A DNA stretch of 64,000 nucleotides, from the NCBI GenBank assembly GCA_023511995.1, contig JAIMAL010000005.1:62001-126000 (forward strand), written 5' to 3'. Under the pieces are notes generated by a model. It did no database searches, was not told the origin of the DNA, and worked only from the letters and a program-made list of their open reading frames with translations. The position numbers and the translations under genes are program-made. This DNA comes from Burkholderiales bacterium (lineage in GTDB: Bacteria; Pseudomonadota; Gammaproteobacteria; Burkholderiales; Thiobacteraceae). This document shows positions 1 through 64,000 of the stretch, piece by piece (position 1 is the first letter of the stretch; the number at the start of each line of letters is the position of its first letter).

Positions 1-176
1 TGCAGACTTCCTTCTTCCTTTCCCGGGAGACCATCATCGCCACGGGTCTGCCTGGCATGGCACCCTGGCGGGAGCAGTTGTTCATCCACATGGCCCGCAA
101 TGCGGAAAGCGCCATGAGTTTCTTCCGCATCCCCACCAACCGCGTGATCGAACTGGGCACGCAGGTGGAAATCTAA
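1..176 (+). CDS. kup: Kup potassium uptake protein, C-terminal end (partial)
   Basis: Only the last 57 codons are in the window, reading in frame from base 3 to the TAA at 174-176. The peptide has the conserved Kup tail: [10 protein letters not shown], a GMAPWRE block, [12 protein letters not shown], and the terminal [11 protein letters not shown], which is nearly invariant in Kup proteins. Kup is an inner-membrane H+/K+ symporter for potassium uptake, and this part is the cytoplasmic C-terminal domain. The stop lies 15 bases before ald on the same strand, so the two may be cotranscribed. The call rests on the tail motif alone because the membrane part is outside the window. Confidence 0.85.
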
Positions 177-191
177 CGGACGAGGAACCCC

Positions 192-1307
192 ATGCGCATC
201 GGCATCCCCAAGGAGATCAAGGATTTCGAATATCGTGTGGGTGCCACGCCCGCCGGCGTGCACATGCTGGTGGCGGCAGGCCACGAGGTCTGTGTGGAAA
301 GCGGTGCCGGCGCCCACATCGGTTTCAGCGACGCGGACTATCAGGCCGCGGGTGCCCGCATCGTCGCCACAGCGGAGGCGGTTTACCGCTGCCCCATGGT
401 GGTGAAGGTCAAGGAACCGCAGCCCGCCGAGATCCCGCTGCTCAAGGAAGGGCAGGTGCTGTTCTGTTACCTGCACCTCGCCGCCGCCCCGGCCCTCGCC
501 CAGGCCCTCCTGCAACGCAAAGTCATCGCCATCGCCTATGAAACCGTCAGCGACGGCCAGGGCGGCCTGCCCCTGCTGGTTCCCATGTCGGAAATCGCCG
601 GCCGCATGGCCATCCACGTGGGGGCCAATTGTCTGCACTTCGCGGCAGGGGGCAATGGCGTCCTCCTGGGCGGGGTGCCGGGCGTGGCACCGGGGCGGGT
701 CTTGATCATCGGCGGCGGCACGGTGGGCACGCAGGCGGCGAAGATGGCCCTGGGGTTGGGGGCCGACGTGACCCTGCTCGATGTCAATCTCGCCCGCCTG
801 CGCTATCTCGACGACATCCTCGGTCCCCGTCTGAAGACCCGTTATTCGGAAGCCCACGCCATTGCCGAACTGGCTACCGAGGCCGACCTCGTGGTGGGCT
901 CCGTGTACCTGCCTGGCAAACGCGCCCCCAAGCTCATCACCCATGACACGGTGCGACGGATGAAGCGCGGCGCCGTGCTGGTGGACGTGGCCATCGACCA
1001 AGGAGGGTGCGCGGAAACCTCGCGGCCCACCACCCACAGTCACCCCACCTACATCCACGACGGCGTGGTGCATTACTGTGTGGCCAACATGCCCGCCGCA
1101 ACCGCGCGCACTTCCACCCAGGCGCTCGCCAACGCCACCCTGCCCTACACCCTGGCCCTCGCTGCCGATCCCCTCACCGCGCTCAAAACCCGCGCCGATC
1201 TGCGCGCGGGCCTGCAGCTCTGCGTGGGCCATGTCACCCACCGGGCGGTGGCAGAGGATTTGGGCTTGCCCTATACCGAGCCGGAAACGGCCCTCTCTGG
1301 TCTATAG
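192..1307 (+). CDS. ald: Alanine dehydrogenase
   Basis: This 371-residue protein has the usual length for NAD-dependent L-alanine dehydrogenase, which interconverts L-alanine and pyruvate plus ammonium in the cytoplasm. It opens with the family start [10 protein letters not shown]. Pyruvate-binding and catalytic residues are in place: K74 in VKVKEPQ and H95 in YLHLAAAP. The Rossmann nucleotide loop GGGTVG is at 174-179 and the catalytic aspartate region [10 protein letters not shown] is near 264-273. The ATG is preceded by a plausible ribosome site (GAGGA). It follows kup by 15 bases and precedes the rnf operon by about 90 bases. It may feed NADH balance or nitrogen assimilation, but nothing local ties it to Rnf. 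Confidence 0.95.
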
Positions 1308-1335
1308 GGCAGGGAAAACCCGCGGCGGCGCAGGG

Positions 1336-1364
1336 TTGCAGCCCCTCCGCCCAAAGCGGATAAT
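1336..1364 (+). promoter_or_regulatory. Candidate sigma-70 promoter of the rnf operon
   Basis: A TTGCAG element (1336-1341) is followed after 17 bases by GATAAT (1359-1364), which matches the -10 consensus at five of six positions. The -35 is poor but the spacing is ideal. It lies between the ald stop and the rnfA start and would give a leader of about 28 bases. No experimental support is available from sequence alone. Confidence 0.45.
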
Positions 1365-1398
1365 TTGGTCGTTTTATTTGCCGCCGGACCGGCTCATC

Positions 1399-1974
1399 GT
1401 GGAGACCTATCTGCTCATTCTCGTGAGCACGGTGTTCGTCAACAACATCGTGCTGGTCAAGATTCTCGGCCTGTGCCCCTTCATGGGGGTGTCGAAGAAG
1501 CTGGAACCCGCCATCGGCATGGGGCTTGCCACCACCTTCGTGCTCACCCTCGCCTCCGGTGCAAGCTACCTCATCAACGAATATCTTCTGGGCAGCGAGC
1601 TCTTCTATCTGCGCACCCTTTCCTTCATCGTGGTCATCGCGGCGGTAGTGCAATTCACGGAAATGTTTCTGCACAAGATGTTTCCCCTGCTCTACCAGGT
1701 GTTGGGGATTTATCTGCCCCTCATCACCACCAACTGCGCGGTGCTGGGCATTCCCCTGCTCAATGTGCAGGCGCGGCACGATTTCGTCGAGTCTCTCTTC
1801 TTCGGCTTGGGTGGGGCGCTGGGGTTTTCCATGATCTTGATCGTGTTTGCCGCCATGCGGGAACGTCTGGAAGGCGCCGACGTGCCGGCTCCCTTTCGCG
1901 GCACGGCCATCGCCATGGTCACGGCGGGCTTCATGAGCCTCGCCTTCATGGGCTTTTCCGGACTGGTGAAATGA
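1399..1974 (+). CDS. rnfA: Rnf electron transport complex subunit RnfA
   Basis: RnfA is an integral membrane subunit of the Rnf complex, which couples electron transfer between ferredoxin and NAD(H) to ion movement across the inner membrane. From the GTG at 1399 the protein is 191 residues, the normal length. It shows the family signatures [20 protein letters not shown] near the N-terminus, [12 protein letters not shown] in the middle and [12 protein letters not shown] at the end, with about six hydrophobic helices. The conserved cysteines in GLCPFMG and TTNCAV, which in Rnf/Nqr hold an intramembrane iron centre together with RnfE, are present. GTG is chosen because it aligns with the family start (METYLL). 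The ribosome site is weak. First gene of rnfABCDGE-nth. Confidence 0.95.
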
Positions 1975-2044
1975 CCAAGCCCCGCCCACCGGCTACCGCG
2001 GGTCCGGTCCTTCCGGCGGCTTGGTCAGCCAAGTTGCTTCGCCT

Positions 2045-2593
2045 ATGATCAATGCACTCGTCGTCATGGGGGGCCTTAGCCTCTTTCTGGGGCTCGTGCT
2101 GGGTTTTGCCGCCGTCCGCTTCAAGGTGGAGGCAAGCCCCCTGGTGGACAAAATCGATGCCATCCTGCCGCAGACCCAGTGCGGACAATGCGGCTATCCC
2201 GGCTGCCGTCCCTATGCCGAGGCCATCGCCCGGGGTGAGGCGGACATCAACCAGTGTCCGCCGGGCGGGGAGGAGGGTGTGCGCAAGCTGGCCGAACTTT
2301 TGGGGGTGGAACCCAAACCCCTGAACGCCGCCCATGGGGTGGCCAAGCCCAAGTCCGTCGCCGTCATCGACGAGAAGCTCTGCATCGGCTGCACCCTCTG
2401 CATCCAGGCCTGCCCGGTGGATGCCATCGTCGGCGCGGCCAAACAGATGCATACGGTGATCGCCTCCGAATGCACCGGCTGCGAGCTGTGCGTGCCCGCT
2501 TGTCCGGTGGACTGCATCCGCATGGTGCCGGTACAGGAGGACATCACCACCTGGAAATGGAAATACCCGGTGATTCCCTTAAAGGCCGCCTGA
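2045..2593 (+). CDS. rnfB: Rnf complex iron-sulfur subunit RnfB
   Basis: RnfB is the ferredoxin-like electron entry subunit of Rnf, anchored by one N-terminal helix (about residues 4-24). Three cluster sites are visible in order. The first is a CGQCGYPGC motif with a distal CPPGG, for a [4Fe-4S] cluster near residues 45-75. Then come two bacterial ferredoxin motifs, [13 protein letters not shown] and [13 protein letters not shown]. The protein is 182 residues from the ATG at 2045. An in-frame TTG at 2021 would add eight residues, but the ATG places the membrane helix at the expected position. It is 70 bases after rnfA and 3 bases before rnfC, in one operon. Confidence 0.95.
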
Positions 2594-2596
2594 GCC

Positions 2597-4234
2597 ATGC
2601 GCACCCTTCACCCCTTCCCCGGCGGGGTGCATCCGCCCGAGCACAAGCTGGAATCCAACAGCCGCCCCATCGGCAGCGCGCCGCTGCCCAGCCTTCTGGT
2701 GGTACCGCTTCTGCAGCACATCGGCAACCCGGCCAAGCCGGTGGTAGAAGCCGGGGAGAAGGTACTCAAGGGGCAACTCATCGGCAAGGCGGATGGCTAC
2801 ATTTCGGTGAGTGTGCACGCTCCCACCTCGGGCAAGGTGCTGGCGGTGGAGCCGCGCCCCGTCCCCCATCCTTCCGGCCTGCCGGCATTGTGTGTGGTGA
2901 TCGAGGCGGATGGCGAGGAACGCTGGGTGGAGCGTTCCCCCATCGACTATCTGAACCTGGACGTAAGCGAGGTGCGCAACCGCCTGCGGGACATGGGGCT
3001 GGCGGGCCTGGGCGGCGCAGTTTTTCCCACCTACGTGAAACTCAACCCGGCCCCCGATGCCGCCATCCCCATTCTCGTGCTGAACGGCTGCGAATGCGAG
3101 CCGTGGATCACCTGTGATGACCGCCTGATGCGGGAACGTGCCCCCTCCATCATCGAGGGCGCGCGCATCATGCGCCATCTGCTGGGCGCCCGCGAGGTCA
3201 TCGTCGCCATCGAGGACAACAAACCGGAAGCCATTGCCGCCATGGGGGAGGCCTGCCGCGATACCGATTTCGAGCTGGTGGTGGTGCCCACCCTCTACCC
3301 CTCCGGCAGCGGCAAGCAGCTCACCCAGTTGCTCACCGGCCGCGAGGTGCCCAGCGGCGGGCGCTCCACGGACGTCGGCGTGCAAATCTTCAACGTGGGC
3401 ACGGCACACGCCCTCGAGCGTGCCGTGCATCACGGCGAACCCCTGATCTCCCGCGTGGTCACGGTCACCGGCAACGTGCGGCGGCCGCAGAACTTCGAGG
3501 CCCTGATCGGCACGCCGCTTGCCGAGCTGGTCAAACTCACCGGTGAGCCGCGGGAGGACACCACAGGCTACATCATGGGCGGGCCAATGATGGGCTTCGA
3601 CCTGCATTCCACGGCGGTGCCGGTGGTGAAGGCGATGAATTGCGTCATCGCCAGAAGCGATCGCCTCTTTCCCCCACCGCCGCCACCCCTGCCCTGCATC
3701 CGCTGCACCCGCTGTGCCCAGGTCTGCCCGGTCCGCCTGCAGCCGCAGGATTTGTACTGGTTCGCCCACGCCCGGGATTTCGGCAAGGCGCAGGAGCACA
3801 ATCTTTTTGACTGCATCGAATGCGGCTGCTGCGCCTATGTGTGTCCCTCCCACATCCCGCTGGTGGACTATTACCGCTTTGCCAAGAGCGAGATCTGGGC
3901 GCGGGAGCGGGAGAAAAAGGCTGCCGACCGGGCGCGGGAAAGACATCAGTTCCATCTCTTCCGCCTGGAGCGGGAGAAGAAGGAACGCGCCGAGAAACTC
4001 GCGCAGAAGGCCGCGGCCGCCAAGGCCACCGCGGCCATGCCCAACCCCGACGCGGACGCCAAGCGCGCCGCCATCCAGGCCGCAATTGAACGCGCCAAGG
4101 CCAAGCGCGCCGGCGTCGTTCCCCGCAACGTGGAGGCGCTGTCCCCCGACAAGCTGCAGGAAATACAGGAAATCGAAGCCCGCCGCGCGAAGCTGCGCGA
4201 GGTCATGGAGAAATCCGGGGAGGATCAAGCATGA
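2597..4234 (+). CDS. rnfC: Rnf complex NADH-binding subunit RnfC
   Basis: RnfC (545 residues) is the peripheral subunit thought to carry FMN/NADH and two [4Fe-4S] clusters. The sequence shows the N-terminal barrel-sandwich region (GGVHPPEHK), a glycine-rich GLGGAVFP loop, the NGCECEPW motif, and two ferredoxin motifs, CIRCTRCAQVCPV and CIECGCCAYVCPS, near residues 370-420. The last 130 residues form a highly charged alanine/lysine/arginine-rich helical tail, as in E. coli RsxC but much shorter than the repeat tail there. The tail end overlaps the rnfD start by four bases (ATGA), implying translational coupling. Confidence 0.95.
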   Translation: MRTLHPFPGGVHPPEHKLESNSRPIGSAPLPSLLVVPLLQHIGNPAKPVVEAGEKVLKGQLIGKADGYISVSVHAPTSGKVLAVEPRPVPHPSGLPALCVVIEADGEERWVERSPIDYLNLDVSEVRNRLRDMGLAGLGGAVFPTYVKLNPAPDAAIPILVLNGCECEPWITCDDRLMRERAPSIIEGARIMRHLLGAREVIVAIEDNKPEAIAAMGEACRDTDFELVVVPTLYPSGSGKQLTQLLTGREVPSGGRSTDVGVQIFNVGTAHALERAVHHGEPLISRVVTVTGNVRRPQNFEALIGTPLAELVKLTGEPREDTTGYIMGGPMMGFDLHSTAVPVVKAMNCVIARSDRLFPPPPPPLPCIRCTRCAQVCPVRLQPQDLYWFAHARDFGKAQEHNLFDCIECGCCAYVCPSHIPLVDYYRFAKSEIWAREREKKAADRARERHQFHLFRLEREKKERAEKLAQKAAAAKATAAMPNPDADAKRAAIQAAIERAKAKRAGVVPRNVEALSPDKLQEIQEIEARRAKLREVMEKSGEDQA

Positions 4235-5256
4235 CCTATGTCTCCCAGCCCGTCAGCGTGAGCCTCATCATGGGCAAGGTGCTGCTCGCCCTGGGGCTGG
4301 GCATCGCCGCCTATGTGGTCTATTTCGGGCCGGCCATCGTGATAAGCCTCGTCCTCGCCTCCGTGACCGCACTGGCTGCGGAAGCCTTCATGCTGCGCCT
4401 GCGTCGCTATCCCGTGGCCCCTTTCCTCAAGGATGGCAGTGCCTTGGTCACCGCGTGGCTTTTGGCCCTGTCCCTGCCCGCGCTTGCGCCCTGGTGGCTG
4501 ATCGTGGGCGGGACGCTCTTTGCCATCGTGGTCGCCAAGCATCTCTACGGTGGGCTGGGCAACAATCTGTTCAATCCCGCCATGGCGGCCTATGCCCTTC
4601 TCCTCGTTTCCTTTCCGGCCCACATGACCCAGTGGCCGGCGGTGGACATGCTGGCCCAGGCCCACCTCTCCCTTGCCGAAACCCTGCGCTACATCTTCAC
4701 CGGCCGGCTGCCGGCGGGGGTGACCGTGGATGCCATCACCATGGCCACACCCCTCGATTTCCTGAAAACCCAGCTCAAGCTGGGACACACCGTGCACGAA
4801 ATCACCCGGGCGCCCATCTATGGCCACCTGGGGGGACGGGGTGGGGAAGTGGTGGCCCTCGCCTATCTGGCGGGTGGCCTCTTTCTTTTGCAGCAGCGCG
4901 TGATCACCTGGCATGTCCCGCTGGCGATGCTGGCGGCCCTGTTCGCCGCCGCCCTCTGGTTCCATGTCTTTGATCCGGACCGTTATGTGGCGCCCTGGTT
5001 TCATCTGGCGAGCGGCGGTGCCATGCTGGGGGCCTTCTTCATCGCCACCGATCCCGTCACCGGCCCCACCACCCCCCGGGGCAAGCTCATTTTCGGTGCC
5101 GCCATCGGCTTTTTGGTCTATCTCATCCGCACCTTCGGCGGCTACCCGGACGGCGTGGCCTTCGCCGTCCTCATCATGAACATGGCCGTTCCCCTCATCG
5201 ACACCTACACCCAGCCGCGGGTCATCGGCCATGGCAGGCAGCAGGAGCGCCCATGA
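4231..5256 (+). CDS. rnfD: Rnf complex membrane subunit RnfD
   Basis: RnfD (341 residues) is a multi-helix membrane subunit related to NqrB that carries covalently bound FMN. The conserved NNLFNPAMAAYA stretch (residues 111-122) and the flavinylation-region motif TMATPLD, with candidate threonine T173, are present, as is the GAFFIATDPVTGP segment near 267-280. The start overlaps the rnfC stop (ATGA) and the end overlaps rnfG by four bases, so the three subunits are likely made in fixed ratio. Length and topology agree with the family. Confidence 0.95.
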   Translation: MTYVSQPVSVSLIMGKVLLALGLGIAAYVVYFGPAIVISLVLASVTALAAEAFMLRLRRYPVAPFLKDGSALVTAWLLALSLPALAPWWLIVGGTLFAIVVAKHLYGGLGNNLFNPAMAAYALLLVSFPAHMTQWPAVDMLAQAHLSLAETLRYIFTGRLPAGVTVDAITMATPLDFLKTQLKLGHTVHEITRAPIYGHLGGRGGEVVALAYLAGGLFLLQQRVITWHVPLAMLAALFAAALWFHVFDPDRYVAPWFHLASGGAMLGAFFIATDPVTGPTTPRGKLIFGAAIGFLVYLIRTFGGYPDGVAFAVLIMNMAVPLIDTYTQPRVIGHGRQQERP

Positions 5257-5903
5257 ATCCCGCCCTCGGCAATGCGCTGCGCAGCGGATTCCTGCTCTTC
5301 GCCTTCGCCGTGCTGGGCTCCGGCATCCTTGCCTATACCTTCCACCTGACCCGGGCCACCATCGCCGCCAGCGAGGAGCGGGAAAAACTTGCCCTCATCA
5401 CCCAGGCGCTGCCCCCACAGTGGTTCGACAACGACCTTCTGGCCGATGCCATCGAACTGCCGCCCACGGAGGAGTTGGGCACCACCGAACCATCCCTCGT
5501 CTATCGGGCGCGGCTCAAGGGGGAGCCCTCCGCCCTCGTCTTCGAGGCGGTGGCGCCGGATGGTTACGGCGGCCGCATCCGTCTCCTGGTGGCGGTGAAG
5601 GTGAATGGCGAAGTGGCCGGGGTGCGTGTGGTGACGCATAATGAAACGCCGGGCCTTGGCGATTACATTGATGCCGCGCGTTCCGACTGGATCCGCGTCT
5701 TCGAGGGCACATCCCTCACCGGGATCCCGCCCATGCAGTGGAAGGTGCAGAAGGATGGTGGTGTCTTCCCTTACCGGGCCGGTGCCACCATCACGCCCCG
5801 CGCCGTGGTGAAAGCGGTGCAGCGCACCTTGAGCTTCTACGAGAAGGAAGGCGCGGCTCTCTTCAACCGGCCTGCGCGCAGCACAAAGGAGCCCAGACGA
5901 TGA
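5253..5903 (+). CDS. rnfG: Rnf complex flavoprotein subunit RnfG
   Basis: RnfG (216 residues) has one N-terminal signal-anchor helix (about 10-31) and an FMN-binding domain facing the periplasm. The motif [12 protein letters not shown] carries the threonine (T179) expected to receive covalent FMN. The first position of the usual SGAT is alanine here, a tolerated variation. The [12 protein letters not shown] segment and HNETPGLG block are family signatures. It is coupled by four-base overlaps to rnfD upstream and rnfE downstream. Confidence 0.93.
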
Positions 5904-6568
5904 GCGTCTATCAGGAAATCATCCGCAATGGCCTATGGAAACAGAATACCGGCCTGGTCCAGCTTTTGGGCCTGTGTCCCCTGCTCGCCATTAGCAACAC
6001 CACGGTCAACGCCCTGAGCCTGGGACTTGCCACGACCCTGGTGATGGTGGTGGCCAACGGCAGCGTCTCCGTGATCCGCGCCGTGGTGCCGAAGGAAATC
6101 CGCATCGCCGTGTTCATCCTCATCATCGCCGCCCTGGTCACCGCCATCCAGCTCCTGATGAATGCCTTCGTCCATCCCCTCTATTTGGTGCTGGGAATTT
6201 TCATTCCCCTCATCACCACCAACTGCATCGTGCTCGCCCGCTGCGAGGCCTTCGCTTCCAAGAACCCTCTGCTGCCTTCCCTCTTCGACGGGCTGATGAT
6301 GGGCGTGGGGCTGACGCTGGTTCTCACCGTGCTGGGTGCCGTGCGCGAGATCGTGGGCAAGGGCACGCTTTTCTCCGGTCTGGACCTGGTATTCGGCCCG
6401 GTCGCCCGTGACTGGGTGGTCCACCTCCTGCCGGCGGATTATCCAGGACTGCTGGTGGCCGTGCTGCCGCCCGGTGCCTTCATGGGATTGGGCCTCTTGA
6501 TCGCCACCAAGAACTGGCTCGATGCCCGCCGCGAAGCCCGGGCGCAGATGGCGTTGCAAGCGGCATGA
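5900..6568 (+). CDS. rnfE: Rnf complex membrane subunit RnfE
   Basis: RnfE (222 residues) is the second small membrane subunit, a paralogue of RnfA. Together they hold an intramembrane iron centre. Signatures are [21 protein letters not shown] at the N-terminus, [19 protein letters not shown] in the middle and [20 protein letters not shown] at the end. The cysteines in GLCPLL and TTNCIV match those in RnfA. ATG at 5900 overlaps the rnfG stop. The stop overlaps the nth start by four bases. Confidence 0.95.
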
Positions 6569-7203
6569 ACGCGCAGAAGCGCCGCGAAATCTTCGAGCGC
6601 TTCCGGGCCAAAAACCCCAACCCGACGACGGAGCTCGAATACCGCACCCCCTTCGAGCTGCTGATCGCCGTCATCCTCTCGGCGCAGGCCACCGACAGGA
6701 GCGTGAACCTCGCCACGCGTAAGCTGTTCAGGGATGCCAACACGCCGCAAGCCATCCTTGCCCTGGGCGAAGAAGGGCTCATTCCCTACATCCGTAGCAT
6801 TGGCTTATACCCCAGCAAGGCAAAGCACATCATCGCCACCTGCCGCATCCTGGTGGAACGTTACGGCGGCGAGGTGCCCGCCTCGCGGGAGGAGCTGGAG
6901 AAACTGCCAGGCGTGGGCCGCAAGACCGCCAATGTGGTGCTCAACACCGTCTTCGGTCAGCCCACCATCGCCGTCGATACCCACATTTTCCGTGTCGCCA
7001 ACCGGGTGGGCCTGGCCAAGGGCAAAACGCCGCTGGAAGTGGAACGCAAGCTGCTAAAATTCGTACCGGACGAGTTCAAACACGATGCCCATCACTGGCT
7101 GATCCTTCACGGGCGCTATGTGTGCACGGCACGCAAGCCCAAATGTCCCCAATGCCTGATCCGGGACCTGTGTGAATATCCCCACAAGACGCGCGAGGAA
7201 TAG
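6565..7203 (+). CDS. nth: Endonuclease III
   Basis: This 212-residue DNA glycosylase/AP-lyase removes oxidised pyrimidines. The helix-hairpin-helix [12 protein letters not shown] supplies the catalytic lysine, [11 protein letters not shown] supplies the catalytic aspartate, and the C-terminal C-x6-C-x2-C-x5-C set ([17 protein letters not shown]) binds a [4Fe-4S] cluster. Its position at the end of rnfABCDGE, coupled by ATGA to rnfE, repeats the rsx-nth arrangement of E. coli and many proteobacteria. Confidence 0.97.
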
Positions 7204-7205
7204 CC

Positions 7206-8297
7206 ATGCCCATTGCCACTGCGCTGGCCACCGGCCGCACCGCCCATGAGGACCTGGCGCGGCAGGCCGTGGCGACCGCCATGGCCCGCGCCGGCCTTAC
7301 CCACGCCAAGGCCGTGCTGCTTTTCCTCACCCCGGAATTCGCCCCCGATCCCCAACCGGCGGTGCGCGCCGCCTCCCGCGCCGCCAACTGTACGCAGATC
7401 GTCGGCTGTTCCGCCGCCGGCATCTTCACCGAGGAGGAATGGGTGCTGGATGCCCCGGCGGCCGCGGCCATGGTCTTCGGCGGCAGGCTCTCCCTCACCC
7501 CCGCCCATGGGGAAGAAGGCGATGAACTCATTCTGGCGCTGGCCGCCCCCAATGCCCTCAACAGTGCCTGGATCAAGGCGCCGGGGCGGCGCTTCGGCGG
7601 GGTATCGGGAGATGCCACGGGACGCGGGCCGTTCAAGGTCTGGTGCGGGGGCCGCCTCGCCGGCAACGGCCGCTGCGAAAGCGTGATCCGCGGTGCCCGC
7701 GGCGCGGTGGGCGTCTCCCAAGGGGTACGTCCCCTCTCGCAGCCCATGGAAATCACCCAGGTGAGCGGCTACGACGTGATCAGCGTCGCCTCCCAACCTT
7801 CCCTCAACACCCTGGCGCGGGAACTGCCCCTGGATGTGCGCGCCCTGGAACGCATTCCCCTCCACCTCATCCTTGCCGGTGTCATTTTCGGGGATCCAAA
7901 GACCGCGATTGAGGAGGGACGCTACCGTCTGGCACCGGTCATCTCCACCAATGCCGATGACCGCTCGGTGACGCTGTCGGCCCGCCTGTCTCCGGGCGAA
8001 CGCCTGTTCTGGGCCCTGCGGCAGCCCCTGGCTGCGGAACGGGACATGCGCCTCACCCTGGACCGGGTGCACCGGGCGCTGGGGGCAAGCCCCGATTTTG
8101 CCCTGCTCTTTCCCTGCATGGGCCGGGGCCCGTATTTCTACGGCGGCATCGACCGCGACCTGGAACTGGTCAAGAACCGTTTCCCCGGCATGCCGGTGAT
8201 CGGCTTTTACGGCAACGGCGAGATCGCGCCCTTCGGGGACAGCAACGAGCTTTTCCAGTACTCGGCCGTGGTCGGGCTTTTCAAGTGCGATGTTTGA
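7206..8297 (+). CDS. FIST-domain protein
   Basis: This 363-residue protein resembles FIST (F-box and intracellular signal transduction) proteins. These are putative small-ligand sensors, sometimes linked to chemotaxis receptors or GGDEF outputs. The N-terminal half carries the FIST_N pattern: A-x-x-A hydrophobic strands ending in VLLFLTPEF, then IVGCSAAGIF, followed later by GRFGGVSGD-like text. The C-terminal half ends with FLCMGRGP/GFYGNGEIAP-type motifs of FIST_C. There is no signal peptide or fused output domain. It starts 3 bases after nth and overlaps the DUF1841 gene by 8 bases, so it is probably cotranscribed. Its ligand is unknown. Confidence 0.8.
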   Translation: MPIATALATGRTAHEDLARQAVATAMARAGLTHAKAVLLFLTPEFAPDPQPAVRAASRAANCTQIVGCSAAGIFTEEEWVLDAPAAAAMVFGGRLSLTPAHGEEGDELILALAAPNALNSAWIKAPGRRFGGVSGDATGRGPFKVWCGGRLAGNGRCESVIRGARGAVGVSQGVRPLSQPMEITQVSGYDVISVASQPSLNTLARELPLDVRALERIPLHLILAGVIFGDPKTAIEEGRYRLAPVISTNADDRSVTLSARLSPGERLFWALRQPLAAERDMRLTLDRVHRALGASPDFALLFPCMGRGPYFYGGIDRDLELVKNRFPGMPVIGFYGNGEIAPFGDSNELFQYSAVVGLFKCDV

Positions 8298-8742
8298 TCC
8301 CTCGCGGGAAGCGGCGCGCCGTTTCTTCTTCGAGACCTGGCGCAAATACCGGGCGGGCGAGCCCCTTGCCGGACTGGAGACCCTGGCCATCGAGGTCATC
8401 CTGCTGCATCCGGAATACCACCCGGTACTCGCCCAACCGGAGCGCCACTTGGACCGCGATTACCCCGTGGAAGCGGGCGAGACCAACCCCTTCCTCCACC
8501 TCGCCCTGCATCTGGCCCTCTTGGAACAGCTCTCCATCGACCAGCCGCCGGGCATCCGCGCCCGCCACACGGCACTCCTCGAAAGAGGTCTTGCGCCACA
8601 CGATGCCGCACACGTGCTGATCGACTGTCTGGGGGAAATGGTCTGGCACGCCCAGCGTCACCACACCCCACCCGATGCGGGAATTTATTTCGGTTGCATC
8701 GACGCCCAACTGGCGAAACGCCCGGCGACCGGCGGGCGCTGA
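8290..8742 (+). CDS. DUF1841 family protein
   Basis: The 150-residue product matches the DUF1841 pattern in full: MFDPSRE start, FFFETWRKYRAGEPL, EVILLHPEYH, NPFLHLALHLA, EQLSIDQPPGIR and CLGEMVWHAQR. The family is common in beta- and gammaproteobacteria and has no known function. It is soluble and helical by composition. The start overlaps the end of the FIST gene by 8 bases. A hairpin and then a convergent cytochrome gene follow. Confidence 0.85.
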   Translation: MFDPSREAARRFFFETWRKYRAGEPLAGLETLAIEVILLHPEYHPVLAQPERHLDRDYPVEAGETNPFLHLALHLALLEQLSIDQPPGIRARHTALLERGLAPHDAAHVLIDCLGEMVWHAQRHHTPPDAGIYFGCIDAQLAKRPATGGR

Positions 8743-8810
8743 ATGGGGGCTTTCACCCGCAAAGGAAAGCGGGCCCGCAAGCTCCACAGGCATCGCAGGC
8801 CAAAGACAAG

Positions 8811-8843
8811 ACGCGCAGCCAGGGCCATACCCCGGCTGCGCGT
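8811..8843 (-). terminator. Hairpin between convergent DUF1841 and cytochrome genes
   Basis: Perfect 10-base arms (ACGCGCAGCC at 8811-8820 and its complement at 8834-8843) enclose a 13-base loop. Read on the minus strand, the hairpin lies just past the cytochrome stop and is followed by a T-rich stretch, as expected for a weak intrinsic terminator. On the plus strand no T run follows. It could serve both converging operons. Confidence 0.5.
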
Positions 8844-8857
8844 GGGCAGATGAAAAT

Positions 8858-9187
8858 TCAGCGCTTGTACTTGAGACCCGACTGGCTGGCGAAATACGCC
8901 GCCAGATCGGCGATGTCCTGATCGGAAAGATTGGCGGCCTGCCCGTTCATGATGGCGTTGACGCGGCTTTTGTCGCGGTAGGCCTTCAGGGCATGGACGA
9001 GATAATCATCGTTCTGGCCGGCCAGTTTGGGGAAGGCCGGGGTCGGGCTGTTGCCGTCGGGCCCGTGGCAGGAGGCACAGACCGTGCTCTTGGCCTTGCC
9101 CGCTGAGGCGTTGCCGGTGACGGCGGCCGCGGGAAGCGCCGTGCCAAGCCCCAGGATGAGGGTGGAAAGGAGAAGGCGGCTCATCAT
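8858..9187 (-). CDS. Small class I c-type cytochrome
   Basis: A 109-residue precursor with a signal peptide (hydrophobic core residues 4-16, cleavage probably after AAA near 22) and one heme-binding site, CASCH (C37, C40, H41). The likely distal ligand is M80 in NAIMNG. The sequence type is that of the c553/c4-half family: GNxxxGK before the heme, FPKLAGQ after it, and the C-terminal helix LSDQDIADLAAYFASQ. It should act as a periplasmic electron carrier. The start at 9187 follows an AAGGGA ribosome site. It lies 16 bases after a paralogue at 9204-9521 in the same direction. Confidence 0.9.
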   Translation of the reverse strand: MMSRLLLSTLILGLGTALPAAAVTGNASAGKAKSTVCASCHGPDGNSPTPAFPKLAGQNDDYLVHALKAYRDKSRVNAIMNGQAANLSDQDIADLAAYFASQSGLKYKR

Positions 9188-9203
9188 GATGGTGGTCCCT
9201 TTC

Positions 9204-9521
9204 TTATTTGGCGTCGGCATAGTAGGCCGCGAGATCGGCCATGTCCTGATCGGAAAGGCTGCCGGCAATGGCCCGCATGGTGGCATGCTTGCGTTCCCCC
9301 GCCTTGTAGGCCTTGAGCGCGGCGATGATGTATTCCGCATGCTGTCCGCCGATCTTGGGGACCCGATAGGTATCGGGATAGACGCTGCGGTAGCCTTCGA
9401 TGCCGTGGCAGCCCGCACACATGGAGCTCTTGTTTTTGCCCGCCGCAGCGTTTCCTTCCGCCAGGGCGCTCCCGGCAAAAGAAAGCAGCACGAGCAGGAT
9501 GGCTGGGATGGATTTGCTCAT
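9204..9521 (-). CDS. Small class I c-type cytochrome (paralogue)
   Basis: A 105-residue secreted monoheme cytochrome c. The signal peptide spans residues 1-21 (cleavage after SALA). The heme site is CAGCH (C35, C38, H39), the likely axial methionine is M82 in ATMRAIAG, and the C-terminal helix is LSDQDMADLAAYYAD. It is clearly related to the next gene at 8858-9187, and the pair may be a split equivalent of a diheme c4 cytochrome. It is transcribed divergently from the first SulP gene. Likely role: periplasmic carrier to a terminal oxidase or from a sulfur dehydrogenase. No partner gene is adjacent. Confidence 0.9.
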   Translation of the reverse strand: MSKSIPAILLVLLSFAGSALAEGNAAAGKNKSSMCAGCHGIEGYRSVYPDTYRVPKIGGQHAEYIIAALKAYKAGERKHATMRAIAGSLSDQDMADLAAYYADAK

Positions 9522-9761
9522 TTTCCTCACTCTTTCGGGTGGTTTAAGAAGGCTTTCCACGGGCAGGCCGCCCCTTTGAGACCCGGCAGGGCCTTTTGCC
9601 CACGCCGGGAAAGGCGCGGGCAGTGGGAGGCTGGCTGCCGGATTTCCACCAATCGGGTTTCCCATCAATGGGGGCGGACCGCTTTTGTTCTTGCCACGCG
9701 GTGCTTGCGGCTTGGGCGCTATTTTATGCGCAGCGCCGGCGCCGCCGCAACCCGGCCCGCA

Positions 9762-9799
9762 TTGCGGGGCACGCCTAAATATTAGATACTGCTGATATT
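9762..9799 (+). promoter_or_regulatory. Candidate promoter with dyad upstream of first SulP gene
   Basis: The 297-base gap 9522-9818 separates divergent genes. Close to the SulP start, an AT-rich patch in otherwise GC-rich DNA holds TTGCGG (9762-9767), 17 bases, then GATACT (9785-9790), a fair sigma-70 match. An imperfect dyad, AATATTAG (9778-9785) with CTGATATT (9792-9799), surrounds the -10 and could be an operator. I saw no TTGACG repeats here, unlike in front of the second SulP gene. Confidence 0.3.
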
Positions 9800-9818
9800 T
9801 TTCCCGCCTCCTCCGCCC

Positions 9819-11618
9819 ATGTCCCGAGTGTCCACCGCCGACCCCGCCTGCAATCTCTGGCTCTACCGTCTTTTCCCCTTCCTGCGCTGGTGGCCGATGG
9901 TGAATCAGGAAACGCTCCGGGCGGACGCCCTGGCGGGACTGACCGGCGCCCTCATCGTGCTGCCCCAGGGGGTGGCCTTCGCCATCATCGCCGGCCTGCC
10001 TCCCCAGTACGGCCTCTACGCCGCCATGGTGCCCGCCATCATCGCCGCCCTCTTCGGCTCCAGCTGGCATCTGGTCTCCGGACCCACCACCGCCATCTCC
10101 ATCGCGGTGTTCGCCTCCGTCGCCCCCCACGCCACCCCAGGCTCCCCCGAGTTCATCTCCCTGGTGCTCACCCTCACCTTCCTCGTCGGCCTCTTCGAGC
10201 TCCTCCTGGGGCTCGCACGCATGGGCACCCTGGTCAACTTCATCTCCCACACCGTGGTCATCGGCTTCACCGCCGGCGCCGCCCTCCTCATCGCCGGCAG
10301 CCAGATCAAACACTTCTTCGGCCTCAACATGCCCCGCGGCCTGCCCCTGCACGAAATCCTCCACCAGCTCGTCCTGCAGGCCGATCACATCAACCCCTAC
10401 GTCACCGCCGTCGGCCTCATCACCCTCGCCGCAGGCATCCTCGTCAAACGCTTCCTGCCCCGCCTGCCCTACATGATCGCCGCCATGATCATCGGCTCCC
10501 TCGCCGCCTTCCTCCTCAACCAACACTTCGGCCCCCAGCATACCGGCATCCAAACCGTCGGCGCCCTGCCCGCCGGCTTGCCACCCCTCTCTTCGCCAGA
10601 CTTCTCCTTCAAGGCCCTGCGCGATATGTTCTTCCCCGCCCTGGTGGTGACCATGCTCGCCCTCACCGAGGCCGTCTCCATCTCCCGCGCCATCGCCGCC
10701 AAGTCCGAACAACGCATCGACGGCAACCAGGAATTCATCGGCCAGGGACTGTCCAACCTCATCGGCAGCTTCTTCTCCAGCTACGCCAGCAGCGGTTCCT
10801 TCAACCGCAGCGGCGTCAATTACGCCTCCGGCGCCCGCACCCCTCTGGCCGCCGTCTTCGCCTCCCTCGCCCTCGTCCTCATCCTCCTCCTCGTCGCCCC
10901 CCTTGCCGCCTACCTGCCCACCGCCGCCATGGCCGGCATCCTCTTCCTGGTCGCCTGGGGACTCATCGACTTCCATCACATCCGCACCATCTGGCATGTC
11001 AGCCGCACCGAGTCCCTCGTCCTCTGGGTCACCCTCATCGGCACCCTCATCGACCTGGAAAAAGGCATCTTCTTCGGCGTCCTCCTCTCCCTCCTCTTCT
11101 ACCTCTCCCGCACCTCCCGCCCCCAGGTGCAGGCCGTCGTCCCCGACCCCGAACCCGGCAGCTATCACTACATCGATGCCAGCGGCCACCCCGAATGCCC
11201 ACAGCTCAAAATGGTCCGCATCAACGGCTCCCTCTTCTTCGGCGCCGTCGATCACGTCCAGCAGCACCTGCACGCCATCGACACCATCCAGCCCACACAA
11301 AAACACGTCCTCATCGTCGCCTCCGGCATCAACTTCATCGACATCGCCGGCGCCGAAATGCTGGCCCACGAAGCACGCCGCCGCAAAACCCTGGGCGGCG
11401 GCCTGTACTTCTACCGCCTCAAGGAGACCGCCCAAAAAACCCTGGAAAAAACCGGCGCCCTCGATCAAATCGGCCGCGAAAACCTCTTCCCCGTCCGCAG
11501 CCGCCCCATCGAAACCCTCTACCCCAAACTCGACCCCGACCTGTGCGCCCGCTGCCGCGCGCGGATTTTCCCCGAATGTCAGGAACGCCTGCCGGACGGA
11601 CGCCCCCGGACCCTTTGA
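9819..11618 (+). CDS. SulP family anion transporter, copy 1
   Basis: A 599-residue inner-membrane transporter of the SulP/SLC26 family, which moves sulfate, bicarbonate or other anions. It has the family N-terminal signature ALAGLTGALIVLPQGVAFA with GLPPQYGLYAA, many hydrophobic helices to about residue 420, and a cytoplasmic STAS domain at roughly 440-560 (VRINGSLFFGAVDH, VLIVASGINFIDIAGAEML). The N-terminus (MSRVSTADPACNLW) and the C-terminal tail differ from copy 2, while residues 17 to about 571 are identical. The tail keeps a CARC-x7-C cysteine trio. Codons end almost always in C. Substrate is not determinable; sulfate export or bicarbonate uptake would both suit a sulfur-oxidising autotroph. 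Confidence 0.9.
   Translation: MSRVSTADPACNLWLYRLFPFLRWWPMVNQETLRADALAGLTGALIVLPQGVAFAIIAGLPPQYGLYAAMVPAIIAALFGSSWHLVSGPTTAISIAVFASVAPHATPGSPEFISLVLTLTFLVGLFELLLGLARMGTLVNFISHTVVIGFTAGAALLIAGSQIKHFFGLNMPRGLPLHEILHQLVLQADHINPYVTAVGLITLAAGILVKRFLPRLPYMIAAMIIGSLAAFLLNQHFGPQHTGIQTVGALPAGLPPLSSPDFSFKALRDMFFPALVVTMLALTEAVSISRAIAAKSEQRIDGNQEFIGQGLSNLIGSFFSSYASSGSFNRSGVNYASGARTPLAAVFASLALVLILLLVAPLAAYLPTAAMAGILFLVAWGLIDFHHIRTIWHVSRTESLVLWVTLIGTLIDLEKGIFFGVLLSLLFYLSRTSRPQVQAVVPDPEPGSYHYIDASGHPECPQLKMVRINGSLFFGAVDHVQQHLHAIDTIQPTQKHVLIVASGINFIDIAGAEMLAHEARRRKTLGGGLYFYRLKETAQKTLEKTGALDQIGRENLFPVRSRPIETLYPKLDPDLCARCRARIFPECQERLPDGRPRTL
9867..11531 (+). repeat. 1665-bp direct repeat, copy 1 (SulP body)
   Basis: This segment is repeated at 15271-16935, offset by 5404 bases. 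The only difference I found is A at 11468 against G at 16872, a silent change in a glutamine codon. Identity stops abruptly inside both genes. Before 9867 the N-terminal codons differ, and after 11531 the tails differ progressively although they remain homologous. This suggests recent gene conversion or recent duplication. Confidence 0.93.
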
Positions 11619-11643
11619 GCCAGCCGGCGAAGTCGGCTAGAAT

Positions 11644-11660
11644 TTGACGTTTTCTTGACA
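11644..11660 (+). promoter_or_regulatory. Two TTGAC repeats spaced 11 bases, upstream of small membrane protein
   Basis: TTGACG at 11644 and TTGACA at 11655 start exactly 11 bases apart, one helical turn. The 16-base block TTGACGTTTTCTTGAC differs at one base from 15182-15197 in front of the second SulP gene. Direct repeats with this period are typical binding sites of OmpR-family regulators, and such a regulator is encoded at 13145-13846. A short AGCCG/CGGCT stem (11622-11638) just upstream may mark the end of the SulP transcript. Confidence 0.55.
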
Positions 11661-11681
11661 TTTTTTCGGGAGCAATCACAA

Positions 11682-12017
11682 ATGGCAGAAGCCAGGACAC
11701 GCTGGACCACGACCCTGCTTTGGGGCGTGGCGGTGGCTCTTCTCTATTGGGCCCTTTTCCATTTCCAGGACGACATCGTCCGCCTTGCCCACACCACCGT
11801 GGATGCCTGCCTGGTGGTGGAAAACGGGAAGGAGCTCTACTACCACAAACCGACCCCGGAAGCCTGCGCCGCCAAGGGCGGTACCCTGATCGAGGGCAAC
11901 TGGCTCAACGTCCTGGTGCCCATCATCGCCGCTTTCGTCCTCTCCTACGTGCACGGCGCCTTCACCGGCATGTTCTGGGATGCCCTGGGCCTCAAGGCCG
12001 CCAACAAGAAGAAATAA
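11682..12017 (+). CDS. Small membrane protein preceding TauE/SafE exporter (unknown)
   Basis: A 111-residue protein that I do not recognise. It has two likely membrane helices (about residues 8-27 and 74-97), a polar loop between them with two cysteines (C43, C62), and a lysine-rich end (AANKKK). The start at 11682 is chosen for the GGGAG site 9 bases upstream. It is 13 bases before the TauE/SafE gene and is surely cotranscribed, so it is probably an accessory subunit or regulator of that exporter. The TTGAC repeat pair lies directly in front. Confidence 0.7.
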   Translation: MAEARTRWTTTLLWGVAVALLYWALFHFQDDIVRLAHTTVDACLVVENGKELYYHKPTPEACAAKGGTLIEGNWLNVLVPIIAAFVLSYVHGAFTGMFWDALGLKAANKKK

Positions 12018-12030
12018 GGGGAACGTCGCC

Positions 12031-13107
12031 ATGGAACTCATTCAATTCATCGACATCGACCTCACCGGTGCCCTGCTGCTGATCCTCATCGGTTTCATCG
12101 GTGGCATGGTGTCGGGCTTCATCGGCTCCGGCGGGGCCTTCGTCCTCACCCCGGCGATGATGACCCTGGGCGCGCCCGGTATCGTGGCCGTCGCCTCCAA
12201 CATCTGCCACAAGTTCCCGAAGGCGCTGGTGGGCGCCATCAAGCGCCACAAGTACGGTCAGGTGGACGTCAAGCTGGGCCTGGTCATGGGGGTGTTCGCC
12301 GAGCTGGGCATGCTCTATGGCAAGCAGGTGATGACCAGCATCAAGGACCGTTTCGGGGCGGTGGGCACCGATCTCTACGTGTCGGTGATCTTCGTCATCG
12401 TGCTCGCCATCGTCGGCGGTTTCGTCTATCGGGATTACCGCAAGCTGAAAAGCCATCCCCATGGTGAGGAACACCGGCTGACGCGGCTCGCCAGGTGGGT
12501 GCAGTCGGTACACATCCCGGGCACGATGGTCTATTTCCCGGGCGCGAAGGCGAAAATCTCGGTCCTCTTCGTCGCCCCCATGGGTTTTGCCACGGGCATG
12601 CTGGCTTCCACCATCGCTGTCGGCGGCTTCATCGGTGTACCCGCCATGATCTACATTTTCGGCGTGCCTGCGCTCATGGCTTCGGCGACCGAACTGGTGA
12701 TCGCCTTCGTCATGGGGCTGGGCGGGACCCTTTTCTACGGCCTGGAGGGCATGGTGGACCTGCGGCTGGCCATGCTCATCCTGTTGGGCTCCTTGTTCGG
12801 CATCCAGATTGGCGCCATCGGCACCACCTATGTGAAGGATTACCAGGTCAAGCTGACCATGGCGGTGATCATGATCACCGTGCTCTTCAGCCGTCTCTTC
12901 TACATCCCGGGCTACCTGTCGCAGCTTGGCCTCATCGAGCCGCTGCCTGCCAGCACGGTAAAGACGCTGAAAATGGCCGGCGACGGGGTGCTGGCCCTGG
13001 CCCTGGTGCTGGGAGCGGTCACCGTGCTGACCGCGCTGATCCGGGGCATGGCGGAACACCGGCGCCAGCACGAGGTCCTGAGCGAGACCCAGGGCATCGC
13101 CCAGTAG
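12031..13107 (+). CDS. TauE/SafE family sulfite/organosulfonate-type exporter
   Basis: A 358-residue membrane protein of the TauE/SafE (DUF81) family, many members of which export sulfite, sulfoacetate or related anions. The start MELIQFIDIDL follows an AAGGGG ribosome site. The two family repeats are visible: GGMVSGFIGSGGAFVLTPAMM near residue 25 and FATGMLASTIAVGGFIGVPAMIY near 200, each opening a set of about four helices. A hydrophilic loop of some 40 residues (DYRKLKSHPHGEEH onward) separates them. Placement between SulP genes and a two-component system suggests anion or sulfur-compound export, perhaps sulfite. Exact substrate unknown. Confidence 0.85.
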   Translation: MELIQFIDIDLTGALLLILIGFIGGMVSGFIGSGGAFVLTPAMMTLGAPGIVAVASNICHKFPKALVGAIKRHKYGQVDVKLGLVMGVFAELGMLYGKQVMTSIKDRFGAVGTDLYVSVIFVIVLAIVGGFVYRDYRKLKSHPHGEEHRLTRLARWVQSVHIPGTMVYFPGAKAKISVLFVAPMGFATGMLASTIAVGGFIGVPAMIYIFGVPALMASATELVIAFVMGLGGTLFYGLEGMVDLRLAMLILLGSLFGIQIGAIGTTYVKDYQVKLTMAVIMITVLFSRLFYIPGYLSQLGLIEPLPASTVKTLKMAGDGVLALALVLGAVTVLTALIRGMAEHRRQHEVLSETQGIAQ

Positions 13108-13144
13108 TCTGTTGAGCGGCGGCGGCAGCGCTACAATAGGGGCG

Positions 13145-13846
13145 ATGCGCCTGCTCATCATCGAAGACAATCCCGATCTCGCCGCCAACCTGCTGGAATT
13201 CCTGGCCGACCGCGGTCATACGGTGGATGTGGCCGGCGATGGACTCACCGGCCTGCATCTGGCCACGGTGAACGACTACGACGCCATCGTCCTCGACCTC
13301 ATGCTGCCGGGTATGGATGGCATCACGCTTTGCCGCAAACTGCGGGAGGAAGCGCAGAAAACCACACCCGTACTCATCGTCACCGCGCGCGATGCGCTGG
13401 ACGACAAAATCGTCGGCCTCGAATCGGGCGCCGATGATTACGTGGTCAAACCCTTCGCCCTGCGCGAAGTGGAAGCCCGGCTGAAGGCGCTGGCACGGCG
13501 TGCGCAGGGTCAGGGACTGCGCACCCGCCTGCAGGTGGGCGACCTGTCCTTCGATACCGACACCCTGAAAATCAGCCGTGGCCAGCGCGCCATCCAGTTG
13601 CCGCCGATTCCCTTGCGGCTTCTGGAAACCCTGATGCGCCATTCGCCGCGGGTACTGAGCCGCAGCGAGCTGGAGCACGCCATCTGGGGCGACACCCCGC
13701 CGGACAGCGATGCCCTGCGGGCCCACATGCATTTGTTGCGGCGGGCGATCGATGCGCCGGGTGAACGGCCCCTCCTGCACACCGTGCGGGGTCTGGGCTA
13801 TCAGTTGGCGGAAGAGGATGCCGCCTCGTCTGCGCCTTCCCCGTAG
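13145..13846 (+). CDS. OmpR-family response regulator
   Basis: A 233-residue two-domain regulator. The receiver domain (1-115) has acidic residues E7/D8, the phosphorylated D51 in VLDLMLPG, T80 and K102 in VVKPF. The C-terminal winged helix (about 130-225) has the typical HLLRRAID and TVRGLGYQL ending. It begins 37 bases after the TauE/SafE stop and overlaps the kinase gene by 29 bases. A TACAAT element at 13132-13137 may give an internal promoter, but the best upstream -35 (TTGAGC) is only 14 bases away. The 11-base-spaced TTGACG repeats upstream of both neighbouring transport units are its most likely targets. Confidence 0.92.
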   Translation: MRLLIIEDNPDLAANLLEFLADRGHTVDVAGDGLTGLHLATVNDYDAIVLDLMLPGMDGITLCRKLREEAQKTTPVLIVTARDALDDKIVGLESGADDYVVKPFALREVEARLKALARRAQGQGLRTRLQVGDLSFDTDTLKISRGQRAIQLPPIPLRLLETLMRHSPRVLSRSELEHAIWGDTPPDSDALRAHMHLLRRAIDAPGERPLLHTVRGLGYQLAEEDAASSAPSP

Positions 13847-15116
13847 CCTGCGGCTGCGCGTTGCCTTCACCTTCGCCTGGTTCGGCGCCCTGGTGAGCCT
13901 GCTGCTCGCCGCCGGGCTGTACGTTTCCGCCCGCGACCTCGGCACCCGCCTGCTGGATGAAACCCTGCGCGCCGAGATGGAGGACTACCTCGCGCGTCGC
14001 GCGCGCAATCCCCATTCCCTGCCCCCGCACACCCTCATGCTGCGGGGCTACGTGCTGGGCCCGGAAGCGAGCCGCGAGATACCGGAAGCGGTGCGCACCC
14101 TGCCCCTGGGCCAGTACAGCATCCCCCTAGAGGGCCGGCCCTACCGCGTCATCGTCGCCGAACGGGCGGGCGTGCGCCACGTCATGATGTTCGACGAAAC
14201 TCCGCACATTCAGCGGGAAAGGCGTTTCCTCTACGTGCTCGCGGCGGGAGTGGCCATCATGACCCTGCTGTCCGCCGCGGGGGGTTACTGGCTGGCCGGC
14301 CGCGTAGTGGCCCCGGTCACGCGACTGGCAAGGGAAATCAGCGAAGCCGACCCCGACGCCCAGGCCCCGGCGCTGGCCAGCCATTTCGGCGATGACGAAG
14401 TGGGCGAGATGGCGCGCGCCTTCGATGCCTACATCGAGCGACTGCGCGCCTTCATCGCCCGCGAACGCGCCTTCACCGCGGACGTGAGTCACGAATTGCG
14501 CACGCCCCTGGCGGTGATCCAGGGCGCCACCGAAGTCCTGCAGGAAGATCCCTCCCTCAACGGCCGGCAGCAGCAGAGGATCGCCCGCATCGCGCGCGCC
14601 AGCCGCGACATGGTGGAACTCATCACCGCCCTGCTGCTGCTCGCGCGCGAGGAAACCGCACGGGCCAACCCGGACGAAAGATGTTCCGTGCGGGAGGTCC
14701 TCACCGAGTGCATCGAGCATCATCGACCCCTCATCGCCGACCGCGCCATTCGCCTCGAACTGGCGCTCGACGCCGATCTTTGGCTGCCCGTCGAACGCAC
14801 CCTGCTGGCCGTGGTCATCGGCAACCTGATCCGCAACGCCTTTACCTATACGCAGGGTGGGACGGTGCGAATCCGCCTGTCCGGCGATCGTCTGGTGGTG
14901 GAGGACACCGGCATCGGCATCCGTGCCGACGAGCTGGCGCGGGTGTTCGAGCGCTACTACCGCGGCGCCGCAAGCAAAGGTGCCGGCATCGGACTTTCCC
15001 TGGTCAAGCGCATCTGCGACCGCCAAGGCTGGTCTATCACCCTCGACAGCGAGGAGGGACGGGGCACCACCGCCCAACTGGTTTTCCGCTCCTCAATCGG
15101 CCCCACCATTGGCTGA
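13818..15116 (+). CDS. Sensor histidine kinase
   Basis: A 432-residue membrane kinase that pairs with the preceding regulator. It has an N-terminal helix (about 14-36), a periplasmic segment of about 100 residues, a second helix (137-160), HAMP-like linker, dimerisation helix with phospho-acceptor H225 in ADVSHELRTP, and an ATPase domain with N box NLIRNAFTY and G boxes DTGIGI and GAGIGLSLVKRI. The start at 13818 lies inside the regulator gene and follows GGAAGAGG. The small periplasmic domain has no fold I can name, so the signal is unknown. An anion such as sulfite or bicarbonate is a reasonable guess from context only. Confidence 0.92.
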   Translation: MPPRLRLPRSLRLRVAFTFAWFGALVSLLLAAGLYVSARDLGTRLLDETLRAEMEDYLARRARNPHSLPPHTLMLRGYVLGPEASREIPEAVRTLPLGQYSIPLEGRPYRVIVAERAGVRHVMMFDETPHIQRERRFLYVLAAGVAIMTLLSAAGGYWLAGRVVAPVTRLAREISEADPDAQAPALASHFGDDEVGEMARAFDAYIERLRAFIARERAFTADVSHELRTPLAVIQGATEVLQEDPSLNGRQQQRIARIARASRDMVELITALLLLAREETARANPDERCSVREVLTECIEHHRPLIADRAIRLELALDADLWLPVERTLLAVVIGNLIRNAFTYTQGGTVRIRLSGDRLVVEDTGIGIRADELARVFERYYRGAASKGAGIGLSLVKRICDRQGWSITLDSEEGRGTTAQLVFRSSIGPTIG

Positions 15117-15159
15117 ATCAACCAGCGCAAGGAAGTCCCCCTCCCTCCTGCTCGCTCCT

Positions 15160-15214
15160 TTGACGCAGCCTTGATGCACCGTTGACGTTTCCTTGACGGG
15201 TGCAGAGCTAGCAT
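15160..15214 (+). promoter_or_regulatory. Four TTGA(C/T)G repeats at 11-base spacing plus -10, second SulP promoter
   Basis: TTGACG at 15160, TTGATG at 15171, TTGACG at 15182 and TTGACG at 15193 start at exact 11-base intervals. After the last repeat a 10-base gap leads to TAGCAT (15209-15214), a possible -10. This geometry, with direct repeats replacing the -35 and ending about 10 bases before the -10, is that of PhoB-type activated promoters. It lies between the kinase stop (15116) and the SulP start (15247) and would leave a leader of about 26 bases. Confidence 0.65.
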
Positions 15215-15246
15215 TGCGGGTTGCTTTTTTTCAAGCCCAGCAGCCC

Positions 15247-17040
15247 ATGCACGCCCAGCCTCTGCTTTATCGTCTTTTCCCCTTCCTGCGCTGGTGGCCG
15301 ATGGTGAATCAGGAAACGCTCCGGGCGGACGCCCTGGCGGGACTGACCGGCGCCCTCATCGTGCTGCCCCAGGGGGTGGCCTTCGCCATCATCGCCGGCC
15401 TGCCTCCCCAGTACGGCCTCTACGCCGCCATGGTGCCCGCCATCATCGCCGCCCTCTTCGGCTCCAGCTGGCATCTGGTCTCCGGACCCACCACCGCCAT
15501 CTCCATCGCGGTGTTCGCCTCCGTCGCCCCCCACGCCACCCCAGGCTCCCCCGAGTTCATCTCCCTGGTGCTCACCCTCACCTTCCTCGTCGGCCTCTTC
15601 GAGCTCCTCCTGGGGCTCGCACGCATGGGCACCCTGGTCAACTTCATCTCCCACACCGTGGTCATCGGCTTCACCGCCGGCGCCGCCCTCCTCATCGCCG
15701 GCAGCCAGATCAAACACTTCTTCGGCCTCAACATGCCCCGCGGCCTGCCCCTGCACGAAATCCTCCACCAGCTCGTCCTGCAGGCCGATCACATCAACCC
15801 CTACGTCACCGCCGTCGGCCTCATCACCCTCGCCGCAGGCATCCTCGTCAAACGCTTCCTGCCCCGCCTGCCCTACATGATCGCCGCCATGATCATCGGC
15901 TCCCTCGCCGCCTTCCTCCTCAACCAACACTTCGGCCCCCAGCATACCGGCATCCAAACCGTCGGCGCCCTGCCCGCCGGCTTGCCACCCCTCTCTTCGC
16001 CAGACTTCTCCTTCAAGGCCCTGCGCGATATGTTCTTCCCCGCCCTGGTGGTGACCATGCTCGCCCTCACCGAGGCCGTCTCCATCTCCCGCGCCATCGC
16101 CGCCAAGTCCGAACAACGCATCGACGGCAACCAGGAATTCATCGGCCAGGGACTGTCCAACCTCATCGGCAGCTTCTTCTCCAGCTACGCCAGCAGCGGT
16201 TCCTTCAACCGCAGCGGCGTCAATTACGCCTCCGGCGCCCGCACCCCTCTGGCCGCCGTCTTCGCCTCCCTCGCCCTCGTCCTCATCCTCCTCCTCGTCG
16301 CCCCCCTTGCCGCCTACCTGCCCACCGCCGCCATGGCCGGCATCCTCTTCCTGGTCGCCTGGGGACTCATCGACTTCCATCACATCCGCACCATCTGGCA
16401 TGTCAGCCGCACCGAGTCCCTCGTCCTCTGGGTCACCCTCATCGGCACCCTCATCGACCTGGAAAAAGGCATCTTCTTCGGCGTCCTCCTCTCCCTCCTC
16501 TTCTACCTCTCCCGCACCTCCCGCCCCCAGGTGCAGGCCGTCGTCCCCGACCCCGAACCCGGCAGCTATCACTACATCGATGCCAGCGGCCACCCCGAAT
16601 GCCCACAGCTCAAAATGGTCCGCATCAACGGCTCCCTCTTCTTCGGCGCCGTCGATCACGTCCAGCAGCACCTGCACGCCATCGACACCATCCAGCCCAC
16701 ACAAAAACACGTCCTCATCGTCGCCTCCGGCATCAACTTCATCGACATCGCCGGCGCCGAAATGCTGGCCCACGAAGCACGCCGCCGCAAAACCCTGGGC
16801 GGCGGCCTGTACTTCTACCGCCTCAAGGAGACCGCCCAAAAAACCCTGGAAAAAACCGGCGCCCTCGATCAGATCGGCCGCGAAAACCTCTTCCCCGTCC
16901 GCAGCCGCCCCATCGAAACCCTCTACCCCAAACTCAACCCCGAACTGTGCGCCCGCTGCGACAAGCGCATTTTCCACGTCTGCCGTCCACAAGCCGCCTC
17001 CAACGAACCGCTGCCCGGTCCTCTGCAGGCGGCCGGCTGA
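15247..17040 (+). CDS. SulP family anion transporter, copy 2
   Basis: A 597-residue SulP/SLC26 transporter whose residues 9 to about 563 are identical to copy 1 at 9819. The same transport domain and STAS domain are therefore present. It differs in a shorter start (MHAQPLL) and in the end, which reads NPELCARCDKRIFHVC and then an alanine/proline-rich tail. The ATG at 15247 is chosen because an upstream TTG (15193) lies inside the repeat operator and before the presumed transcription start. The promoter carries four regulator-type repeats, whereas copy 1 has none. The two copies may thus serve one transport function under different control. A universal-stress-type gene follows after 32 bases. 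Confidence 0.9.
   Translation: MHAQPLLYRLFPFLRWWPMVNQETLRADALAGLTGALIVLPQGVAFAIIAGLPPQYGLYAAMVPAIIAALFGSSWHLVSGPTTAISIAVFASVAPHATPGSPEFISLVLTLTFLVGLFELLLGLARMGTLVNFISHTVVIGFTAGAALLIAGSQIKHFFGLNMPRGLPLHEILHQLVLQADHINPYVTAVGLITLAAGILVKRFLPRLPYMIAAMIIGSLAAFLLNQHFGPQHTGIQTVGALPAGLPPLSSPDFSFKALRDMFFPALVVTMLALTEAVSISRAIAAKSEQRIDGNQEFIGQGLSNLIGSFFSSYASSGSFNRSGVNYASGARTPLAAVFASLALVLILLLVAPLAAYLPTAAMAGILFLVAWGLIDFHHIRTIWHVSRTESLVLWVTLIGTLIDLEKGIFFGVLLSLLFYLSRTSRPQVQAVVPDPEPGSYHYIDASGHPECPQLKMVRINGSLFFGAVDHVQQHLHAIDTIQPTQKHVLIVASGINFIDIAGAEMLAHEARRRKTLGGGLYFYRLKETAQKTLEKTGALDQIGRENLFPVRSRPIETLYPKLNPELCARCDKRIFHVCRPQAASNEPLPGPLQAAG
15271..16935 (+). repeat. 1665-bp direct repeat, copy 2 (SulP body)
   Basis: Second copy of the repeat at 9867-11531, in the same orientation. 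The copies bracket the small membrane protein, TauE/SafE exporter and two-component system. Homologous recombination between them would delete or amplify a 5404-bp unit. No transposase or terminal inverted repeats are seen at the edges, so a mobile element is not the cause. Confidence 0.93.
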
Positions 17041-17072
17041 AGGAGCCGCTGGCAAAGCGCGAAAGGTCACCG

Positions 17073-17534
17073 ATGAGACACTGGCGCCGCATCCTCGCCC
17101 TGTTGGAACTGTCGCCGGCGGGTCAAACCCTCGCCACCCACGCCCGCGATCTCGCCCACCTGCACGGCGCGCAACTGATGCTGGGCACGATCGTGCCCCA
17201 CCGGCCCGGCTGGGAAACCTCAGAAGCGGAGTGGCTCACCCCGCAACAGGCCAGGGCTGCCCTGGAAGCCATTTTCCTGCAGCGGCTCCGGCGTCTCGCC
17301 GCACGCATCGGCACCGGGGAGGCACAGCTTTTCGCCCGGGCGGGTGCGATGTCCGCCTGCGTGCGCGATCTCATCGCCACCTGCGAACCCGATCTGGTGC
17401 TGGTGAGTCGCGCCGCACCCTTTGGCCTTCATGTCGCTGCAGACAATGAGGCTTTCGACCTGCTGGTCGTCCATGCGCCGCCTAGGAAAACTGTGCTGGG
17501 CCGCCTAGTCCGTGCCCTGGCGCTTGCCAGCTGA
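17073..17534 (+). CDS. Universal stress protein family protein, divergent
   Basis: A 153-residue protein with UspA-like layout: RRILALLELSPAGQTLATHARDLAHLHGAQLMLGTIV at the start, a central helical region, and CEPDLVLVSRAAPFG leading to a final strand LLVVHAPP. The usual G-x2-G-x9-G-S/T nucleotide motif before the last strand is missing, so it may not bind ATP. It starts 32 bases after the second SulP gene with an AAAGG ribosome site, so it is probably in the same transcript. Usp domains are often fused to or linked with SulP-type transporters, which supports a regulatory role. Confidence 0.7.
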   Translation: MRHWRRILALLELSPAGQTLATHARDLAHLHGAQLMLGTIVPHRPGWETSEAEWLTPQQARAALEAIFLQRLRRLAARIGTGEAQLFARAGAMSACVRDLIATCEPDLVLVSRAAPFGLHVAADNEAFDLLVVHAPPRKTVLGRLVRALALAS

Positions 17535-17634
17535 GGCGTCCCTTGGCCGGCTCATCGCCGGCCTTTCCCAAACGAATGTGATGGGCCGGAAGCCCCCTGT
17601 GCCCTCCCGGAGGGTGAGGGCGACCGAAGGCGGG

Positions 17635-17665
17635 GAGGGGAACGGGCGAAAAAACGCTTCCCCTC
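17635..17665 (+). terminator. Hairpin between usp and carbonic anhydrase genes
   Basis: Eight-base perfect arms GAGGGGAA (17635-17642) and TTCCCCTC (17658-17665) enclose a loop that can form a further GCG/CGC pair around six A residues. It is followed by only a short T run (GTTTC). It lies in the 171-base gap 17535-17705 and is a likely transcription stop for the SulP-usp unit. A TAAAAT element (17675-17680) after it may be the -10 of the next gene. Confidence 0.4.
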
Positions 17666-17705
17666 GTTTCACGTTAAAATTGCACTTTTTTCCAGGGAAG
17701 CCGCC

Positions 17706-18266
17706 ATGATCCGCAAGAATCCCCGGGGCGACTGGCCCGTCGTCGCCGCCTCCGCCTTCGTCGATCCCACCGCCATTTTGTGCGGCAAGGTCATCGTCGG
17801 GGAAAACGTCTTCATCGGCCCCTATGCCGTGATCCGCGCCGATGAGGTGAACGAGGCGGGCGATATGGAACCCATCATCATCGGCGCCAATTCCAACATC
17901 CAGGACGGTGTGGTGATCCACTGTAAGGCCGGCGGGGGCGTGATCATCGGGGAAGGCACGTCGATCGCCCACCGCTCCATCGTGCACGGCCCATGCCGGG
18001 TGGGCAACAACGTCTTCATCGGCTTCAACTCGGTGCTGTTCAACTGCACCGTCGGCGATGGCTCGGTGGTCCGCCACAATTCCGTGGTGGAAGGGTGCAC
18101 CGTGCCGCCGGGTTTCTACATTCCCTCCACGGTCAATATCCATTCCGATGCCGATCTCGCCCGTATCGAGCGGGTGACGCCGGATGTGGCCGGTTTCTCC
18201 GAGTCGGTGGCGGAAGCCAACCGCGAGCTCGTCAAGGGCTACAACCGGATTCGCAACGAATTCTGA
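17706..18266 (+). CDS. Gamma-class carbonic anhydrase (CamH-like)
   Basis: A 186-residue left-handed beta-helix protein with hexapeptide repeats and a C-terminal helix. The three zinc/iron ligands of gamma carbonic anhydrases are in place: H72 in DGVVIHCK, H89 and H94 in SIAHRSIVHGP. The active-site residues R44, D46, Q66 and D67 also match archaeal Cam. The acidic proton-shuttle loop of Cam is missing, as in the CamH subgroup, and there is a six-residue insertion after D46. It would interconvert CO2 and bicarbonate in the cytoplasm. Its position between SulP genes and a membrane ion-pumping complex suggests inorganic-carbon handling, but this is inference. Confidence 0.82.
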   Translation: MIRKNPRGDWPVVAASAFVDPTAILCGKVIVGENVFIGPYAVIRADEVNEAGDMEPIIIGANSNIQDGVVIHCKAGGGVIIGEGTSIAHRSIVHGPCRVGNNVFIGFNSVLFNCTVGDGSVVRHNSVVEGCTVPPGFYIPSTVNIHSDADLARIERVTPDVAGFSESVAEANRELVKGYNRIRNEF

Positions 18267-18290
18267 ACGCAGCGCAGCGTGGCGGCCGTC

Positions 18291-18482
18291 TCAGCCGCGT
18301 CCGCTGCCCCGGATCAGCCAGTCGGGCAGCTTGCGATCGCCCGCATGCTCGATGATGTACTGACGGATGAGACGCCGCACGACCTGCGAGGGCGTGAGGT
18401 CCTGTTGCGCGCAAATCTCCTCGAAGAGTTTCTTCTTGCGCGGATCGATGAGAATGGTGAGGCGGGCGGTGCGCTGCTCCAT
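18291..18482 (-). CDS. Ribbon-helix-helix (CopG/MetJ-type) regulator
   Basis: A 63-residue protein with the short ribbon-helix-helix pattern: a basic strand RTARLTILIDPRKKKLFEEIC, then TPSQVVRRLIRQYIIEH. The DNA-contacting strand is around residues 5-12. The ATG at 18482 faces the hyf-like operon at 18591, and the 108-base gap holds a perfect palindrome overlapping the operon promoter. Autoregulation and control of the operon are therefore likely. It is convergent with the carbonic anhydrase gene (24-base gap). It is not followed by a toxin gene, so it is unlikely to be an antitoxin. Confidence 0.8.
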   Translation of the reverse strand: MEQRTARLTILIDPRKKKLFEEICAQQDLTPSQVVRRLIRQYIIEHAGDRKLPDWLIRGSGRG

Positions 18483-18509
18483 AGCGGGTTTGTTTCGGTG
18501 CCGACCGCA

Positions 18510-18552
18510 AATGTTAATACGATTAACATTGAACTTGCAAGCGGTTAACACT
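18510..18552. promoter_or_regulatory. Operator: perfect dyad plus extra half-site, likely for the RHH regulator
   Basis: Perfect 9-base arms AATGTTAAT (18510-18518) and ATTAACATT (18522-18530) are separated by ACG. A further half-site GTTAACACT begins at 18544, 22 bases (two helical turns) after the second arm. The sites are AT-rich in GC-rich surroundings and overlap the -35 and spacer of the downstream promoter. Ribbon-helix-helix proteins bind such paired sites cooperatively. Confidence 0.7.
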
Positions 18553-18557
18553 AGAAT
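18529..18557 (+). promoter_or_regulatory. Sigma-70 promoter of the hyf-like operon
   Basis: TTGAAC (18529-18534) is followed after 17 bases by TAGAAT (18552-18557), four and five of six consensus matches with ideal spacing. The expected start near 18564 leaves a leader of about 27 bases before the ATG at 18591. Both elements are partly covered by the palindromic operator. Confidence 0.65.
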
Positions 18558-18590
18558 CCACCGACTCCCAACTCTTCCGGCAAAGGTTGC

Positions 18591-20576
18591 ATGGCCTTCC
18601 TCCCTGGACCGTCGCTGCACCTGGCGTGGGCCTGTCTGCTGGCCTGGGCCGCGGTGGGGGGCCTTCATTTTCTCACCCCCGGGCGCCTCCTCTACCTCGT
18701 CTCGGCGCTGATCGCGCTCGTTTTCGCGGCAGTGGGCATCGCCGCCCTGCCGGGCCCGACCCAGGCCATGGTGTTGCCCCTGGGGCTGCCCGATCTGCCC
18801 TTCCATCTGCGCCTGGATGCCTTGTCCGCCTTTTTCGTCGTCGTGGAGGGGCTGGCCGCCTTCGGCGTGAGTCTCTATGGGGCGGGTTATTTCCGCCATC
18901 TTGAGGGGGCCGCCGCGCGCACCGCTGGCCTTTGGTACAACCTGTTCCTTGCCGGCATGGGGCTGGTGGTGCTGGCCGATGACGCCTACGTCTTCATGGT
19001 GGCCTGGGAAGTGATGGCCATCGCCTCCTATTTCCTGGTGACCACCGACCATGCGGTGGAGGAAATCCGCCGCGCGGGCTTCCTCTATCTGCTCATGGCC
19101 CACGTGGGGGCAGTCTCCCTGCTGCTCGCCTTCGGCGTGATCCAGGGCGGGCACGGTGCCTATACCTTCGAAGTCATGCGCGCGGCCACCCCCAGCCCTT
19201 TCTGGGCAACGGTGGCATTTCTGCTCGCCCTCGCCGGCTTCGGCGCTAAGGCGGGACTGGTGCCCCTGCACGTCTGGCTGCCGGAAGCGCATCCTGCAGC
19301 CCCTTCCCCGGTGTCAGCGCTAATGTCGGGCGTGATGCTGAAAACCGCGATCTATGGTCTTCTGCGGATCACCCTGGATCTTCTGCCGGCGCAGCCGGCC
19401 TGGTGGGGTACGCTGCTCATGGTGGTCGGCCTCGTCTCCGCCCTCTATGGTGTGATCTTTGCCGCGGTGCAATCCGACATCAAACGCCTGCTGGCGTGGT
19501 CCTCCATCGAGAACATCGGCATCATCGTCACCGGCATCGGACTTGCCCTCATATTCCGCGCCGAAGGCAAGGCGGCGCTCGCCGCCCTGGCAATGACGGC
19601 CGCCCTCTACCACGTCCTCAACCACGCCCTCATGAAGGGGCTGCTGTTCATCGGCACCGGCTCGGTCCTGCATGCCGCTGGCACACGGCTCATGGGTGGC
19701 CTTGGCGGCCTCATCCGCAGCATGCCGTGGACGGCAAGTCTCACGCTGGTCGGCGTGCTGGCCATTGCTGGCCTGCCACCCATGAACGGTTTCGTCTCCG
19801 AGTGGCTGCTGTTGCAGGCCTTTCTCTTCACCCCGGGGCTCACTGAGCCCTACCTCAACATGATCATTCCCGTGGCCGCCGCCGCCGTGGCACTCGCTGC
19901 GGCGCTCGCCGCCTACGTCATGGTGAAGTTCTATGGCGTGACCTTCCTCGGCCAGCCGCGCAGTGAGGAGCTGGCGCAGGCCCACGAGGCGGCGGGATTC
20001 GAGCGGCTGGGCATGGTCTGGCTCGCCGCCGCCTGCGTCACGCTGGGGCTCGTGCCCCCCATTGCCCTCGATTGGATCAAACCTGCCGCCAGCATGCTAT
20101 TGGGGGCGGCACTGCCCGTGCCCACCAGTGTCTTTCTCGCCCCCATCGATGCCGACCGCGCAAGCTATGCGCCGGCGGTCTTCTTCGCCGTGATTTTGGT
20201 CGTGTTCCTGCTCACCGTGGTGTGGGTGCGACTCGTCTACCACGGCCGGGTGCGGCGCGCGCCGGCCTGGGACTGCGGTTATCCGGAACAGGACGCACGC
20301 ATGCAGGATACGGCGGAGGGTTTCGGCCAGCCCATCCGCCAGATCTTCGAGCCATTCATGGGGGTCGAACGGGAAGTGCCGGATCCCTTCGACCGCCGGC
20401 CGCGTTATCGCGGGGCGACCCGGGATCGCCTCTGGTCCCTGCTCTATGCGCCCCTGGCGCGCGCGGTGGGCGGGCTCGCCGACACGGCCGCCCGGCTGCA
20501 GCATGGCCGCATCCAGTGGTATCTGTTCTACAGCTTCGCCACCCTCACCTTCCTCCTTTTCTTCGTGAGTGGCTGA
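18591..20576 (+). CDS. hyfB: HyfB-like proton-translocating membrane subunit
   Basis: A 661-residue polytopic protein of the complex I ND5/antiporter family, closest in layout to HyfB/HycC of group 4 hydrogenases. It shows the Proton_antipo_M signatures AWEVMAIASYFLV, GFGAKAGLVPLHVWLPEAHPAAPSPVSALMSG and DIKRLLAWSSIENIG, including the lysine and glutamate residues of the proton path. The C-terminal part carries the WDCGY segment typical of HyfB/HycC. First gene of the operon 18591-25727. It should contribute a proton or sodium pump. Confidence 0.9.
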   Translation: MAFLPGPSLHLAWACLLAWAAVGGLHFLTPGRLLYLVSALIALVFAAVGIAALPGPTQAMVLPLGLPDLPFHLRLDALSAFFVVVEGLAAFGVSLYGAGYFRHLEGAAARTAGLWYNLFLAGMGLVVLADDAYVFMVAWEVMAIASYFLVTTDHAVEEIRRAGFLYLLMAHVGAVSLLLAFGVIQGGHGAYTFEVMRAATPSPFWATVAFLLALAGFGAKAGLVPLHVWLPEAHPAAPSPVSALMSGVMLKTAIYGLLRITLDLLPAQPAWWGTLLMVVGLVSALYGVIFAAVQSDIKRLLAWSSIENIGIIVTGIGLALIFRAEGKAALAALAMTAALYHVLNHALMKGLLFIGTGSVLHAAGTRLMGGLGGLIRSMPWTASLTLVGVLAIAGLPPMNGFVSEWLLLQAFLFTPGLTEPYLNMIIPVAAAAVALAAALAAYVMVKFYGVTFLGQPRSEELAQAHEAAGFERLGMVWLAAACVTLGLVPPIALDWIKPAASMLLGAALPVPTSVFLAPIDADRASYAPAVFFAVILVVFLLTVVWVRLVYHGRVRRAPAWDCGYPEQDARMQDTAEGFGQPIRQIFEPFMGVEREVPDPFDRRPRYRGATRDRLWSLLYAPLARAVGGLADTAARLQHGRIQWYLFYSFATLTFLLFFVSG

Positions 20577-20577
20577 A

Positions 20578-21525
20578 ATGGAAAGCGGAATCGCCCTGCA
20601 ACTGGGCCAAACCCTGCTTGCTGTCCTCGCCGCACCTCTGCTTTTGGGCTGGGTCAATGCCTGCCGCGCCTGGCTTGCCAACCGGCGCGCGCCTTCTCTG
20701 CTTTTGCCCTATCGCAATCTGCGGCGGCTGTTCCACAAGGACGTGGTACTCGCACCCCACGCCTCCGCCCTCTTCCGCGTCGCCCCCTATGTCATCTTCG
20801 CCGCCATGGTGCTGGCGGCCGGCATCGTGCCCACCCTCATCAACGATCTGCCCTTCTCCCCCGCTGCCGATGCCATCGCCCTGGTCGGGCTTTTCGCCGT
20901 GGCGCGTGTGTTCCAGGCCCTGGCGGCGATGGACGTGGGCACCTCCTTCGGCACCCTGGGTGCACGCCGCGAGATGCTGGTGGCTTTCCTGGCGGAGCCT
21001 GCTTTGCTCATGGTCTTCTTCACCGCCAGCCTGATCGCCAAGTCCACCGCCCTGCCCACCATCGTCGAGGTGTTCGCGCATCAGCAATTCGCCATCTATC
21101 CTAGCCTGGCCTTTGCCGCCGTCGCCTTCTGGATGGTGTCCACGGCGGAAAACGCGCGCATCCCGGTGGACAACCCCACCACCCACCTGGAACTGACCAT
21201 GATCCACGAGGCGATGATCCTGGAGTATTCCGGGCGTCATCTCGCCCTCATCGAGTGGGCGGTGGCGCTGAAACTGTTCACCTATTCCACCCTGGGCATC
21301 GCGCTGTTTCTGCCCTGGGGCATTGCCCCCGTGGGCGACTGGATGGGGCTCCCCCTCGCCCTAGTCGCCCTCACACTGAAGCTTTTGGCAGGCGGCTTCG
21401 CCCTGGCTCTCCTGGAAACCCTCAATGCCAAGCTGCGCCTGTTCCGCGTTCCGGAATTTCTCGGCACCGCCTTTCTCCTCGCCGTGCTGGGCATGCTGGT
21501 GCATTTCCTCCTGGAGCACCCATGA
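20578..21525 (+). CDS. hyfC: HyfC-like membrane anchor subunit (NuoH family)
   Basis: A 315-residue membrane protein of the NuoH/HyfC/HycD family that docks the soluble arm to the membrane. Characteristic text includes LGWVNACRAWLANRRAPSLLLPYRNLRRLFHKD at the N-terminus and the acidic loop AENARIPVDNPTTHLELTMIHEAMILEYSGR, which forms the quinone-chamber region in complex I. About eight helices are predicted. The ATG at 20578 comes just after the hyfB stop; an in-frame GTG nine bases earlier is an alternative. The stop overlaps the next gene by four bases. Confidence 0.92.
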   Translation: MESGIALQLGQTLLAVLAAPLLLGWVNACRAWLANRRAPSLLLPYRNLRRLFHKDVVLAPHASALFRVAPYVIFAAMVLAAGIVPTLINDLPFSPAADAIALVGLFAVARVFQALAAMDVGTSFGTLGARREMLVAFLAEPALLMVFFTASLIAKSTALPTIVEVFAHQQFAIYPSLAFAAVAFWMVSTAENARIPVDNPTTHLELTMIHEAMILEYSGRHLALIEWAVALKLFTYSTLGIALFLPWGIAPVGDWMGLPLALVALTLKLLAGGFALALLETLNAKLRLFRVPEFLGTAFLLAVLGMLVHFLLEHP

Positions 21526-22184
21526 ACCTGCCGCTTCCCCTCCAATTCGTCAATCTGCTGGCCGCTGCGCTGCTCCTCATCGCCTTTGCCCTGCTGTCGC
21601 AGCGGCGCATCGTCGGCCTCATCACCCTTTTTGCCTGGCAGGGCTTGGCACTCACGCTGTCCACCACCCTGGTGGCGCTCTACACGCGACAACCCCACCT
21701 GCTCGCTTCCGCCGCCCTCACGCTGCTGCTCAAGGTGATCGTGCTGCCCTGGATTTTCTTCCGCCTGGTACGGCGGCTGGACATGGAACGCGACGTGGAG
21801 CCGGTGATCAACATTCCCACCACCATGCTGATCGGCATCGTGCTGGTGATTTTCGCCTTCAACCTGGCCCAGCCCATTTCCGCCCTTGCTGGCACCGTCA
21901 CGCGCTCGACGCTGGGGATCGCCATGGCGGTGGTTTTGATCTCCTTCCTGACCATGATCACGCGGCGCCAGGCCATCGCCCAGGTGATCGGCTTTCTCGC
22001 CATGGAGAACGGTCTCTTCTTCGCCGCCACCAGTGCCACCTATGGCGTGCCGCTGGTGGTGGAGCTGGGCATCGCGCTGGATGTGCTGGTGGGGGTGTTC
22101 GTCCTCGTGATCTTCTTCTTCCAGATCCGGGAGACCTTCGAATCCCTCGATCTGAGACACCTGGAGCGCCTGAAGGAACGCTGA
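21522..22184 (+). CDS. hyfE: HyfE-like membrane subunit (NuoK-related)
   Basis: A 220-residue hydrophobic protein of the HyfE family, whose C-terminal half resembles NuoK/MnhC. It has about six or seven helices. The conserved glutamate is in QVIGFLAMENGLFF, and VVELGIALDVLVGVFVLVIFFFQI follows. Coupled to hyfC by an ATGA overlap. In this operon there is no hyfD gene, so HyfE is followed directly by HyfF. Confidence 0.9.
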   Translation: MNLPLPLQFVNLLAAALLLIAFALLSQRRIVGLITLFAWQGLALTLSTTLVALYTRQPHLLASAALTLLLKVIVLPWIFFRLVRRLDMERDVEPVINIPTTMLIGIVLVIFAFNLAQPISALAGTVTRSTLGIAMAVVLISFLTMITRRQAIAQVIGFLAMENGLFFAATSATYGVPLVVELGIALDVLVGVFVLVIFFFQIRETFESLDLRHLERLKER

Positions 22185-22185
22185 G

Positions 22186-23637
22186 ATGACGCTGGCCCTC
22201 GTCCTGCTGCTGCCCCTCTTCGGTGGTCTGGTGCTCGCCGTGGTGGGACATCGCCGTATCGCACCGGCGATCAATGTCCTGTTCACTCTGGCCACCTTCC
22301 TCGCCGCCTTGGCCCTGAGCTATTCAGTGGCATTGGAGGGGCCATTCACCACTGCCCGCGACTGGTTCTTCATCGATCCCTTCAATGTGTTTCTGGTGGC
22401 GCTCACCGCCTTCGTCGGCTTCACCACCGCCGTCTTCTCCCGCCCCTACATGCGCATCGAGGAGGCCCATGGCCGCGTCACGGCGGCGCGCCTGCGCATG
22501 TACCACGCGAGCTACCAGATCTTCCTCGGCATGATGCTGGTCGCCCTCACCACCAACAATATGGGCATCCTGTGGGTGGCCATGGAGGGCGCCACCCTGG
22601 CCACCGTGCTGTTGGTCTCCCTCTACCGCACGCCGGCCTCGCTGGAGGCGGCGTGGAAGTATTTCATCCTCTGTGGTGTCGGCATCGCCCAGGCGTTGTT
22701 CGGCACCATCCTGCTTTATTTCGCGGCCGAGCGTGTGCTGGGGGAAGGGGGCACCGCCCTTTTGTGGACGCATCTGGACGGCGTGAAGACGCAGCTGGAA
22801 CCGGTGGTGCTGCAGCTCGCCTTCATCTTCCTGCTGGTGGGCTATGGCACCAAGGTGGGGCTGGTGCCGCTGCACAGTTGGCTGCCGGATGCCCATGCGG
22901 AGGGGCCCACGCCGGTGTCGGCGGTGCTCTCCGGGCTGCTGCTCAATGTGGCGCTGTATGCCATCGTCCGCTGCAAGGTGCTGGTGGATGGGGCGCTAAA
23001 CACCCATCTGGCGGGCAACCTGATGATGGGGTTCGGTGTGGCAAGCGTGGTGCTCGCCGCTTTCCTCCTGCGGCGTCAGACCGACGTGAAGCGGATGTTC
23101 GCCTATTCCTCCATCGAACACATGGGGCTCATCACCTTCGCCTTTGGCATGGGCGGCGTGACAGCAAGCTTCGCCGGGCTTTTGCATATGACCATGCATT
23201 CGCTCACCAAATCGGCGATCTTCTATGCCGTGGGGCACGCCACGCAGAAGGCGGGGACCCAGGTGATGGCCGACATCGGCGGCCTGATCCGTTCCAACCC
23301 CACCATCGGCTGGGGGCTGCTTTTGGGCACCGTGGCCATTCTTGGTGTCCCGCCCTTCGGCGTGTTCGCCAGCGAGTTCCTCATCATCACCACCGCCATG
23401 CACGATCACCCCTGGGCCACGCCTTTCCTTATCACCGCGCTCGGCGTGGCCTTCGCCGCCATCTTCGGCCGGGTGCAGCCCATGGTCTTCGGCGAGGCAC
23501 GGCTGCCCCGTCTGCCGCATCAGCCGGCACTTTTGCCCGTGTTCCTGCATCTTGCCCTGGTGCTCGTGCTGGGCCTGTTCATCCCCGGCTTCCTCGCCGA
23601 TTGGTATCGTCAGGCGGCGCGCCTGCTGGGAGGCTGA
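22186..23637 (+). CDS. hyfF: HyfF-like proton-translocating membrane subunit
   Basis: A 483-residue antiporter-like subunit of the ND4/ND2/ND5 family. It has the motifs NNMGILWVAMEGATLATVLLVS, GYGTKVGLVPLHSWLPDAHAEGPTPVSAVLSG and DVKRMFAYSSIEHMGLITFA. The ion-path lysines in GTKVGL and DVKRM and the glutamate in AMEGA are retained, so pumping should be possible. With HyfB this gives the complex two antiporter-like modules. It starts 1 base after the hyfE stop. Confidence 0.92.
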   Translation: MTLALVLLLPLFGGLVLAVVGHRRIAPAINVLFTLATFLAALALSYSVALEGPFTTARDWFFIDPFNVFLVALTAFVGFTTAVFSRPYMRIEEAHGRVTAARLRMYHASYQIFLGMMLVALTTNNMGILWVAMEGATLATVLLVSLYRTPASLEAAWKYFILCGVGIAQALFGTILLYFAAERVLGEGGTALLWTHLDGVKTQLEPVVLQLAFIFLLVGYGTKVGLVPLHSWLPDAHAEGPTPVSAVLSGLLLNVALYAIVRCKVLVDGALNTHLAGNLMMGFGVASVVLAAFLLRRQTDVKRMFAYSSIEHMGLITFAFGMGGVTASFAGLLHMTMHSLTKSAIFYAVGHATQKAGTQVMADIGGLIRSNPTIGWGLLLGTVAILGVPPFGVFASEFLIITTAMHDHPWATPFLITALGVAFAAIFGRVQPMVFGEARLPRLPHQPALLPVFLHLALVLVLGLFIPGFLADWYRQAARLLGG

Positions 23638-23640
23638 ACC

Positions 23641-25179
23641 ATGCCACGCCACATCGACCTCATCTCCCTGCCGCAACACGGTGGCGGCCCCATCTGGCAG
23701 TTTTCCCTGGGCCGGGAGCGGTTGACCGCCTTTGCCCGCGGCATCCAGGAGGAAGGCGGACAGCTCCTCGCCCTGTGGGGCAGTGACGACCGGCACCTGG
23801 GCTCAGGCTTCACCCTGCATACGGCCTATCTTTCCTCCTTGGGCCTTATCTGGGCGAAAACCCGGCTCGATGGGGAAAAGCCGCTGTACCCGGACATCGC
23901 GCACATCTTCCCGCAGGCGGACCGCATGCAGCGGGCAACCTTCGACCTGCTGGGTCTCGTGGCTGACGGCGCGCAAGACACCCGCAAATGGCTGCGCCAT
24001 GCCGCCTGGGGCGAAGGCGAATTCCCCCTGCGCAAGGATTTCACCACCGCGCATCCCGAGGCCATCGATGCCTATCCCTTCATCCGGGTGGAAGGGCAGG
24101 GGGTGCACGAAATCCCCGTGGGGCCCATCCACGCCGGGGTGATCGAACCCGGACATTTTCGCTTCTCTGTGATCGGCGACCGGGTGCTGCGCCTGGAAGA
24201 GCGCCTGGGCTACACCCACAAGGGCGTGGAAAAGCGGTTCGAGGGGATGGATCCGGCAGCGGGCGCGCGGCTGGCGGGGCGGGTGTCCGGCGACAGTCAC
24301 AGCGCCTTCACCTGGGCCTTTTGTCTTGCGGTGGAAAGCGCCCTGCAAACCCCGGCGCCGCCCCGCGCCCAGTGGTTGCGCGCCCTTTTCCTGGAAATCG
24401 AGCGACTCGTCAATCATCTGGGGGATTTGGGTTACCTGGGCAATGATGTGGCACTGGGCTTCGGTTTCAATCAGTTCTGGCGCGTCAAGGAAATCTGGCT
24501 GCGCGCCTGCAAGGAGTGGTTCAGTCACCGCTATCTTTTCGATTGCATCGTGCCCGGTGGCGTGGCGCGCGATCTCGCGCCCGCCGCGGCCAAGGAATTG
24601 GTTCGGCTGGGCGCGGAAACGCGGCATGAAGTAACGGAACTCATGGAGGTGTACGAAGAGCACGCCGGCGTGCAGGATCGCTTCACCGGCACCGGCACCG
24701 TCGCCCCTGCCCTTGCCGCCCGCATGGGGCTGACCGGTCTGGCGGGAAGGGCAAGCAGCCAGGCGTGGGACGCACGGGTGCAGTTCCCCCATCCCCCCTA
24801 CGACCAGCTCGAGGTGCAGATGGTGGTGGAACGCGCCGGCGACGTGGCGGCACGTGTGCGGGTGCGCGCCGGCGAGGTGTTGGAGTCCCTGCGCCTCTTG
24901 GAGGCCATCGTGGAGAATCTGCCGGAAGGGCCACTGGCGCAGCCGCTGCCGCAACCGGGTTCGGTGTGCGAAGGTCTGGGCTGGATCGAGGGCTGGCGCG
25001 GACCGGTCATCGTTTATGCCCGCCTCGCGGAGGATGGGCGCCTCGACCGCGTGCATCCCCACGATCCCTCGTGGCAGAACTGGCCGCTTCTGGAACTTAG
25101 CATCCTGGGCAACATCGTTCCGGATTTCCCCCTCATCAACAAATCCTTCAACCTCTCGTACAGCGGAGCGGATCTCTGA
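23641..25179 (+). CDS. hyfG: HyfG-like large subunit (NuoC-NuoD fusion) lacking NiFe cysteines
   Basis: A 512-residue protein with a NuoC-like N-terminal domain (about 1-135, ending GEFPLRKDF) fused to a NuoD/hydrogenase large-subunit domain (EIPVGPIHAGVIEPGHFRF, LGYTHKGVEKRF). In true group 4 hydrogenases two CxxC pairs bind NiFe. Here the first is R214-V-S-G-D-S-H, with serines S216 and S219 at the cysteine positions, and the C-terminus is SFNLSYSGADL without any cysteine. The protein therefore cannot hold a NiFe centre and is not a hydrogenase. This fits the Ehr type of complex. Substrate unknown; possibly a quinone-like or soluble redox partner. Confidence 0.88.
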   Translation: MPRHIDLISLPQHGGGPIWQFSLGRERLTAFARGIQEEGGQLLALWGSDDRHLGSGFTLHTAYLSSLGLIWAKTRLDGEKPLYPDIAHIFPQADRMQRATFDLLGLVADGAQDTRKWLRHAAWGEGEFPLRKDFTTAHPEAIDAYPFIRVEGQGVHEIPVGPIHAGVIEPGHFRFSVIGDRVLRLEERLGYTHKGVEKRFEGMDPAAGARLAGRVSGDSHSAFTWAFCLAVESALQTPAPPRAQWLRALFLEIERLVNHLGDLGYLGNDVALGFGFNQFWRVKEIWLRACKEWFSHRYLFDCIVPGGVARDLAPAAAKELVRLGAETRHEVTELMEVYEEHAGVQDRFTGTGTVAPALAARMGLTGLAGRASSQAWDARVQFPHPPYDQLEVQMVVERAGDVAARVRVRAGEVLESLRLLEAIVENLPEGPLAQPLPQPGSVCEGLGWIEGWRGPVIVYARLAEDGRLDRVHPHDPSWQNWPLLELSILGNIVPDFPLINKSFNLSYSGADL

Positions 25180-25727
25180 TGGCCAGCCACCTCATCCTCG
25201 CCAAACTGTTGCGGACCGGCATCGTCTCGGAACCCGCCCCGCCTGCGGATCCCGGCCTGCTCACCGACCCTGCGCGGCTCAACGAGGCGATTCTCCGTGT
25301 GTTCGGGCGGGCCGTCGTGGTCCGCCACATAGATGCGGGCTCCTGCAATGGCTGTGAGCTGGAAATCCATGCCTTGAACGGCCCCCACTACAACATCGAG
25401 GGGGTGGGGGTGAAATTCGCCGCCAGTCCCCGCCACGCCGATGTGTTGCTGGTGACCGGCCCCGTTTCCGCCCATCTGGAGACCGCCCTGCGGCGCACCC
25501 ATGAGGCCACCCCGGACCCGAAATGGGTGGTCGCCGTGGGCGACTGCGCGGCCAGCGGCGGCATCTTCGGCGAATCCTACGCAAGCCGGGGAAGAGTCGA
25601 AAACGTGATCCCCGTGGACGTGGTCGTCCCCGGCTGCCCCCCGGAGCCCGGCCGCATCCTCGCTGGCATCCTCGCCGCCGTCTCCGCCACACCCCGCAAC
25701 CATTCCTCCCCTCAAGGCGTGCGGTGA
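25179..25727 (+). CDS. hyfI: HyfI-like iron-sulfur small subunit (NuoB family)
   Basis: A 182-residue NuoB/HyfI-type protein. All four cluster ligands are present: C56 and C59 (GSCNGCE), C123 (VGDCAASGG) and C153 (VPGCPPEPGRIL), so one [4Fe-4S] cluster next to the large subunit should remain. Its first base is the last base of the hyfG stop. No HyfH/NuoI ferredoxin-like subunit is encoded next to it, so the input electron chain from other clusters is missing or encoded elsewhere. Confidence 0.9.
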   Translation: MASHLILAKLLRTGIVSEPAPPADPGLLTDPARLNEAILRVFGRAVVVRHIDAGSCNGCELEIHALNGPHYNIEGVGVKFAASPRHADVLLVTGPVSAHLETALRRTHEATPDPKWVVAVGDCAASGGIFGESYASRGRVENVIPVDVVVPGCPPEPGRILAGILAAVSATPRNHSSPQGVR

Positions 25728-25766
25728 ACTGCCGAAAAAAGGGTAAACCAGCACAAGGAGGCGGCC

Positions 25767-26081
25767 ATGGACAAAGCACAGGATTATCTGATCATCTCCG
25801 GCGTCCGGGAGGATGGGCGGAAGCTGCGCCCCACTGACTGGGTGGAACGCATCTCCTCCGCGCTCGCCACTTTCGATGAAAACCGCAGGCTGCGCTATTC
25901 GGCCAGTGTGCATCCCTGCATCATCGACGGGGAGAAGTGCCTGGTGGTGGCCCGCGGCCTTGAGCAGGCCAACCCCGCCGCCTATGCCTTCGTCATGGAA
26001 TTCGCCCGCGCCAACGGGCTCTTCATCCTCACCGACCGCCGAACCGGCGAACGCGCCCTGCCAGTCGTGCCGCCGGCCTGA
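25767..26081 (+). CDS. DUF3579 family protein
   Basis: A 104-residue soluble protein that matches DUF3579, a family common in betaproteobacteria and of unknown role. Typical text: LIISGVREDGRKLRPTDWVERIS, RLRYSASVHPCIIDGEKCLVV and AYAFVMEFARANGLFIL. A strong AAGGAGG ribosome site precedes the ATG. It lies 39 bases after the hyfI-like gene and may be read from the same promoter, but a functional link is not evident. Confidence 0.8.
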   Translation: MDKAQDYLIISGVREDGRKLRPTDWVERISSALATFDENRRLRYSASVHPCIIDGEKCLVVARGLEQANPAAYAFVMEFARANGLFILTDRRTGERALPVVPPA

Positions 26082-26141
26082 AATCCGTTTTCCGCCGCAG
26101 CGGCTTGTGGGACAATCCCCCCATTACCGAGGGTGGAGGCC

Positions 26142-26699
26142 ATGGGCTACCGGCTGACCCGCATCACCACGCGCACCGGCGACGATGGCAGCACCGGGCT
26201 GGCTGACGGCCGGCGGCTGCCCAAACATGCGCCCCGCATCGCCGCCCTGGGCGAGGTGGACGAGCTCAACTCCCTGCTCGGGGTGGTCCTGGCGGAGCCG
26301 GAACTCCCCGCCCCCTTCCGCGATCTCCTCGTGCGCATCCAGCACGATCTCTTCGAGTTGGGGGGCGAGCTGTCCCTTCCCGGCCATGGCCGGGTGACGG
26401 CGGACATGGTGAAGGCGCTGGAGGAGAGCTTGGAGCGGCTCAACGCCCCCCTGCCGCCCCTGCGGGAATTCATCCTGCCGGGGGGCAGCCGCCCCGCCGC
26501 CCTCTGCCACCTGGCCCGCGCCGTGTGTCGGCGGGCGGAAAGAAGCCTTGCCGCCCTCGCCGCCAGCGAGCACCTCTCCCCCCACGCCCTGCCCTATCTA
26601 AACCGGCTGTCCGACCTCCTCTTCGTCCTCGCGCGTGCGGTGAACCAGGCCCTGGGCCGAGCCGAGCTCCTCTGGCAGCCGCGGCCCCCACAAACCTGA
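26142..26699 (+). CDS. PduO-type cob(I)alamin adenosyltransferase
   Basis: A 185-residue ATP:cob(I)alamin adenosyltransferase that makes adenosylcobalamin. It opens with the ATP-binding TRTGDDGSTGL (residues 10-20). The family blocks DELNSLLG and IQHDLFELGGEL follow, and then FILPGGS, CHLARAVCRRAERS and LPYLNRLSDLLFVLAR. The start at 26142 is preceded by GGAGG; an in-frame GTG nine bases upstream overlaps that site and is less likely. No other cobalamin genes are nearby. Confidence 0.92.
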   Translation: MGYRLTRITTRTGDDGSTGLADGRRLPKHAPRIAALGEVDELNSLLGVVLAEPELPAPFRDLLVRIQHDLFELGGELSLPGHGRVTADMVKALEESLERLNAPLPPLREFILPGGSRPAALCHLARAVCRRAERSLAALAASEHLSPHALPYLNRLSDLLFVLARAVNQALGRAELLWQPRPPQT

Positions 26700-26775
26700 C
26701 CGTCCCTTAACAGAACTTTCATTCAAGAAGGGTTCGGGCGAGCCGTAAAAAGGGCAAAACGATCCGAGACTCCCC

Positions 26776-28077
26776 ATGCCCTGGAAATTCCCGTCCCGGT
26801 CAGGCCACCGGCAAGAGCCCGTTTCCCCCGCCCCAGGGGCGGAAGGGGAAGCCCTCGCCCGTGGGGCGGCCCCCAGCGTCTTCCTTGCCCGCCAGGCGGT
26901 GGTGGATGCCGCCGAGCGGGTGCTGGGTTACTCCCTGCTGGTGCGGCCGACGGCAAGCCAACCCCCCACACCGCCCCGGGATGGGGCCGAGGAGCTCGCC
27001 CTCCTGGTGGACGTCCTCAACCGCTTCGGTGTCGAACAAAGCCTCACGGATAAGCTGGGCTTCCTCAAGTTGAGCAGCGGCTGCCTTGCCAGCGAGCTCA
27101 TGGATCTTTTGCCGCGGGAGCGCTTCGTCATCGAAATTTCTGCGCCGCCGGCGGAGGCGGCCATGCTGGCGCGGCTCAAGGAGCTGCGCGCCCGGGGCCT
27201 GCGCTTTGCCTGCCCCTGCCCCGATGACGAGAACACCCTCCTTGAGCTGGCCACCACGGCGGATCTGGTCATCTATGACCTCGGCCGCCAGAGCTTGAGC
27301 GAGATTGCGCGCCTGGACGGTCTGGTCAAGCCCCAGAACGTGCAACGCCTGGTGCGCAACGTGCGGGGGCGCGCCGACTTCGAGGCCTGCCGCAGCATCG
27401 GTTTCGAGTTTTACCAGGGGGAGCTCCTGGCGCGGCCGGAAACCCTGGCCATGAGGCGCCTCGACCCCAGCCGCGCCCGGGTCATCGAAATCTTCAACCT
27501 GGTAGTCAACCGTGCCGACATCGCCGAAGTGGAGAATGCCTTCAAGCACGACGTGGCGCTCTGCTACAGCCTGCTGTGCTACGTGAACTCGGCGGGCATC
27601 GGCCTGCCCTACAAGGTCGCCTCCATTCGCGATGCGGTCATGGTCCTGGGTTATGACTTTCTCTGGCGCTGGCTGAGTCTGCTCATCTTCGCCGGTGTCG
27701 ATCTCACCGCTGCGCAACGGCTGCTCCTCAATACCGCGGTGATCCGCGGGCGGCTCGCTGAGTTGCTGGGCCAGTTTCGCCTGTCGAGCCGGGACGGCAA
27801 TCAGCTTTTCATCACCGGCATGTTCTCCCTCCTCGACAGTCTTTTGGGCCAGCCGTTGCCGGAGGTGGTGGGGCGTCTGCATCTGCCGGAAGCCGTGACG
27901 GCGGCGCTCACCACGGGAAGCGGCCCCTACGCGCCTTATCTGGAGCTCGCCCTGGCTTTCGAAAGGGATGACGTGGTCACCGCAATGCGGCTGTGTGAGG
28001 CGATCGGCGTCGAGATGAACGAGGCAAGCCGCGCCCATCTCGCCGCCATCGAATGGGCGGGCATGCTTGCCCGCTAG
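26776..28077 (+). CDS. EAL-HDOD signalling protein (YuxH-like)
   Basis: A 433-residue protein with a degenerate EAL domain (about 35-225) followed by an HDOD domain (about 230-420). In the EAL part, LARQAVVDAAERVLGYSLLVR replaces the catalytic EAL by YSL, and the metal-binding acidic residues are mostly lost. It should therefore not cleave cyclic di-GMP, though it might bind it. The HDOD core shows VALCYSLLCYVNSAGIGLPYKVASIRDAVMVLGYDFLWRWLSLL. This architecture is common in betaproteobacteria. It is convergent with the hdr operon, with a 10-base gap. Confidence 0.85.
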   Translation: MPWKFPSRSGHRQEPVSPAPGAEGEALARGAAPSVFLARQAVVDAAERVLGYSLLVRPTASQPPTPPRDGAEELALLVDVLNRFGVEQSLTDKLGFLKLSSGCLASELMDLLPRERFVIEISAPPAEAAMLARLKELRARGLRFACPCPDDENTLLELATTADLVIYDLGRQSLSEIARLDGLVKPQNVQRLVRNVRGRADFEACRSIGFEFYQGELLARPETLAMRRLDPSRARVIEIFNLVVNRADIAEVENAFKHDVALCYSLLCYVNSAGIGLPYKVASIRDAVMVLGYDFLWRWLSLLIFAGVDLTAAQRLLLNTAVIRGRLAELLGQFRLSSRDGNQLFITGMFSLLDSLLGQPLPEVVGRLHLPEAVTAALTTGSGPYAPYLELALAFERDDVVTAMRLCEAIGVEMNEASRAHLAAIEWAGMLAR

Positions 28078-28087
28078 CGCGCCGGCC

Positions 28088-28408
28088 TCAGTCGGTGGCG
28101 AGGCCTTCCCGGTGGGTGCGGTTGATGAGCTCCAAGAGACCCCGGAAAGGCATGAAGCGGCCGTACTGTCGCACCAGGGGCATGAAGGGCAGGTCTTCGT
28201 TGGCGGGAAACTGATAGCGGCCCGAGGTCATGGCCTCGTACAGCTCCCGCAGGTGGACATCCAGCGGACCCACGTACTGGTTGTAGAGGTCCATGTCGTC
28301 CATGTCGTCCTCTTCCATCATGCAGGTGCGCAGTTCATCCACTTCGTAGACGGCCTGGTGCACGAGATCGAGGTACTCGTCCCAGGTTTTCGGACCCCTC
28401 ATCTGCAT
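28088..28408 (-). CDS. Small acidic protein at the end of the qmo-hdr operon (unknown)
   Basis: A 106-residue soluble protein that I cannot assign to a named family. The start MQMRGPKTW is preceded by a strong GGAGGGA site; a second in-frame ATG is two codons later. It has an acidic methionine-rich stretch (CMMEEDDMDDMDLYNQY), one cysteine only, and a C-terminal half with FMPLVRQYGRFMPFRGLLELINRTHREG. It lies 73 bases downstream of hdrB on the same strand, as the last gene before convergent transcription. A role in assembly or docking of the Qmo-Hdr complex is a guess from position. Confidence 0.7.
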   Translation of the reverse strand: MQMRGPKTWDEYLDLVHQAVYEVDELRTCMMEEDDMDDMDLYNQYVGPLDVHLRELYEAMTSGRYQFPANEDLPFMPLVRQYGRFMPFRGLLELINRTHREGLATD

Positions 28409-28481
28409 GTTGATTCCCTCCTCGCTGGCAGAAGCCAACGATCCTGCGCGTTGCTATTCCGCCGCATCTCCTGCTGCCGGT

Positions 28482-29381
28482 TCACTTTTTCGCGGCAAAG
28501 GCTTCCAGCTTCGGCGCCCGGATCACCTGCCCGTCGAGGCCCGCCTCTTTCGCCGAGCCGCCATAGGCAAGCGTCATGAGCTGGCTGTAATAGAGAACGG
28601 GCATGTTGAACTTGGTGCCGTAACGCTTGTTCACCTCGCCCTGATAGATTTCCACATTGGCCTGGCAGAGGGGACAGGGCGTGACGATGAACTCGGCGCC
28701 GTGGTCGTAGGCCGATTCGACGATGTCCTTGATCTGCTTCTGGCTCTTCTCCGGTTCGGAGAAGGCCAGCGCCCCGCCACAGCATGTGACCTTCTGGTCA
28801 TAGGGGACGGCCTCGCCGCCCATGGCCTCGACGAGATGGTCGAGGTAGACGGGGTTTTCGAAGGATTCGCCATGGATGCCGAAGGGCCGGTTGGTCTGGC
28901 AGCCGACGTAACCGGCGAACTTCATCCCCTCGAGGGGCTTGACCACCGGCTTTTTCAGCGCCTCATAGCCGAAATCCTCGATCAGGACTTCCACCATGTG
29001 GCGCACTTCCACCTTGCCTTCGTATTGCAGGCCGGCCTCTTTCAGGGCCTCGTTGGCGTCGTTTTTCAGCGTCTGGTTGTGTTCCAGCCGCTCCTTGGTC
29101 TCGCGGGCGGACAGCCAGCAGGCGGCACAGGTGGCCACCACCTGCTGCCCTGGCAATTCCTTTTCCGCGAGGGCCAGGTTGCGCGCGTTCATTACGTGAC
29201 GCGGCAGCTCCCCGCCTTCCGCGTAACCGATGGAGGCACCACAGCAGTTCCAGTCCGGAATCTCGTTCAGCTCGATGTCCAGCACCTTGCACATGGACTG
29301 GACCGAGGTCAGGTAGTTGGAAGCCGAAGACCCTTTCTGCGACGAACAGCCGGGATAAAATGCATATTGCTTCTTCGCCAT
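28482..29381 (-). CDS. hdrB: HdrB-like subunit (CCG domain) of Qmo-type complex
   Basis: A 299-residue protein homologous to heterodisulfide reductase subunit B. Two CCG repeats are complete: C12, C46-C47, C85-x2-C88, and C161, C200-C201, C236-x2-C239. Such repeats bind the noncubane [4Fe-4S] clusters in HdrB. There is no membrane helix. In the operon qmoA-qmoB-hdrC-hdrB it takes the place of part of QmoC, which in sulfate reducers fuses HdrC/B-like regions to a membrane cytochrome b. It follows hdrC by 12 bases. Confidence 0.9.
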   Translation of the reverse strand: MAKKQYAFYPGCSSQKGSSASNYLTSVQSMCKVLDIELNEIPDWNCCGASIGYAEGGELPRHVMNARNLALAEKELPGQQVVATCAACWLSARETKERLEHNQTLKNDANEALKEAGLQYEGKVEVRHMVEVLIEDFGYEALKKPVVKPLEGMKFAGYVGCQTNRPFGIHGESFENPVYLDHLVEAMGGEAVPYDQKVTCCGGALAFSEPEKSQKQIKDIVESAYDHGAEFIVTPCPLCQANVEIYQGEVNKRYGTKFNMPVLYYSQLMTLAYGGSAKEAGLDGQVIRAPKLEAFAAKK

Positions 29382-29393
29382 CTTCCTCTCTCC

Positions 29394-30017
29394 TTAGGCT
29401 GCGAAGCCCTTGCGCTTGGCTTCGATTTCCTGCGCCTTTTTCAGCATGGCGTGGATGCCCTTGACGTCCTTGCAGCCATGTCCCTTGACGAGTTCGAGGG
29501 GGTTGAGCCGCTTGGCCTTGAGCATGCCGAGCCCAATGTCCTTCATGGCCAGCGCCGTCTTGATGCCGGGACCGATGCCATCCTTGAAGTAGAGCCCCAG
29601 CGACAGCTTGAGCTCGTTGACGCGCCCGGTCTTGACGATGTTGTCCCAGAACATCTTGGCAAAAACCCGGGTGGGTTGGTTCTTGGGCGCGAGACCCAGC
29701 CGGTGCGCGTAGTTGGCCAGGCCATGCATGATGTGGGTGATGGGCAGCTTGCGCGGGCAGCGCACGATGCAGTTGTAGCAGGAGGTGCACATCCACATGG
29801 AATCCGAGGTCAGCACCTCCTCCCGCTTGCCGGCGCGGATCATCATGAAGATTTCCTGGGGCGGATGCGCCCAGTAGGGACCGAAGGGGCAGGAGCCGGA
29901 GCACACGCCACATTGCATGCACATCTTGACCCATTCCCCGCCCTCGACGCGGGCCTCGACTTCTTTCAGGAAGTTGTTGCCGTACTGCTTGACGGCTTGG
30001 GCATTCAGATCGCTCAT
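29394..30017 (-). CDS. hdrC: HdrC-like iron-sulfur subunit of Qmo-type complex
   Basis: A 207-residue protein with two [4Fe-4S] ferredoxin motifs, C33-x2-C36-x2-C39-x3-C43 (CMQCGVCSGSCPFGP) and C77-x2-C80-x2-C83-x3-C87 (CTSCYNCIVRCPRKLP), as in heterodisulfide reductase subunit C. It would pass electrons between the flavin subunits QmoA/B and the HdrB-like subunit. No membrane segment is present, so the membrane link of this complex is unclear. It starts 10 bases after the qmoB stop. Confidence 0.9.
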   Translation of the reverse strand: MSDLNAQAVKQYGNNFLKEVEARVEGGEWVKMCMQCGVCSGSCPFGPYWAHPPQEIFMMIRAGKREEVLTSDSMWMCTSCYNCIVRCPRKLPITHIMHGLANYAHRLGLAPKNQPTRVFAKMFWDNIVKTGRVNELKLSLGLYFKDGIGPGIKTALAMKDIGLGMLKAKRLNPLELVKGHGCKDVKGIHAMLKKAQEIEAKRKGFAA

Positions 30018-30027
30018 CCTCCGGCTC

Positions 30028-32229
30028 CTAAAACTTGAAGGGGCTCATGCCGATCTCCATGATCTTGGCGGCATAGTCGTTGATCAGCTGCGGTACCCGC
30101 TCGATGTCGGTGATCGCCACTTCGTAGTTCTGCACCCGTTCGGTCTCCAGGTTCAGGCTCTTCAGGGTGTCATCCACCTTGGACAGGCGGTAGCTGGCCA
30201 TCTCCGAGCCCTTGACGAAGTGGCACTGGTACTGCTCGCCATGCTTGCACCCCATGAGCATCACCCCATCGTAACCGCTGTTGAGGGCGTCGGTGATCCA
30301 GATCAGGTTGACCGAACCCAGACAGCGAACCGGGATGATGCGGACGAAGGCGCTGTAGGTCTGCCGCTTCATGCCGGCCATGTCCAGCGCCGGATAGGCG
30401 TCGTTCTCGCAGGCGAGCACCAGGATGCGGGGCTTTTCCGAAAACTCGTCCGGAATGTCCACCGCCTTGATCTGGGAACCGACGGTGTCCACCGAGTAGT
30501 TCTCGAAGGAGATGACGCGCACCGGACAGGCGCCCATGCAGGTGCCACAGCGCCGGCAGCGACTCTCGTTGAACACCGGATAGCGCTTTTCGTCCTCGTC
30601 GATGGCGCCGAAGGGACACTCCACCGTGCAGCGCTTGCACTGGGTGCAGCCTTCGGCGCGGAAGGTGGGATAGGACAGGTCACCCGAGCGCGGATGGGCG
30701 GCGCGTCCGGCGGCGGCATTCTCGATGGCCTGGATGGCCTTGAGCGCGGCACCGGTGGCATCCTCCACCGCCTGGGCAATATCCATCGGCCGGCGCACCG
30801 GGCCCGTGGGATAGATGCCGGTCCGCCGCGATTCGTAGGGGAAACAGATGAAGTGGGAATCGGCGAAACCATGCACGAGCTGCGGCACGTCCGGCCCCTG
30901 CCGGTAATTGAGGTTGAGGATGGAGATGGGTCGCACATCCACGCCTTCCTCCCGCGGCGCATCGATGTTCACCCCGGAATTGGGAACCTGGCCTGTGGCC
31001 AGCACCACCAGATCGGCATCGATGGTGGCATTCCGGTCATCGAGGATCAGGTCGTGGAAGGTCACCTTCAGGCCATTGCCCGACTGAACCACCGACGAGA
31101 CCTTGCCCTTGGTGAAGGTCACCCCCTTGCGCTGGGCGCTGCGGTAGAAATCCTCACCGTTGCCCGGCGTGCGCAGGTCGTCGAAGATGACCACGGTATC
31201 CACATCGGGGTTGCGATCCTTGAAATACATGGCCTGCTTGATGCTGGTCAGGCAGCAGTGACCGGAGCAGTAGGCGAGATGCTTGCCCGTGGGATCGCGC
31301 TGACCGGCGCACTGGATGAAGACCACGGTCTTCACCTCCACCCCGTCGGCGCGCTTGATGGGCCCGCCATTGGCGGCGCGGGCCAGCGCCTCCAGCCCCA
31401 ACTGGTCCACCACATGGGGCAGCCCGCCGCCCAGCTCCGGCAGCTTGTTGAGGTCGTAGAGGGTAAAGCCGGAGGCCTGCACGATGGCCCCCACGTGCTC
31501 CTGGCTGATACTGCCCGACTCCGTGGCGATGTCGATGGTAAAGCGGCCCGGAGCGCCGTCGGTCTTCGCCACCGTGGCGTTGAGATAGACTTTGATGTTC
31601 TTGTCCGACTCTACGCGCTTGATCAGCTCTTCCACGCCGGTATCCACGGGGTCGGCAAAGGGCTCCTTGGCCGGGACCCGTTTCCACAGCCGGGCGGCCA
31701 TTCCGCCCAGGGCACCGGTCTTTTCCACCAACACCACTTGGTAGCCGGCCTTGGAGGCTTCCAGGGCAGCGGTCAGACCGCTGATGCCACCCCCCACCAC
31801 CAGGATCGTGGTGTTGCGCGCAGCCGCCGGGTTGCCCCGCGGCTGGGTCATTTTCTTGACTTCGGCGCAGGCCATGCGCACGTAGTCGTCGGCCATTTCC
31901 TGGGTCGTCTCCTGGTGTTCGTCGCCTTCGGGCCGGATCCAGATCACGCCCTCCCGCAGATTGGCACGGGACATGGCCACGGTGGGGAAGTTGAAGGCTT
32001 CCGTCTTCGCCCGGCGGGAGCAGGCGGCGATGGCGATGTGGGTCACGCCCTCCTTCTCGATGTCGTTCTGGATGAGGGCGACCCCTTCCGCCGAACACAG
32101 GAAGGGATGCTCCCGCACCAGGTTCATCTTGCCGTCCCGCTGCGCCACCTGGGCGAGCTGGCGCGTATCCAGCCGTTCACCCAGTCCACAGCCCTGGCAA
32201 ATGTATGCTGCCGTTTTCTGCTCTGCCAT
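30028..32229 (-). CDS. qmoB: QmoB, HdrA/MvhD-like flavin and iron-sulfur subunit
   Basis: A 733-residue protein with the QmoB domain order. First an N-terminal HdrA-like segment with C11-x2-C14 (CQGCGLGE). Then FAD-binding GGGISG at 146-151, and two ferredoxin motifs near residues 526 (CTQCKRCTVECPFG) and 555 (CRRCGTCMGACPVRV). A C-terminal MvhD-like domain follows from about 590 (GCKHGEQYQCH). QmoB is part of the complex that exchanges electrons between APS reductase and the quinone pool; in sulfur oxidisers the flow is from sulfite/AMP oxidation to quinone. The stop precedes hdrC by 10 bases; qmoA ends 4 bases upstream. Confidence 0.92.
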   Translation of the reverse strand: MAEQKTAAYICQGCGLGERLDTRQLAQVAQRDGKMNLVREHPFLCSAEGVALIQNDIEKEGVTHIAIAACSRRAKTEAFNFPTVAMSRANLREGVIWIRPEGDEHQETTQEMADDYVRMACAEVKKMTQPRGNPAAARNTTILVVGGGISGLTAALEASKAGYQVVLVEKTGALGGMAARLWKRVPAKEPFADPVDTGVEELIKRVESDKNIKVYLNATVAKTDGAPGRFTIDIATESGSISQEHVGAIVQASGFTLYDLNKLPELGGGLPHVVDQLGLEALARAANGGPIKRADGVEVKTVVFIQCAGQRDPTGKHLAYCSGHCCLTSIKQAMYFKDRNPDVDTVVIFDDLRTPGNGEDFYRSAQRKGVTFTKGKVSSVVQSGNGLKVTFHDLILDDRNATIDADLVVLATGQVPNSGVNIDAPREEGVDVRPISILNLNYRQGPDVPQLVHGFADSHFICFPYESRRTGIYPTGPVRRPMDIAQAVEDATGAALKAIQAIENAAAGRAAHPRSGDLSYPTFRAEGCTQCKRCTVECPFGAIDEDEKRYPVFNESRCRRCGTCMGACPVRVISFENYSVDTVGSQIKAVDIPDEFSEKPRILVLACENDAYPALDMAGMKRQTYSAFVRIIPVRCLGSVNLIWITDALNSGYDGVMLMGCKHGEQYQCHFVKGSEMASYRLSKVDDTLKSLNLETERVQNYEVAITDIERVPQLINDYAAKIMEIGMSPFKF

Positions 32230-32233
32230 TTGT

Positions 32234-33520
32234 TCAAGCCTCCGCCCTTGCCACCTGGTTGACGACCTGGATTGCGCGCAACGCGCTTGCCGTCGCCGAC
32301 TGCACCGCCCGGTTCACATCCAGTGCATTGCTGGCGCAGCCGGCGGGGAAAATCGCACCGTTGGCCTCATCGAGCTGGATGAAGCCGCTGGAGTCGGCCA
32401 TCACCTGCGCCGGCACCTCCACCGCCGGCACCGAGGGCTCCATGCCGATGGCCAGCACCACCAGATCATGCTCGTTGGCGTAACGGTGGTAGCCCTCGGT
32501 ATCCACCCCGTGCAGGATGGGGTTGCCGGTCTTCTCGTCCTCGACGATACGCGCGACCTTGGATTTGATGAACTTCACGTTGGGGTTAGCCTTCACTTTC
32601 GCGTAGAAGTCCTCGAAGCGGTCGATGGCCCGGATATCGATGTAGTAGATGGTGGATTTGCCCTCGTCGCCAAACCTCTCCGTGACGTAGTTGCTCTGCT
32701 TGAGGGAAGCCATGCAGCAGATGCGGGAACAGTGGCGCAGATGGTTCTCGTCGCGGGAGCCGGCGCATTGGATGAAAGCGACGTTTTTCGCCTCCTTGCC
32801 GTCAGAGGGACGCAGAATCCTGCCGCCCGTCGGCCCGTGGGGATCGGCCAGCCGCTCGAATTCCACGCTGGTGATCACGTTGGCATAACGGTCGTAGCCG
32901 TAGGGCTGGATTTTCGCCGCATCGTAGGGTTTCCAGCCGGTGGCCCAGATGATGGCGCCCACCTTGAGCTGGATGTTTTCCTCCTTCATGTCGAGGTCGA
33001 TGGCGCCATACTTGCAGGCCGCCTTGGCCTTTTCCGCGTCCGGTGTGCCGATGGCGGAAGGGTCCAGCACATAACGCATGGGATAGGCCATGGCATGGGG
33101 AAGATAGGCCACCTTGGTTTTCGCCAGGCCGTAGTTGTAGGCGTCCGCAATCTCCCCCTCCACCGCCCGCGCACAGTCGCCACAGGCGGTGCAGTTTTCG
33201 TTCACGTAACGGGGCGACAGGCGCACATCCACGGTGTAGTCACCAGGGCCGCCGCTGATGCGGGTCACCTCTGCCAGGGTAAACACCCGCACGCGCTTGT
33301 TGCCCTTGATGCGGCGCAAATTGATCTCCAGGCCACAGGTGGGATGGCAGAGCTTGGGGAAGTAGCGATAAAGCTGGACCACGCGGCCGCCCAGGGAGGG
33401 CGTCTTCTCCAGCAGGATGACATCCTTGCCGCATTCGGCGGCTTCCAGCGCCGCGGTCATGCCGCTGATGCCTCCGCCCACCACCAGAATGGTCTGGTTG
33501 GTTGCCACTACGTCCGTCAT
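32234..33520 (-). CDS. qmoA: QmoA, HdrA-like flavoprotein
   Basis: A 428-residue protein closely matching QmoA. It has FAD-binding GGGISG at 15-20, the diagnostic LGGRVVQLYRYFPKLCHPTCGLEIN (C58, C62) and YVNENCTACGDCARAV (C110, C113, C116). The later IQCAGSRDENHLRHCSRICC block is shared with HdrA. It starts the operon qmoA-qmoB-hdrC-hdrB-small acidic protein. The 251-base gap upstream (33521-33771) holds no other gene and should contain the promoter, but I found no convincing -35/-10 pair. aprBA genes, often adjacent, are not in this window. Confidence 0.93.
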   Translation of the reverse strand: MTDVVATNQTILVVGGGISGMTAALEAAECGKDVILLEKTPSLGGRVVQLYRYFPKLCHPTCGLEINLRRIKGNKRVRVFTLAEVTRISGGPGDYTVDVRLSPRYVNENCTACGDCARAVEGEIADAYNYGLAKTKVAYLPHAMAYPMRYVLDPSAIGTPDAEKAKAACKYGAIDLDMKEENIQLKVGAIIWATGWKPYDAAKIQPYGYDRYANVITSVEFERLADPHGPTGGRILRPSDGKEAKNVAFIQCAGSRDENHLRHCSRICCMASLKQSNYVTERFGDEGKSTIYYIDIRAIDRFEDFYAKVKANPNVKFIKSKVARIVEDEKTGNPILHGVDTEGYHRYANEHDLVVLAIGMEPSVPAVEVPAQVMADSSGFIQLDEANGAIFPAGCASNALDVNRAVQSATASALRAIQVVNQVARAEA

Positions 33521-33771
33521 GAGGTCTCCTCCAGATTACGGATGGGTTGACGGGCCGGCCCTTGCGCCGCCGACCGTCTGCAAAGGATTGGCGCCCGCTA
33601 GCCACCCGGACGCCACAGGCACACTTTGGCGCTGGAATGTTACTCCCGTTTAGCGGTCGCGGCCAGATTCACCCCTCGAGCCGACAATTCAAATTTCTTA
33701 TGCGCCGATAGACCCCGCCGATTCCCCAGAGGGTTTTGCCCGGCGGAATGCCAGAGCGCCGCCGTGGGACA

Positions 33772-34329
33772 TCAGGGGGGCTCGCCTGTGCGGGAGGCGG
33801 GGTTCATGTCCTGGGCACGGCCCGGCACATCGCGCACTTCGAATTCCATGGTGGTGAGATCGCCCAGGACGTAGGTGGGGGGATTGCCAACACCGCCCAC
33901 CGTTCCCGGATTGACGAGGAGGGTACGTCCCCCCTTGATGTTGGGCAGCCAGACGATCTCCGGGCGATGGGCATGACCGCAGCAGACCAGATCCCAGTCC
34001 CCCGTGGTGGCCATCCCCCGCGCATAGTGGGGGTAATGGACGAGGAAGATATTGCGGCCCGCGAGCACGATTCCGCCGTCGGCCCCGTAGTAATGGATGA
34101 GGCTGTCGGGCTCGTGGGCAAGCTTGGCCATGGTAAAGGTGTCGCCGGCATTGTTGCCATGGATGACGTGCACGGGCAGACCATGCTTTTTCAGCACGCG
34201 CAGCGTGGTGGGCGCCACCACGTCGCCACAATGCAGCACCGCTTCGGCACCCCGTGCCTTGGCGTCCTCCACGGCGTGGTCGAGGAGTCGGCGGTTGTCG
34301 TGGCTGTCGGAAAGGATGCAGATCTTCAT
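33772..34329 (-). CDS. YfcE/MJ0936-type metallophosphoesterase
   Basis: A 185-residue calcineurin-like phosphodiesterase. The dimetal motifs are SDSHDN at the N-terminus, CGDVV, GNNAGD and CGHAHRP near the end. YfcE-type enzymes hydrolyse phosphodiester bonds of unknown natural substrates. The ATG overlaps the stop of the upstream PAS-GGDEF-EAL gene by four bases (ATGA), so the pair is translationally coupled, and the whole lies in the gltX-cysS operon. A link to cyclic-nucleotide turnover is possible but unproven. Confidence 0.85.
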   Translation of the reverse strand: MKICILSDSHDNRRLLDHAVEDAKARGAEAVLHCGDVVAPTTLRVLKKHGLPVHVIHGNNAGDTFTMAKLAHEPDSLIHYYGADGGIVLAGRNIFLVHYPHYARGMATTGDWDLVCCGHAHRPEIVWLPNIKGGRTLLVNPGTVGGVGNPPTYVLGDLTTMEFEVRDVPGRAQDMNPASRTGEPP

Positions 34330-36782
34330 GGTTTTTCCACCCGCGGGCGGGAGAAATAATAACCCTGCGCCCAGTCCACGCCGATGTCGCACAGCACCTG
34401 CGCGGTTTCCGCATTCTCCACGCATTCGGCGATGGTGAGGATGCCGAAGTGCCGCGCGGTGGCCACCACGGTTTCCACCAGTTGGCGCACACGGGGATCG
34501 GTGACGATGCGACTCACCATCCACCCCTCGATCTTGAGGAACTGGACCGGAAGCTCCGCAAGATACAGGAAGGAAGAATAACCGCTGCCGAAATCATCCA
34601 GCGCCAGGCGGAAGCCGAAGTCGGTCAAAGGCTTCAGGTGCTTCTTCAGAGTGAGGATGTCGCCCGCCTGGCGTTCGGTGATTTCGATCACCACCGGTTT
34701 GGGGGCCGTCGGATCGAAGCCACAGCTTTCGCAATACTGACGCGCCCGGGCCAGCAAGGCTTCCACCTCCTCGCCATTGGCGAGGAACTGGGGCGAGAGG
34801 TTGATGAAATGGGCGATCCTGCCGCCGGTCTTCGCCACGTTGCGCGCGCAGTGGTTCAGGGCCGCCATAGAAATGGTCTGGTCGATGGCCCCCACCAGAT
34901 GCAGCGCCTCCGCGGCCTCGATGAAGCTTTGCGCCGGAATGAGGGTGTCATCGGAAGCCCGGATGCGCGCCAGTGCTTCCTCCGCCACCACCTGTCCGGT
35001 GCGCAGATCGACGATGGCCTGGAAAGCGGGGATGACGCGGTTTTCCCGCAGGGCGCTTTGCACCTGGCCCCCTTCCCAGATGACGCCGCTGCTGCGCCGG
35101 GTCTGGGAACGGGCGCAGACGACGCGGTCGCGGCCACCCACCTTGGCCTCGTAGAGCAAAGCATCGGCCTGGGCCAGCATGGCATCCACGTTGGGATGTT
35201 CGGCTCCGTAGAGGGCCACCCCCATGCTCACCGTCACCGCAAGCTCCCCGTAGGGCAGGCGGAGGGGGCTCTCCTTGATCTTCCGGCGCAGGCGCTCCGC
35301 CGCCGCCTGGGCGCCCTGACAATCCAGGTCATGGAAACAGACCAGGAATTCCTCGCCGCCCCAGCGCGCCATCCAGTCGCCCCCGCGCAGGGTGGTGGTC
35401 ATGATTTCCGCGACCTGGCGCAGCACCTGGTCGCCCACGTGGTGGCCGTACTGGTCGTTGATCAGTTTGAAGCGGTCGATGTCCACCACGGCCAGGGCAA
35501 AGGTGCCCCGCTGCCGCCTTGCCCGGTTCCATTCCAGCTCCAGACGATCCTCCGCCGCGCGGCGGTTGGGCAGCCCGGTGAGGTGGTCCTCCAGGGCCAT
35601 GCGGGTGATTTCCTGCTCCGCCCGCTTGCGCTCGGTGATGTCCGCCTCGCTGGCGACATAATGGGTGATCTCCCCCTGCTCATCCCGCACCGGCACGATG
35701 GAGAGATCCGCCCAGAATGGCGTGCCGTCCTTGCGGTAGTTGAGGATTTCCACCTGGATGGGCTTGCCCGCGGCCAGCGCCTCGCGGATGGCCATGCGCG
35801 TGGCCTGACTGGTATCGGGCCCCTGCAGGAAACGCGGGTTCCGGCCCAGCACCTCCTCCGCGTCATAGCCGGTGATGCGGGTGAAGGCGGGGTTGGTGTA
35901 GATGATGTGCGACTCCGCATCGGTGATGACGACCGCCTGCGCCGAAACCTCCATGGCGGTGGCCAGCAGGCGGCGCTGCTGCGCGGCCGCTTCCGCTTCC
36001 GTCACGTTAAGGGCAAAGGCGCGCAGCATTTCCTCACCATTGCGGCCCTCGAGGAAAGGCGTGATCTCGAGGACCACCGCCTCGCCGGTGCGGTAGCGGG
36101 CCTTCACCGACACGCGCGCGCCCTCCCCCGCGCCCCGGGCAGTCTGCAGGATGCGCTCCCAGGCGCGCCTGCCGAAGATGCGCTCCACCGTGTCCCCCAC
36201 CAGCGCCTCGCGCTCGAGGCCGACGAATTGCAGGAAGTTCTCGTCGGCATCGACGATGACCAGGTCGGCAAGGCGCACGGCGAAACGGCCCAAGTGAGCC
36301 GCCTCGAGAAACTCGTTTTCATAGCGCAGCGCGAGTTGTTCCTCGTGACGCTGGATGCGGTGGAGGAGCTCAACCAGGGCGCCGCCCACCATCAGCCCGG
36401 TGAGCTCATTGGAAGCGGCGAAGGCCTGATCGAGCGCCTCCTGCGCCCGCTGCCGGTCCCCTTCCCGGGAAGCCTTCAGCGCTTGGGCGGCGGCGGCGAG
36501 GAAACGCTTGTGCACGCCCTCCAGGGCGCGCCACGCCTGGCGGAGCTCCTCATTGGGCAGGCCCTCCAGCCCCTCCTCCGCCGCCGAATAGGCCTGCCAG
36601 TAGGAAGGCGGCGGCAGACCCCCCGCCTGCGTGGGGTCGAGCACCCCATCCACCACCTGCTGGAGATAGAGCAGGTGGTGCTGGATTTCGATCAGCAGCG
36701 GCGGGAAAACGGTCTTGAAGCTGGCGATGGCCGCCTCCTGACGGGATTCATGCCCGTCGCCAGGTGGTCCCCTGGGGACCAT
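34326..36782 (-). CDS. PAS-PAS-GGDEF-EAL cyclic di-GMP signalling protein
   Basis: A protein of about 818 residues from the ATG at 36782, or 800 from a possible ATC start at 36728 (see findings). It has an N-terminal helical region of some 170 residues, then two PAS domains; the second contains [33 protein letters not shown] domain with GGEEF follows ([29 protein letters not shown]), then an EAL domain with [22 protein letters not shown] and [12 protein letters not shown]. Both enzyme motifs look active, so it may make or degrade cyclic di-GMP. Soluble; the PAS ligand is unknown. It lies between cysS and the YfcE-type gene. Confidence 0.9.
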
Positions 36783-38118
36783 CCTCGAGCACAATGCCCG
36801 CAGCGGCGAGCTCGGCGCGGATGGCATCGGCGCGGGCAAACTCCCGCGCCCTGCGCGCCGCCAGCCGCTCGTTGATGAGCGCCTCGATACGCTCCACGCT
36901 CATGCCGGAGCCGGCCACCCCGGCCTGCAGATGGGCGACGGGATCGTTTTGCAAAAGACCCAGGAGACCGCCCAGGGACTTGAGCAGCCCGGAAAGCCGG
37001 GAGGAACGCGTCCTGTTCGCCTCGCGGGAGAGTTCAAAGAGCACGGTGATGGCGCCATGGGAATCGAAGTCATCGTCCATGGCCGCCTTGAAGCGGGCGG
37101 CGAAAGGGTCCTGCCAGTCGATGGCGGCCGCCTCCTCCGGCGGCACATCGCGCAGCGTGAGGTAGAGGCTGTCCAGGGAATGCCGCGCATCCAGAAGATG
37201 CTGGTCGGAGTAATTGAGGGGGCTGCGGTAATGGGCGCGCAAGATGAAGAAGCGCACCGTCTCCGGATCGAACTTTTCTAGCACTTCGCGGATGGTGAAG
37301 AAATTGCCCAGCGACTTGGACATCTTCTCGTTATCCACGCGCACGAAGCCGATGTGCATCCAGTAATTGACGAAGGGATGGCCGTGCGCCCCCTCGGACT
37401 GGGCGATCTCGTTTTCATGGTGGGGGAACTGCAGATCCTGGCCGCCGCCATGGATGTCGAAATGCTCGCCGAGGAAGCACTCGCTCATCACCGAGCATTC
37501 GATGTGCCAGCCGGGGCGGCCGGGGCCCCAGGGTGAATCCCACTGCGGCTCCCCCGGCTTGGCCGCTTTCCAGAGGACGAAATCGAGGGGATCGCGCTTG
37601 TTGGCGTCCACCTCCACCCGTTCCCCCGCGCGCAGGTCCGCGAGCGACTTGCCGGACAGCTTGCCGTAACCGGGAAAGCGGGCGACGGCGTAATAGACAT
37701 CGCCATTGGGCGCAGTGTAGGCCAGGCCCTTGGCGAGCAGGGTTTCGATCATGCGCACCATGGCCGGGACGAACTGGGTGGCGCGTGGCTCATGGGTGGG
37801 TCTCAGCACATTGAGCCGGGCCTCGTCCTCGTGCATGTAGCGGATGAAGCGTTCGGTGAGCTCCGCAATGGATTCGCCATTCTCCGCGGCACGGCGAATG
37901 ATCTTGTCGTCGATGTCCGTGATGTTGCGCACGTAGGTGACGGCAAAGCCCTTTGCCATGAGCCAGCGATACACCATGTCGAAGACTACCATGACGCGGG
38001 CATGGCCCAGGTGGCAGTAGTCATAGACGGTCATGCCGCAGACGTACATGCGCACCCGACCGGGTTCGATGGGAACGAAGGTTTCCTTGGTGCGGGTGAG
38101 GGTGTTGTAGATGATCAT
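36748..38118 (-). CDS. cysS: Cysteinyl-tRNA synthetase
   Basis: A 456-residue class I aminoacyl-tRNA synthetase. It has the zinc-ligand cysteine in [10 protein letters not shown] (C27), the HIGH-type HLGH at 36-39, the [14 protein letters not shown]-like [15 protein letters not shown] block and KMSKS near 268 ([11 protein letters not shown]). The C-terminal anticodon domain is complete. It starts 2 bases after gltX stops and is followed by the signalling gene. A gltX-cysS pairing of this kind is common in proteobacteria. Confidence 0.97.
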
Positions 38119-38120
38119 GT

Positions 38121-39527
38121 TCAGGTGCTCAGCACGTGTTGCACCAAACGATGACGCGCCCGCTCATAGCCCATGAGGCGGAAGAGCGGCGGCATCTCCG
38201 GGCCGTAGGTCTGGCCGGTGAGGGCCGCGCGCAGCGGCAGGTAGAGGTTCCTGCCGGACAATCCACTGGCCGCCTTCACCCGTTGCACGAAGGTGCCGAA
38301 ATCCATGTCCGGCAGCAGTGCATCGACGGCGACGCGGAAAAGCTCCGGCGGGGCATTCTCCAGCACCTCCCGCGCCGCTTCCGAAATGGGCAGTGCATCG
38401 GCATAGACCGCCTCCGCCCACAGCCGCGCATCGTGGGGGAACATCACATTGGCGCGCACCGCGGCGGCAAAGGCCGCCATGTCCGCTTCCGGCACCAGCC
38501 CGTGCACCGCAGGCGCAAGCCATGCGGTGAGCAGGCCGTCATCGGCATGGTGCACCGCCTGCGCCTGCCAGTGGTCGAGCTGCGCCCGATCATAACGCGC
38601 CGGCGCCCGTCCCAGGTTGGCGATGTCGAACACCGCCGCCAGTTCGTCCAGGGAAAGCAGCTCGCCGGAATCGATGTGATGACCCAGGCGGGCGAGATAG
38701 TTGTTCACCGCAATGGGAAAATAGCCGATCTCCCGCAGCTCCTGTACCGACAGACTGCCACTGCGTTTGGAAAGAGGGGCACCATGGCTGTCCACGATGA
38801 GGGAGATGTGGCCGTATTGGGGCACGGGCAGGCCCAGCGCCTTGAGAATGGCAATCTGGCGGGGGGTGTTGGCGAGATGGTCTTCGCCGCGCAGCACATG
38901 GGTCACCCCCATCAACGCATCATCCAGGGCGTTCACATAGAAAAAGGCGAAGCTGCCATCGGAGCGGCGGATGATGAAATCGCCGATGTCCTCCGTGGCA
39001 AATTTCTGCGGCCCCCGCACCAGATCGTCGAAGGTGATGAGATCATCCGCAGGCATGCGGAATCGCAGCGTATAGGGCAAACCCTCGGCCTTTCTGCGTT
39101 CCACCTCCTCCGGCTTGAGATGCGCGCACTTGCCCGAATAGCGGGGCGGTTTGCCCGCCGCCGCCTGCACCTTGCGCGACACTTCCAGCTCCAGGGGGGT
39201 GCAGAAGCAGGGATAGACGCGTCCCTGGGCAGTCAGTTTCTCCAGATAGGCGGCATAGACGGACGCACGCTGGGACTGACGGTAGGGGCCCGCCGTGCCT
39301 CCCTCGCCCTCCCCCTCCTGCCAGTTGAGCCCCAGCCAGCGCAGGTCTTCCTTGATGGCCTCGATGAACTCCTCGCGGCTGCGTTCCAGATCGGTGTCCT
39401 CGATGCGTAGGAGAAAGGTCCCCTTGTGCCGGCGGGCGAGGAGGACATTGAAGAGGGCGGTGCGGACGTTGCCGAAGTGGATGAGCCCGGTGGGGCTGGG
39501 CGCGAAACGGGTCTTGAGTGGCGCCAT
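38121..39527 (-). CDS. gltX: Glutamyl-tRNA synthetase
   Basis: A 468-residue GluRS. The N-terminal [20 protein letters not shown] carries the HIGH equivalent HFGN (17-20). [10 protein letters not shown], the [11 protein letters not shown] block and a KMSKS-equivalent [10 protein letters not shown] near residue 250 follow, then the all-helical anticodon domain. First gene of the gltX-cysS-GGDEF/EAL-yfcE-type operon and divergent from the TPR gene (87-base gap). Confidence 0.96.
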
Positions 39528-39614
39528 GGAAATGATCGCGGCGATTGTGGCTCGGCGGGGTTGTGGTTAAAATCTTGGAATTACAAAGAAATTACCGGAC
39601 CCGAGTATAACACA

Positions 39615-40688
39615 ATGCGCTTTCAGCCCGTGGTTTCCCTCTTCTGTCTGGCGGCATCCTTGCTCCTCGTCGCCGCTTTTCCCGTGCGCGCCGATGAAAT
39701 CGACGACGCCCAGCAGCTCGTCCGCCAGGGTAATCTCAGCGCCGCCCTGGAGCGGGTGAACGCCTACCTGGCCAACCGTCCCAAGGATGCCCGCGTCCGC
39801 TTCCTCAAGGGCGTGATCCTCACCGAGCAGAACAAGACCGCAGAGGCCATCAAGGTCTTCACCGCCCTCACCGAGGATTACCCCGAGCTGCCCGAACCCT
39901 ACAACAACCTGGCCGTGCTCTACGCGCAGCAGCAGCAGTACGACAAGGCCCGCCAGGCGCTGGAAATGGCCATCCAGACCCATCCCTCCTATGCCACGGC
40001 CCACGAAAACCTGGGCGACATCTATGCCAAGCTGGCAAGCCAGGCCTATGACCGCGCCCTGCAACTGGACAGGAACAACACGGCGGCACAGACCAAGCTC
40101 GCCCTGATCCGGGAAATCTTCCCCATCAATGCGCGTCTGCAGCGGGGCGTCAAGCCCGAAGCGGCACGCCCGCAGCCGGGCCAGGGAGGCGCCAACGCCA
40201 AGCCCGCCGCCGCGGTGGCGGCCGCGCCCGCCGCCGTCACACCGACAGCCACACCGCCAGTGGCGAAGCCACCCCTTGAGGCGGCAGCGCCGCCCGCCGC
40301 GGAAAAACCGGCGGAGAAGCCAGCGCCGACCAAGCCTGCTGTCGATGCGACCGAGGCAGCCGTGCAGACGGTGAAGGAATGGGCCCGCGCCTGGTCGGCG
40401 CAGAATGTGGCGGAATATCTGTCCTTCTACGGACCGGATTTCAAACCGCCCAAGGGCCAGCGCCGCGCCGAGTGGGAGATGAGCCGCCGGGAGCGGCTTA
40501 CCGCGCCCAAACGCATCCAGGTCACCGTCGATAACCTTACGGCGCGTCGCCTTGGAGATGACCGCGTGGCCGTCACCTTCCGCCAGCACTACCGCGCGGA
40601 CCGTCTGGATTCCGAAGTCACCAAGACGCTTATCTTTAAGCGTCATGGCACGAAATGGCTGATCGAACAGGAACGGGTCGGCGGCTGA
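39615..40688 (+). CDS. Secreted TPR protein with C-terminal NTF2-like (Cds6-type) domain
   Basis: A 357-residue protein with a cleaved signal peptide (about 1-25, ending PVRADE), three or four tetratricopeptide repeats (about 30-165), an alanine/proline-rich linker (about 190-260) and a C-terminal domain of about 110 residues. That domain begins TVKEWARAWSAQNVAEYLSFYGPDF and ends GTKWLIEQERVGG. It resembles the SnoaL/NTF2-like domain found in L,D-transpeptidase-associated proteins. The next gene carries a related domain, so both probably act on the cell wall in the periplasm. The two genes are 2 bases apart. Confidence 0.78.
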   Translation: MRFQPVVSLFCLAASLLLVAAFPVRADEIDDAQQLVRQGNLSAALERVNAYLANRPKDARVRFLKGVILTEQNKTAEAIKVFTALTEDYPELPEPYNNLAVLYAQQQQYDKARQALEMAIQTHPSYATAHENLGDIYAKLASQAYDRALQLDRNNTAAQTKLALIREIFPINARLQRGVKPEAARPQPGQGGANAKPAAAVAAAPAAVTPTATPPVAKPPLEAAAPPAAEKPAEKPAPTKPAVDATEAAVQTVKEWARAWSAQNVAEYLSFYGPDFKPPKGQRRAEWEMSRRERLTAPKRIQVTVDNLTARRLGDDRVAVTFRQHYRADRLDSEVTKTLIFKRHGTKWLIEQERVGG

Positions 40689-40690
40689 GC

Positions 40691-41947
40691 ATGAAGGGGC
40701 AAGCAGGCCTGTCCGCTTTCCGCCGCGGACTGTCCGCGCATCGCGGCAAGCTCGCCGTTTTCTTCACCTGGCTTTTGCTGCTGCCGCTGCTGGAGCCCCC
40801 CGCCACCGCCATGGGCCACCGTCCGCGGGCCGTTCCAGCAAGCCCCGCAGCCGCCCCGCGCACGCCGGAGGGATTGCTCGTCGAGGCCCTGCTCGAGATC
40901 CAGAACAATCGCCTCGATGCCGCCCTGCAACGGGTGGAAACCCTGCTCAGTCTGCGGCCCAATTTCCGTCTCGCCCACCTCATCCGGGGTGATCTGCTCA
41001 TGGCACGGGCGCGGCCCATCTCCACCCTGGGCGATGTGCCCGATGAACGGGTGGTGGATTTCCGCGAAGAAGCCCGGGTGCGCCTCAAACACTATCTGGA
41101 GCCGGTGCCCCGGGACCGCGTGCCCGCGCCGCTGCTCCAACTCGACCCCAGCCAGACCCACGCCGTGGTGGTGGACACCCGCCGTTCCCGGCTCTATGTC
41201 TTTCGCAATGAAGGCGGCGATCCCCGCTACGTGGCCGACTATTATGTGACGGTGGGCAAACGGGGGGCGGACAAGACGCGGGAGGGTGATCAGCGCACCC
41301 CCCTTGGCGTCTATTTCGTGGTGGATGCCCTCGCCCCCGCCAAGCTCACGGATTTCTACGGCAGCGGCGCCTTCCCCATCAACTATCCCAACGAATGGGA
41401 TCGGCGTCTCGGGCGCAATGGATCGGGCATCTGGCTGCACGGGGTGCCCAGCGACACCTACAGCCGCCCGCCCCGCGCCAGCAATGGCTGTGTGGTGCTC
41501 AGCAACGAGGACCTGGAAGCGCTGCGGCCCTACATTTCCGTCGGCCGCACTCCCGTCATCATCGGCGATGGGCTTACCTGGGTGGAGCCCGCCCGCCTGC
41601 GCGCCGAACGGGACGCCCTCAGCCGGGAAATCGAACGCTGGCGCCGCGACTGGGAGAGCCTCAACACCGAGCGGTATCTCGCCCACTATTCCACCGCCTT
41701 CCACAATGGCGAGCAGGACTACACCGCCTGGGCGGCGCTCAAACGGCAGGTCAATGCCGGCAAGACCCACATCGAGGTTCGCCTCTCCAACCTGAGCCTT
41801 TTCCGCTATCCCGGACAGGACGACCTCGTCGTCGTCACCTTCGACCAGGATTACCGCAGCAACAACCTGCAAGGCACCATGCGCAAGCGCCAGTACTGGC
41901 GGCAGGAGGGCGGAGCATGGAAGATCGTCTATGAAGGCGCAGCCTGA
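40691..41947 (+). CDS. L,D-transpeptidase (YkuD family) with C-terminal NTF2-like domain
   Basis: A 418-residue periplasmic enzyme. It has an N-terminal signal or anchor helix (about 20-41), a short TPR-like stretch (60-105), a YkuD catalytic domain (about 155-290) and an NTF2-like domain (about 310-418). The catalytic pattern is intact: H250 in IWLHGVPSD and C267 in RASNGCVVLS. It should make or trim peptide cross-links in peptidoglycan or attach proteins to it. The last domain is similar in layout to the end of the preceding TPR protein, suggesting joint function. Confidence 0.85.
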   Translation: MKGQAGLSAFRRGLSAHRGKLAVFFTWLLLLPLLEPPATAMGHRPRAVPASPAAAPRTPEGLLVEALLEIQNNRLDAALQRVETLLSLRPNFRLAHLIRGDLLMARARPISTLGDVPDERVVDFREEARVRLKHYLEPVPRDRVPAPLLQLDPSQTHAVVVDTRRSRLYVFRNEGGDPRYVADYYVTVGKRGADKTREGDQRTPLGVYFVVDALAPAKLTDFYGSGAFPINYPNEWDRRLGRNGSGIWLHGVPSDTYSRPPRASNGCVVLSNEDLEALRPYISVGRTPVIIGDGLTWVEPARLRAERDALSREIERWRRDWESLNTERYLAHYSTAFHNGEQDYTAWAALKRQVNAGKTHIEVRLSNLSLFRYPGQDDLVVVTFDQDYRSNNLQGTMRKRQYWRQEGGAWKIVYEGAA

Positions 41948-42045
41948 TCCCCTCTGCCACCCCGGCAAGGCTTGCCTTTTTGTCATTGCCAAAGGGGCGG
42001 CGTTCCGCTAAAAAATCGCCGTTGGCAGAAGACAAGGAGGAGGCC

Positions 42046-42702
42046 ATGAAAAAAATCCTGTTCATCGCCGCGCTCGCTCTGCTGGCCGCCTGGCCGGCGC
42101 GTGCCGCCAATCCCCGGGTGGAGATGGTCACCAACCATGGCCGTATCGTTCTCGAGCTCTTCCCCGACAAGGCGCCGGTGACGGTGGAAAATTTCCTCAA
42201 TTACGTGAAGAGCGGCTTTTACGAGGGAACGGTCTTTCATCGGGTGGTCAAGGATTTCATCGTGCAGGGGGGTGCCTACACCCCGGATTTCACCCCCAAG
42301 CCCACCCTGCCTCCCATTCCCAGCGAAGCCAAGAACGGGCTCACCAATGAACCCGGCACCATCGCCATGGCCCGGGGCCGGGACATCCATTCCGCCACCT
42401 CCCAGTTCTTCATCAACCTGGACAGCAACAAATTCCTCAACCACCACCGGGACGATCCCGACTACTATGGTTATTGTGTGTTCGGCAAGGTCTTGAGCGG
42501 CATGGACGTGCTGAAGAAAATCGCCGAACTGCCCACCGGCGCCGCTGGCCCCCTCAAGGAGGACGTGCCCCTGGAGCCGGTCATCATCGAGAAGGTGGCC
42601 CTGCTGCCGCCGGAACCCGCCCCCACCCCCAAGCCGAAAGGAAAAGCCAATGGCAAAGGTAAGACTAAACACAAACCTGGGCAGCATCTTGCTGGAACTT
42701 GA
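42046..42702 (+). CDS. ppiA: Peptidyl-prolyl cis-trans isomerase A, periplasmic cyclophilin
   Basis: A 218-residue cyclophilin with a signal peptide (1-20, ending ARAANP), so periplasmic. Core motifs are [31 protein letters not shown] and GYCVFGKV. The tail is a lysine/proline extension ([16 protein letters not shown]) that overlaps the start of the next gene. The start at 42046 follows AAGGAGGAGG. Cyclophilins speed proline isomerisation during protein folding. Confidence 0.92.
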
Positions 42703-43147
42703 CGCGGAAAAAGCGCCGCTCACCACCGCCAATTTCCTGGAGTACGTGCAAAGCGGGCATTACAACGGCACGCTCTTTCACCGGGTCATCGACGGTTTCA
42801 TGATCCAGGGCGGCGGTTACGAACCGGGGATGGTGCTCAAGCCCACCCGCGCCCCCATCCGCAACGAGGCCGACAACGGACTGCGCAACGAGCCCTATAC
42901 CATCGCCATGGCGCGCACCTCCGATCCCCATTCGGCCACGGCGCAGTTCTTCATCAACGTCGCCAACAATGACTTCCTCAACTTCACCGCGCCCACCCCG
43001 CAGGGCTGGGGTTATTGCGTCTTCGGCCGCGTCGTCGAGGGCCAGGAGGTGGTGGACAAAATCCGCAAGGTACGCACTGGCCAGCGGGCCGGGCATCAGG
43101 ACGTGCCCGTGGAAGACGTGGTGATCGAAAGCGCCGAGGTGGTGTGA
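42650..43147 (+). CDS. ppiB: Peptidyl-prolyl cis-trans isomerase B, cytoplasmic cyclophilin
   Basis: A 165-residue cyclophilin without signal peptide, so cytoplasmic. Motifs: [34 protein letters not shown] and [12 protein letters not shown]. Its first 53 bases lie within the 3-prime end of ppiA in another frame, and the ribosome site AAAGGA is inside the ppiA lysine tail codons. The two isomerase genes are therefore translationally linked. Confidence 0.94.
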
Positions 43148-43241
43148 AAGCCCGCTTTTCCGCCATACAAGCCCCCGTCCCCGGCCGCGCCCCTGGTCCC
43201 GCCCCCAATCCCGAGGTAGACACAGCCGGGCGGCGTTGCCA

Positions 43242-43976
43242 GTGACGATCGTGTCGACACTCTTCATCGCCGACTTACATCTGTCGCCCCGACGGCCGCG
43301 CATCGGGGAGCGGTTCGCGCATTTTTTGCGCGAAACCGTTGAGGGCGCGCGGGCCCTCTACATCCTCGGCGATTTGTTCGAATCCTGGGCCGGCGACGAC
43401 GATCTCGACGACCCCTTCAACGCCCACATCGCCCGCCTGTTGGGTGAAGCCGCGCAAAGGCTGCCCATCTTTCTCATGCATGGCAACCGGGACTTCCTCA
43501 TCGGCGCCCGCTTTGCCCACAGCACCGGCATCCACCTTCTGCCCGATCCCAGCGTGCGCGAGGTGGAGGGCAAGCCCACGCTCCTCATGCATGGCGACAC
43601 CCTGTGCACCGACGATCACGACTATCAGGAGTTTCGCGCCATGGTGCGCGATCCCCGCTGGCAGGCGGAATTCCTCGCTCAGCCCCTCAGCCGGCGCAAG
43701 GCCCAGATCGAGGCGCTGCGCGCCCGCAGTGAAAAGGAAAAAGCAGGCAAGCCCCCAGCCATCATGGACGTCAACGCGGCCGCGGTGACAAACGCGCTGC
43801 GGGAGCACGGCGTGAAGCGGCTCATCCACGGCCACACCCATCGCCCGGGGCATCACACCCATGAGGTGGATGGCCGCCTCTGCGAGCGCTGGGTGCTGCC
43901 CGACTGGTACGAAGCCGGCGGCTATTTGCGCTGTAACCCCGAGGGTTGTCAACTGCACCCATTGGAAGGCGATTGA
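43242..43976 (+). CDS. lpxH: UDP-2,3-diacylglucosamine diphosphatase LpxH
   Basis: A 244-residue metallophosphoesterase that makes lipid X in lipid A synthesis. Metal-binding motifs are FIADLHL, LGDLFESW, MHGNRDFL, LMHGDTLC and HGHTHRPG, all standard for LpxH. The start is taken as GTG at 43242; a TTG six bases upstream is possible and no ATG fits. It is 94 bases after ppiB and 2 bases before the DAHP synthase paralogue. Several LPS precursor genes are further right in the window. Confidence 0.92.
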   Translation: MTIVSTLFIADLHLSPRRPRIGERFAHFLRETVEGARALYILGDLFESWAGDDDLDDPFNAHIARLLGEAAQRLPIFLMHGNRDFLIGARFAHSTGIHLLPDPSVREVEGKPTLLMHGDTLCTDDHDYQEFRAMVRDPRWQAEFLAQPLSRRKAQIEALRARSEKEKAGKPPAIMDVNAAAVTNALREHGVKRLIHGHTHRPGHHTHEVDGRLCERWVLPDWYEAGGYLRCNPEGCQLHPLEGD

Positions 43977-43978
43977 CC

Positions 43979-45088
43979 ATGATCCTCATCCTCACCCCCA
44001 ACGTCGATCTCAATGCACCCGAGTACCGGCAGCTCATCGATTTCCTCGACCGGCTGCCCAACATCGAGTACCGCGTGCATCACGAGCAGGGCGCGCAGCA
44101 GCGCCTTACCGAAATCTATCTCATCGGCGATACCGCCACCCTCTCCCTCGACTACATGAAAAGCCTGCCCTGCGTGGAAAGGGTGGTGCGCGTTTCGGAG
44201 GAATACCGGGTGCTGGGACGTCACCGGGACGACACCCGTCCCACCCATTTCGAATACAACGGTGTGCGTTTCGCCCAGGACAATCTGAACATCTTCGCCG
44301 GCCTCTGCGCGGTGGATACGCGGGAACACGTGGAACTCATGCTCCGCGCCCTGCACGCCCAGGGTCTGGTCTGCACCCGCATGGGCGCCTACAAGCCCCG
44401 CACCAGCCCCTATTCCTTCCAGGGTCACGGCAAGGCCTGCCTGCCCTATGTCTTCGAGCTGGCGGGCAAATACGGCATCAAGGTGATCGCCATGGAGGTC
44501 ACCCATGAGTCCCATGTCGAGGAAATCCGTGAGGCGCTGCACCTCACCGGCCATCCCACGGGCATCATGCTGCAGATCGGCACCCGCAACACGCAGAATT
44601 TCGAGCTGCTGAAGGCGGTGGGGCGGCAGCAGGAATTTCCGGTGCTGCTCAAGCGGGGTTTTGGCATCACCCTCGACGAATCCCTCAACGCCGCCGAATA
44701 CCTCGCCTCCGAAGGCAACCGCAAGGTCGTTTTCGGGCTGCGGGGGATGAAGACCAACATGGGCGATCCCCACCGCAACTTCGTCGATTTCGCCCATGTG
44801 CCGGTGGTCAAACGCTTAACCCGCATGCCGGTGTGCATTGATCCGTCCCATTCCGTGGGCTCCCGCGCCGCCGACCCGGACGGCATTCTCGACATCTTCC
44901 ATGTCACCGCCCAGGGCGTGATTGCCGGCGCCAACATGATCCTGGTGGACTTCCACCCGGCCCCCGCCAAAGCCCTCGTGGACGGGCCCCAGGCCCTCAC
45001 CCTGGAGGAACTGCCCCGCTTTGTCGAGGATGTGACCATTGCCCGCGAGGCTTATGAGAAGCGGCGCGCCCTTGCCCGCTGCAGGTGA
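43979..45088 (+). CDS. DAHP synthase-like protein (type I beta paralogue, altered active site)
   Basis: A 369-residue protein with the two-part layout of type I beta 3-deoxy-7-phosphoheptulonate synthase: an ACT/ferredoxin-like N-terminal domain (1-85) and a TIM barrel. The KPRTSPYSFQG block, IQIGTRN-like LQIGTRNTQNF, LLKRG and CIDPSHSVGSR are present, with metal ligands C110, H291 and D335. Two differences stand out against the second copy at 57159-58175. The GPCSVE signature is GLCAVD, and the metal glutamate in VESHP is D324 (LVDFHP). The ERGIRTYE stretch is also replaced. It may be a diverged synthase or have another substrate. Confidence 0.75.
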   Translation: MILILTPNVDLNAPEYRQLIDFLDRLPNIEYRVHHEQGAQQRLTEIYLIGDTATLSLDYMKSLPCVERVVRVSEEYRVLGRHRDDTRPTHFEYNGVRFAQDNLNIFAGLCAVDTREHVELMLRALHAQGLVCTRMGAYKPRTSPYSFQGHGKACLPYVFELAGKYGIKVIAMEVTHESHVEEIREALHLTGHPTGIMLQIGTRNTQNFELLKAVGRQQEFPVLLKRGFGITLDESLNAAEYLASEGNRKVVFGLRGMKTNMGDPHRNFVDFAHVPVVKRLTRMPVCIDPSHSVGSRAADPDGILDIFHVTAQGVIAGANMILVDFHPAPAKALVDGPQALTLEELPRFVEDVTIAREAYEKRRALARCR

Positions 45089-45093
45089 CCCCC

Positions 45094-45522
45094 ATGGCAG
45101 CCAAATCGTCTCTACCCCTGCTCAGCAAACGCACTTTGAGCCTCGCGGCGGCGCGCCGAATTTCCGCCGCCGCCGAAGGCTTCGCCCGCCGCCGCGGCTG
45201 GAACGTGGTCATCGCCATCGTCGATGACGGCGGCCACCTTCTCCACCTCGTGCGCATGGACGGCACGCAGATCGGAAGCATCCAAGTCGCCCAGGCCAAG
45301 GCGCGTACGGCCCTTGCCTTCAAACGGCCGAGCAAGGCGTGGGAGGAAGCCCTGGCCGGCGGCCGCCGCGCCGTGCTGGGTCTGCCTGGCGTCACGCCCG
45401 TGGAGGGGGGACTGCCCCTGGTGGTGGATGGCGAGATCGTGGGCGCCATCGGTGTGAGCGGGGTCACCTCGGAGCAGGATGGATTGATCGCACGGGCGGG
45501 GGCGGCGCGGCTTGCCCGCTGA
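45094..45522 (+). CDS. GlcG/HbpS family heme-binding-like protein
   Basis: A 142-residue protein of the GlcG/HbpS (DUF336) family. Pattern: LSLAAARRISAAAEGFARRRGWNVVIAIVDDGGHLLHLVRMDG, then AQAKARTALAF and GLPLVVDGEIVGAIGVSG. Some members bind heme or corrinoids; others are uncharacterised. No signal peptide is seen. The ATG at 45094 follows the DAHP synthase-like gene by 5 bases (an alternative GTG at 45085 overlaps its stop). The gene is the last of the plus-strand cluster and is convergent with the next one. Confidence 0.85.
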   Translation: MAAKSSLPLLSKRTLSLAAARRISAAAEGFARRRGWNVVIAIVDDGGHLLHLVRMDGTQIGSIQVAQAKARTALAFKRPSKAWEEALAGGRRAVLGLPGVTPVEGGLPLVVDGEIVGAIGVSGVTSEQDGLIARAGAARLAR

Positions 45523-45603
45523 GGGTGCCATTGCTTCCAGCGCATGGGAGCCGCGGCTCCCTGAAACCTGCGTGGGACGGGGCAACGCCCCCGCGATTTC
45601 CCC

Positions 45604-46044
45604 TCAGCGACGTGGGCGTGGCTCGAAGGAGCGGATCATGGGCAGCATCGCCTGATAGGGCAGATCATCGAGGCTGCCGTGGCGGGAAAGAGCCCCACGC
45701 AACAGGGCCGCCACGTTTCCCGTCTCCTGCGGCCCTTCCCCCACCGCCTCGCCAAGGCCCGCCAGCCCCCCGCACTGCAGCTTCAGTTCCTTCGCATGGG
45801 GGAGGGGATCGTCCGGGTGCGCCACCTTGAGGACGAACATGGCGGCCCGCTTGAGCCGCTCCTTGAATCCCGCGCAAAGGGCGTGGGCCGCCTGGTCGCG
45901 ACAGCCCACCGCCTCCCGTTCGGCAATGTTGCGTCGCACAGCCATTTCGCAATCCACACACCGCCTGAGCATCCCCCGCTCGAAGACACATTGCAGGGGA
46001 TTGACCTCGCGGTAGGTCTCCCGGTAGGCGTTTTCGTCATACAT
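45604..46044 (-). CDS. Conserved cysteine-rich protein of unknown function
   Basis: A 146-residue soluble protein with six cysteines in the first two thirds: C19, C29, C32, C48, C57 and C91. The spacing C-x9-C-x2-C...C suggests metal or iron-sulfur binding. The segment HPDDPLPHAKELKLQCGGL looks like a conserved core that I have seen in other proteobacterial hypothetical proteins, but I cannot give a family name. It is 20 bases downstream of the 76-residue gene and convergent with the GlcG-like gene (81-base gap). Confidence 0.65.
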   Translation of the reverse strand: MYDENAYRETYREVNPLQCVFERGMLRRCVDCEMAVRRNIAEREAVGCRDQAAHALCAGFKERLKRAAMFVLKVAHPDDPLPHAKELKLQCGGLAGLGEAVGEGPQETGNVAALLRGALSRHGSLDDLPYQAMLPMIRSFEPRPRR

Positions 46045-46064
46045 GGCGAGGGAAGGCGCCGCCC

Positions 46065-46295
46065 TCAGTAATCGTCACCGATGCGGGGGGGCGCCTCGCG
46101 CACCTGAGACAGCAGGTCCTCCGCCACCAGTTCGTTCTCCGCGAAGATCACCTTGATCACCGTTCCTTCCGACAGATTCTGGGTTGCCCGCTGCTGTTTG
46201 GCAAAAGCACTCGCTTCCTTGAACACGTCGAAGACGCAGAGTTTTTCCAGACGGCGGATGGGCAGGTTTTCGATCCGGTACACAAAGTAAGGCAT
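46065..46295 (-). CDS. Small protein of unknown function, 76 residues
   Basis: A 76-residue protein, start MPYFVYRIENLPIRRLEK with a strong GGAGG ribosome site. It has an alpha/beta look: YFVYRI strand, helix FKEASAFAKQQRA, then TVIKVIFAENELVAEDLLSQVRE and an acidic end. No known domain recognised. It lies 25 bases after the hldD stop and 20 bases before the cysteine-rich gene, so it probably belongs to the hldD transcript or forms a pair with that gene. Confidence 0.68.
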   Translation of the reverse strand: MPYFVYRIENLPIRRLEKLCVFDVFKEASAFAKQQRATQNLSEGTVIKVIFAENELVAEDLLSQVREAPPRIGDDY

Positions 46296-46320
46296 GCTGC
46301 CTCCGTTGGGTTGCAATGGG

Positions 46321-47334
46321 TCACTGTCCGCTTTGTCCTTCCCCCTGCGCCAGGCGGTACTCCACATAGCGGGCGACACCTTCCTCCACGGTGAGGAACG
46401 GTTCCGTATAGCCCACATTGCGCAGACGGGAGATGTCCGCCTCGGTGAAGCTCTGATATTTACCTTTGAGCGCCTCGGGGAAAGGAATGTACTCAATGAT
46501 ACCCCGGCTTTGCAGCTCCGCCAGGGTCAGCGGTGCCTCCCCCCGCGCGCGGCGGCAGGCATTGATGGTGGCAACAGCCACGTCGTTGAAGGTCTGCGAG
46601 CGGCCGGTGCCGACATTGAAAATTCCCGAATACTCGGGATGGTCGAGGAAGTAGAGATTGACCTTGACCACGTCCTCGACGGAGATGAAATCCCGTCGCT
46701 GCTCGCCATTTCCGTAGCCGCCGCTGCCTTCGAACAGCCTCACCCGACCTTCGCTCATGTACTGGTTGAAGAAGTGAAAGGCCACCGAGGCCATGCGGCC
46801 CTTGTGTTGTTCCCGCGGCCCATAGACGTTGAAATAGCGGAAGCCCACCACCTGGCTGGTGAGATGGTGCCAGTGGCGGCGCAAATACTGGTCGAAGAGA
46901 AATTTGGAGTAGCCGTACACATTGAGCGGGGCCTCGAACTGGCGCTCTTCGCGGAAAATCAGGCCGCTGCCGTAGACGCTGGCGGAAGAAGCGTAAAGCA
47001 AGGGAATGTCCTCCGCCTGGCAGTGCTCGAAGAGGGTGACCGTGTAGCGGTAATTGTTGTCCATCATGTAACGGCCATCCGTTTCCATGGTGTCGGAGCA
47101 TGCACCCTCGTGCAGCACGGCGGCGATCTCGCCCTCCCAGGCGCCATCCAGAAGCATGTCGAGGAAATCCTGCTTGTCGATGTAATCGGCAATCTCGCAG
47201 TCCACGAGGTTGCGGAACTTGTCCGCCCGGCTCAGGTTGTCCACGCAGATGATGTTGGTCTCACCGCGCTCGTTGAGCGCCTTGACCAGGTTGGCGCCGA
47301 TGAAACCGGCCGCTCCGGTGACGATGTAGTACAT
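46321..47334 (-). CDS. hldD: ADP-L-glycero-D-manno-heptose-6-epimerase
   Basis: A 337-residue short-chain epimerase that makes the final heptose donor for LPS inner core. It has the N-terminal NADP loop [11 protein letters not shown], the catalytic tyrosine and lysine in [28 protein letters not shown] and [10 protein letters not shown]. The start [13 protein letters not shown] follows GGAGA. It is 88 bases downstream of the heptose kinase gene. Length is normal for HldD. Confidence 0.96.
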
Positions 47335-47422
47335 GTGTTCTCCTTTTTCGATGCGCCTGGCGCCGAAGTCAAATCCCTTCTCCACCAAACCTTGCGCCCC
47401 GTGCAGGGCAATGCGCAAGGCG

Positions 47423-48340
47423 TTAGCCGAAGAGTTCTTCCCGGTGCACCACGGCGGTACCCAGCTTGCCAACGACGATGCCGGCCGCCCGGTTGGCAAT
47501 GCGCATGGCTTCCTCCAGGGGCGCACCGCAGGCCAGCATGAGGGCGAGCGTGCCGATCACCGTATCCCCGGCGCCGGAGACATCGAACACCTCCCGCGCC
47601 TGGGTCGGCTCGTGCAGCCGCTCACCCTGGCGGAAAAGCGTCATGCCCTCTTCGCTGCGGGTAACGAGCAGCGCATCGAGCTCGAGGCTGTGGATGAGGG
47701 CATGGGCCTTTTGCGTCAGTTCCTCCTCGCTGCGCCAACTGCCGGCGACTTCACGGAACTCGGCGCGGTTGGGGGTGAGCAGGGTGGCCCCGCGATAACG
47801 GCTGTAGTCATCGCCCTTGGGATCGACCAGTACCGGTTTGCCCGCGAAACGCGCCAGCTCGATCATGCGTTCGATGTGCATGAGCCCGCCCTTGCCATAG
47901 TCGGAGAGCACCACCACATCGCACTCGGGCAGCATGCGCTCGTAGTCGGCAAGCTTGGCGGCGAGGATTTCGTGGCTGGGCGGCGTCTCGAAATCGATGC
48001 GCAGAAGCTGCTGCTGGCGGCCAATGACCCGCAGCTTGATGATGGTGGAAATGGTAGCATCGGTGTGCAGAAAGGCCTGCACCCCCTCCGCCTGTAAAAG
48101 CTCGCGCAGCCGGCTTCCCGCCTCGTCCGCCCCCACCACCGACAAAAGCCAGGCCTGGCCGGAAAGCGCCGTGATGTTGCGCGCCACGTTGGCCGCCCCG
48201 CCCGGGCGATCCTCGCTGCCCGTCACCCGCACCACGGGCACGGGCGCCTCGGGGGAGATGCGGCTCACCTCGCCGAACCAGTAACGGTCCAGCATCACAT
48301 CGCCCACCACCAGGACTCTCGCCTCGCGCAGGTCACGCAT
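47423..48340 (-). CDS. rfaE1: D-glycero-beta-D-manno-heptose-7-phosphate kinase
   Basis: A 305-residue ribokinase-type sugar kinase, equal to the first domain of bifunctional HldE. It has [21 protein letters not shown], the ATP and base region [14 protein letters not shown] and KLGTAVV. The second (adenylyltransferase) domain of HldE is not fused and is not in the window, so that step must be encoded elsewhere. It sits between ugd and hldD. Confidence 0.94.
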
Positions 48341-48364
48341 GGTGTCTTTCTTTCGTCCCCGGTC

Positions 48365-49687
48365 TCATTGCCGGCCGATGGGAAAATACTCGAACCCTGC
48401 CTGCCGCACCACGTTGGGTTCGTAGAGATTGCGGCCGTCGAAGATGACAGGCTGCCGGAGTCGGCGCCGCATGTCGGCAAAATCCGGGCTGCGGAAGACT
48501 TTCCATTCGGTGACGATCACCAGCGCATCGGCGCCGTCCAGGGCATCCATGGGGGTGGCCGCGTACGTAAGGCGGGGTTCGTCGCCATAGATGCGCCGGG
48601 CCTCGTGCATGGCCACCGGGTCATGGGCCCGCACCGTGGCACCCGCCTGCCACAGGCCCTCCATGATGACGCGGCTGGGTGCCTCGCGCATGTCGTCGGT
48701 GTCAGGCTTGAAGGCCAGCCCCCACAGGGCGAAGCAGCGGCCGCGCAAGTCTTCGCCGAAGCGGGCCTTGATTTTCTCCAGCAGCACCCGTTTCTGCCGC
48801 TCGTTGGCCGCCTGCACCGCCTCGATCACCCGCAGGGTGACGCCGTGTTCCTGCGCGGTGCGCTGCAAGGCCTGGACGTCCTTGGGGAAACAGGAGCCGC
48901 CATAGCCCACGCCGGCATAGAGGAAGTGATAACCGATGCGGGGATCGGAGCCGATGCCCTGACGCACGTGTTCGATGTCAGCGCCCAGTTTTTCCGCAAG
49001 CAGGGCCAGCTCGTTCATGAAGGAAATGCGGGTGGCAAGCATGGCATTGGCCGCGTACTTGGTGAGCTCGGCGGAGCGGATATCCATGGCGATCAGGCGT
49101 TCGTGGTTGCGCTGGAAGGGGGCATAGATCGCCCGCATGATTGCCAGCGCCCGGGGATCGTCGGTGCCGACGACGATGCGGTCCGGGCGCATGAAGTCCT
49201 CCACCGCCGCCCCCTCCTTGAGGAATTCGGGATTGGAGACCACGGCAAAGGGAATGTCGAGGCAGCGGCGGGCGAGCTCTTCCTGCACCGCGGCGCGTAC
49301 CTTGTCGGCGGTGCCCACCGGCACCGTGGACTTGTCCACGATGACCTTGTATTCGTCCATGTGGCGGCCGATGTTGCGCGCCGCCGCCACCACGTATTGC
49401 AGATCGGCGGAACCGTCCTCGTCGGGCGGCGTGCCCACAGCGATGAACTGCACCTGGCCAAAAGCCACACTCTTCGCCACGTCGGTGGTGAAGTGGAGTC
49501 GTCCGGCGGCCACGTTACGCCGGACCAGATCCTCCAACCCCGGTTCGTAGATGGGAATGCCTCCCTCGTTGAGCAGGGCGATCTTGCGCGCGTCCACGTC
49601 CAGGCACATGACCTCGTTGCCCACTTCGGCAAGACAGGTGCCGGTGACCAGCCCCACGTAGCCGGTGCCGATGATGGTGATTTTCAT
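48365..49687 (-). CDS. ugd: UDP-glucose 6-dehydrogenase
   Basis: A 440-residue enzyme that oxidises UDP-glucose to UDP-glucuronate for surface polysaccharides. It has N-terminal [44 protein letters not shown], the catalytic cysteine in [13 protein letters not shown] and [13 protein letters not shown]. The start at 49687 overlaps the pyrF stop by four bases. The end lies 24 bases before the heptose kinase. Confidence 0.96.
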
Positions 49688-50391
49688 AGGAACGCTCCCT
49701 TGATTTCCTTTTCGATGTTTTCCAGCGCCGCCATGGGGTCCGGCGCCTGGGTGATGGGTCGGCCGATCACCAGGTGGCTTGCACCCGCACGGAGGGCCTC
49801 GGCGGGGGTGGCAATGCGCGCCTGATCCCCGGCTTGAGCACCCACCGGGCGGATACCCGGGGTGACCAGGAGAAAATCCGGACCATGCGCCGCCCGCAAC
49901 AGGGCCGCCTCCCTCGGCGAGCAGACCACGCCCGCAAGCCCGCACTCCTGTGCCAGACGCGCAAGCCGCACCACCACTGCCTCGGGGGGCTCGCTGATGC
50001 CCACTTCCACCAGGTCGGCCGCCTTCAGACTTGTGAGCACCGTCACGGCAACGAGATGGGGGGCCTGCGGCAGGCCCGCCAGGGCTTCCGCGGCGGCGGT
50101 CAACATGGCCCGCCCACCCAGGGCATGGACGTTGATCATCCACACCCCCAGCCCTGCCGCGGCGCGGCAGGCGGCGGCGACGGTGTGGGGAATGTCGTGG
50201 AACTTGAGATCGAGAAAGACCTCGAAGCCCGCCGCCCTGAGTTTTTCCACCAGGGCAGGGCCGGCGGCAGTGAACAGCTCCTTGCCCACCTTGAGGCGGC
50301 AGCGGGCGGGGTCCAGCCGCCGGGCGAGCGCCAGCGCCGGCGCGCTGGCGGCATAGTCGAGGGCGACGATGATGCGGGGTTCGCTCAACAT
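49684..50391 (-). CDS. pyrF: Orotidine 5'-phosphate decarboxylase
   Basis: A 235-residue OMP decarboxylase, last step of UMP synthesis. It has [15 protein letters not shown], the catalytic [14 protein letters not shown] and the phosphate loop [21 protein letters not shown]. It starts 3 bases after lapB. The lapA-lapB-pyrF order is widely conserved in proteobacteria. Confidence 0.97.
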
Positions 50392-50394
50392 GGG

Positions 50395-51576
50395 CTAGCT
50401 CTGGGCCGAGGCCTGACGCTCCTCCAGCCGGCGCGGCGGGAAGGTCTCCCAGCCGCCGCAGGCGGGACAGCGCCAGAAAAACTGCCGCGCCTTGAAACCG
50501 CAATTGTCGCATTGGAAGAAGGCGAGGCGACGGGCATGCTGGTGAACAAGATTGCGGATGGCCTGCAGATCCTGTCTCGCCTCCGGGGGTGCCTCGTAGA
50601 GTTGGGCGTCGAGGATTTTTTCCAGGGCAAGCAGGGTCGGATTGCGGCGCAGCTCCTCGCGGCCCAGGCGGTGGGCGGCTTCGCTGCCCTCCGCCTCCAG
50701 GACCGCCTGGAAGGCGGCACCGAAGAGGTCCACGCTGGGATGGTTGGCAAGCCACCCTTTGAGCAGATGGGCCGCATCCTGCACCCGTCCCAGGTCACGG
50801 TAACAGGCGAGCAGTTTTTCCGCCACCAGCGGCAGATAGTCCGGGTTTTGCGCCTCCACCCGCCGCCAGGCGGTGATCGCCTCCTCCGGCCGCCGCGAGG
50901 CGAGGGCAAAATCCCCGGCGAGCACGGTGGCACGCACGTTGCGCCGGTTCACCCGCAGCGCTTCCGTGAGCTCGTCGGCCGCCGCGTCGAAACGCCCCTC
51001 CATGGCCAGGGCAGCCGCCTTCTCGCAATGAAACTGGCTGATTTCCACGAGATAGCCGGTGCCGGCGCTCTCGGCCAGACGCTCTGCCATGGCGATCGCC
51101 TTGTCCCATTCCTTTTCCTGGACGTAAATCTCCATCAGGGCGCGGCGGGCAGCCTCTACGTGGTGGGTTTTCTCCAGCTTCCGGAAGACCTGTTCGGCGC
51201 GGTCGAGGAGCCCCGCCTTGAGGTAATCCTGGCCGAGCTCCATCTGCGCCGCGAGGCGCTGCTCCTCGCCCAGATCGGGACGATCAATCAAACCCTGGTG
51301 CAACTTGATGGCCCGCTCCACCTCCCCACGACGGCGGAACAGCCCACCGAGGGTGAAATGCAGCTCGACAGTTTCGCTGTCCGCGCGCGCCGCCTCGGTG
51401 AAGGCTTCGATGGCCTTGTCCGGCTGCTGATTGAGGAGGAAGTTCAGGCCCTTGAAGTAGGACTCGGGCAGTTGTCTGGACTGGGAGATGACGTGCTTGA
51501 TGTCGATGCGGGCCGCCACCCAGCCGAGCAGGAAGAAGAGGGCGAACCCCAGCAGCCACCAGTATTCGAAATCCAC
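50395..51576 (-). CDS. lapB: LPS assembly regulator LapB (YciM)
   Basis: A 393-residue protein with one N-terminal membrane helix (about 5-22), a series of TPR helices from about residue 40 to 330 and a C-terminal rubredoxin-like metal domain ([18 protein letters not shown]). LapB controls LpxC turnover and so lipopolysaccharide output. It starts 16 bases after lapA. Length and domain order match E. coli LapB. Confidence 0.95.
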
Positions 51577-51592
51577 GACGGGTTTCCGGCGT

Positions 51593-51886
51593 CTAAGCTT
51601 GACCCGCGGTTTGGGCGCCCTCGGCCCGCTGGGCCTCCTGGTTGCGCTGACGCAGTTCCCGTTTGAGGGCCAGGATCTCCCGCCGCTGGCGCAACATGTA
51701 GCTCACGCTCGCCGCCACCCCCGCCACCGCGCCCAGGGCAAAAAACACCAGAAGCACCACCACCAGGGGCGCCTGCCACTCGGTGCCCAGGTAATAGCGC
51801 AGGGTGACGACTTCACTGTTCTTGACGGCAAAGCCAACGGCGAGGAGGAACAACACCAGACCAAGCACCGGGGTGACGAATCGCAT
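51593..51886 (-). CDS. lapA: LapA family membrane protein (DUF1049)
   Basis: A 97-residue protein with two membrane helices (about 5-22 and 42-64) and a C-terminal coiled-coil rich in arginine and glutamine (LALKRELRQRNQEAQRAE). The NSEVVTLRYYLG segment after helix 1 is the LapA signature. It partners LapB. It lies 94 bases downstream of ihfB; that gap holds a 14-base GC palindrome (51935-51948) that may weaken read-through. Confidence 0.9.
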   Translation of the reverse strand: MRFVTPVLGLVLFLLAVGFAVKNSEVVTLRYYLGTEWQAPLVVVLLVFFALGAVAGVAASVSYMLRQRREILALKRELRQRNQEAQRAEGAQTAGQA

Positions 51887-51980
51887 GCCTTGCCTCCTCT
51901 GCCACCGGCCTGGTGCAGGCCCGCCTCAGCGAAAGGCCGGCGCCGGCCCCGGGGATTGCGTGCCTGCAGCGTTCACGGCC

Positions 51981-52298
51981 TCAGCTCTCACTGGCGGGCG
52001 GCGTTTCCGCCTGCCGCTTGCGGTTGTCCACGCGGTCCCTGAGCTCCTTCCCCGCCTTGAAGTGGGGCACATACTTGGCCGGCACCTCGACGCGGCCGCC
52101 GGTCTTGGGATTGCGCCCGATACGCGGTGGCCGGTAGTTGAGGCTGAAACTGCCAAAACCACGGATTTCGATGCGCTCCCCCTGCGACAGGCTTTTCGCC
52201 ATGGCATCGAGGATGGTTTTCACCGCCAATTCCGCGTCCTTGGTCACCAGCTGGGGATAGCGCGCCGACAGCCGCATGATGAGCTCCGATTTGGTCAT
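51981..52298 (-). CDS. ihfB: Integration host factor beta subunit
   Basis: A 105-residue DNA-bending protein of the HU/IHF family. The start [11 protein letters not shown] is the family start; an upstream in-frame TTG would add two residues. The signature [29 protein letters not shown] includes the beta-arm proline region. It follows rpsA by 18 bases, as in most proteobacteria. The partner ihfA is not in the window. Confidence 0.96.
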
Positions 52299-52316
52299 GG
52301 CCAAACCCCGGTTTTG

Positions 52317-54047
52317 TTATTGTCCGGTGCTCTTGGTATCCAGCTTTGCTTTCAGAAGCGCGCCCAGGTTGGTGGTGCCGCTGCTCGCCGACTGTTCGGC
52401 CGCCATTTTTTCCATGGCCTCGGCGGCCTCCGCCGCCTCCTTGGCCTTGATGGAAAGGCTGATGCTGCGGTTCTTCCGGTCCACGCTGATGATCATGGCT
52501 TCCACCTCATCCCCTTCCTTAAGGTGGGTGCGGATGTCCTCGACACGGTCACGGGACACTTCGGATGCCCGCAGATAACCTTCGACGTCATCGGCAAGCT
52601 GGATGACGGCGCCCTTGGCATCGAGGGATTTCACCGTCCCCTTGACGATGGCGCCCTTGTCGTGGGAGGCCACGTAGTTGGTGAAAGGATCGCCCTGCAA
52701 CTGTTTGATGCCGAGAGAGATGCGCTCGCGCTCGGGGTCGATGGCAAGCACCACGGCTTCCACTTCGTCGCCCTTCTTGTACTTGCGCACCGCCTCCTCG
52801 CCCGGCTCCGTCCAGGAGAGATCGGACAGGTGCACCAGACCATCAATGCCACCGGGCAGCCCGATGAAGACGCCGAAGTCGGTGATGGATTTGATCTGCC
52901 CCTTGACCTTGTCGCCCTTGCGGTAGTTGGCGGCAAACTCTTCCCACGGGTTGGGTTTGCACTGCTTCATGCCCAGGGAGATGCGGCGGCGCTCCTCGTC
53001 GATTTCGAGGATCATCACTTCCACCTCGTCGCCCACCTGCACCACCTTGGCCGGATGAACGTTCTTGTTGGTCCAGTCCATTTCCGACACATGCACCAGG
53101 CCTTCGATGCCCGGCTCGATCTCCACGAAGGCACCGTAATCGGTGATGTTGGTCACCTTGCCGAAAAGCCGCGTGCCCGGCGGATAACGGCGGGAAATGT
53201 TGACCCAGGGATCGTCGCCCAGCTGTTTGAGGCCGAGGGAAACGCGGTTCTTTTCCTGGTCGAACTTGAGGACCTTGGCCTCCACCTCATCGCCCACGGA
53301 GAGCACCTCGGAGGGGTGCTTCACCCGGCGCCAGGCCAGATCGGTGATATGCAGCAGACCGTCGATGCCCCCCAGATCGACGAAGGCACCATAGTCGGTG
53401 ATGTTCTTCACCACGCCCTTGACCACCATGCCTTCCTTCAGGCTTTCCAGGAGCGCCTGGCGCTCGGCGCCCAGGGTTTCCTCGAGCACAGCCTTGCGGG
53501 AGACCACCACGTTGTTGCGTTTCTTGTCGAGCTTGATGACCTTGAACTCGAATTCCTTGCCCTCGTAGGGGGTGGTGTCCTTCACCGGCCGCACATCCAC
53601 CAGCGAGCCGGGCAGGAAGGCGCGGATGCCGTTGATCATCACCGTAAGCCCACCCTTGACCTTGCCGGTGATGATGCCCTTGACCAGCTGGTTGTTTTCC
53701 ATCGCCTGCTCCAGCTCCTGCCAGGCGGCGATGCGCTTCGCTTTCTCCCGGGATAAGCGGGTGGAACCGTAGCCGTCCTCGAGGGCTTCGATGGCGACGG
53801 TGACGAAGTCGCCCTCTTTGACTTCGAGTTCGCCGCGATCATTGCGGAACTCGGAGGCGGGGATCACGCTTTCCGACTTGAGACCCGCGTTGACGATCAC
53901 CTCGTCGCCGCGGATCGCCACCACCTCGGCGGTGATGAGCTCGCCCACGCGCATTTCCTGGCGGGCAAGCGATTCTTCGAAAAGGGCGGCAAAACTTTCG
54001 TTGCCGGCAGCAGTCTGGGTGGTGGAGGTTTGCGAAGTCGCCATCAT
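52317..54047 (-). CDS. rpsA: 30S ribosomal protein S1
   Basis: A 576-residue protein with six S1 RNA-binding domains, typical for S1. Repeated text such as [43 protein letters not shown] and [22 protein letters not shown] marks domains 3 to 5. A tail with [13 protein letters not shown] follows domain 6. Two adjacent ATG codons begin it (54047, 54044). It lies between aroA-cmk and ihfB, the usual cmk-rpsA-ihfB order. Confidence 0.97.
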
Positions 54048-54177
54048 GAAGGGGTACCTGAAAAATGCCGCCCGAATCTTCCCGATTGCGGACGGGTTGC
54101 CTGTTTGTGACCACATCACCGGGGTAACCGAAACGGTCTTCAGGCTTTCAACAGCCTGCTACCGCCCTGGGTTTCCT

Positions 54178-56148
54178 TCAGCCTCCGGTGACACCCGCTG
54201 CGGATGCCGCCTCGAATCGCCGGATCACCTCCGCCACCGCTTCGTCGATGGTGAGGGCGCTGGTATCGAGCACGCTCGCATCCGCACTTTTCTGCAAGGG
54301 GGCCGCGCTGCGCCGGGAATCCCGCGCATCCCGCTCCCGGATGTCCTGCAAAAGAGTTTGGATGTTAGCAGACATTCCTTTTTCCATCAACTGTTTATAT
54401 CGGCGCTCCGCCCGCACTTCGGGGCTGGCGGTGAGAAAAATCTTGACGCGGGCATCAGGGAAGACCACCGAACCCATGTCGCGCCCGTCGGTCACCAGAC
54501 CCGGCGGCTGGCGGAAAGCCCGCTGGCGGTCCAGGAGGGCATCGCGTACCGCCGGCCATTGCGCCACCACGGAGGCCCCGGCGCTGATTTCCTCGCTGCG
54601 GATGGCATCGGTGACATCCTCCTCGCCAAGCCACACCCGCTCTGCCTCGAAGCGCACGGGCAGGGTGGCCGCAAGCTCTTTAAGCGCCTGCGCATCCTCC
54701 CAGGCCACGCCCGCCCGCCGCGCCGCCAGGGCCAGCAGACGGTAGAGGGCGCCGCTGTCCAGGTAATGGAAGCCCAGCCGCTGCGCCACCCGCTGGGCAA
54801 CGGTTCCCTTGCCCGAAGCGGAAGGGCCGTCGATGGCGATCACCGGCACATCCGGCTGCACCAGGCTGAGGAAGACATCGAAATAGCCGGGGAAGGTCTT
54901 CGCCACACAACCGGGATCGAGGATGCGCACCGGCACACCGGCAAGCGCCACCAGGGAAAAACACATGGCCATGCGGTGATCGTCATAGGTTTCGATTTCG
55001 GCATGGGGTGTCAGTCCCGCCGCCGGGGGGGTGATGCGGATGAAATCCGCCCCCGTCTCCACTTGCGCTCCGAGTTTGGCGAGCTCCCGCGCCATGGCGG
55101 CGATGCGATCGGTTTCCTTCACCCGCCAACTGGCGATGTTGCGGATGGTGGTGGTGCCGCGGGCGAAGAGTGCCGCCACGGCGACCGTCATCGCCGCATC
55201 GGGAATGTGGTTGAGGTCCGCATCGATGGGCTTGAGCACGCGCGGCCCGCAGGCCTCGATCCAGTCCTCGCCGCTGCGAATGAGCCCGCCCATTTGCGCC
55301 AGCACGTCGGCAAAGCGCACATCACCCTGGATGCTGTTTCTGCCCACCCCCAGCACCCGCACCGGACCACCGCCGATGGCACCGGCCGCGAGGAAATACG
55401 AAGCGCTGGAAGCATCCCCCTCCACCTGCACCGTGCCCGGACTGCGGTAGCGCTGGTTGGCCGCGATGTGAAACTGCGACCAACCCTCCCGCTCCACTTC
55501 CACGCCGAAGCGGCGCATGAGGTTGAGGGTGATTTCCACGTAGGGCTTGGAAATCAGTTCCCCCACCACTTCCACTGTGTGGGCCACACCGGTGAGGGGC
55601 AACGCCATGAGCACGGCGGTGAGGAACTGGCTGGAAACATTGCCCCGGATGTGCACCCTGCCGCCGGCGCGAATCTCCGCCGGATGGATGGCAAGCGGCG
55701 GATAACCTTCCGCTCCCAGATAATCGATGCGCGCCCCCAACTGACGCAGGGCATCCACCAGGTCGCCGATGGGCCGCTCGTGCATGCGTGGCACACCGGA
55801 CAGCCGATAGTGCCCCGCCGCCAAGGCCAGCACCGCCGTGAGCGGTCGAAAGGCGGTGCCGGCATTGCCCAGGAAAAGGTCCGCCTCCCGAACGGGGAAG
55901 CGGCCCGCCACCCCCCGCACCCGGTAATGGTCGCCATCGCCCAGGCGCTCCCACTCGACACCCAGACGCGCCAGCGCCTCCAGCATGACCCGGGTATCGT
56001 CCGAATCGAGCAGCCCACGCACCTCCGTCACGCCTTCCGCCAGCGCCGCAAGAAGCAGGGTGCGGTTAGAAATGCTCTTCGAGCCGGGCAGTTTCACACT
56101 GCCCGCCATGCGGGGAATGGGTTGCAGGTCGAGATGGTCCTTGGTCAT
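54178..56148 (-). CDS. aroA/cmk: Fused EPSP synthase and cytidylate kinase
   Basis: A single 656-residue reading frame. Residues 1-430 are 3-phosphoshikimate 1-carboxyvinyltransferase ([61 protein letters not shown]). Residues 434-656 are cytidylate kinase (P-loop GPSASGKG at 441-448, [35 protein letters not shown]). There is almost no linker (VQPDVP). The two genes are adjacent in many proteobacteria, and fusions of this kind occur in some betaproteobacteria. It joins aromatic amino acid synthesis to nucleotide supply. It starts 46 bases after tyrA. Confidence 0.95.
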
Positions 56149-56194
56149 GGAAATCTAGCCCAGGCAAAGGGGCGCGCCGCGACGGATGTTGCCA

Positions 56195-57055
56195 TCAGCC
56201 CTCGCCGAGGAAACGGCGGCGGGTATTGCGCGCCCGCGTGAAGACTTCCGCCAGGCCCTCGCCGTCACCGGCGGCAATCAGCGCGCGCAGGTGCTCAAGT
56301 TCCGCCTCATAACCCGTGAGGTGTCGCAGCAGCGCCTCGCGGTTGGCAAGGCAGATGTCGCGCCACATCTCGGGGGAACTGGCGGCAATACGGGTCACGT
56401 CGCGGAAGCCGCTTGCCGCCAGACCAAAAAGACGCGCCGCCTCCTTTTGCGCGGCGATGTAGTCCACCAGGGCGAAGGCGAGCACGTGGGGCAGATGGCT
56501 CACCGCTGCGAACACCTCGTCGTGTTCCTGCGGGTTGAGCTCCACGATGCGCGCGCCGCATGCGGTCCACAGGCCCGCCACCTGGCTGCGCGCCACCGGA
56601 TCGGTTTCCGCAAGCGGCGTGATCACCACCACCCGATCACGAAAAAGATCGGCCCGCGCCGCCCTCACGCCGCTCTTTTCCGCGCCGGCGATGGGATGCG
56701 CGGGGACGAAGCGGGCAAGCCGGTCTTTGAGGTGCGTGCGGGCGAGGGCGATCACATCCTGTTTGGTGCTGCCCACGTCGGTGATCACGGTGTGGGGGGC
56801 AAGATGGGGAGCGATGGCCGCCATGACGCCCCCCATCTGGCCCACCGGCACCGCCAGCACCACCACATCGGCCTCCGCCACCTGGGCGGCATCGCTGCCG
56901 ATCTCGTCGATGACCCCCGCCTCACGGGCAATGCGCAGGTTTTCCGCATCGCGCCCGAAGCCGATCACCCGCTTCACACTTCCCGCCTCGCGCAGCGCCA
57001 GGGCCAGGGAGCCACCGATAAGGCCGATACCGAAAATGACGACGCAGTCCATCAT
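56195..57055 (-). CDS. tyrA: Prephenate dehydrogenase
   Basis: A 286-residue TyrA-type enzyme, without fused chorismate mutase. It has NAD loop IFGIGLIGGSLALAL, VITDVGSTKQDV, FVPAHPIAGAEKSGV and SHLPHVLAFALVDY. It makes 4-hydroxyphenylpyruvate for tyrosine (or arogenate use; not distinguishable here). It lies 103 bases after the DAHP synthase gene and before aroA-cmk. Confidence 0.93.
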   Translation of the reverse strand: MMDCVVIFGIGLIGGSLALALREAGSVKRVIGFGRDAENLRIAREAGVIDEIGSDAAQVAEADVVVLAVPVGQMGGVMAAIAPHLAPHTVITDVGSTKQDVIALARTHLKDRLARFVPAHPIAGAEKSGVRAARADLFRDRVVVITPLAETDPVARSQVAGLWTACGARIVELNPQEHDEVFAAVSHLPHVLAFALVDYIAAQKEAARLFGLAASGFRDVTRIAASSPEMWRDICLANREALLRHLTGYEAELEHLRALIAAGDGEGLAEVFTRARNTRRRFLGEG

Positions 57056-57158
57056 GCCCCCTCACGCCCGGGACCAAAATGACAAGCCGTCGCCGGGGCT
57101 AAGGCAGCAGGGTCCGGCTGATTCTTGGGTAGGTGAGCGAGCCGTTTTTCCACGGTGA

Positions 57159-58175
57159 TCAGAGGCTGCGGCCCAGCACGCTGGCAATCCCCTTGAGCTC
57201 GCCCATGAGGTGTTTCAGTTCCTCGGGACTCAGGGCCTGGTCGGCATCGCACCACGCTTCACAGGGACGGGGATGGGATTCCACCAGCAGACCGTCGGCA
57301 CCGGCGGCAATGGCCGCCCGCGCCAGCGCCGGCACCATCCAGGCCTTGCCGCCGGCATGGGAGGGATCGATGATCACCGGCAGGTGGGTTTCCTTCTTCA
57401 GGACGGGAACCGCGGTCACGTCCAGGGTGTTTCGATAGGCAGTCTCATAGGTGCGGATGCCCCGCTCGCAGAAGATGATGTTGTGGTTGCCGCCGGCGGC
57501 GATGTATTCCGCCGCCATCAGCCACTCGGAAATGGTGGCCGCCATGCCCCGTTTTAGGATCACCGGCTTGTTGATGCGGCCCACCTCCTTGAGAAGATCG
57601 AAGTTCTGCATGTTGCGGGTACCAATCTGGATCACATCCACGTCGTACTCGAGGAAGGTGTCCAGCATGCGCACGTCCATGAGCTCGGTAACGATGGGCA
57701 GCCCATACTTGTCCGCCGCCCGGCGGAACATGGCCAGGCCCTCCACACCCCGCCCCTGGAAGGTGTAGGGACTGGTACGGGGCTTGAAAGCACCACCGCG
57801 CATCAGCCGGCAGCCGGCCTCCTTGACGAAACGTGCCGCCTCGTCCATCTGCTCCTGGGTTTCCACCGAGCAGGGGCCGCTGATGACTTGGATCTGATTG
57901 CCCCCCAGGGGAATGCCGCGGATGTCGATGACGGTGTTTTCCTTGTGCCATTCCCGCGCCACGATCTTGTACGGCTTGACCACGTGCATGGAGTACTCGA
58001 CCCCAGGCAGGGCATCGATTGCTTCCTGATCGATTTTCCGCTCATCGCCGATGGCACCGATGACGGTGCGCTCGGTGCCGCGGGAGACGTTGGCGTCACA
58101 GCCGTATTCCTTGATCTTGCGCACCACTGCTTCGATCTGCTCTTCGGTGGCGCCGTTTTCCATCACCACGATCAT
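57159..58175 (-). CDS. aroF: 3-deoxy-7-phosphoheptulonate (DAHP) synthase, type I beta
   Basis: A 338-residue enzyme for the first step of the shikimate pathway. It has the N-terminal ferredoxin-like regulatory domain (MIVVMENGAT to about 75) and a barrel with the canonical residues: C102 in GPCSVE, KPRTSPYTFQG, IGTRNMQNF, ILKRG, ERGIRTYE, H273 in IDPSHAGG, E299 in VESHP and D310. This closely follows the Thermotoga enzyme. The start at 58175 follows AAAGGAAA and overlaps the hisC stop by four bases. Confidence 0.95.
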   Translation of the reverse strand: MIVVMENGATEEQIEAVVRKIKEYGCDANVSRGTERTVIGAIGDERKIDQEAIDALPGVEYSMHVVKPYKIVAREWHKENTVIDIRGIPLGGNQIQVISGPCSVETQEQMDEAARFVKEAGCRLMRGGAFKPRTSPYTFQGRGVEGLAMFRRAADKYGLPIVTELMDVRMLDTFLEYDVDVIQIGTRNMQNFDLLKEVGRINKPVILKRGMAATISEWLMAAEYIAAGGNHNIIFCERGIRTYETAYRNTLDVTAVPVLKKETHLPVIIDPSHAGGKAWMVPALARAAIAAGADGLLVESHPRPCEAWCDADQALSPEELKHLMGELKGIASVLGRSL

Positions 58176-59293
58176 GCCGTTTCCTTTCCTTCCTCTTCGA
58201 GGGCGCCTGCCAGCGCCGTCAGGAACCGTTCGTTTTCCTCCGGCAGGCCCACGCTCACGCGCAGATATTCCGCCAGCCCGTAATTGGCCACCGGCCGCAC
58301 GATGACCCCCCGCTTGAGAAGCCGCTGGTAGATGCCCATGGCGTTGCCCACACGGAAGCACAAGAAATTGCCGAAGGAGGGAATCCATTCCAGCCCCAGC
58401 CGCGCCAGCCCCCCGGTCATCGCGGCCAGTCCGGCGCGGTTTACGGCAATGCTCCGCTCGAGATGGGCCGCATCCCCGAGGGCGGCGATGGCCGCCACCT
58501 GGGCCACGGTGCTGACGTTGAAGGGTTGCCGCACCCGGTTGAGCATGTCCGCCACCTCCGGATGGGCCAGGGCAAACCCCACCCGCAGCCCCGCCAGCCC
58601 ATAGGCCTTGGAGAAGGTGCGGGTGATCATCAGATTGGGGAAGCGGGAAAGCCAGGTGACGCTGGGCGGCGCGAGCCCCGGCTCCAGGTATTCGTAGTAT
58701 GCCTCGTCTAGCACCACCAGCACCCGGCGGGGAACCGCTTCGACGAAGGCAAGCAGCGCCTCCGGCATAAGCAGCGTCCCGGTGGGGTTGTTAGGGTTGG
58801 CGAGGAAAATCACCCGCGTGTCCTCTTCGATGGCTTCCAGCATCGCCACCGGGTCGGTGCCGAAGTCTTTGGCCGGCACCTCAATGGCCCGTGCCCCCAC
58901 CGCCTGCACCGCCAGGGGATAGACGGCGAAGGCATGGCGGGAGAAAACGGCGGAGGTACCAGGGGCAAGAAAGGCCCGGGCGGCGAGTTCCAGCACGTCG
59001 TTGGAGCCGTTGCCCAGCACGATCTGGTCCATGCCCACGCCGTATTTCTTCGCCAGCGCGGCGCGCAGCTCGAAGCCCGCGCCATCGGGATAGCGGGCAA
59101 GCTCAGGAAGGCATTCCCGCACCGCCTCCAGGGCACGGGGACTGGGGCCCAAGGGGTTTTCGTTGGAGGCGAGCTTGACGATGGACTCCGGCGCCAGCCC
59201 CATTTCCCGCGCCAGTTCGGCAATGGGCTTGCCCGGGGGATAGGGGGCGATGGCGCGGATGTGACCGGGAACGGTTTCGCAGACTTCGATCAT
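58172..59293 (-). CDS. hisC: Histidinol-phosphate aminotransferase
   Basis: A 373-residue fold-type I PLP aminotransferase. It has IVKLASNENPLGPSP, FLANPNNPTGT, LVVLDEAYYEYL and the PLP lysine in ITRTFSKAYGLAGLRVG. Located with pheA and tyrA, it may also act on aromatic substrates as HisC2-type enzymes do. The ATG at 59293 is chosen; an in-frame TTG lies nine bases upstream. It is 22 bases after pheA. Confidence 0.94.
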   Translation of the reverse strand: MIEVCETVPGHIRAIAPYPPGKPIAELAREMGLAPESIVKLASNENPLGPSPRALEAVRECLPELARYPDGAGFELRAALAKKYGVGMDQIVLGNGSNDVLELAARAFLAPGTSAVFSRHAFAVYPLAVQAVGARAIEVPAKDFGTDPVAMLEAIEEDTRVIFLANPNNPTGTLLMPEALLAFVEAVPRRVLVVLDEAYYEYLEPGLAPPSVTWLSRFPNLMITRTFSKAYGLAGLRVGFALAHPEVADMLNRVRQPFNVSTVAQVAAIAALGDAAHLERSIAVNRAGLAAMTGGLARLGLEWIPSFGNFLCFRVGNAMGIYQRLLKRGVIVRPVANYGLAEYLRVSVGLPEENERFLTALAGALEEEGKETA

Positions 59294-59315
59294 GGTGGAC
59301 AAAGCTTACCGGTTC

Positions 59316-60383
59316 TCACAGGTCGGCCACCGGATAGGAACCCAGGATTTTGAGCAGGGGCGCGAGGTTTCTGAGTTCCGCCAGGGAGTGGGCAACCGGC
59401 GGGTCCTCACGGTGGCCCTCCACGTCCACGTAAAAGACGTACTCCCACAGGCTCGCCCCGGAGGGGCGCGATTCCAGCTTGGTCATGGACACCCCATGAC
59501 GGGCAAAGGGGCCGAGGAGTTCATAGACGGCGCCGGGGCGGTTGGGCGCCGACATCACCAGCGAGGTCTTGTCCCGCCCCGAGGGGGCGGCATCGTGTGC
59601 CCCCAGGACGAGGAAGCGGGTGGTGTTGTTGGGGTCGTCCTCGATGTTGCGCGCCAGCACCGTGAGGCCATAGATTTCCGCCGCCATCTCCCCGGCGATG
59701 GCGGCGGCCTCCGGCTCCTGCGCCGCCAGCCGGGCCGCTTCCGCATTACTGGCGACGGGCACGCGGTCCACCCCGGGCAGATTCTGGTTCAACCACTCGT
59801 GGCACTGGGCCAGGGACTGGGGATGGGAATAGACGCGGGCGATCTTTCCCCCCGCGTCCTCCTTGCGCAGCAGGCACTGGTGCACGCGCACCACCGTCTC
59901 GCCACAGATTTTCAGGGGCGTGTTGAGGAGCAGATCCAGGGTGCGGCCGATGGCGCCCTCGGTGGAGTTCTCCACCGGCACCACGGCGTAGTCCACCATG
60001 CCCGCCTCGGCCTGCCGGAACACGTCATCGATGGAAGCGCAGGCCACGGTCTGGGGCGCGTGGCCGAAATGCTTCACCACCGCCGCCTGGCTGAAGGTCC
60101 CCGCCGGCCCCAGGTAGGCCACGCGCAGGGGCTGTTCCAGGGCGCGGCAGACGGACATGACTTCGCGGAAAAGCCGCGCCACCGCCTCGTCGGAAAGCGG
60201 CCCGGGATTGGCCGCCAGCAGCCGGCGCAGCACCTGCGCCTCCCGCTCCGGGCGATAGACGTGATTGCCCTGTTTGAGCCGCCCCACCTCCTTCGCCAGC
60301 CGCGCGCGCTCGGCGAAAAGCCGCAGCAGTTCGTCATCAATGGCATCGATCCGGCTGCGCAGCGTCTTCAGGGCATCCGACAT
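59316..60383 (-). CDS. pheA: Bifunctional chorismate mutase / prephenate dehydratase (P-protein)
   Basis: A 355-residue enzyme. Chorismate mutase occupies about 1-90 (LKTLRSRIDAIDDELLRLFAERARLAKEVG). The prephenate dehydratase domain follows (YLGPAGTFSQAAV, VVPVENSTEGAIG, TRFLVLG) and then a C-terminal ACT domain with the regulatory ESRPSG motif for phenylalanine feedback. It begins 7 bases after serA. Confidence 0.96.
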   Translation of the reverse strand: MSDALKTLRSRIDAIDDELLRLFAERARLAKEVGRLKQGNHVYRPEREAQVLRRLLAANPGPLSDEAVARLFREVMSVCRALEQPLRVAYLGPAGTFSQAAVVKHFGHAPQTVACASIDDVFRQAEAGMVDYAVVPVENSTEGAIGRTLDLLLNTPLKICGETVVRVHQCLLRKEDAGGKIARVYSHPQSLAQCHEWLNQNLPGVDRVPVASNAEAARLAAQEPEAAAIAGEMAAEIYGLTVLARNIEDDPNNTTRFLVLGAHDAAPSGRDKTSLVMSAPNRPGAVYELLGPFARHGVSMTKLESRPSGASLWEYVFYVDVEGHREDPPVAHSLAELRNLAPLLKILGSYPVADL

Positions 60384-60390
60384 GGCGCAC

Positions 60391-61572
60391 TCAGCGGGCG
60401 GGGATGGCGCGCACCATGAGCACGCCCTTGATCTGGCCGATACGTTCGATCACCGCCGGCGGCGGCTCACTATCCACGTCCACCAGGGTGTAGGCCATCT
60501 CACCCTTGGACTTGTTGACCATGTTGTGGATGTTGAGTCCGGCCTCGGCCATGGCGGTGGAAATCTGTCCCACCATGTTGGGGACGTTGGCGTTGGCGAT
60601 GGCGATGCGCCAAGCGGATTCCCGCGCCATGGAAACGTCGGGGAAATTGACGGCATTGCGGATGTTGCCGTTTTCCAGATAGTCCCGCACCTGTTCCGCC
60701 ACCATCACTGCGCAGTTCTCCTCCGCCTCCTCGGTGGAGGCCCCCAGATGGGGGAAGGTGATGATGCGCGGATGGCCCTTCAAGGCATTGCTGGGGAAAT
60801 CGCACACATAGGCGCGCAGCTTGTTGCTGGCAATGCCCTCGACCACGGCCTTGTCATCGACGATACCCTCCCGCGCGAAGTTGAGGAGCACGGTGCCGGG
60901 TTTCATCAGGGCAATCCGCGCCGCATCGATCATGTTACGCGTCTTGTCCAAAAGCGGCACGTGCAGGGTGATGAAATCGGCATTCTTCACCACTTCCTCG
61001 ACGCTCGCCGCCTTTTTCACGCTGGAAGGCAGGCGCCAGGCGGCCTCCACGGTGATTTCCGGGTCGAAGCCGATCACGTTCATGCCCAGACGGATGCCGG
61101 CGTCGGCAACCAGGGAGCCGATGGCACCCAGGCCGATGATGCCCAGGGTGCGGTTGGGCAGTTCAATCCCCGCGAACTGTTTTTTGCCTGCTTCCACCGC
61201 TTTGGCAATCTCCGCATCGTCGCCCTCGAGGGATTGGGCGAATTGCCAGGCGGGCATGAGATTGCGGGCGGCAATCAGCATGCTGGCAATGACCAGTTCC
61301 TTCACCGCATTGGCGTTGGCACCCGGCGCATTGAAGACGGGCACGCCCCGCTCGCTCATTTTGGCCACCGGCACGTTGTTGGTGCCAGCGCCGGCGCGGG
61401 CGATGGCCTTCACGCTTGGCGGGATGTCCATGTCGTGCATTTTCGCCGACCGCACCAGGATGGCGTCCGGCTCGGCGATGTCACTGCCGATGATGTAGCG
61501 CTCCGACGGCAGGCGCGCCAGCCCCACCGGCGAGATGTTGTTGAGGGTGAGGATGCGGAATTTCTCAGCCAT
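60391..61572 (-). CDS. serA: D-3-phosphoglycerate dehydrogenase
   Basis: A 393-residue dehydrogenase that starts serine synthesis. It has [26 protein letters not shown], the NAD loop [39 protein letters not shown] and a C-terminal ACT domain (MVRAIPAR end). Length is that of the short bacterial type with one ACT domain. It overlaps the serC stop by 8 bases. In many betaproteobacteria serA is elsewhere; here it lies inside the serC-pheA cluster. Confidence 0.96.
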
Positions 61573-62647
61573 GTTCCCTCTCGAATTCCTGCATGTATTC
61601 CACCAGAGCCTTCACCCCCTCGATGGGCATGGCGTTGTAGAGGGAGGCACGCATGCCCCCCACCGAGCGGTGGCCCTTGAGCTGAACCAGGCCGCGCTCT
61701 TTGGCCCCCTTGAGGAAAGCCTCGTCCAGGGCCGCATCCCTGAGGGTGAAGGGCACGTTCATGCGGGAGCGATTCTCCCGCGCCGTGGGGCAGTGGTAGA
61801 AGTCGGTGCTGTCCAGGTAGTCGTAGAGGATTTTTGCCTTGGCGATGTTGTACTGCTCCATCGCGGCAAGACCGCCCCGCCGCTTGAGCCACTTGAAAAC
61901 CAGGCCGGCGACGTAGATAGCGAAGGTGGGGGGCGTGTTGTACATGGACCCATTGTCGGCGTGGACCTTGTAATCCAGCATGGTGGGCGTGCCCGCAAGC
62001 GGTGCGCCGATCAGGTCCTCGCGCACGATGACGATGGCAAGCCCCGCCGGCCCGATGTTTTTCTGCGCCCCGGCGTAGATCAGCCCATAGCGGGAGACGT
62101 CGATGGGACGCGACAGGATGTTGGAGGACATGTCGGCGACCAGCGGTACTTCACCGGTATCCGGCGTCCAGAAAATCTCGACACCGCCGATAGTCTCGTT
62201 GGGCGTGTAGTGCACATAGGCCGCATCCGGATTCAGCTTCCACGTCTCCTGTGGCGGCGCGTAGGAGAAATTGCGGTCTTCGGAGCTCGCCACCACGTTC
62301 ACGGTGCAGAACTTCTGCGCTTCCTTGATCGCCTTCTTCGACCACTCACCGGTGTTGAGATAATCGGCACTCTTCCGCCCGCGCAGCAGATTCATGGGCA
62401 CCATGGCAAACTGCAGTGAAGCGCCCCCCTGCAGGAAGAGCACCTTGTAGTGGTCGGGGATGGCCAGCAGCTCACGCAAATCCGCCTCGGCCTGGGCGGA
62501 AATACCCATGAATTCCTTGCCGCGGTGGCTCATTTCCATCACCGACATGCCGCAGCCCTGCCAGTTGACGAGCTCGTCGCGCACCTGCTCGAGCACTTCC
62601 AGCGGTAGCGTGGCCGGGCCGGCACTGAAGTTGTATACACGTTCCAT
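61565..62647 (-). CDS. serC: Phosphoserine aminotransferase
   Basis: A 360-residue PLP enzyme of serine (and pyridoxal phosphate) synthesis. It has [46 protein letters not shown], the PLP lysine in [17 protein letters not shown] and a C-terminal [13 protein letters not shown]. It lies 45 bases after gyrA and overlaps serA by 8 bases, the usual gyrA-serC order of betaproteobacteria. Confidence 0.97.
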
Positions 62648-62692
62648 GGTTTTCCTCGAGGCTTCTTTCCTTCGTTGGCTGACGGTGCCGGA

Positions 62693-64000
62693 TCAGTCGT
62701 CCTCGTCCCGTTCGACGATGCGCTCTACGCCGACGAGTTTCTCGCCCTCGTCCAGGTTGATAAGGATCACACCCTGGGTGGCGCGCCCCATTTCGCGGAT
62801 TTCCCGCACCCGGGTGCGGATGAGAACCCCGCCGGTGGTGATGAGCATGATTTCGTCGTTGTCATCCACCAGCGCCGCCGCCACCACCTTGCCATTGCGT
62901 TCCGTGGTCTGGATGGCGATCATGCCCTGGGTGCCGCGTCCATGGCGGGTGTATTCCGAAAGCGGCGTGCGCTTGCCGTAGCCATTCTCGGTGGCGGTGA
63001 GCACGGAAAGATTCTGCTCGCTGGCGACCACCATGGAAATCACCTTCTGCCCCGGCAGAAGCTTCATGCCCCGCACACCGTGGGCGTTGCGGCCCATGGG
63101 ACGCACGTCGTTCTCATCGAAGCGCACCGCCTTGCCGCCGTCGGAGAAGAGCAACACATCGCAGCGGCCATTGGTGATGTCGGCCCCCACCAGATAGTCG
63201 CCATCGTCCAGATTGACGGCGATGATGCCGCTGGCGCGGGGACGGGAAAATTCCGACAGCGGCGTTTTCTTCACCGTGCCCATGGCGGTGGCCATGAAGA
63301 CGAAATGATCGTCGTCGAATTCCTTCACCGGCAACACGGCGGTAATCTTCTCGTGCTCCATCAGGGGCACCAGGTTGACGATGGGTTTGCCGCGGGAGGT
63401 GCGGCTCCCCTGCGGCACGTTGTATACCTTGAGCCAATAGACGCGCCCCCGGTTGGAAAAACAGAGGATGTAGTCGTGGGTGTTGGCGATGAACAGCTTC
63501 TCGATGAAATCGTCTTCCTTGGTCGCCGCCGCCTGTTTGCCCCGCCCGCCGCGTTTCTGGGCGCGGTAATCCGCCACCGGCTGCGCCTTGATGTAGCCGG
63601 AATGGGACAGAGTCACCACCACATCCTCCGGCGCAATGAGGTCCTCCAGGGACAAATCCTGGGCATCGGTGACGATTTCACTGCGGCGCGCATCCCCGTA
63701 TTGGGCTTTGATCTCGGTGAGCTCGTCGCGAATGATGCCGGTGATGCGCGCCGGCTTGGCCAGAATGTCCAGATAGTCGGCGATCTTGTCGATCACTTCC
63801 CGGTATTCGCTGACGATTTTGTCCTGCTCAAGGCCAGTCAGACGCTGCAGCCGCAACTCCAGGATGGCCTGGGCCTGTGCCTCGGACAGCCGGTAGCCCT
63901 GGGCGGACAGGCCATATTCGGGCAGCAAGCCCTCGGGACGGGTGGCATCGGCCCCCGCCCGCGCCAGCATTTCCTCCACCACCGGCGAACGCCAGGCCTT
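62693..64000 (-). CDS. gyrA: DNA gyrase subunit A, C-terminal part (partial)
   Basis: The last 435 codons are inside the window; the frame is open to the edge (AWRSPVVEEML). The helical coiled-coil end of the breakage-reunion domain (LSEAQAQAILELRLQRLTGLEQDKI) is followed by the C-terminal DNA-wrapping beta-pinwheel. The GyrA box is present as QKRGGRGK. The end is acidic (VERIVERDEDD). The N-terminal half with the active-site tyrosine lies beyond the right edge. Confidence 0.97.
   Translation of the reverse strand, partial: KAWRSPVVEEMLARAGADATRPEGLLPEYGLSAQGYRLSEAQAQAILELRLQRLTGLEQDKIVSEYREVIDKIADYLDILAKPARITGIIRDELTEIKAQYGDARRSEIVTDAQDLSLEDLIAPEDVVVTLSHSGYIKAQPVADYRAQKRGGRGKQAAATKEDDFIEKLFIANTHDYILCFSNRGRVYWLKVYNVPQGSRTSRGKPIVNLVPLMEHEKITAVLPVKEFDDDHFVFMATAMGTVKKTPLSEFSRPRASGIIAVNLDDGDYLVGADITNGRCDVLLFSDGGKAVRFDENDVRPMGRNAHGVRGMKLLPGQKVISMVVASEQNLSVLTATENGYGKRTPLSEYTRHGRGTQGMIAIQTTERNGKVVAAALVDDNDEIMLITTGGVLIRTRVREIREMGRATQGVILINLDEGEKLVGVERIVERDEDD

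Follow-up and report, generated by a model that had tools for sequence, protein, structure and literature searches.

In front of sulP2, the second of two SulP-type transporter genes of a Burkholderiales bacterium, lies an array of four direct repeats with an exact 11-base period. We consider it probable (about 85%) that this array is the operator of the OmpR/PhoB-family regulator encoded next to it, and that a tandem tetramer of this protein activates sulP2 without a -35 element. The array occurs once in the genome, keeps its four units, its period and its distance to the -10 element in relatives and travels with the transporter gene. Since an array of such exact spacing is kept beside the same regulator in many relatives, this protein very probably docks there. 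From the sequences we infer that the regulator would bind in a phosphorylation-dependent manner and would activate rather than repress. Positions refer to the window, i.e., the whole stretch of 64,000 nucleotides that was analysed, and are collected in Table 1 together with the features of related loci.

Table 1. Features of the window and genes or sites associated with the array in related loci.
Feature	Position or locus	Strand	Remark
sulP1, paralogue without operator	9819..11618	+	
hyp-tauE promoter TTGAGC-17-TAGAAT	11615..11643	+	sigma-70-like call
Two-unit site TTGACG-N5-TTGACA, TTGACGTTTTCTTGACA	11644..11660	+	directly past the hyp-tauE -10
hyp, small protein, 111 aa	11682..12017	+	no Pfam or NCBIfam match
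TauE/SafE-type exporter	12031..13107	+	Pfam TauE 6.9e-37 (read from 12028, same frame)
OmpR/PhoB-family response regulator, 233 aa, putative binder	13145..13846	+	Response_reg 2.5e-27, Trans_reg_C 3.9e-18
Sensor histidine kinase, 432 aa, overlaps regulator gene	13818..15116	+	HisKA, HATPase_c; HAMP just under cut-off
Operator unit 1 (putative) TTGACG	15160..15165	+	sequence, genome uniqueness, locus comparison
Operator unit 2 (putative) TTGATG	15171..15176	+	one departure from TTNAC; L020 (same genus) also TTGATG
Operator unit 3 (putative) TTGACG	15182..15187	+	sequence, locus comparison
Operator unit 4 (putative) TTGACG	15193..15198	+	ends ten bases (15199-15208) before the -10
-10 element TAGCAT, sulP2 promoter	15209..15214	+	no sigma-70-like hexamer pair called there
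sulP2, SulP/SLC26-type anion transporter with STAS, 597 aa, putative target	15247..17040	+	Pfam Sulfate_transp 1.9e-96, STAS 2e-10
Small ORF, universal-stress-protein-like	17073-17534	+	by eye
Gamma-carbonic-anhydrase-like hexapeptide protein	17706-18266	+	ahead of hydrogenase-4-like cluster
Array target: flavocytochrome c sulfide dehydrogenase (FCSD) flavoprotein	L077, L082		L082 by translation likeness only
Second, 3-mismatch array before FCSD flavoprotein	L072		
Array target: secreted protein, one CXXCH near N-terminus	L085-L088, L136		L086-L088 and L136 by translation likeness only
Array target: small protein, then TauE	L081		
Array target: universal-stress protein	L051		
Array target: YfdX	L063		
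Array target: sulfatase-fold enzymes	L064, L066		EptA among the non-SulP targets
Array targets: unclassified genes	L053, L058		
65-70 aa KxDRxxTAxAxAxAGDLD protein	L080 10023-10217; L225 1629-1841		
Oppositely oriented arrays	L070 second array, 4085 from regulator start; L217 near 4848		

The repeat array in front of sulP2

The first-pass annotation of this DNA had described four TTGA(C/T)G repeats with an 11-base period and a TAGCAT -10 element ten bases past the last of them, and both were verified in the sequence. It had also placed the array next to the kinase gene, which is correct, at a distance of 44 bases, which is actually 43 (the kinase stop codon ends at 15116). The naming of sulP2 as a second SulP gene holds as well, the near-identical sulP1 preceding it. 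The start codon of sulP2 is most likely the ATG at 15247, 32 bases past the -10 element; among the listed SulP promoters of the window's subtype, 29-34 bp separate the end of the -10 element from the ATG. The TTG start given by the ORF caller (15193) falls within the last repeat. No repeats of this type were seen in the DNA before sulP1, and in the window the regulator gene is not preceded by an array. Among the loci listed, arrays within 270 bp of the regulator occur in L063 and, as a weak one with 5 mismatches, in L054.

A genome search for pairs of such repeats at 11-base spacing, proposed earlier as a check, was run on all 2,507,758 bases of the genome. Searched as an exact pair, TTGAYG-N5-TTGAYG gave three overlapping forward-strand matches, all at this locus, and the reversed control pattern gave none. 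In dinucleotide shuffles of the window (n=100) exact pairs appeared with a mean of 0.02 and never three times. When one mismatch was allowed, the genome held 22 matches versus 11 for the reversed control pattern, and therefore most single mismatched pairs are noise. A profile search, in which the best 150 of 493 candidates were scored, returned the window site as the single match at E<=1 in this genome.

Conservation of the array beside the regulator

In the family, 5 of 10 genomes, the present one counted, have the regulator at E<=1e-60; a sample of 399 genomes from the order yielded 61 with it at E<=1e-65. For the comparison we used 49 regulator loci, comprising the window, those of 44 among the 60 further genomes of the order that have the regulator (the 16 left out stand lower in the score list) and 4 of at least 80 named loci. 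They include two MAGs labelled Nitrosomonadales bacterium, are not independent of one another, and their regulators range from 89 down to about 51 percent identity to that of the window.

Strict TTGACG arrays stand directly behind the kinase gene in a number of these loci. When the intergenic DNA was read across loci, the unit turned out to be TTNAC and not TTGACG, and the general pattern was set to (TTNAC-N6)x3-TTNAC-N11-TANNNT with 19 scored bases, of which up to 3 were allowed to mismatch. It is present in 34 of the 49 loci, 15 of them without any mismatch, and missing at this threshold in the other 15; sites were picked with the same pattern that was later counted, which inflates matches within the pattern and leaves the registers outside it unaffected. 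Among other OmpR-family loci the general pattern occurs in 1/76 and the TTGAYG form in 0/76, which supports the earlier proposal of a candidate operator for this two-component system. The reversed pattern and periods of 9, 10, 12 or 13 bases gave 0/49 each. Perfect matches were found in 15 loci at the 11-base gap to TANNNT and in none at gaps of 8, 9, 10, 12, 13 or 14 bases, where a wrong gap costs at most 3 mismatches.

Within 275 bp around and after the kinase stop codon, 23 of 49 stretches match at up to 3 mismatches versus 10 of 4676 control stretches from the same loci. These ten control matches sit in eight loci that have no site behind the kinase gene (L022, L023, L049-L052, L063, L085), and five of them precede a SulP gene upstream of the regulator. 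As read from offsets of -4 and -15, unit 1 shares bases with the stop codon of the kinase gene in 9 of these 23 stretches and unit 2 does so in 3 more. The adjoining registers are nearly empty, with a further unit before 3 and after 0 of the 34 sites, so four units are the rule.

The regulator of the window belongs to a supported clade of 23 members (98/93), 20 of which have the array in the DNA around the regulator gene. Of the exceptions, G070 (L075) has its array before a SulP gene at a distance of 56 kb from the regulator and is thus the 21st member with an array; G206 (L074) gave no profile match at E<=1 (best 150 of 635 candidates scored), and a MAG (L137) has no array in its regulator locus. 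The comparison of orthologous loci for cases with the regulator and without the repeats, which the first-pass annotation had named as the way to refute an operator, accordingly mostly does not refute it.

Distribution of the array in genomes

Of the 61 genomes with the regulator, 15 have three-unit TTGACG arrays (at most one mismatch), as do 8 of the 338 without it (Fisher one-sided p 2e-8). In 12 of the 15 the array lies within a few kb of the regulator gene; in G019, G070 and G237 it lies elsewhere, the match of G237 being inside an ORF. The reversed control pattern was found in 11 genomes, none of which carries the regulator.

For a profile search of 33 genomes, in each of which the best 150 candidates were scored, 20 sites served as the training set. 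Exactly one match at E<=1.3e-6 was obtained in 20 genomes, 19 of which had supplied training sites; the best site of G070, outside the training set, reaches E 9.9e-11 and precedes a small protein gene and the SulP gene. Secondary matches with E 7e-5 to 9e-4, one in G070 and two in G033, mean that the rule of one target is not strict. The remaining 13 genomes have weak best matches (E 4e-4 to 0.34) or none (G004, G006, G206), and the weak matches in G173, G113, G008 and G002 precede SulP genes that are 72-75 percent identical to sulP2 over the compared stretch.

Promoters that carry the array

The array belongs to the promoter of its target and not to the regulator gene, because it stays with SulP where this gene lies upstream of the regulator (the array precedes SulP in L022, L023, L049, L050 and L052) and because the distant site of G070 stands before a SulP gene. 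A SulP gene follows 20 of the 34 arrays, in six cases after a small ORF. Thirteen of these genes are of the window's subtype, six belong to a second subtype and follow the gene of a small conserved protein, and one in L059 is shorter. Other genes follow the remaining 14 arrays (Table 1). The presence of FCSD and TauE among the predicted targets points to a possible role of the system in sulfur metabolism, and the carbonic-anhydrase-like neighbour in the window to a possible one in inorganic carbon metabolism.

In several genomes the second SulP subtype is separated from the array by the gene for a protein of 65-70 aa that belongs to no family and contains a KxDRxxTAxAxAxAGDLD stretch. G075 and G070 have a further TTGAC array upstream of SulP, oriented the opposite way.

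The regulator and its kinase

The regulator consists of a receiver and a winged-helix Trans_reg_C domain, both above the Pfam cut-off, and is a member of the OmpR/PhoB family. Its gene overlaps that of a HisKA/HATPase_c kinase, and in all 49 loci the regulator gene is followed by one for a kinase homologue, which in a few is partial or cut by contig ends. No NCBIfam name reached its cut-off among the 25 matches listed. The regulator scores 171.8 bits against the PhoB model (cut-off 296.2), 164 against PmrA (330) and 143 against CreB (273), and stays far below the cut-offs for QseB, TctD and CzcR/CopR. Comparison with PDB sequences gives it no name among the matches listed; BasR structures match at 2e-38, and structures of M. 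tuberculosis PhoP are among the nearest.

The periplasmic part of the kinase matched no Pfam family. In the structural model it forms a four-strand domain (block pLDDT 75-93), and in a PDB fold search with the kinase model the best 50 matches were all kinases. By eye, the third base of the unit showed no clean link to residues of the recognition helix.

Proposed mechanism and alternatives

The first-pass annotation had likened the site to promoters activated by OmpR/PhoB-type regulators. With 11-bp direct repeats, 10 bp to the -10 element and no -35 element, the geometry bears this out and is that of a class II (pho-box-like) operator, in which about 10 bp lead to the -10 element and the -35 element is replaced. 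The phosphorylated regulator would bind head to tail with one monomer per 11-bp unit, and the tandem tetramer would occupy a single face of the DNA helix. The last unit would stand in for the missing -35 element, from which the regulator is expected to recruit sigma-70 polymerase and to activate sulP2.

The genome encodes seven full-length OmpR-family regulators, six besides this one, and TTNAC-like repeats at 11 bp are read by other subfamilies too. Another of these proteins might therefore bind the array, its position beside this pair being incidental. This is quite unlikely, as the array recurs beside homologues of this very pair in differing gene contexts and is absent from 75 of the 76 other OmpR-type loci in its general form and from all 76 in the TTGAYG form. 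Repression of sulP2, with the array blocking polymerase upstream of the -10 element, is also unlikely. Some OmpR-family proteins do repress, and sequence alone gives no direction; however, no sigma-70-like -35/-10 pair was called for sulP2, and in loci with a well-preserved array the spacing to the -10 element is that of pho-box activators. Slippage could yield four near-identical units, but a chance or functionless tandem duplication of an 11-mer has a negligible probability, given that the spacers differ both within and between species but the TTNAC positions are retained, and that chance controls are near zero.

A two-unit site in front of hyp-tauE

The promoter of hyp-tauE is the only sigma-70-like one called in 11550-15300, with 0.5 expected in shuffles, and directly past its -10 element lies a two-unit site. 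The operator inventory of the first-pass annotation, which was right about the four-unit array, had missed this site as well as the TTNAC unit and the linkage to the target. The register of the two units is kept in the two nearest species (TTGACG/TTGACG in L020, TTAACG/TTAACA in L021). In L021, TTAAC stands in place of the window's TTGAC both in the two-unit site and throughout the four-unit array of sulP2, and the flanks have diverged.

The site would lie over the start point of transcription, which suggests repression of hyp-tauE. The regulator may then act as a dual switch that activates sulP2 through four units and represses hyp-tauE through two, raising one anion transporter and lowering another, and this would extend rather than oppose the activation of sulP2 proposed above. 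We regard it as not quite an even bet. In its favor are the position directly past the -10 element in the window, L020 and L021, the change from TTGAC to TTAAC common to both sites in L021, and the -35 element that the hyp promoter of the window has of its own. However, the site is known from three related species, was not seen by eye before hyp in four distant loci (L065, L072, L073, L077) and is absent from the profile matches at E<=1 in its own genome, where one-mismatch pairs are mostly noise. The letter change is not clean either, as the sulP2 array of L020 mixes TTAACG and TTGACG, and repression is read from position alone. With three species, the mixing in L020 and the four distant hyp genes without it, the two-unit site is only a lead.

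Relation to known systems

The closest parallel is the PhoB-controlled pstS promoter of E. coli, which in our own reading also has four 11-bp direct-repeat units, the third degenerate, and no -35 element. We take its last pho unit to lie 10 bp before the -10 element as well. There, too, a regulator of the OmpR/PhoB family acts on the transporter of an inorganic anion. The 69-nt stretch used as query ends 37 bases before the annotated pstS gene in the one record opened and is present in 5372 of 5426 E. coli genomes. The systems differ in readout, TGTCA for PhoB and TTNAC here. The present array recurs before several kinds of genes. The PhoB regulon is broad, whereas 20 genomes searched here show one strong site each. 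According to an excerpt of PMC4971064, PhoB reads two direct repeats of 7 bp, each followed by 4 bp, and the box usually replaces the -35 element in E. coli.

For PhoP of M. tuberculosis, the part of PMC4832192 consulted describes a 7-bp motif with a required 4-bp spacer and cooperative binding to tri- and tetra-repeats that is tighter than to pairs. This PhoP has another motif and another regulon and is a different orthologue from the regulator described here.

The boxes of PmrA/BasR and CreB have half-sites of the TTAA or TTCAC type at 11-bp spacing, usually two. In sequence these half-sites resemble the TTNAC unit.

The anions carried by SulP-family transporters of autotrophs include sulfate and bicarbonate. 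sulP2 encodes a member of this family (SLC26) with Sulfate_transp and STAS domains and a score above the cut-off of NCBIfam sulP (TIGR00815). It reaches 197.9 bits against the model of the bicarbonate transporter BicA (cut-off 880) and is far below the cut-off of the DauA model. The solved structures that score best against SulP are prestin and a plant sulfate transporter, and SulP homologues on plasmids are all less than 60% identical. In some autotrophic Pseudomonadota SulP members carry bicarbonate, and one SulP that was tested gave no growth rescue (excerpt of PMC12628692). The term 'two-component' is absent from the main text, in the portions covered, of two papers on inorganic carbon uptake (PMC12628692, PMC10880623), and the matches listed from the open-access literature hold nothing on this motif or this two-component system.

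The kind of system is known and ordinary, its conservation is unusually good, and new are the regulator, its operator and their targets. A regulator of unassigned role would thereby gain an exactly placed operator together with its principal target, and a profile to search with. As the genes behind the operator change from lineage to lineage and the geometry of the site stays constant, it would be a clean example of promoter capture by a single regulator. A wider picture, tentative and with the odds somewhat against it, would be that of a two-component system, unassigned so far, of Burkholderiales-like bacteria, probably oxidizers of sulfur and iron. It would act largely on a single promoter in each genome by way of a four-unit operator passed among unrelated targets (three SulP subtypes, the sulfide dehydrogenase flavoprotein and the secreted CXXCH protein) and, in the window's family, would read a two-unit site in the opposite sense and so switch between SulP uptake and TauE export.

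Neighboring genes

The coding DNA of sulP1 and sulP2 is identical over about 1.66 kb (alignment columns 48-1712, one mismatch), and the ends and promoters of the two genes differ. This looks like recent gene conversion or assembly collapse and would amount to nearly one protein under two promoters. In L020, of the same genus, the two sulP copies are about 84 percent identical.

The genes for a hydrogenase-4-like membrane complex lie at 18591-25727, the first of them scoring above the cut-off of the hydrogenase 4 subunit B model. They stand close behind the gamma-carbonic-anhydrase-like protein, and the complex might be a CO2-linked one. On the minus strand, at 28482-33520, translations read like a heterodisulfide-reductase/Qmo-like gene set, which suggests that the organism is a sulfur oxidizer.
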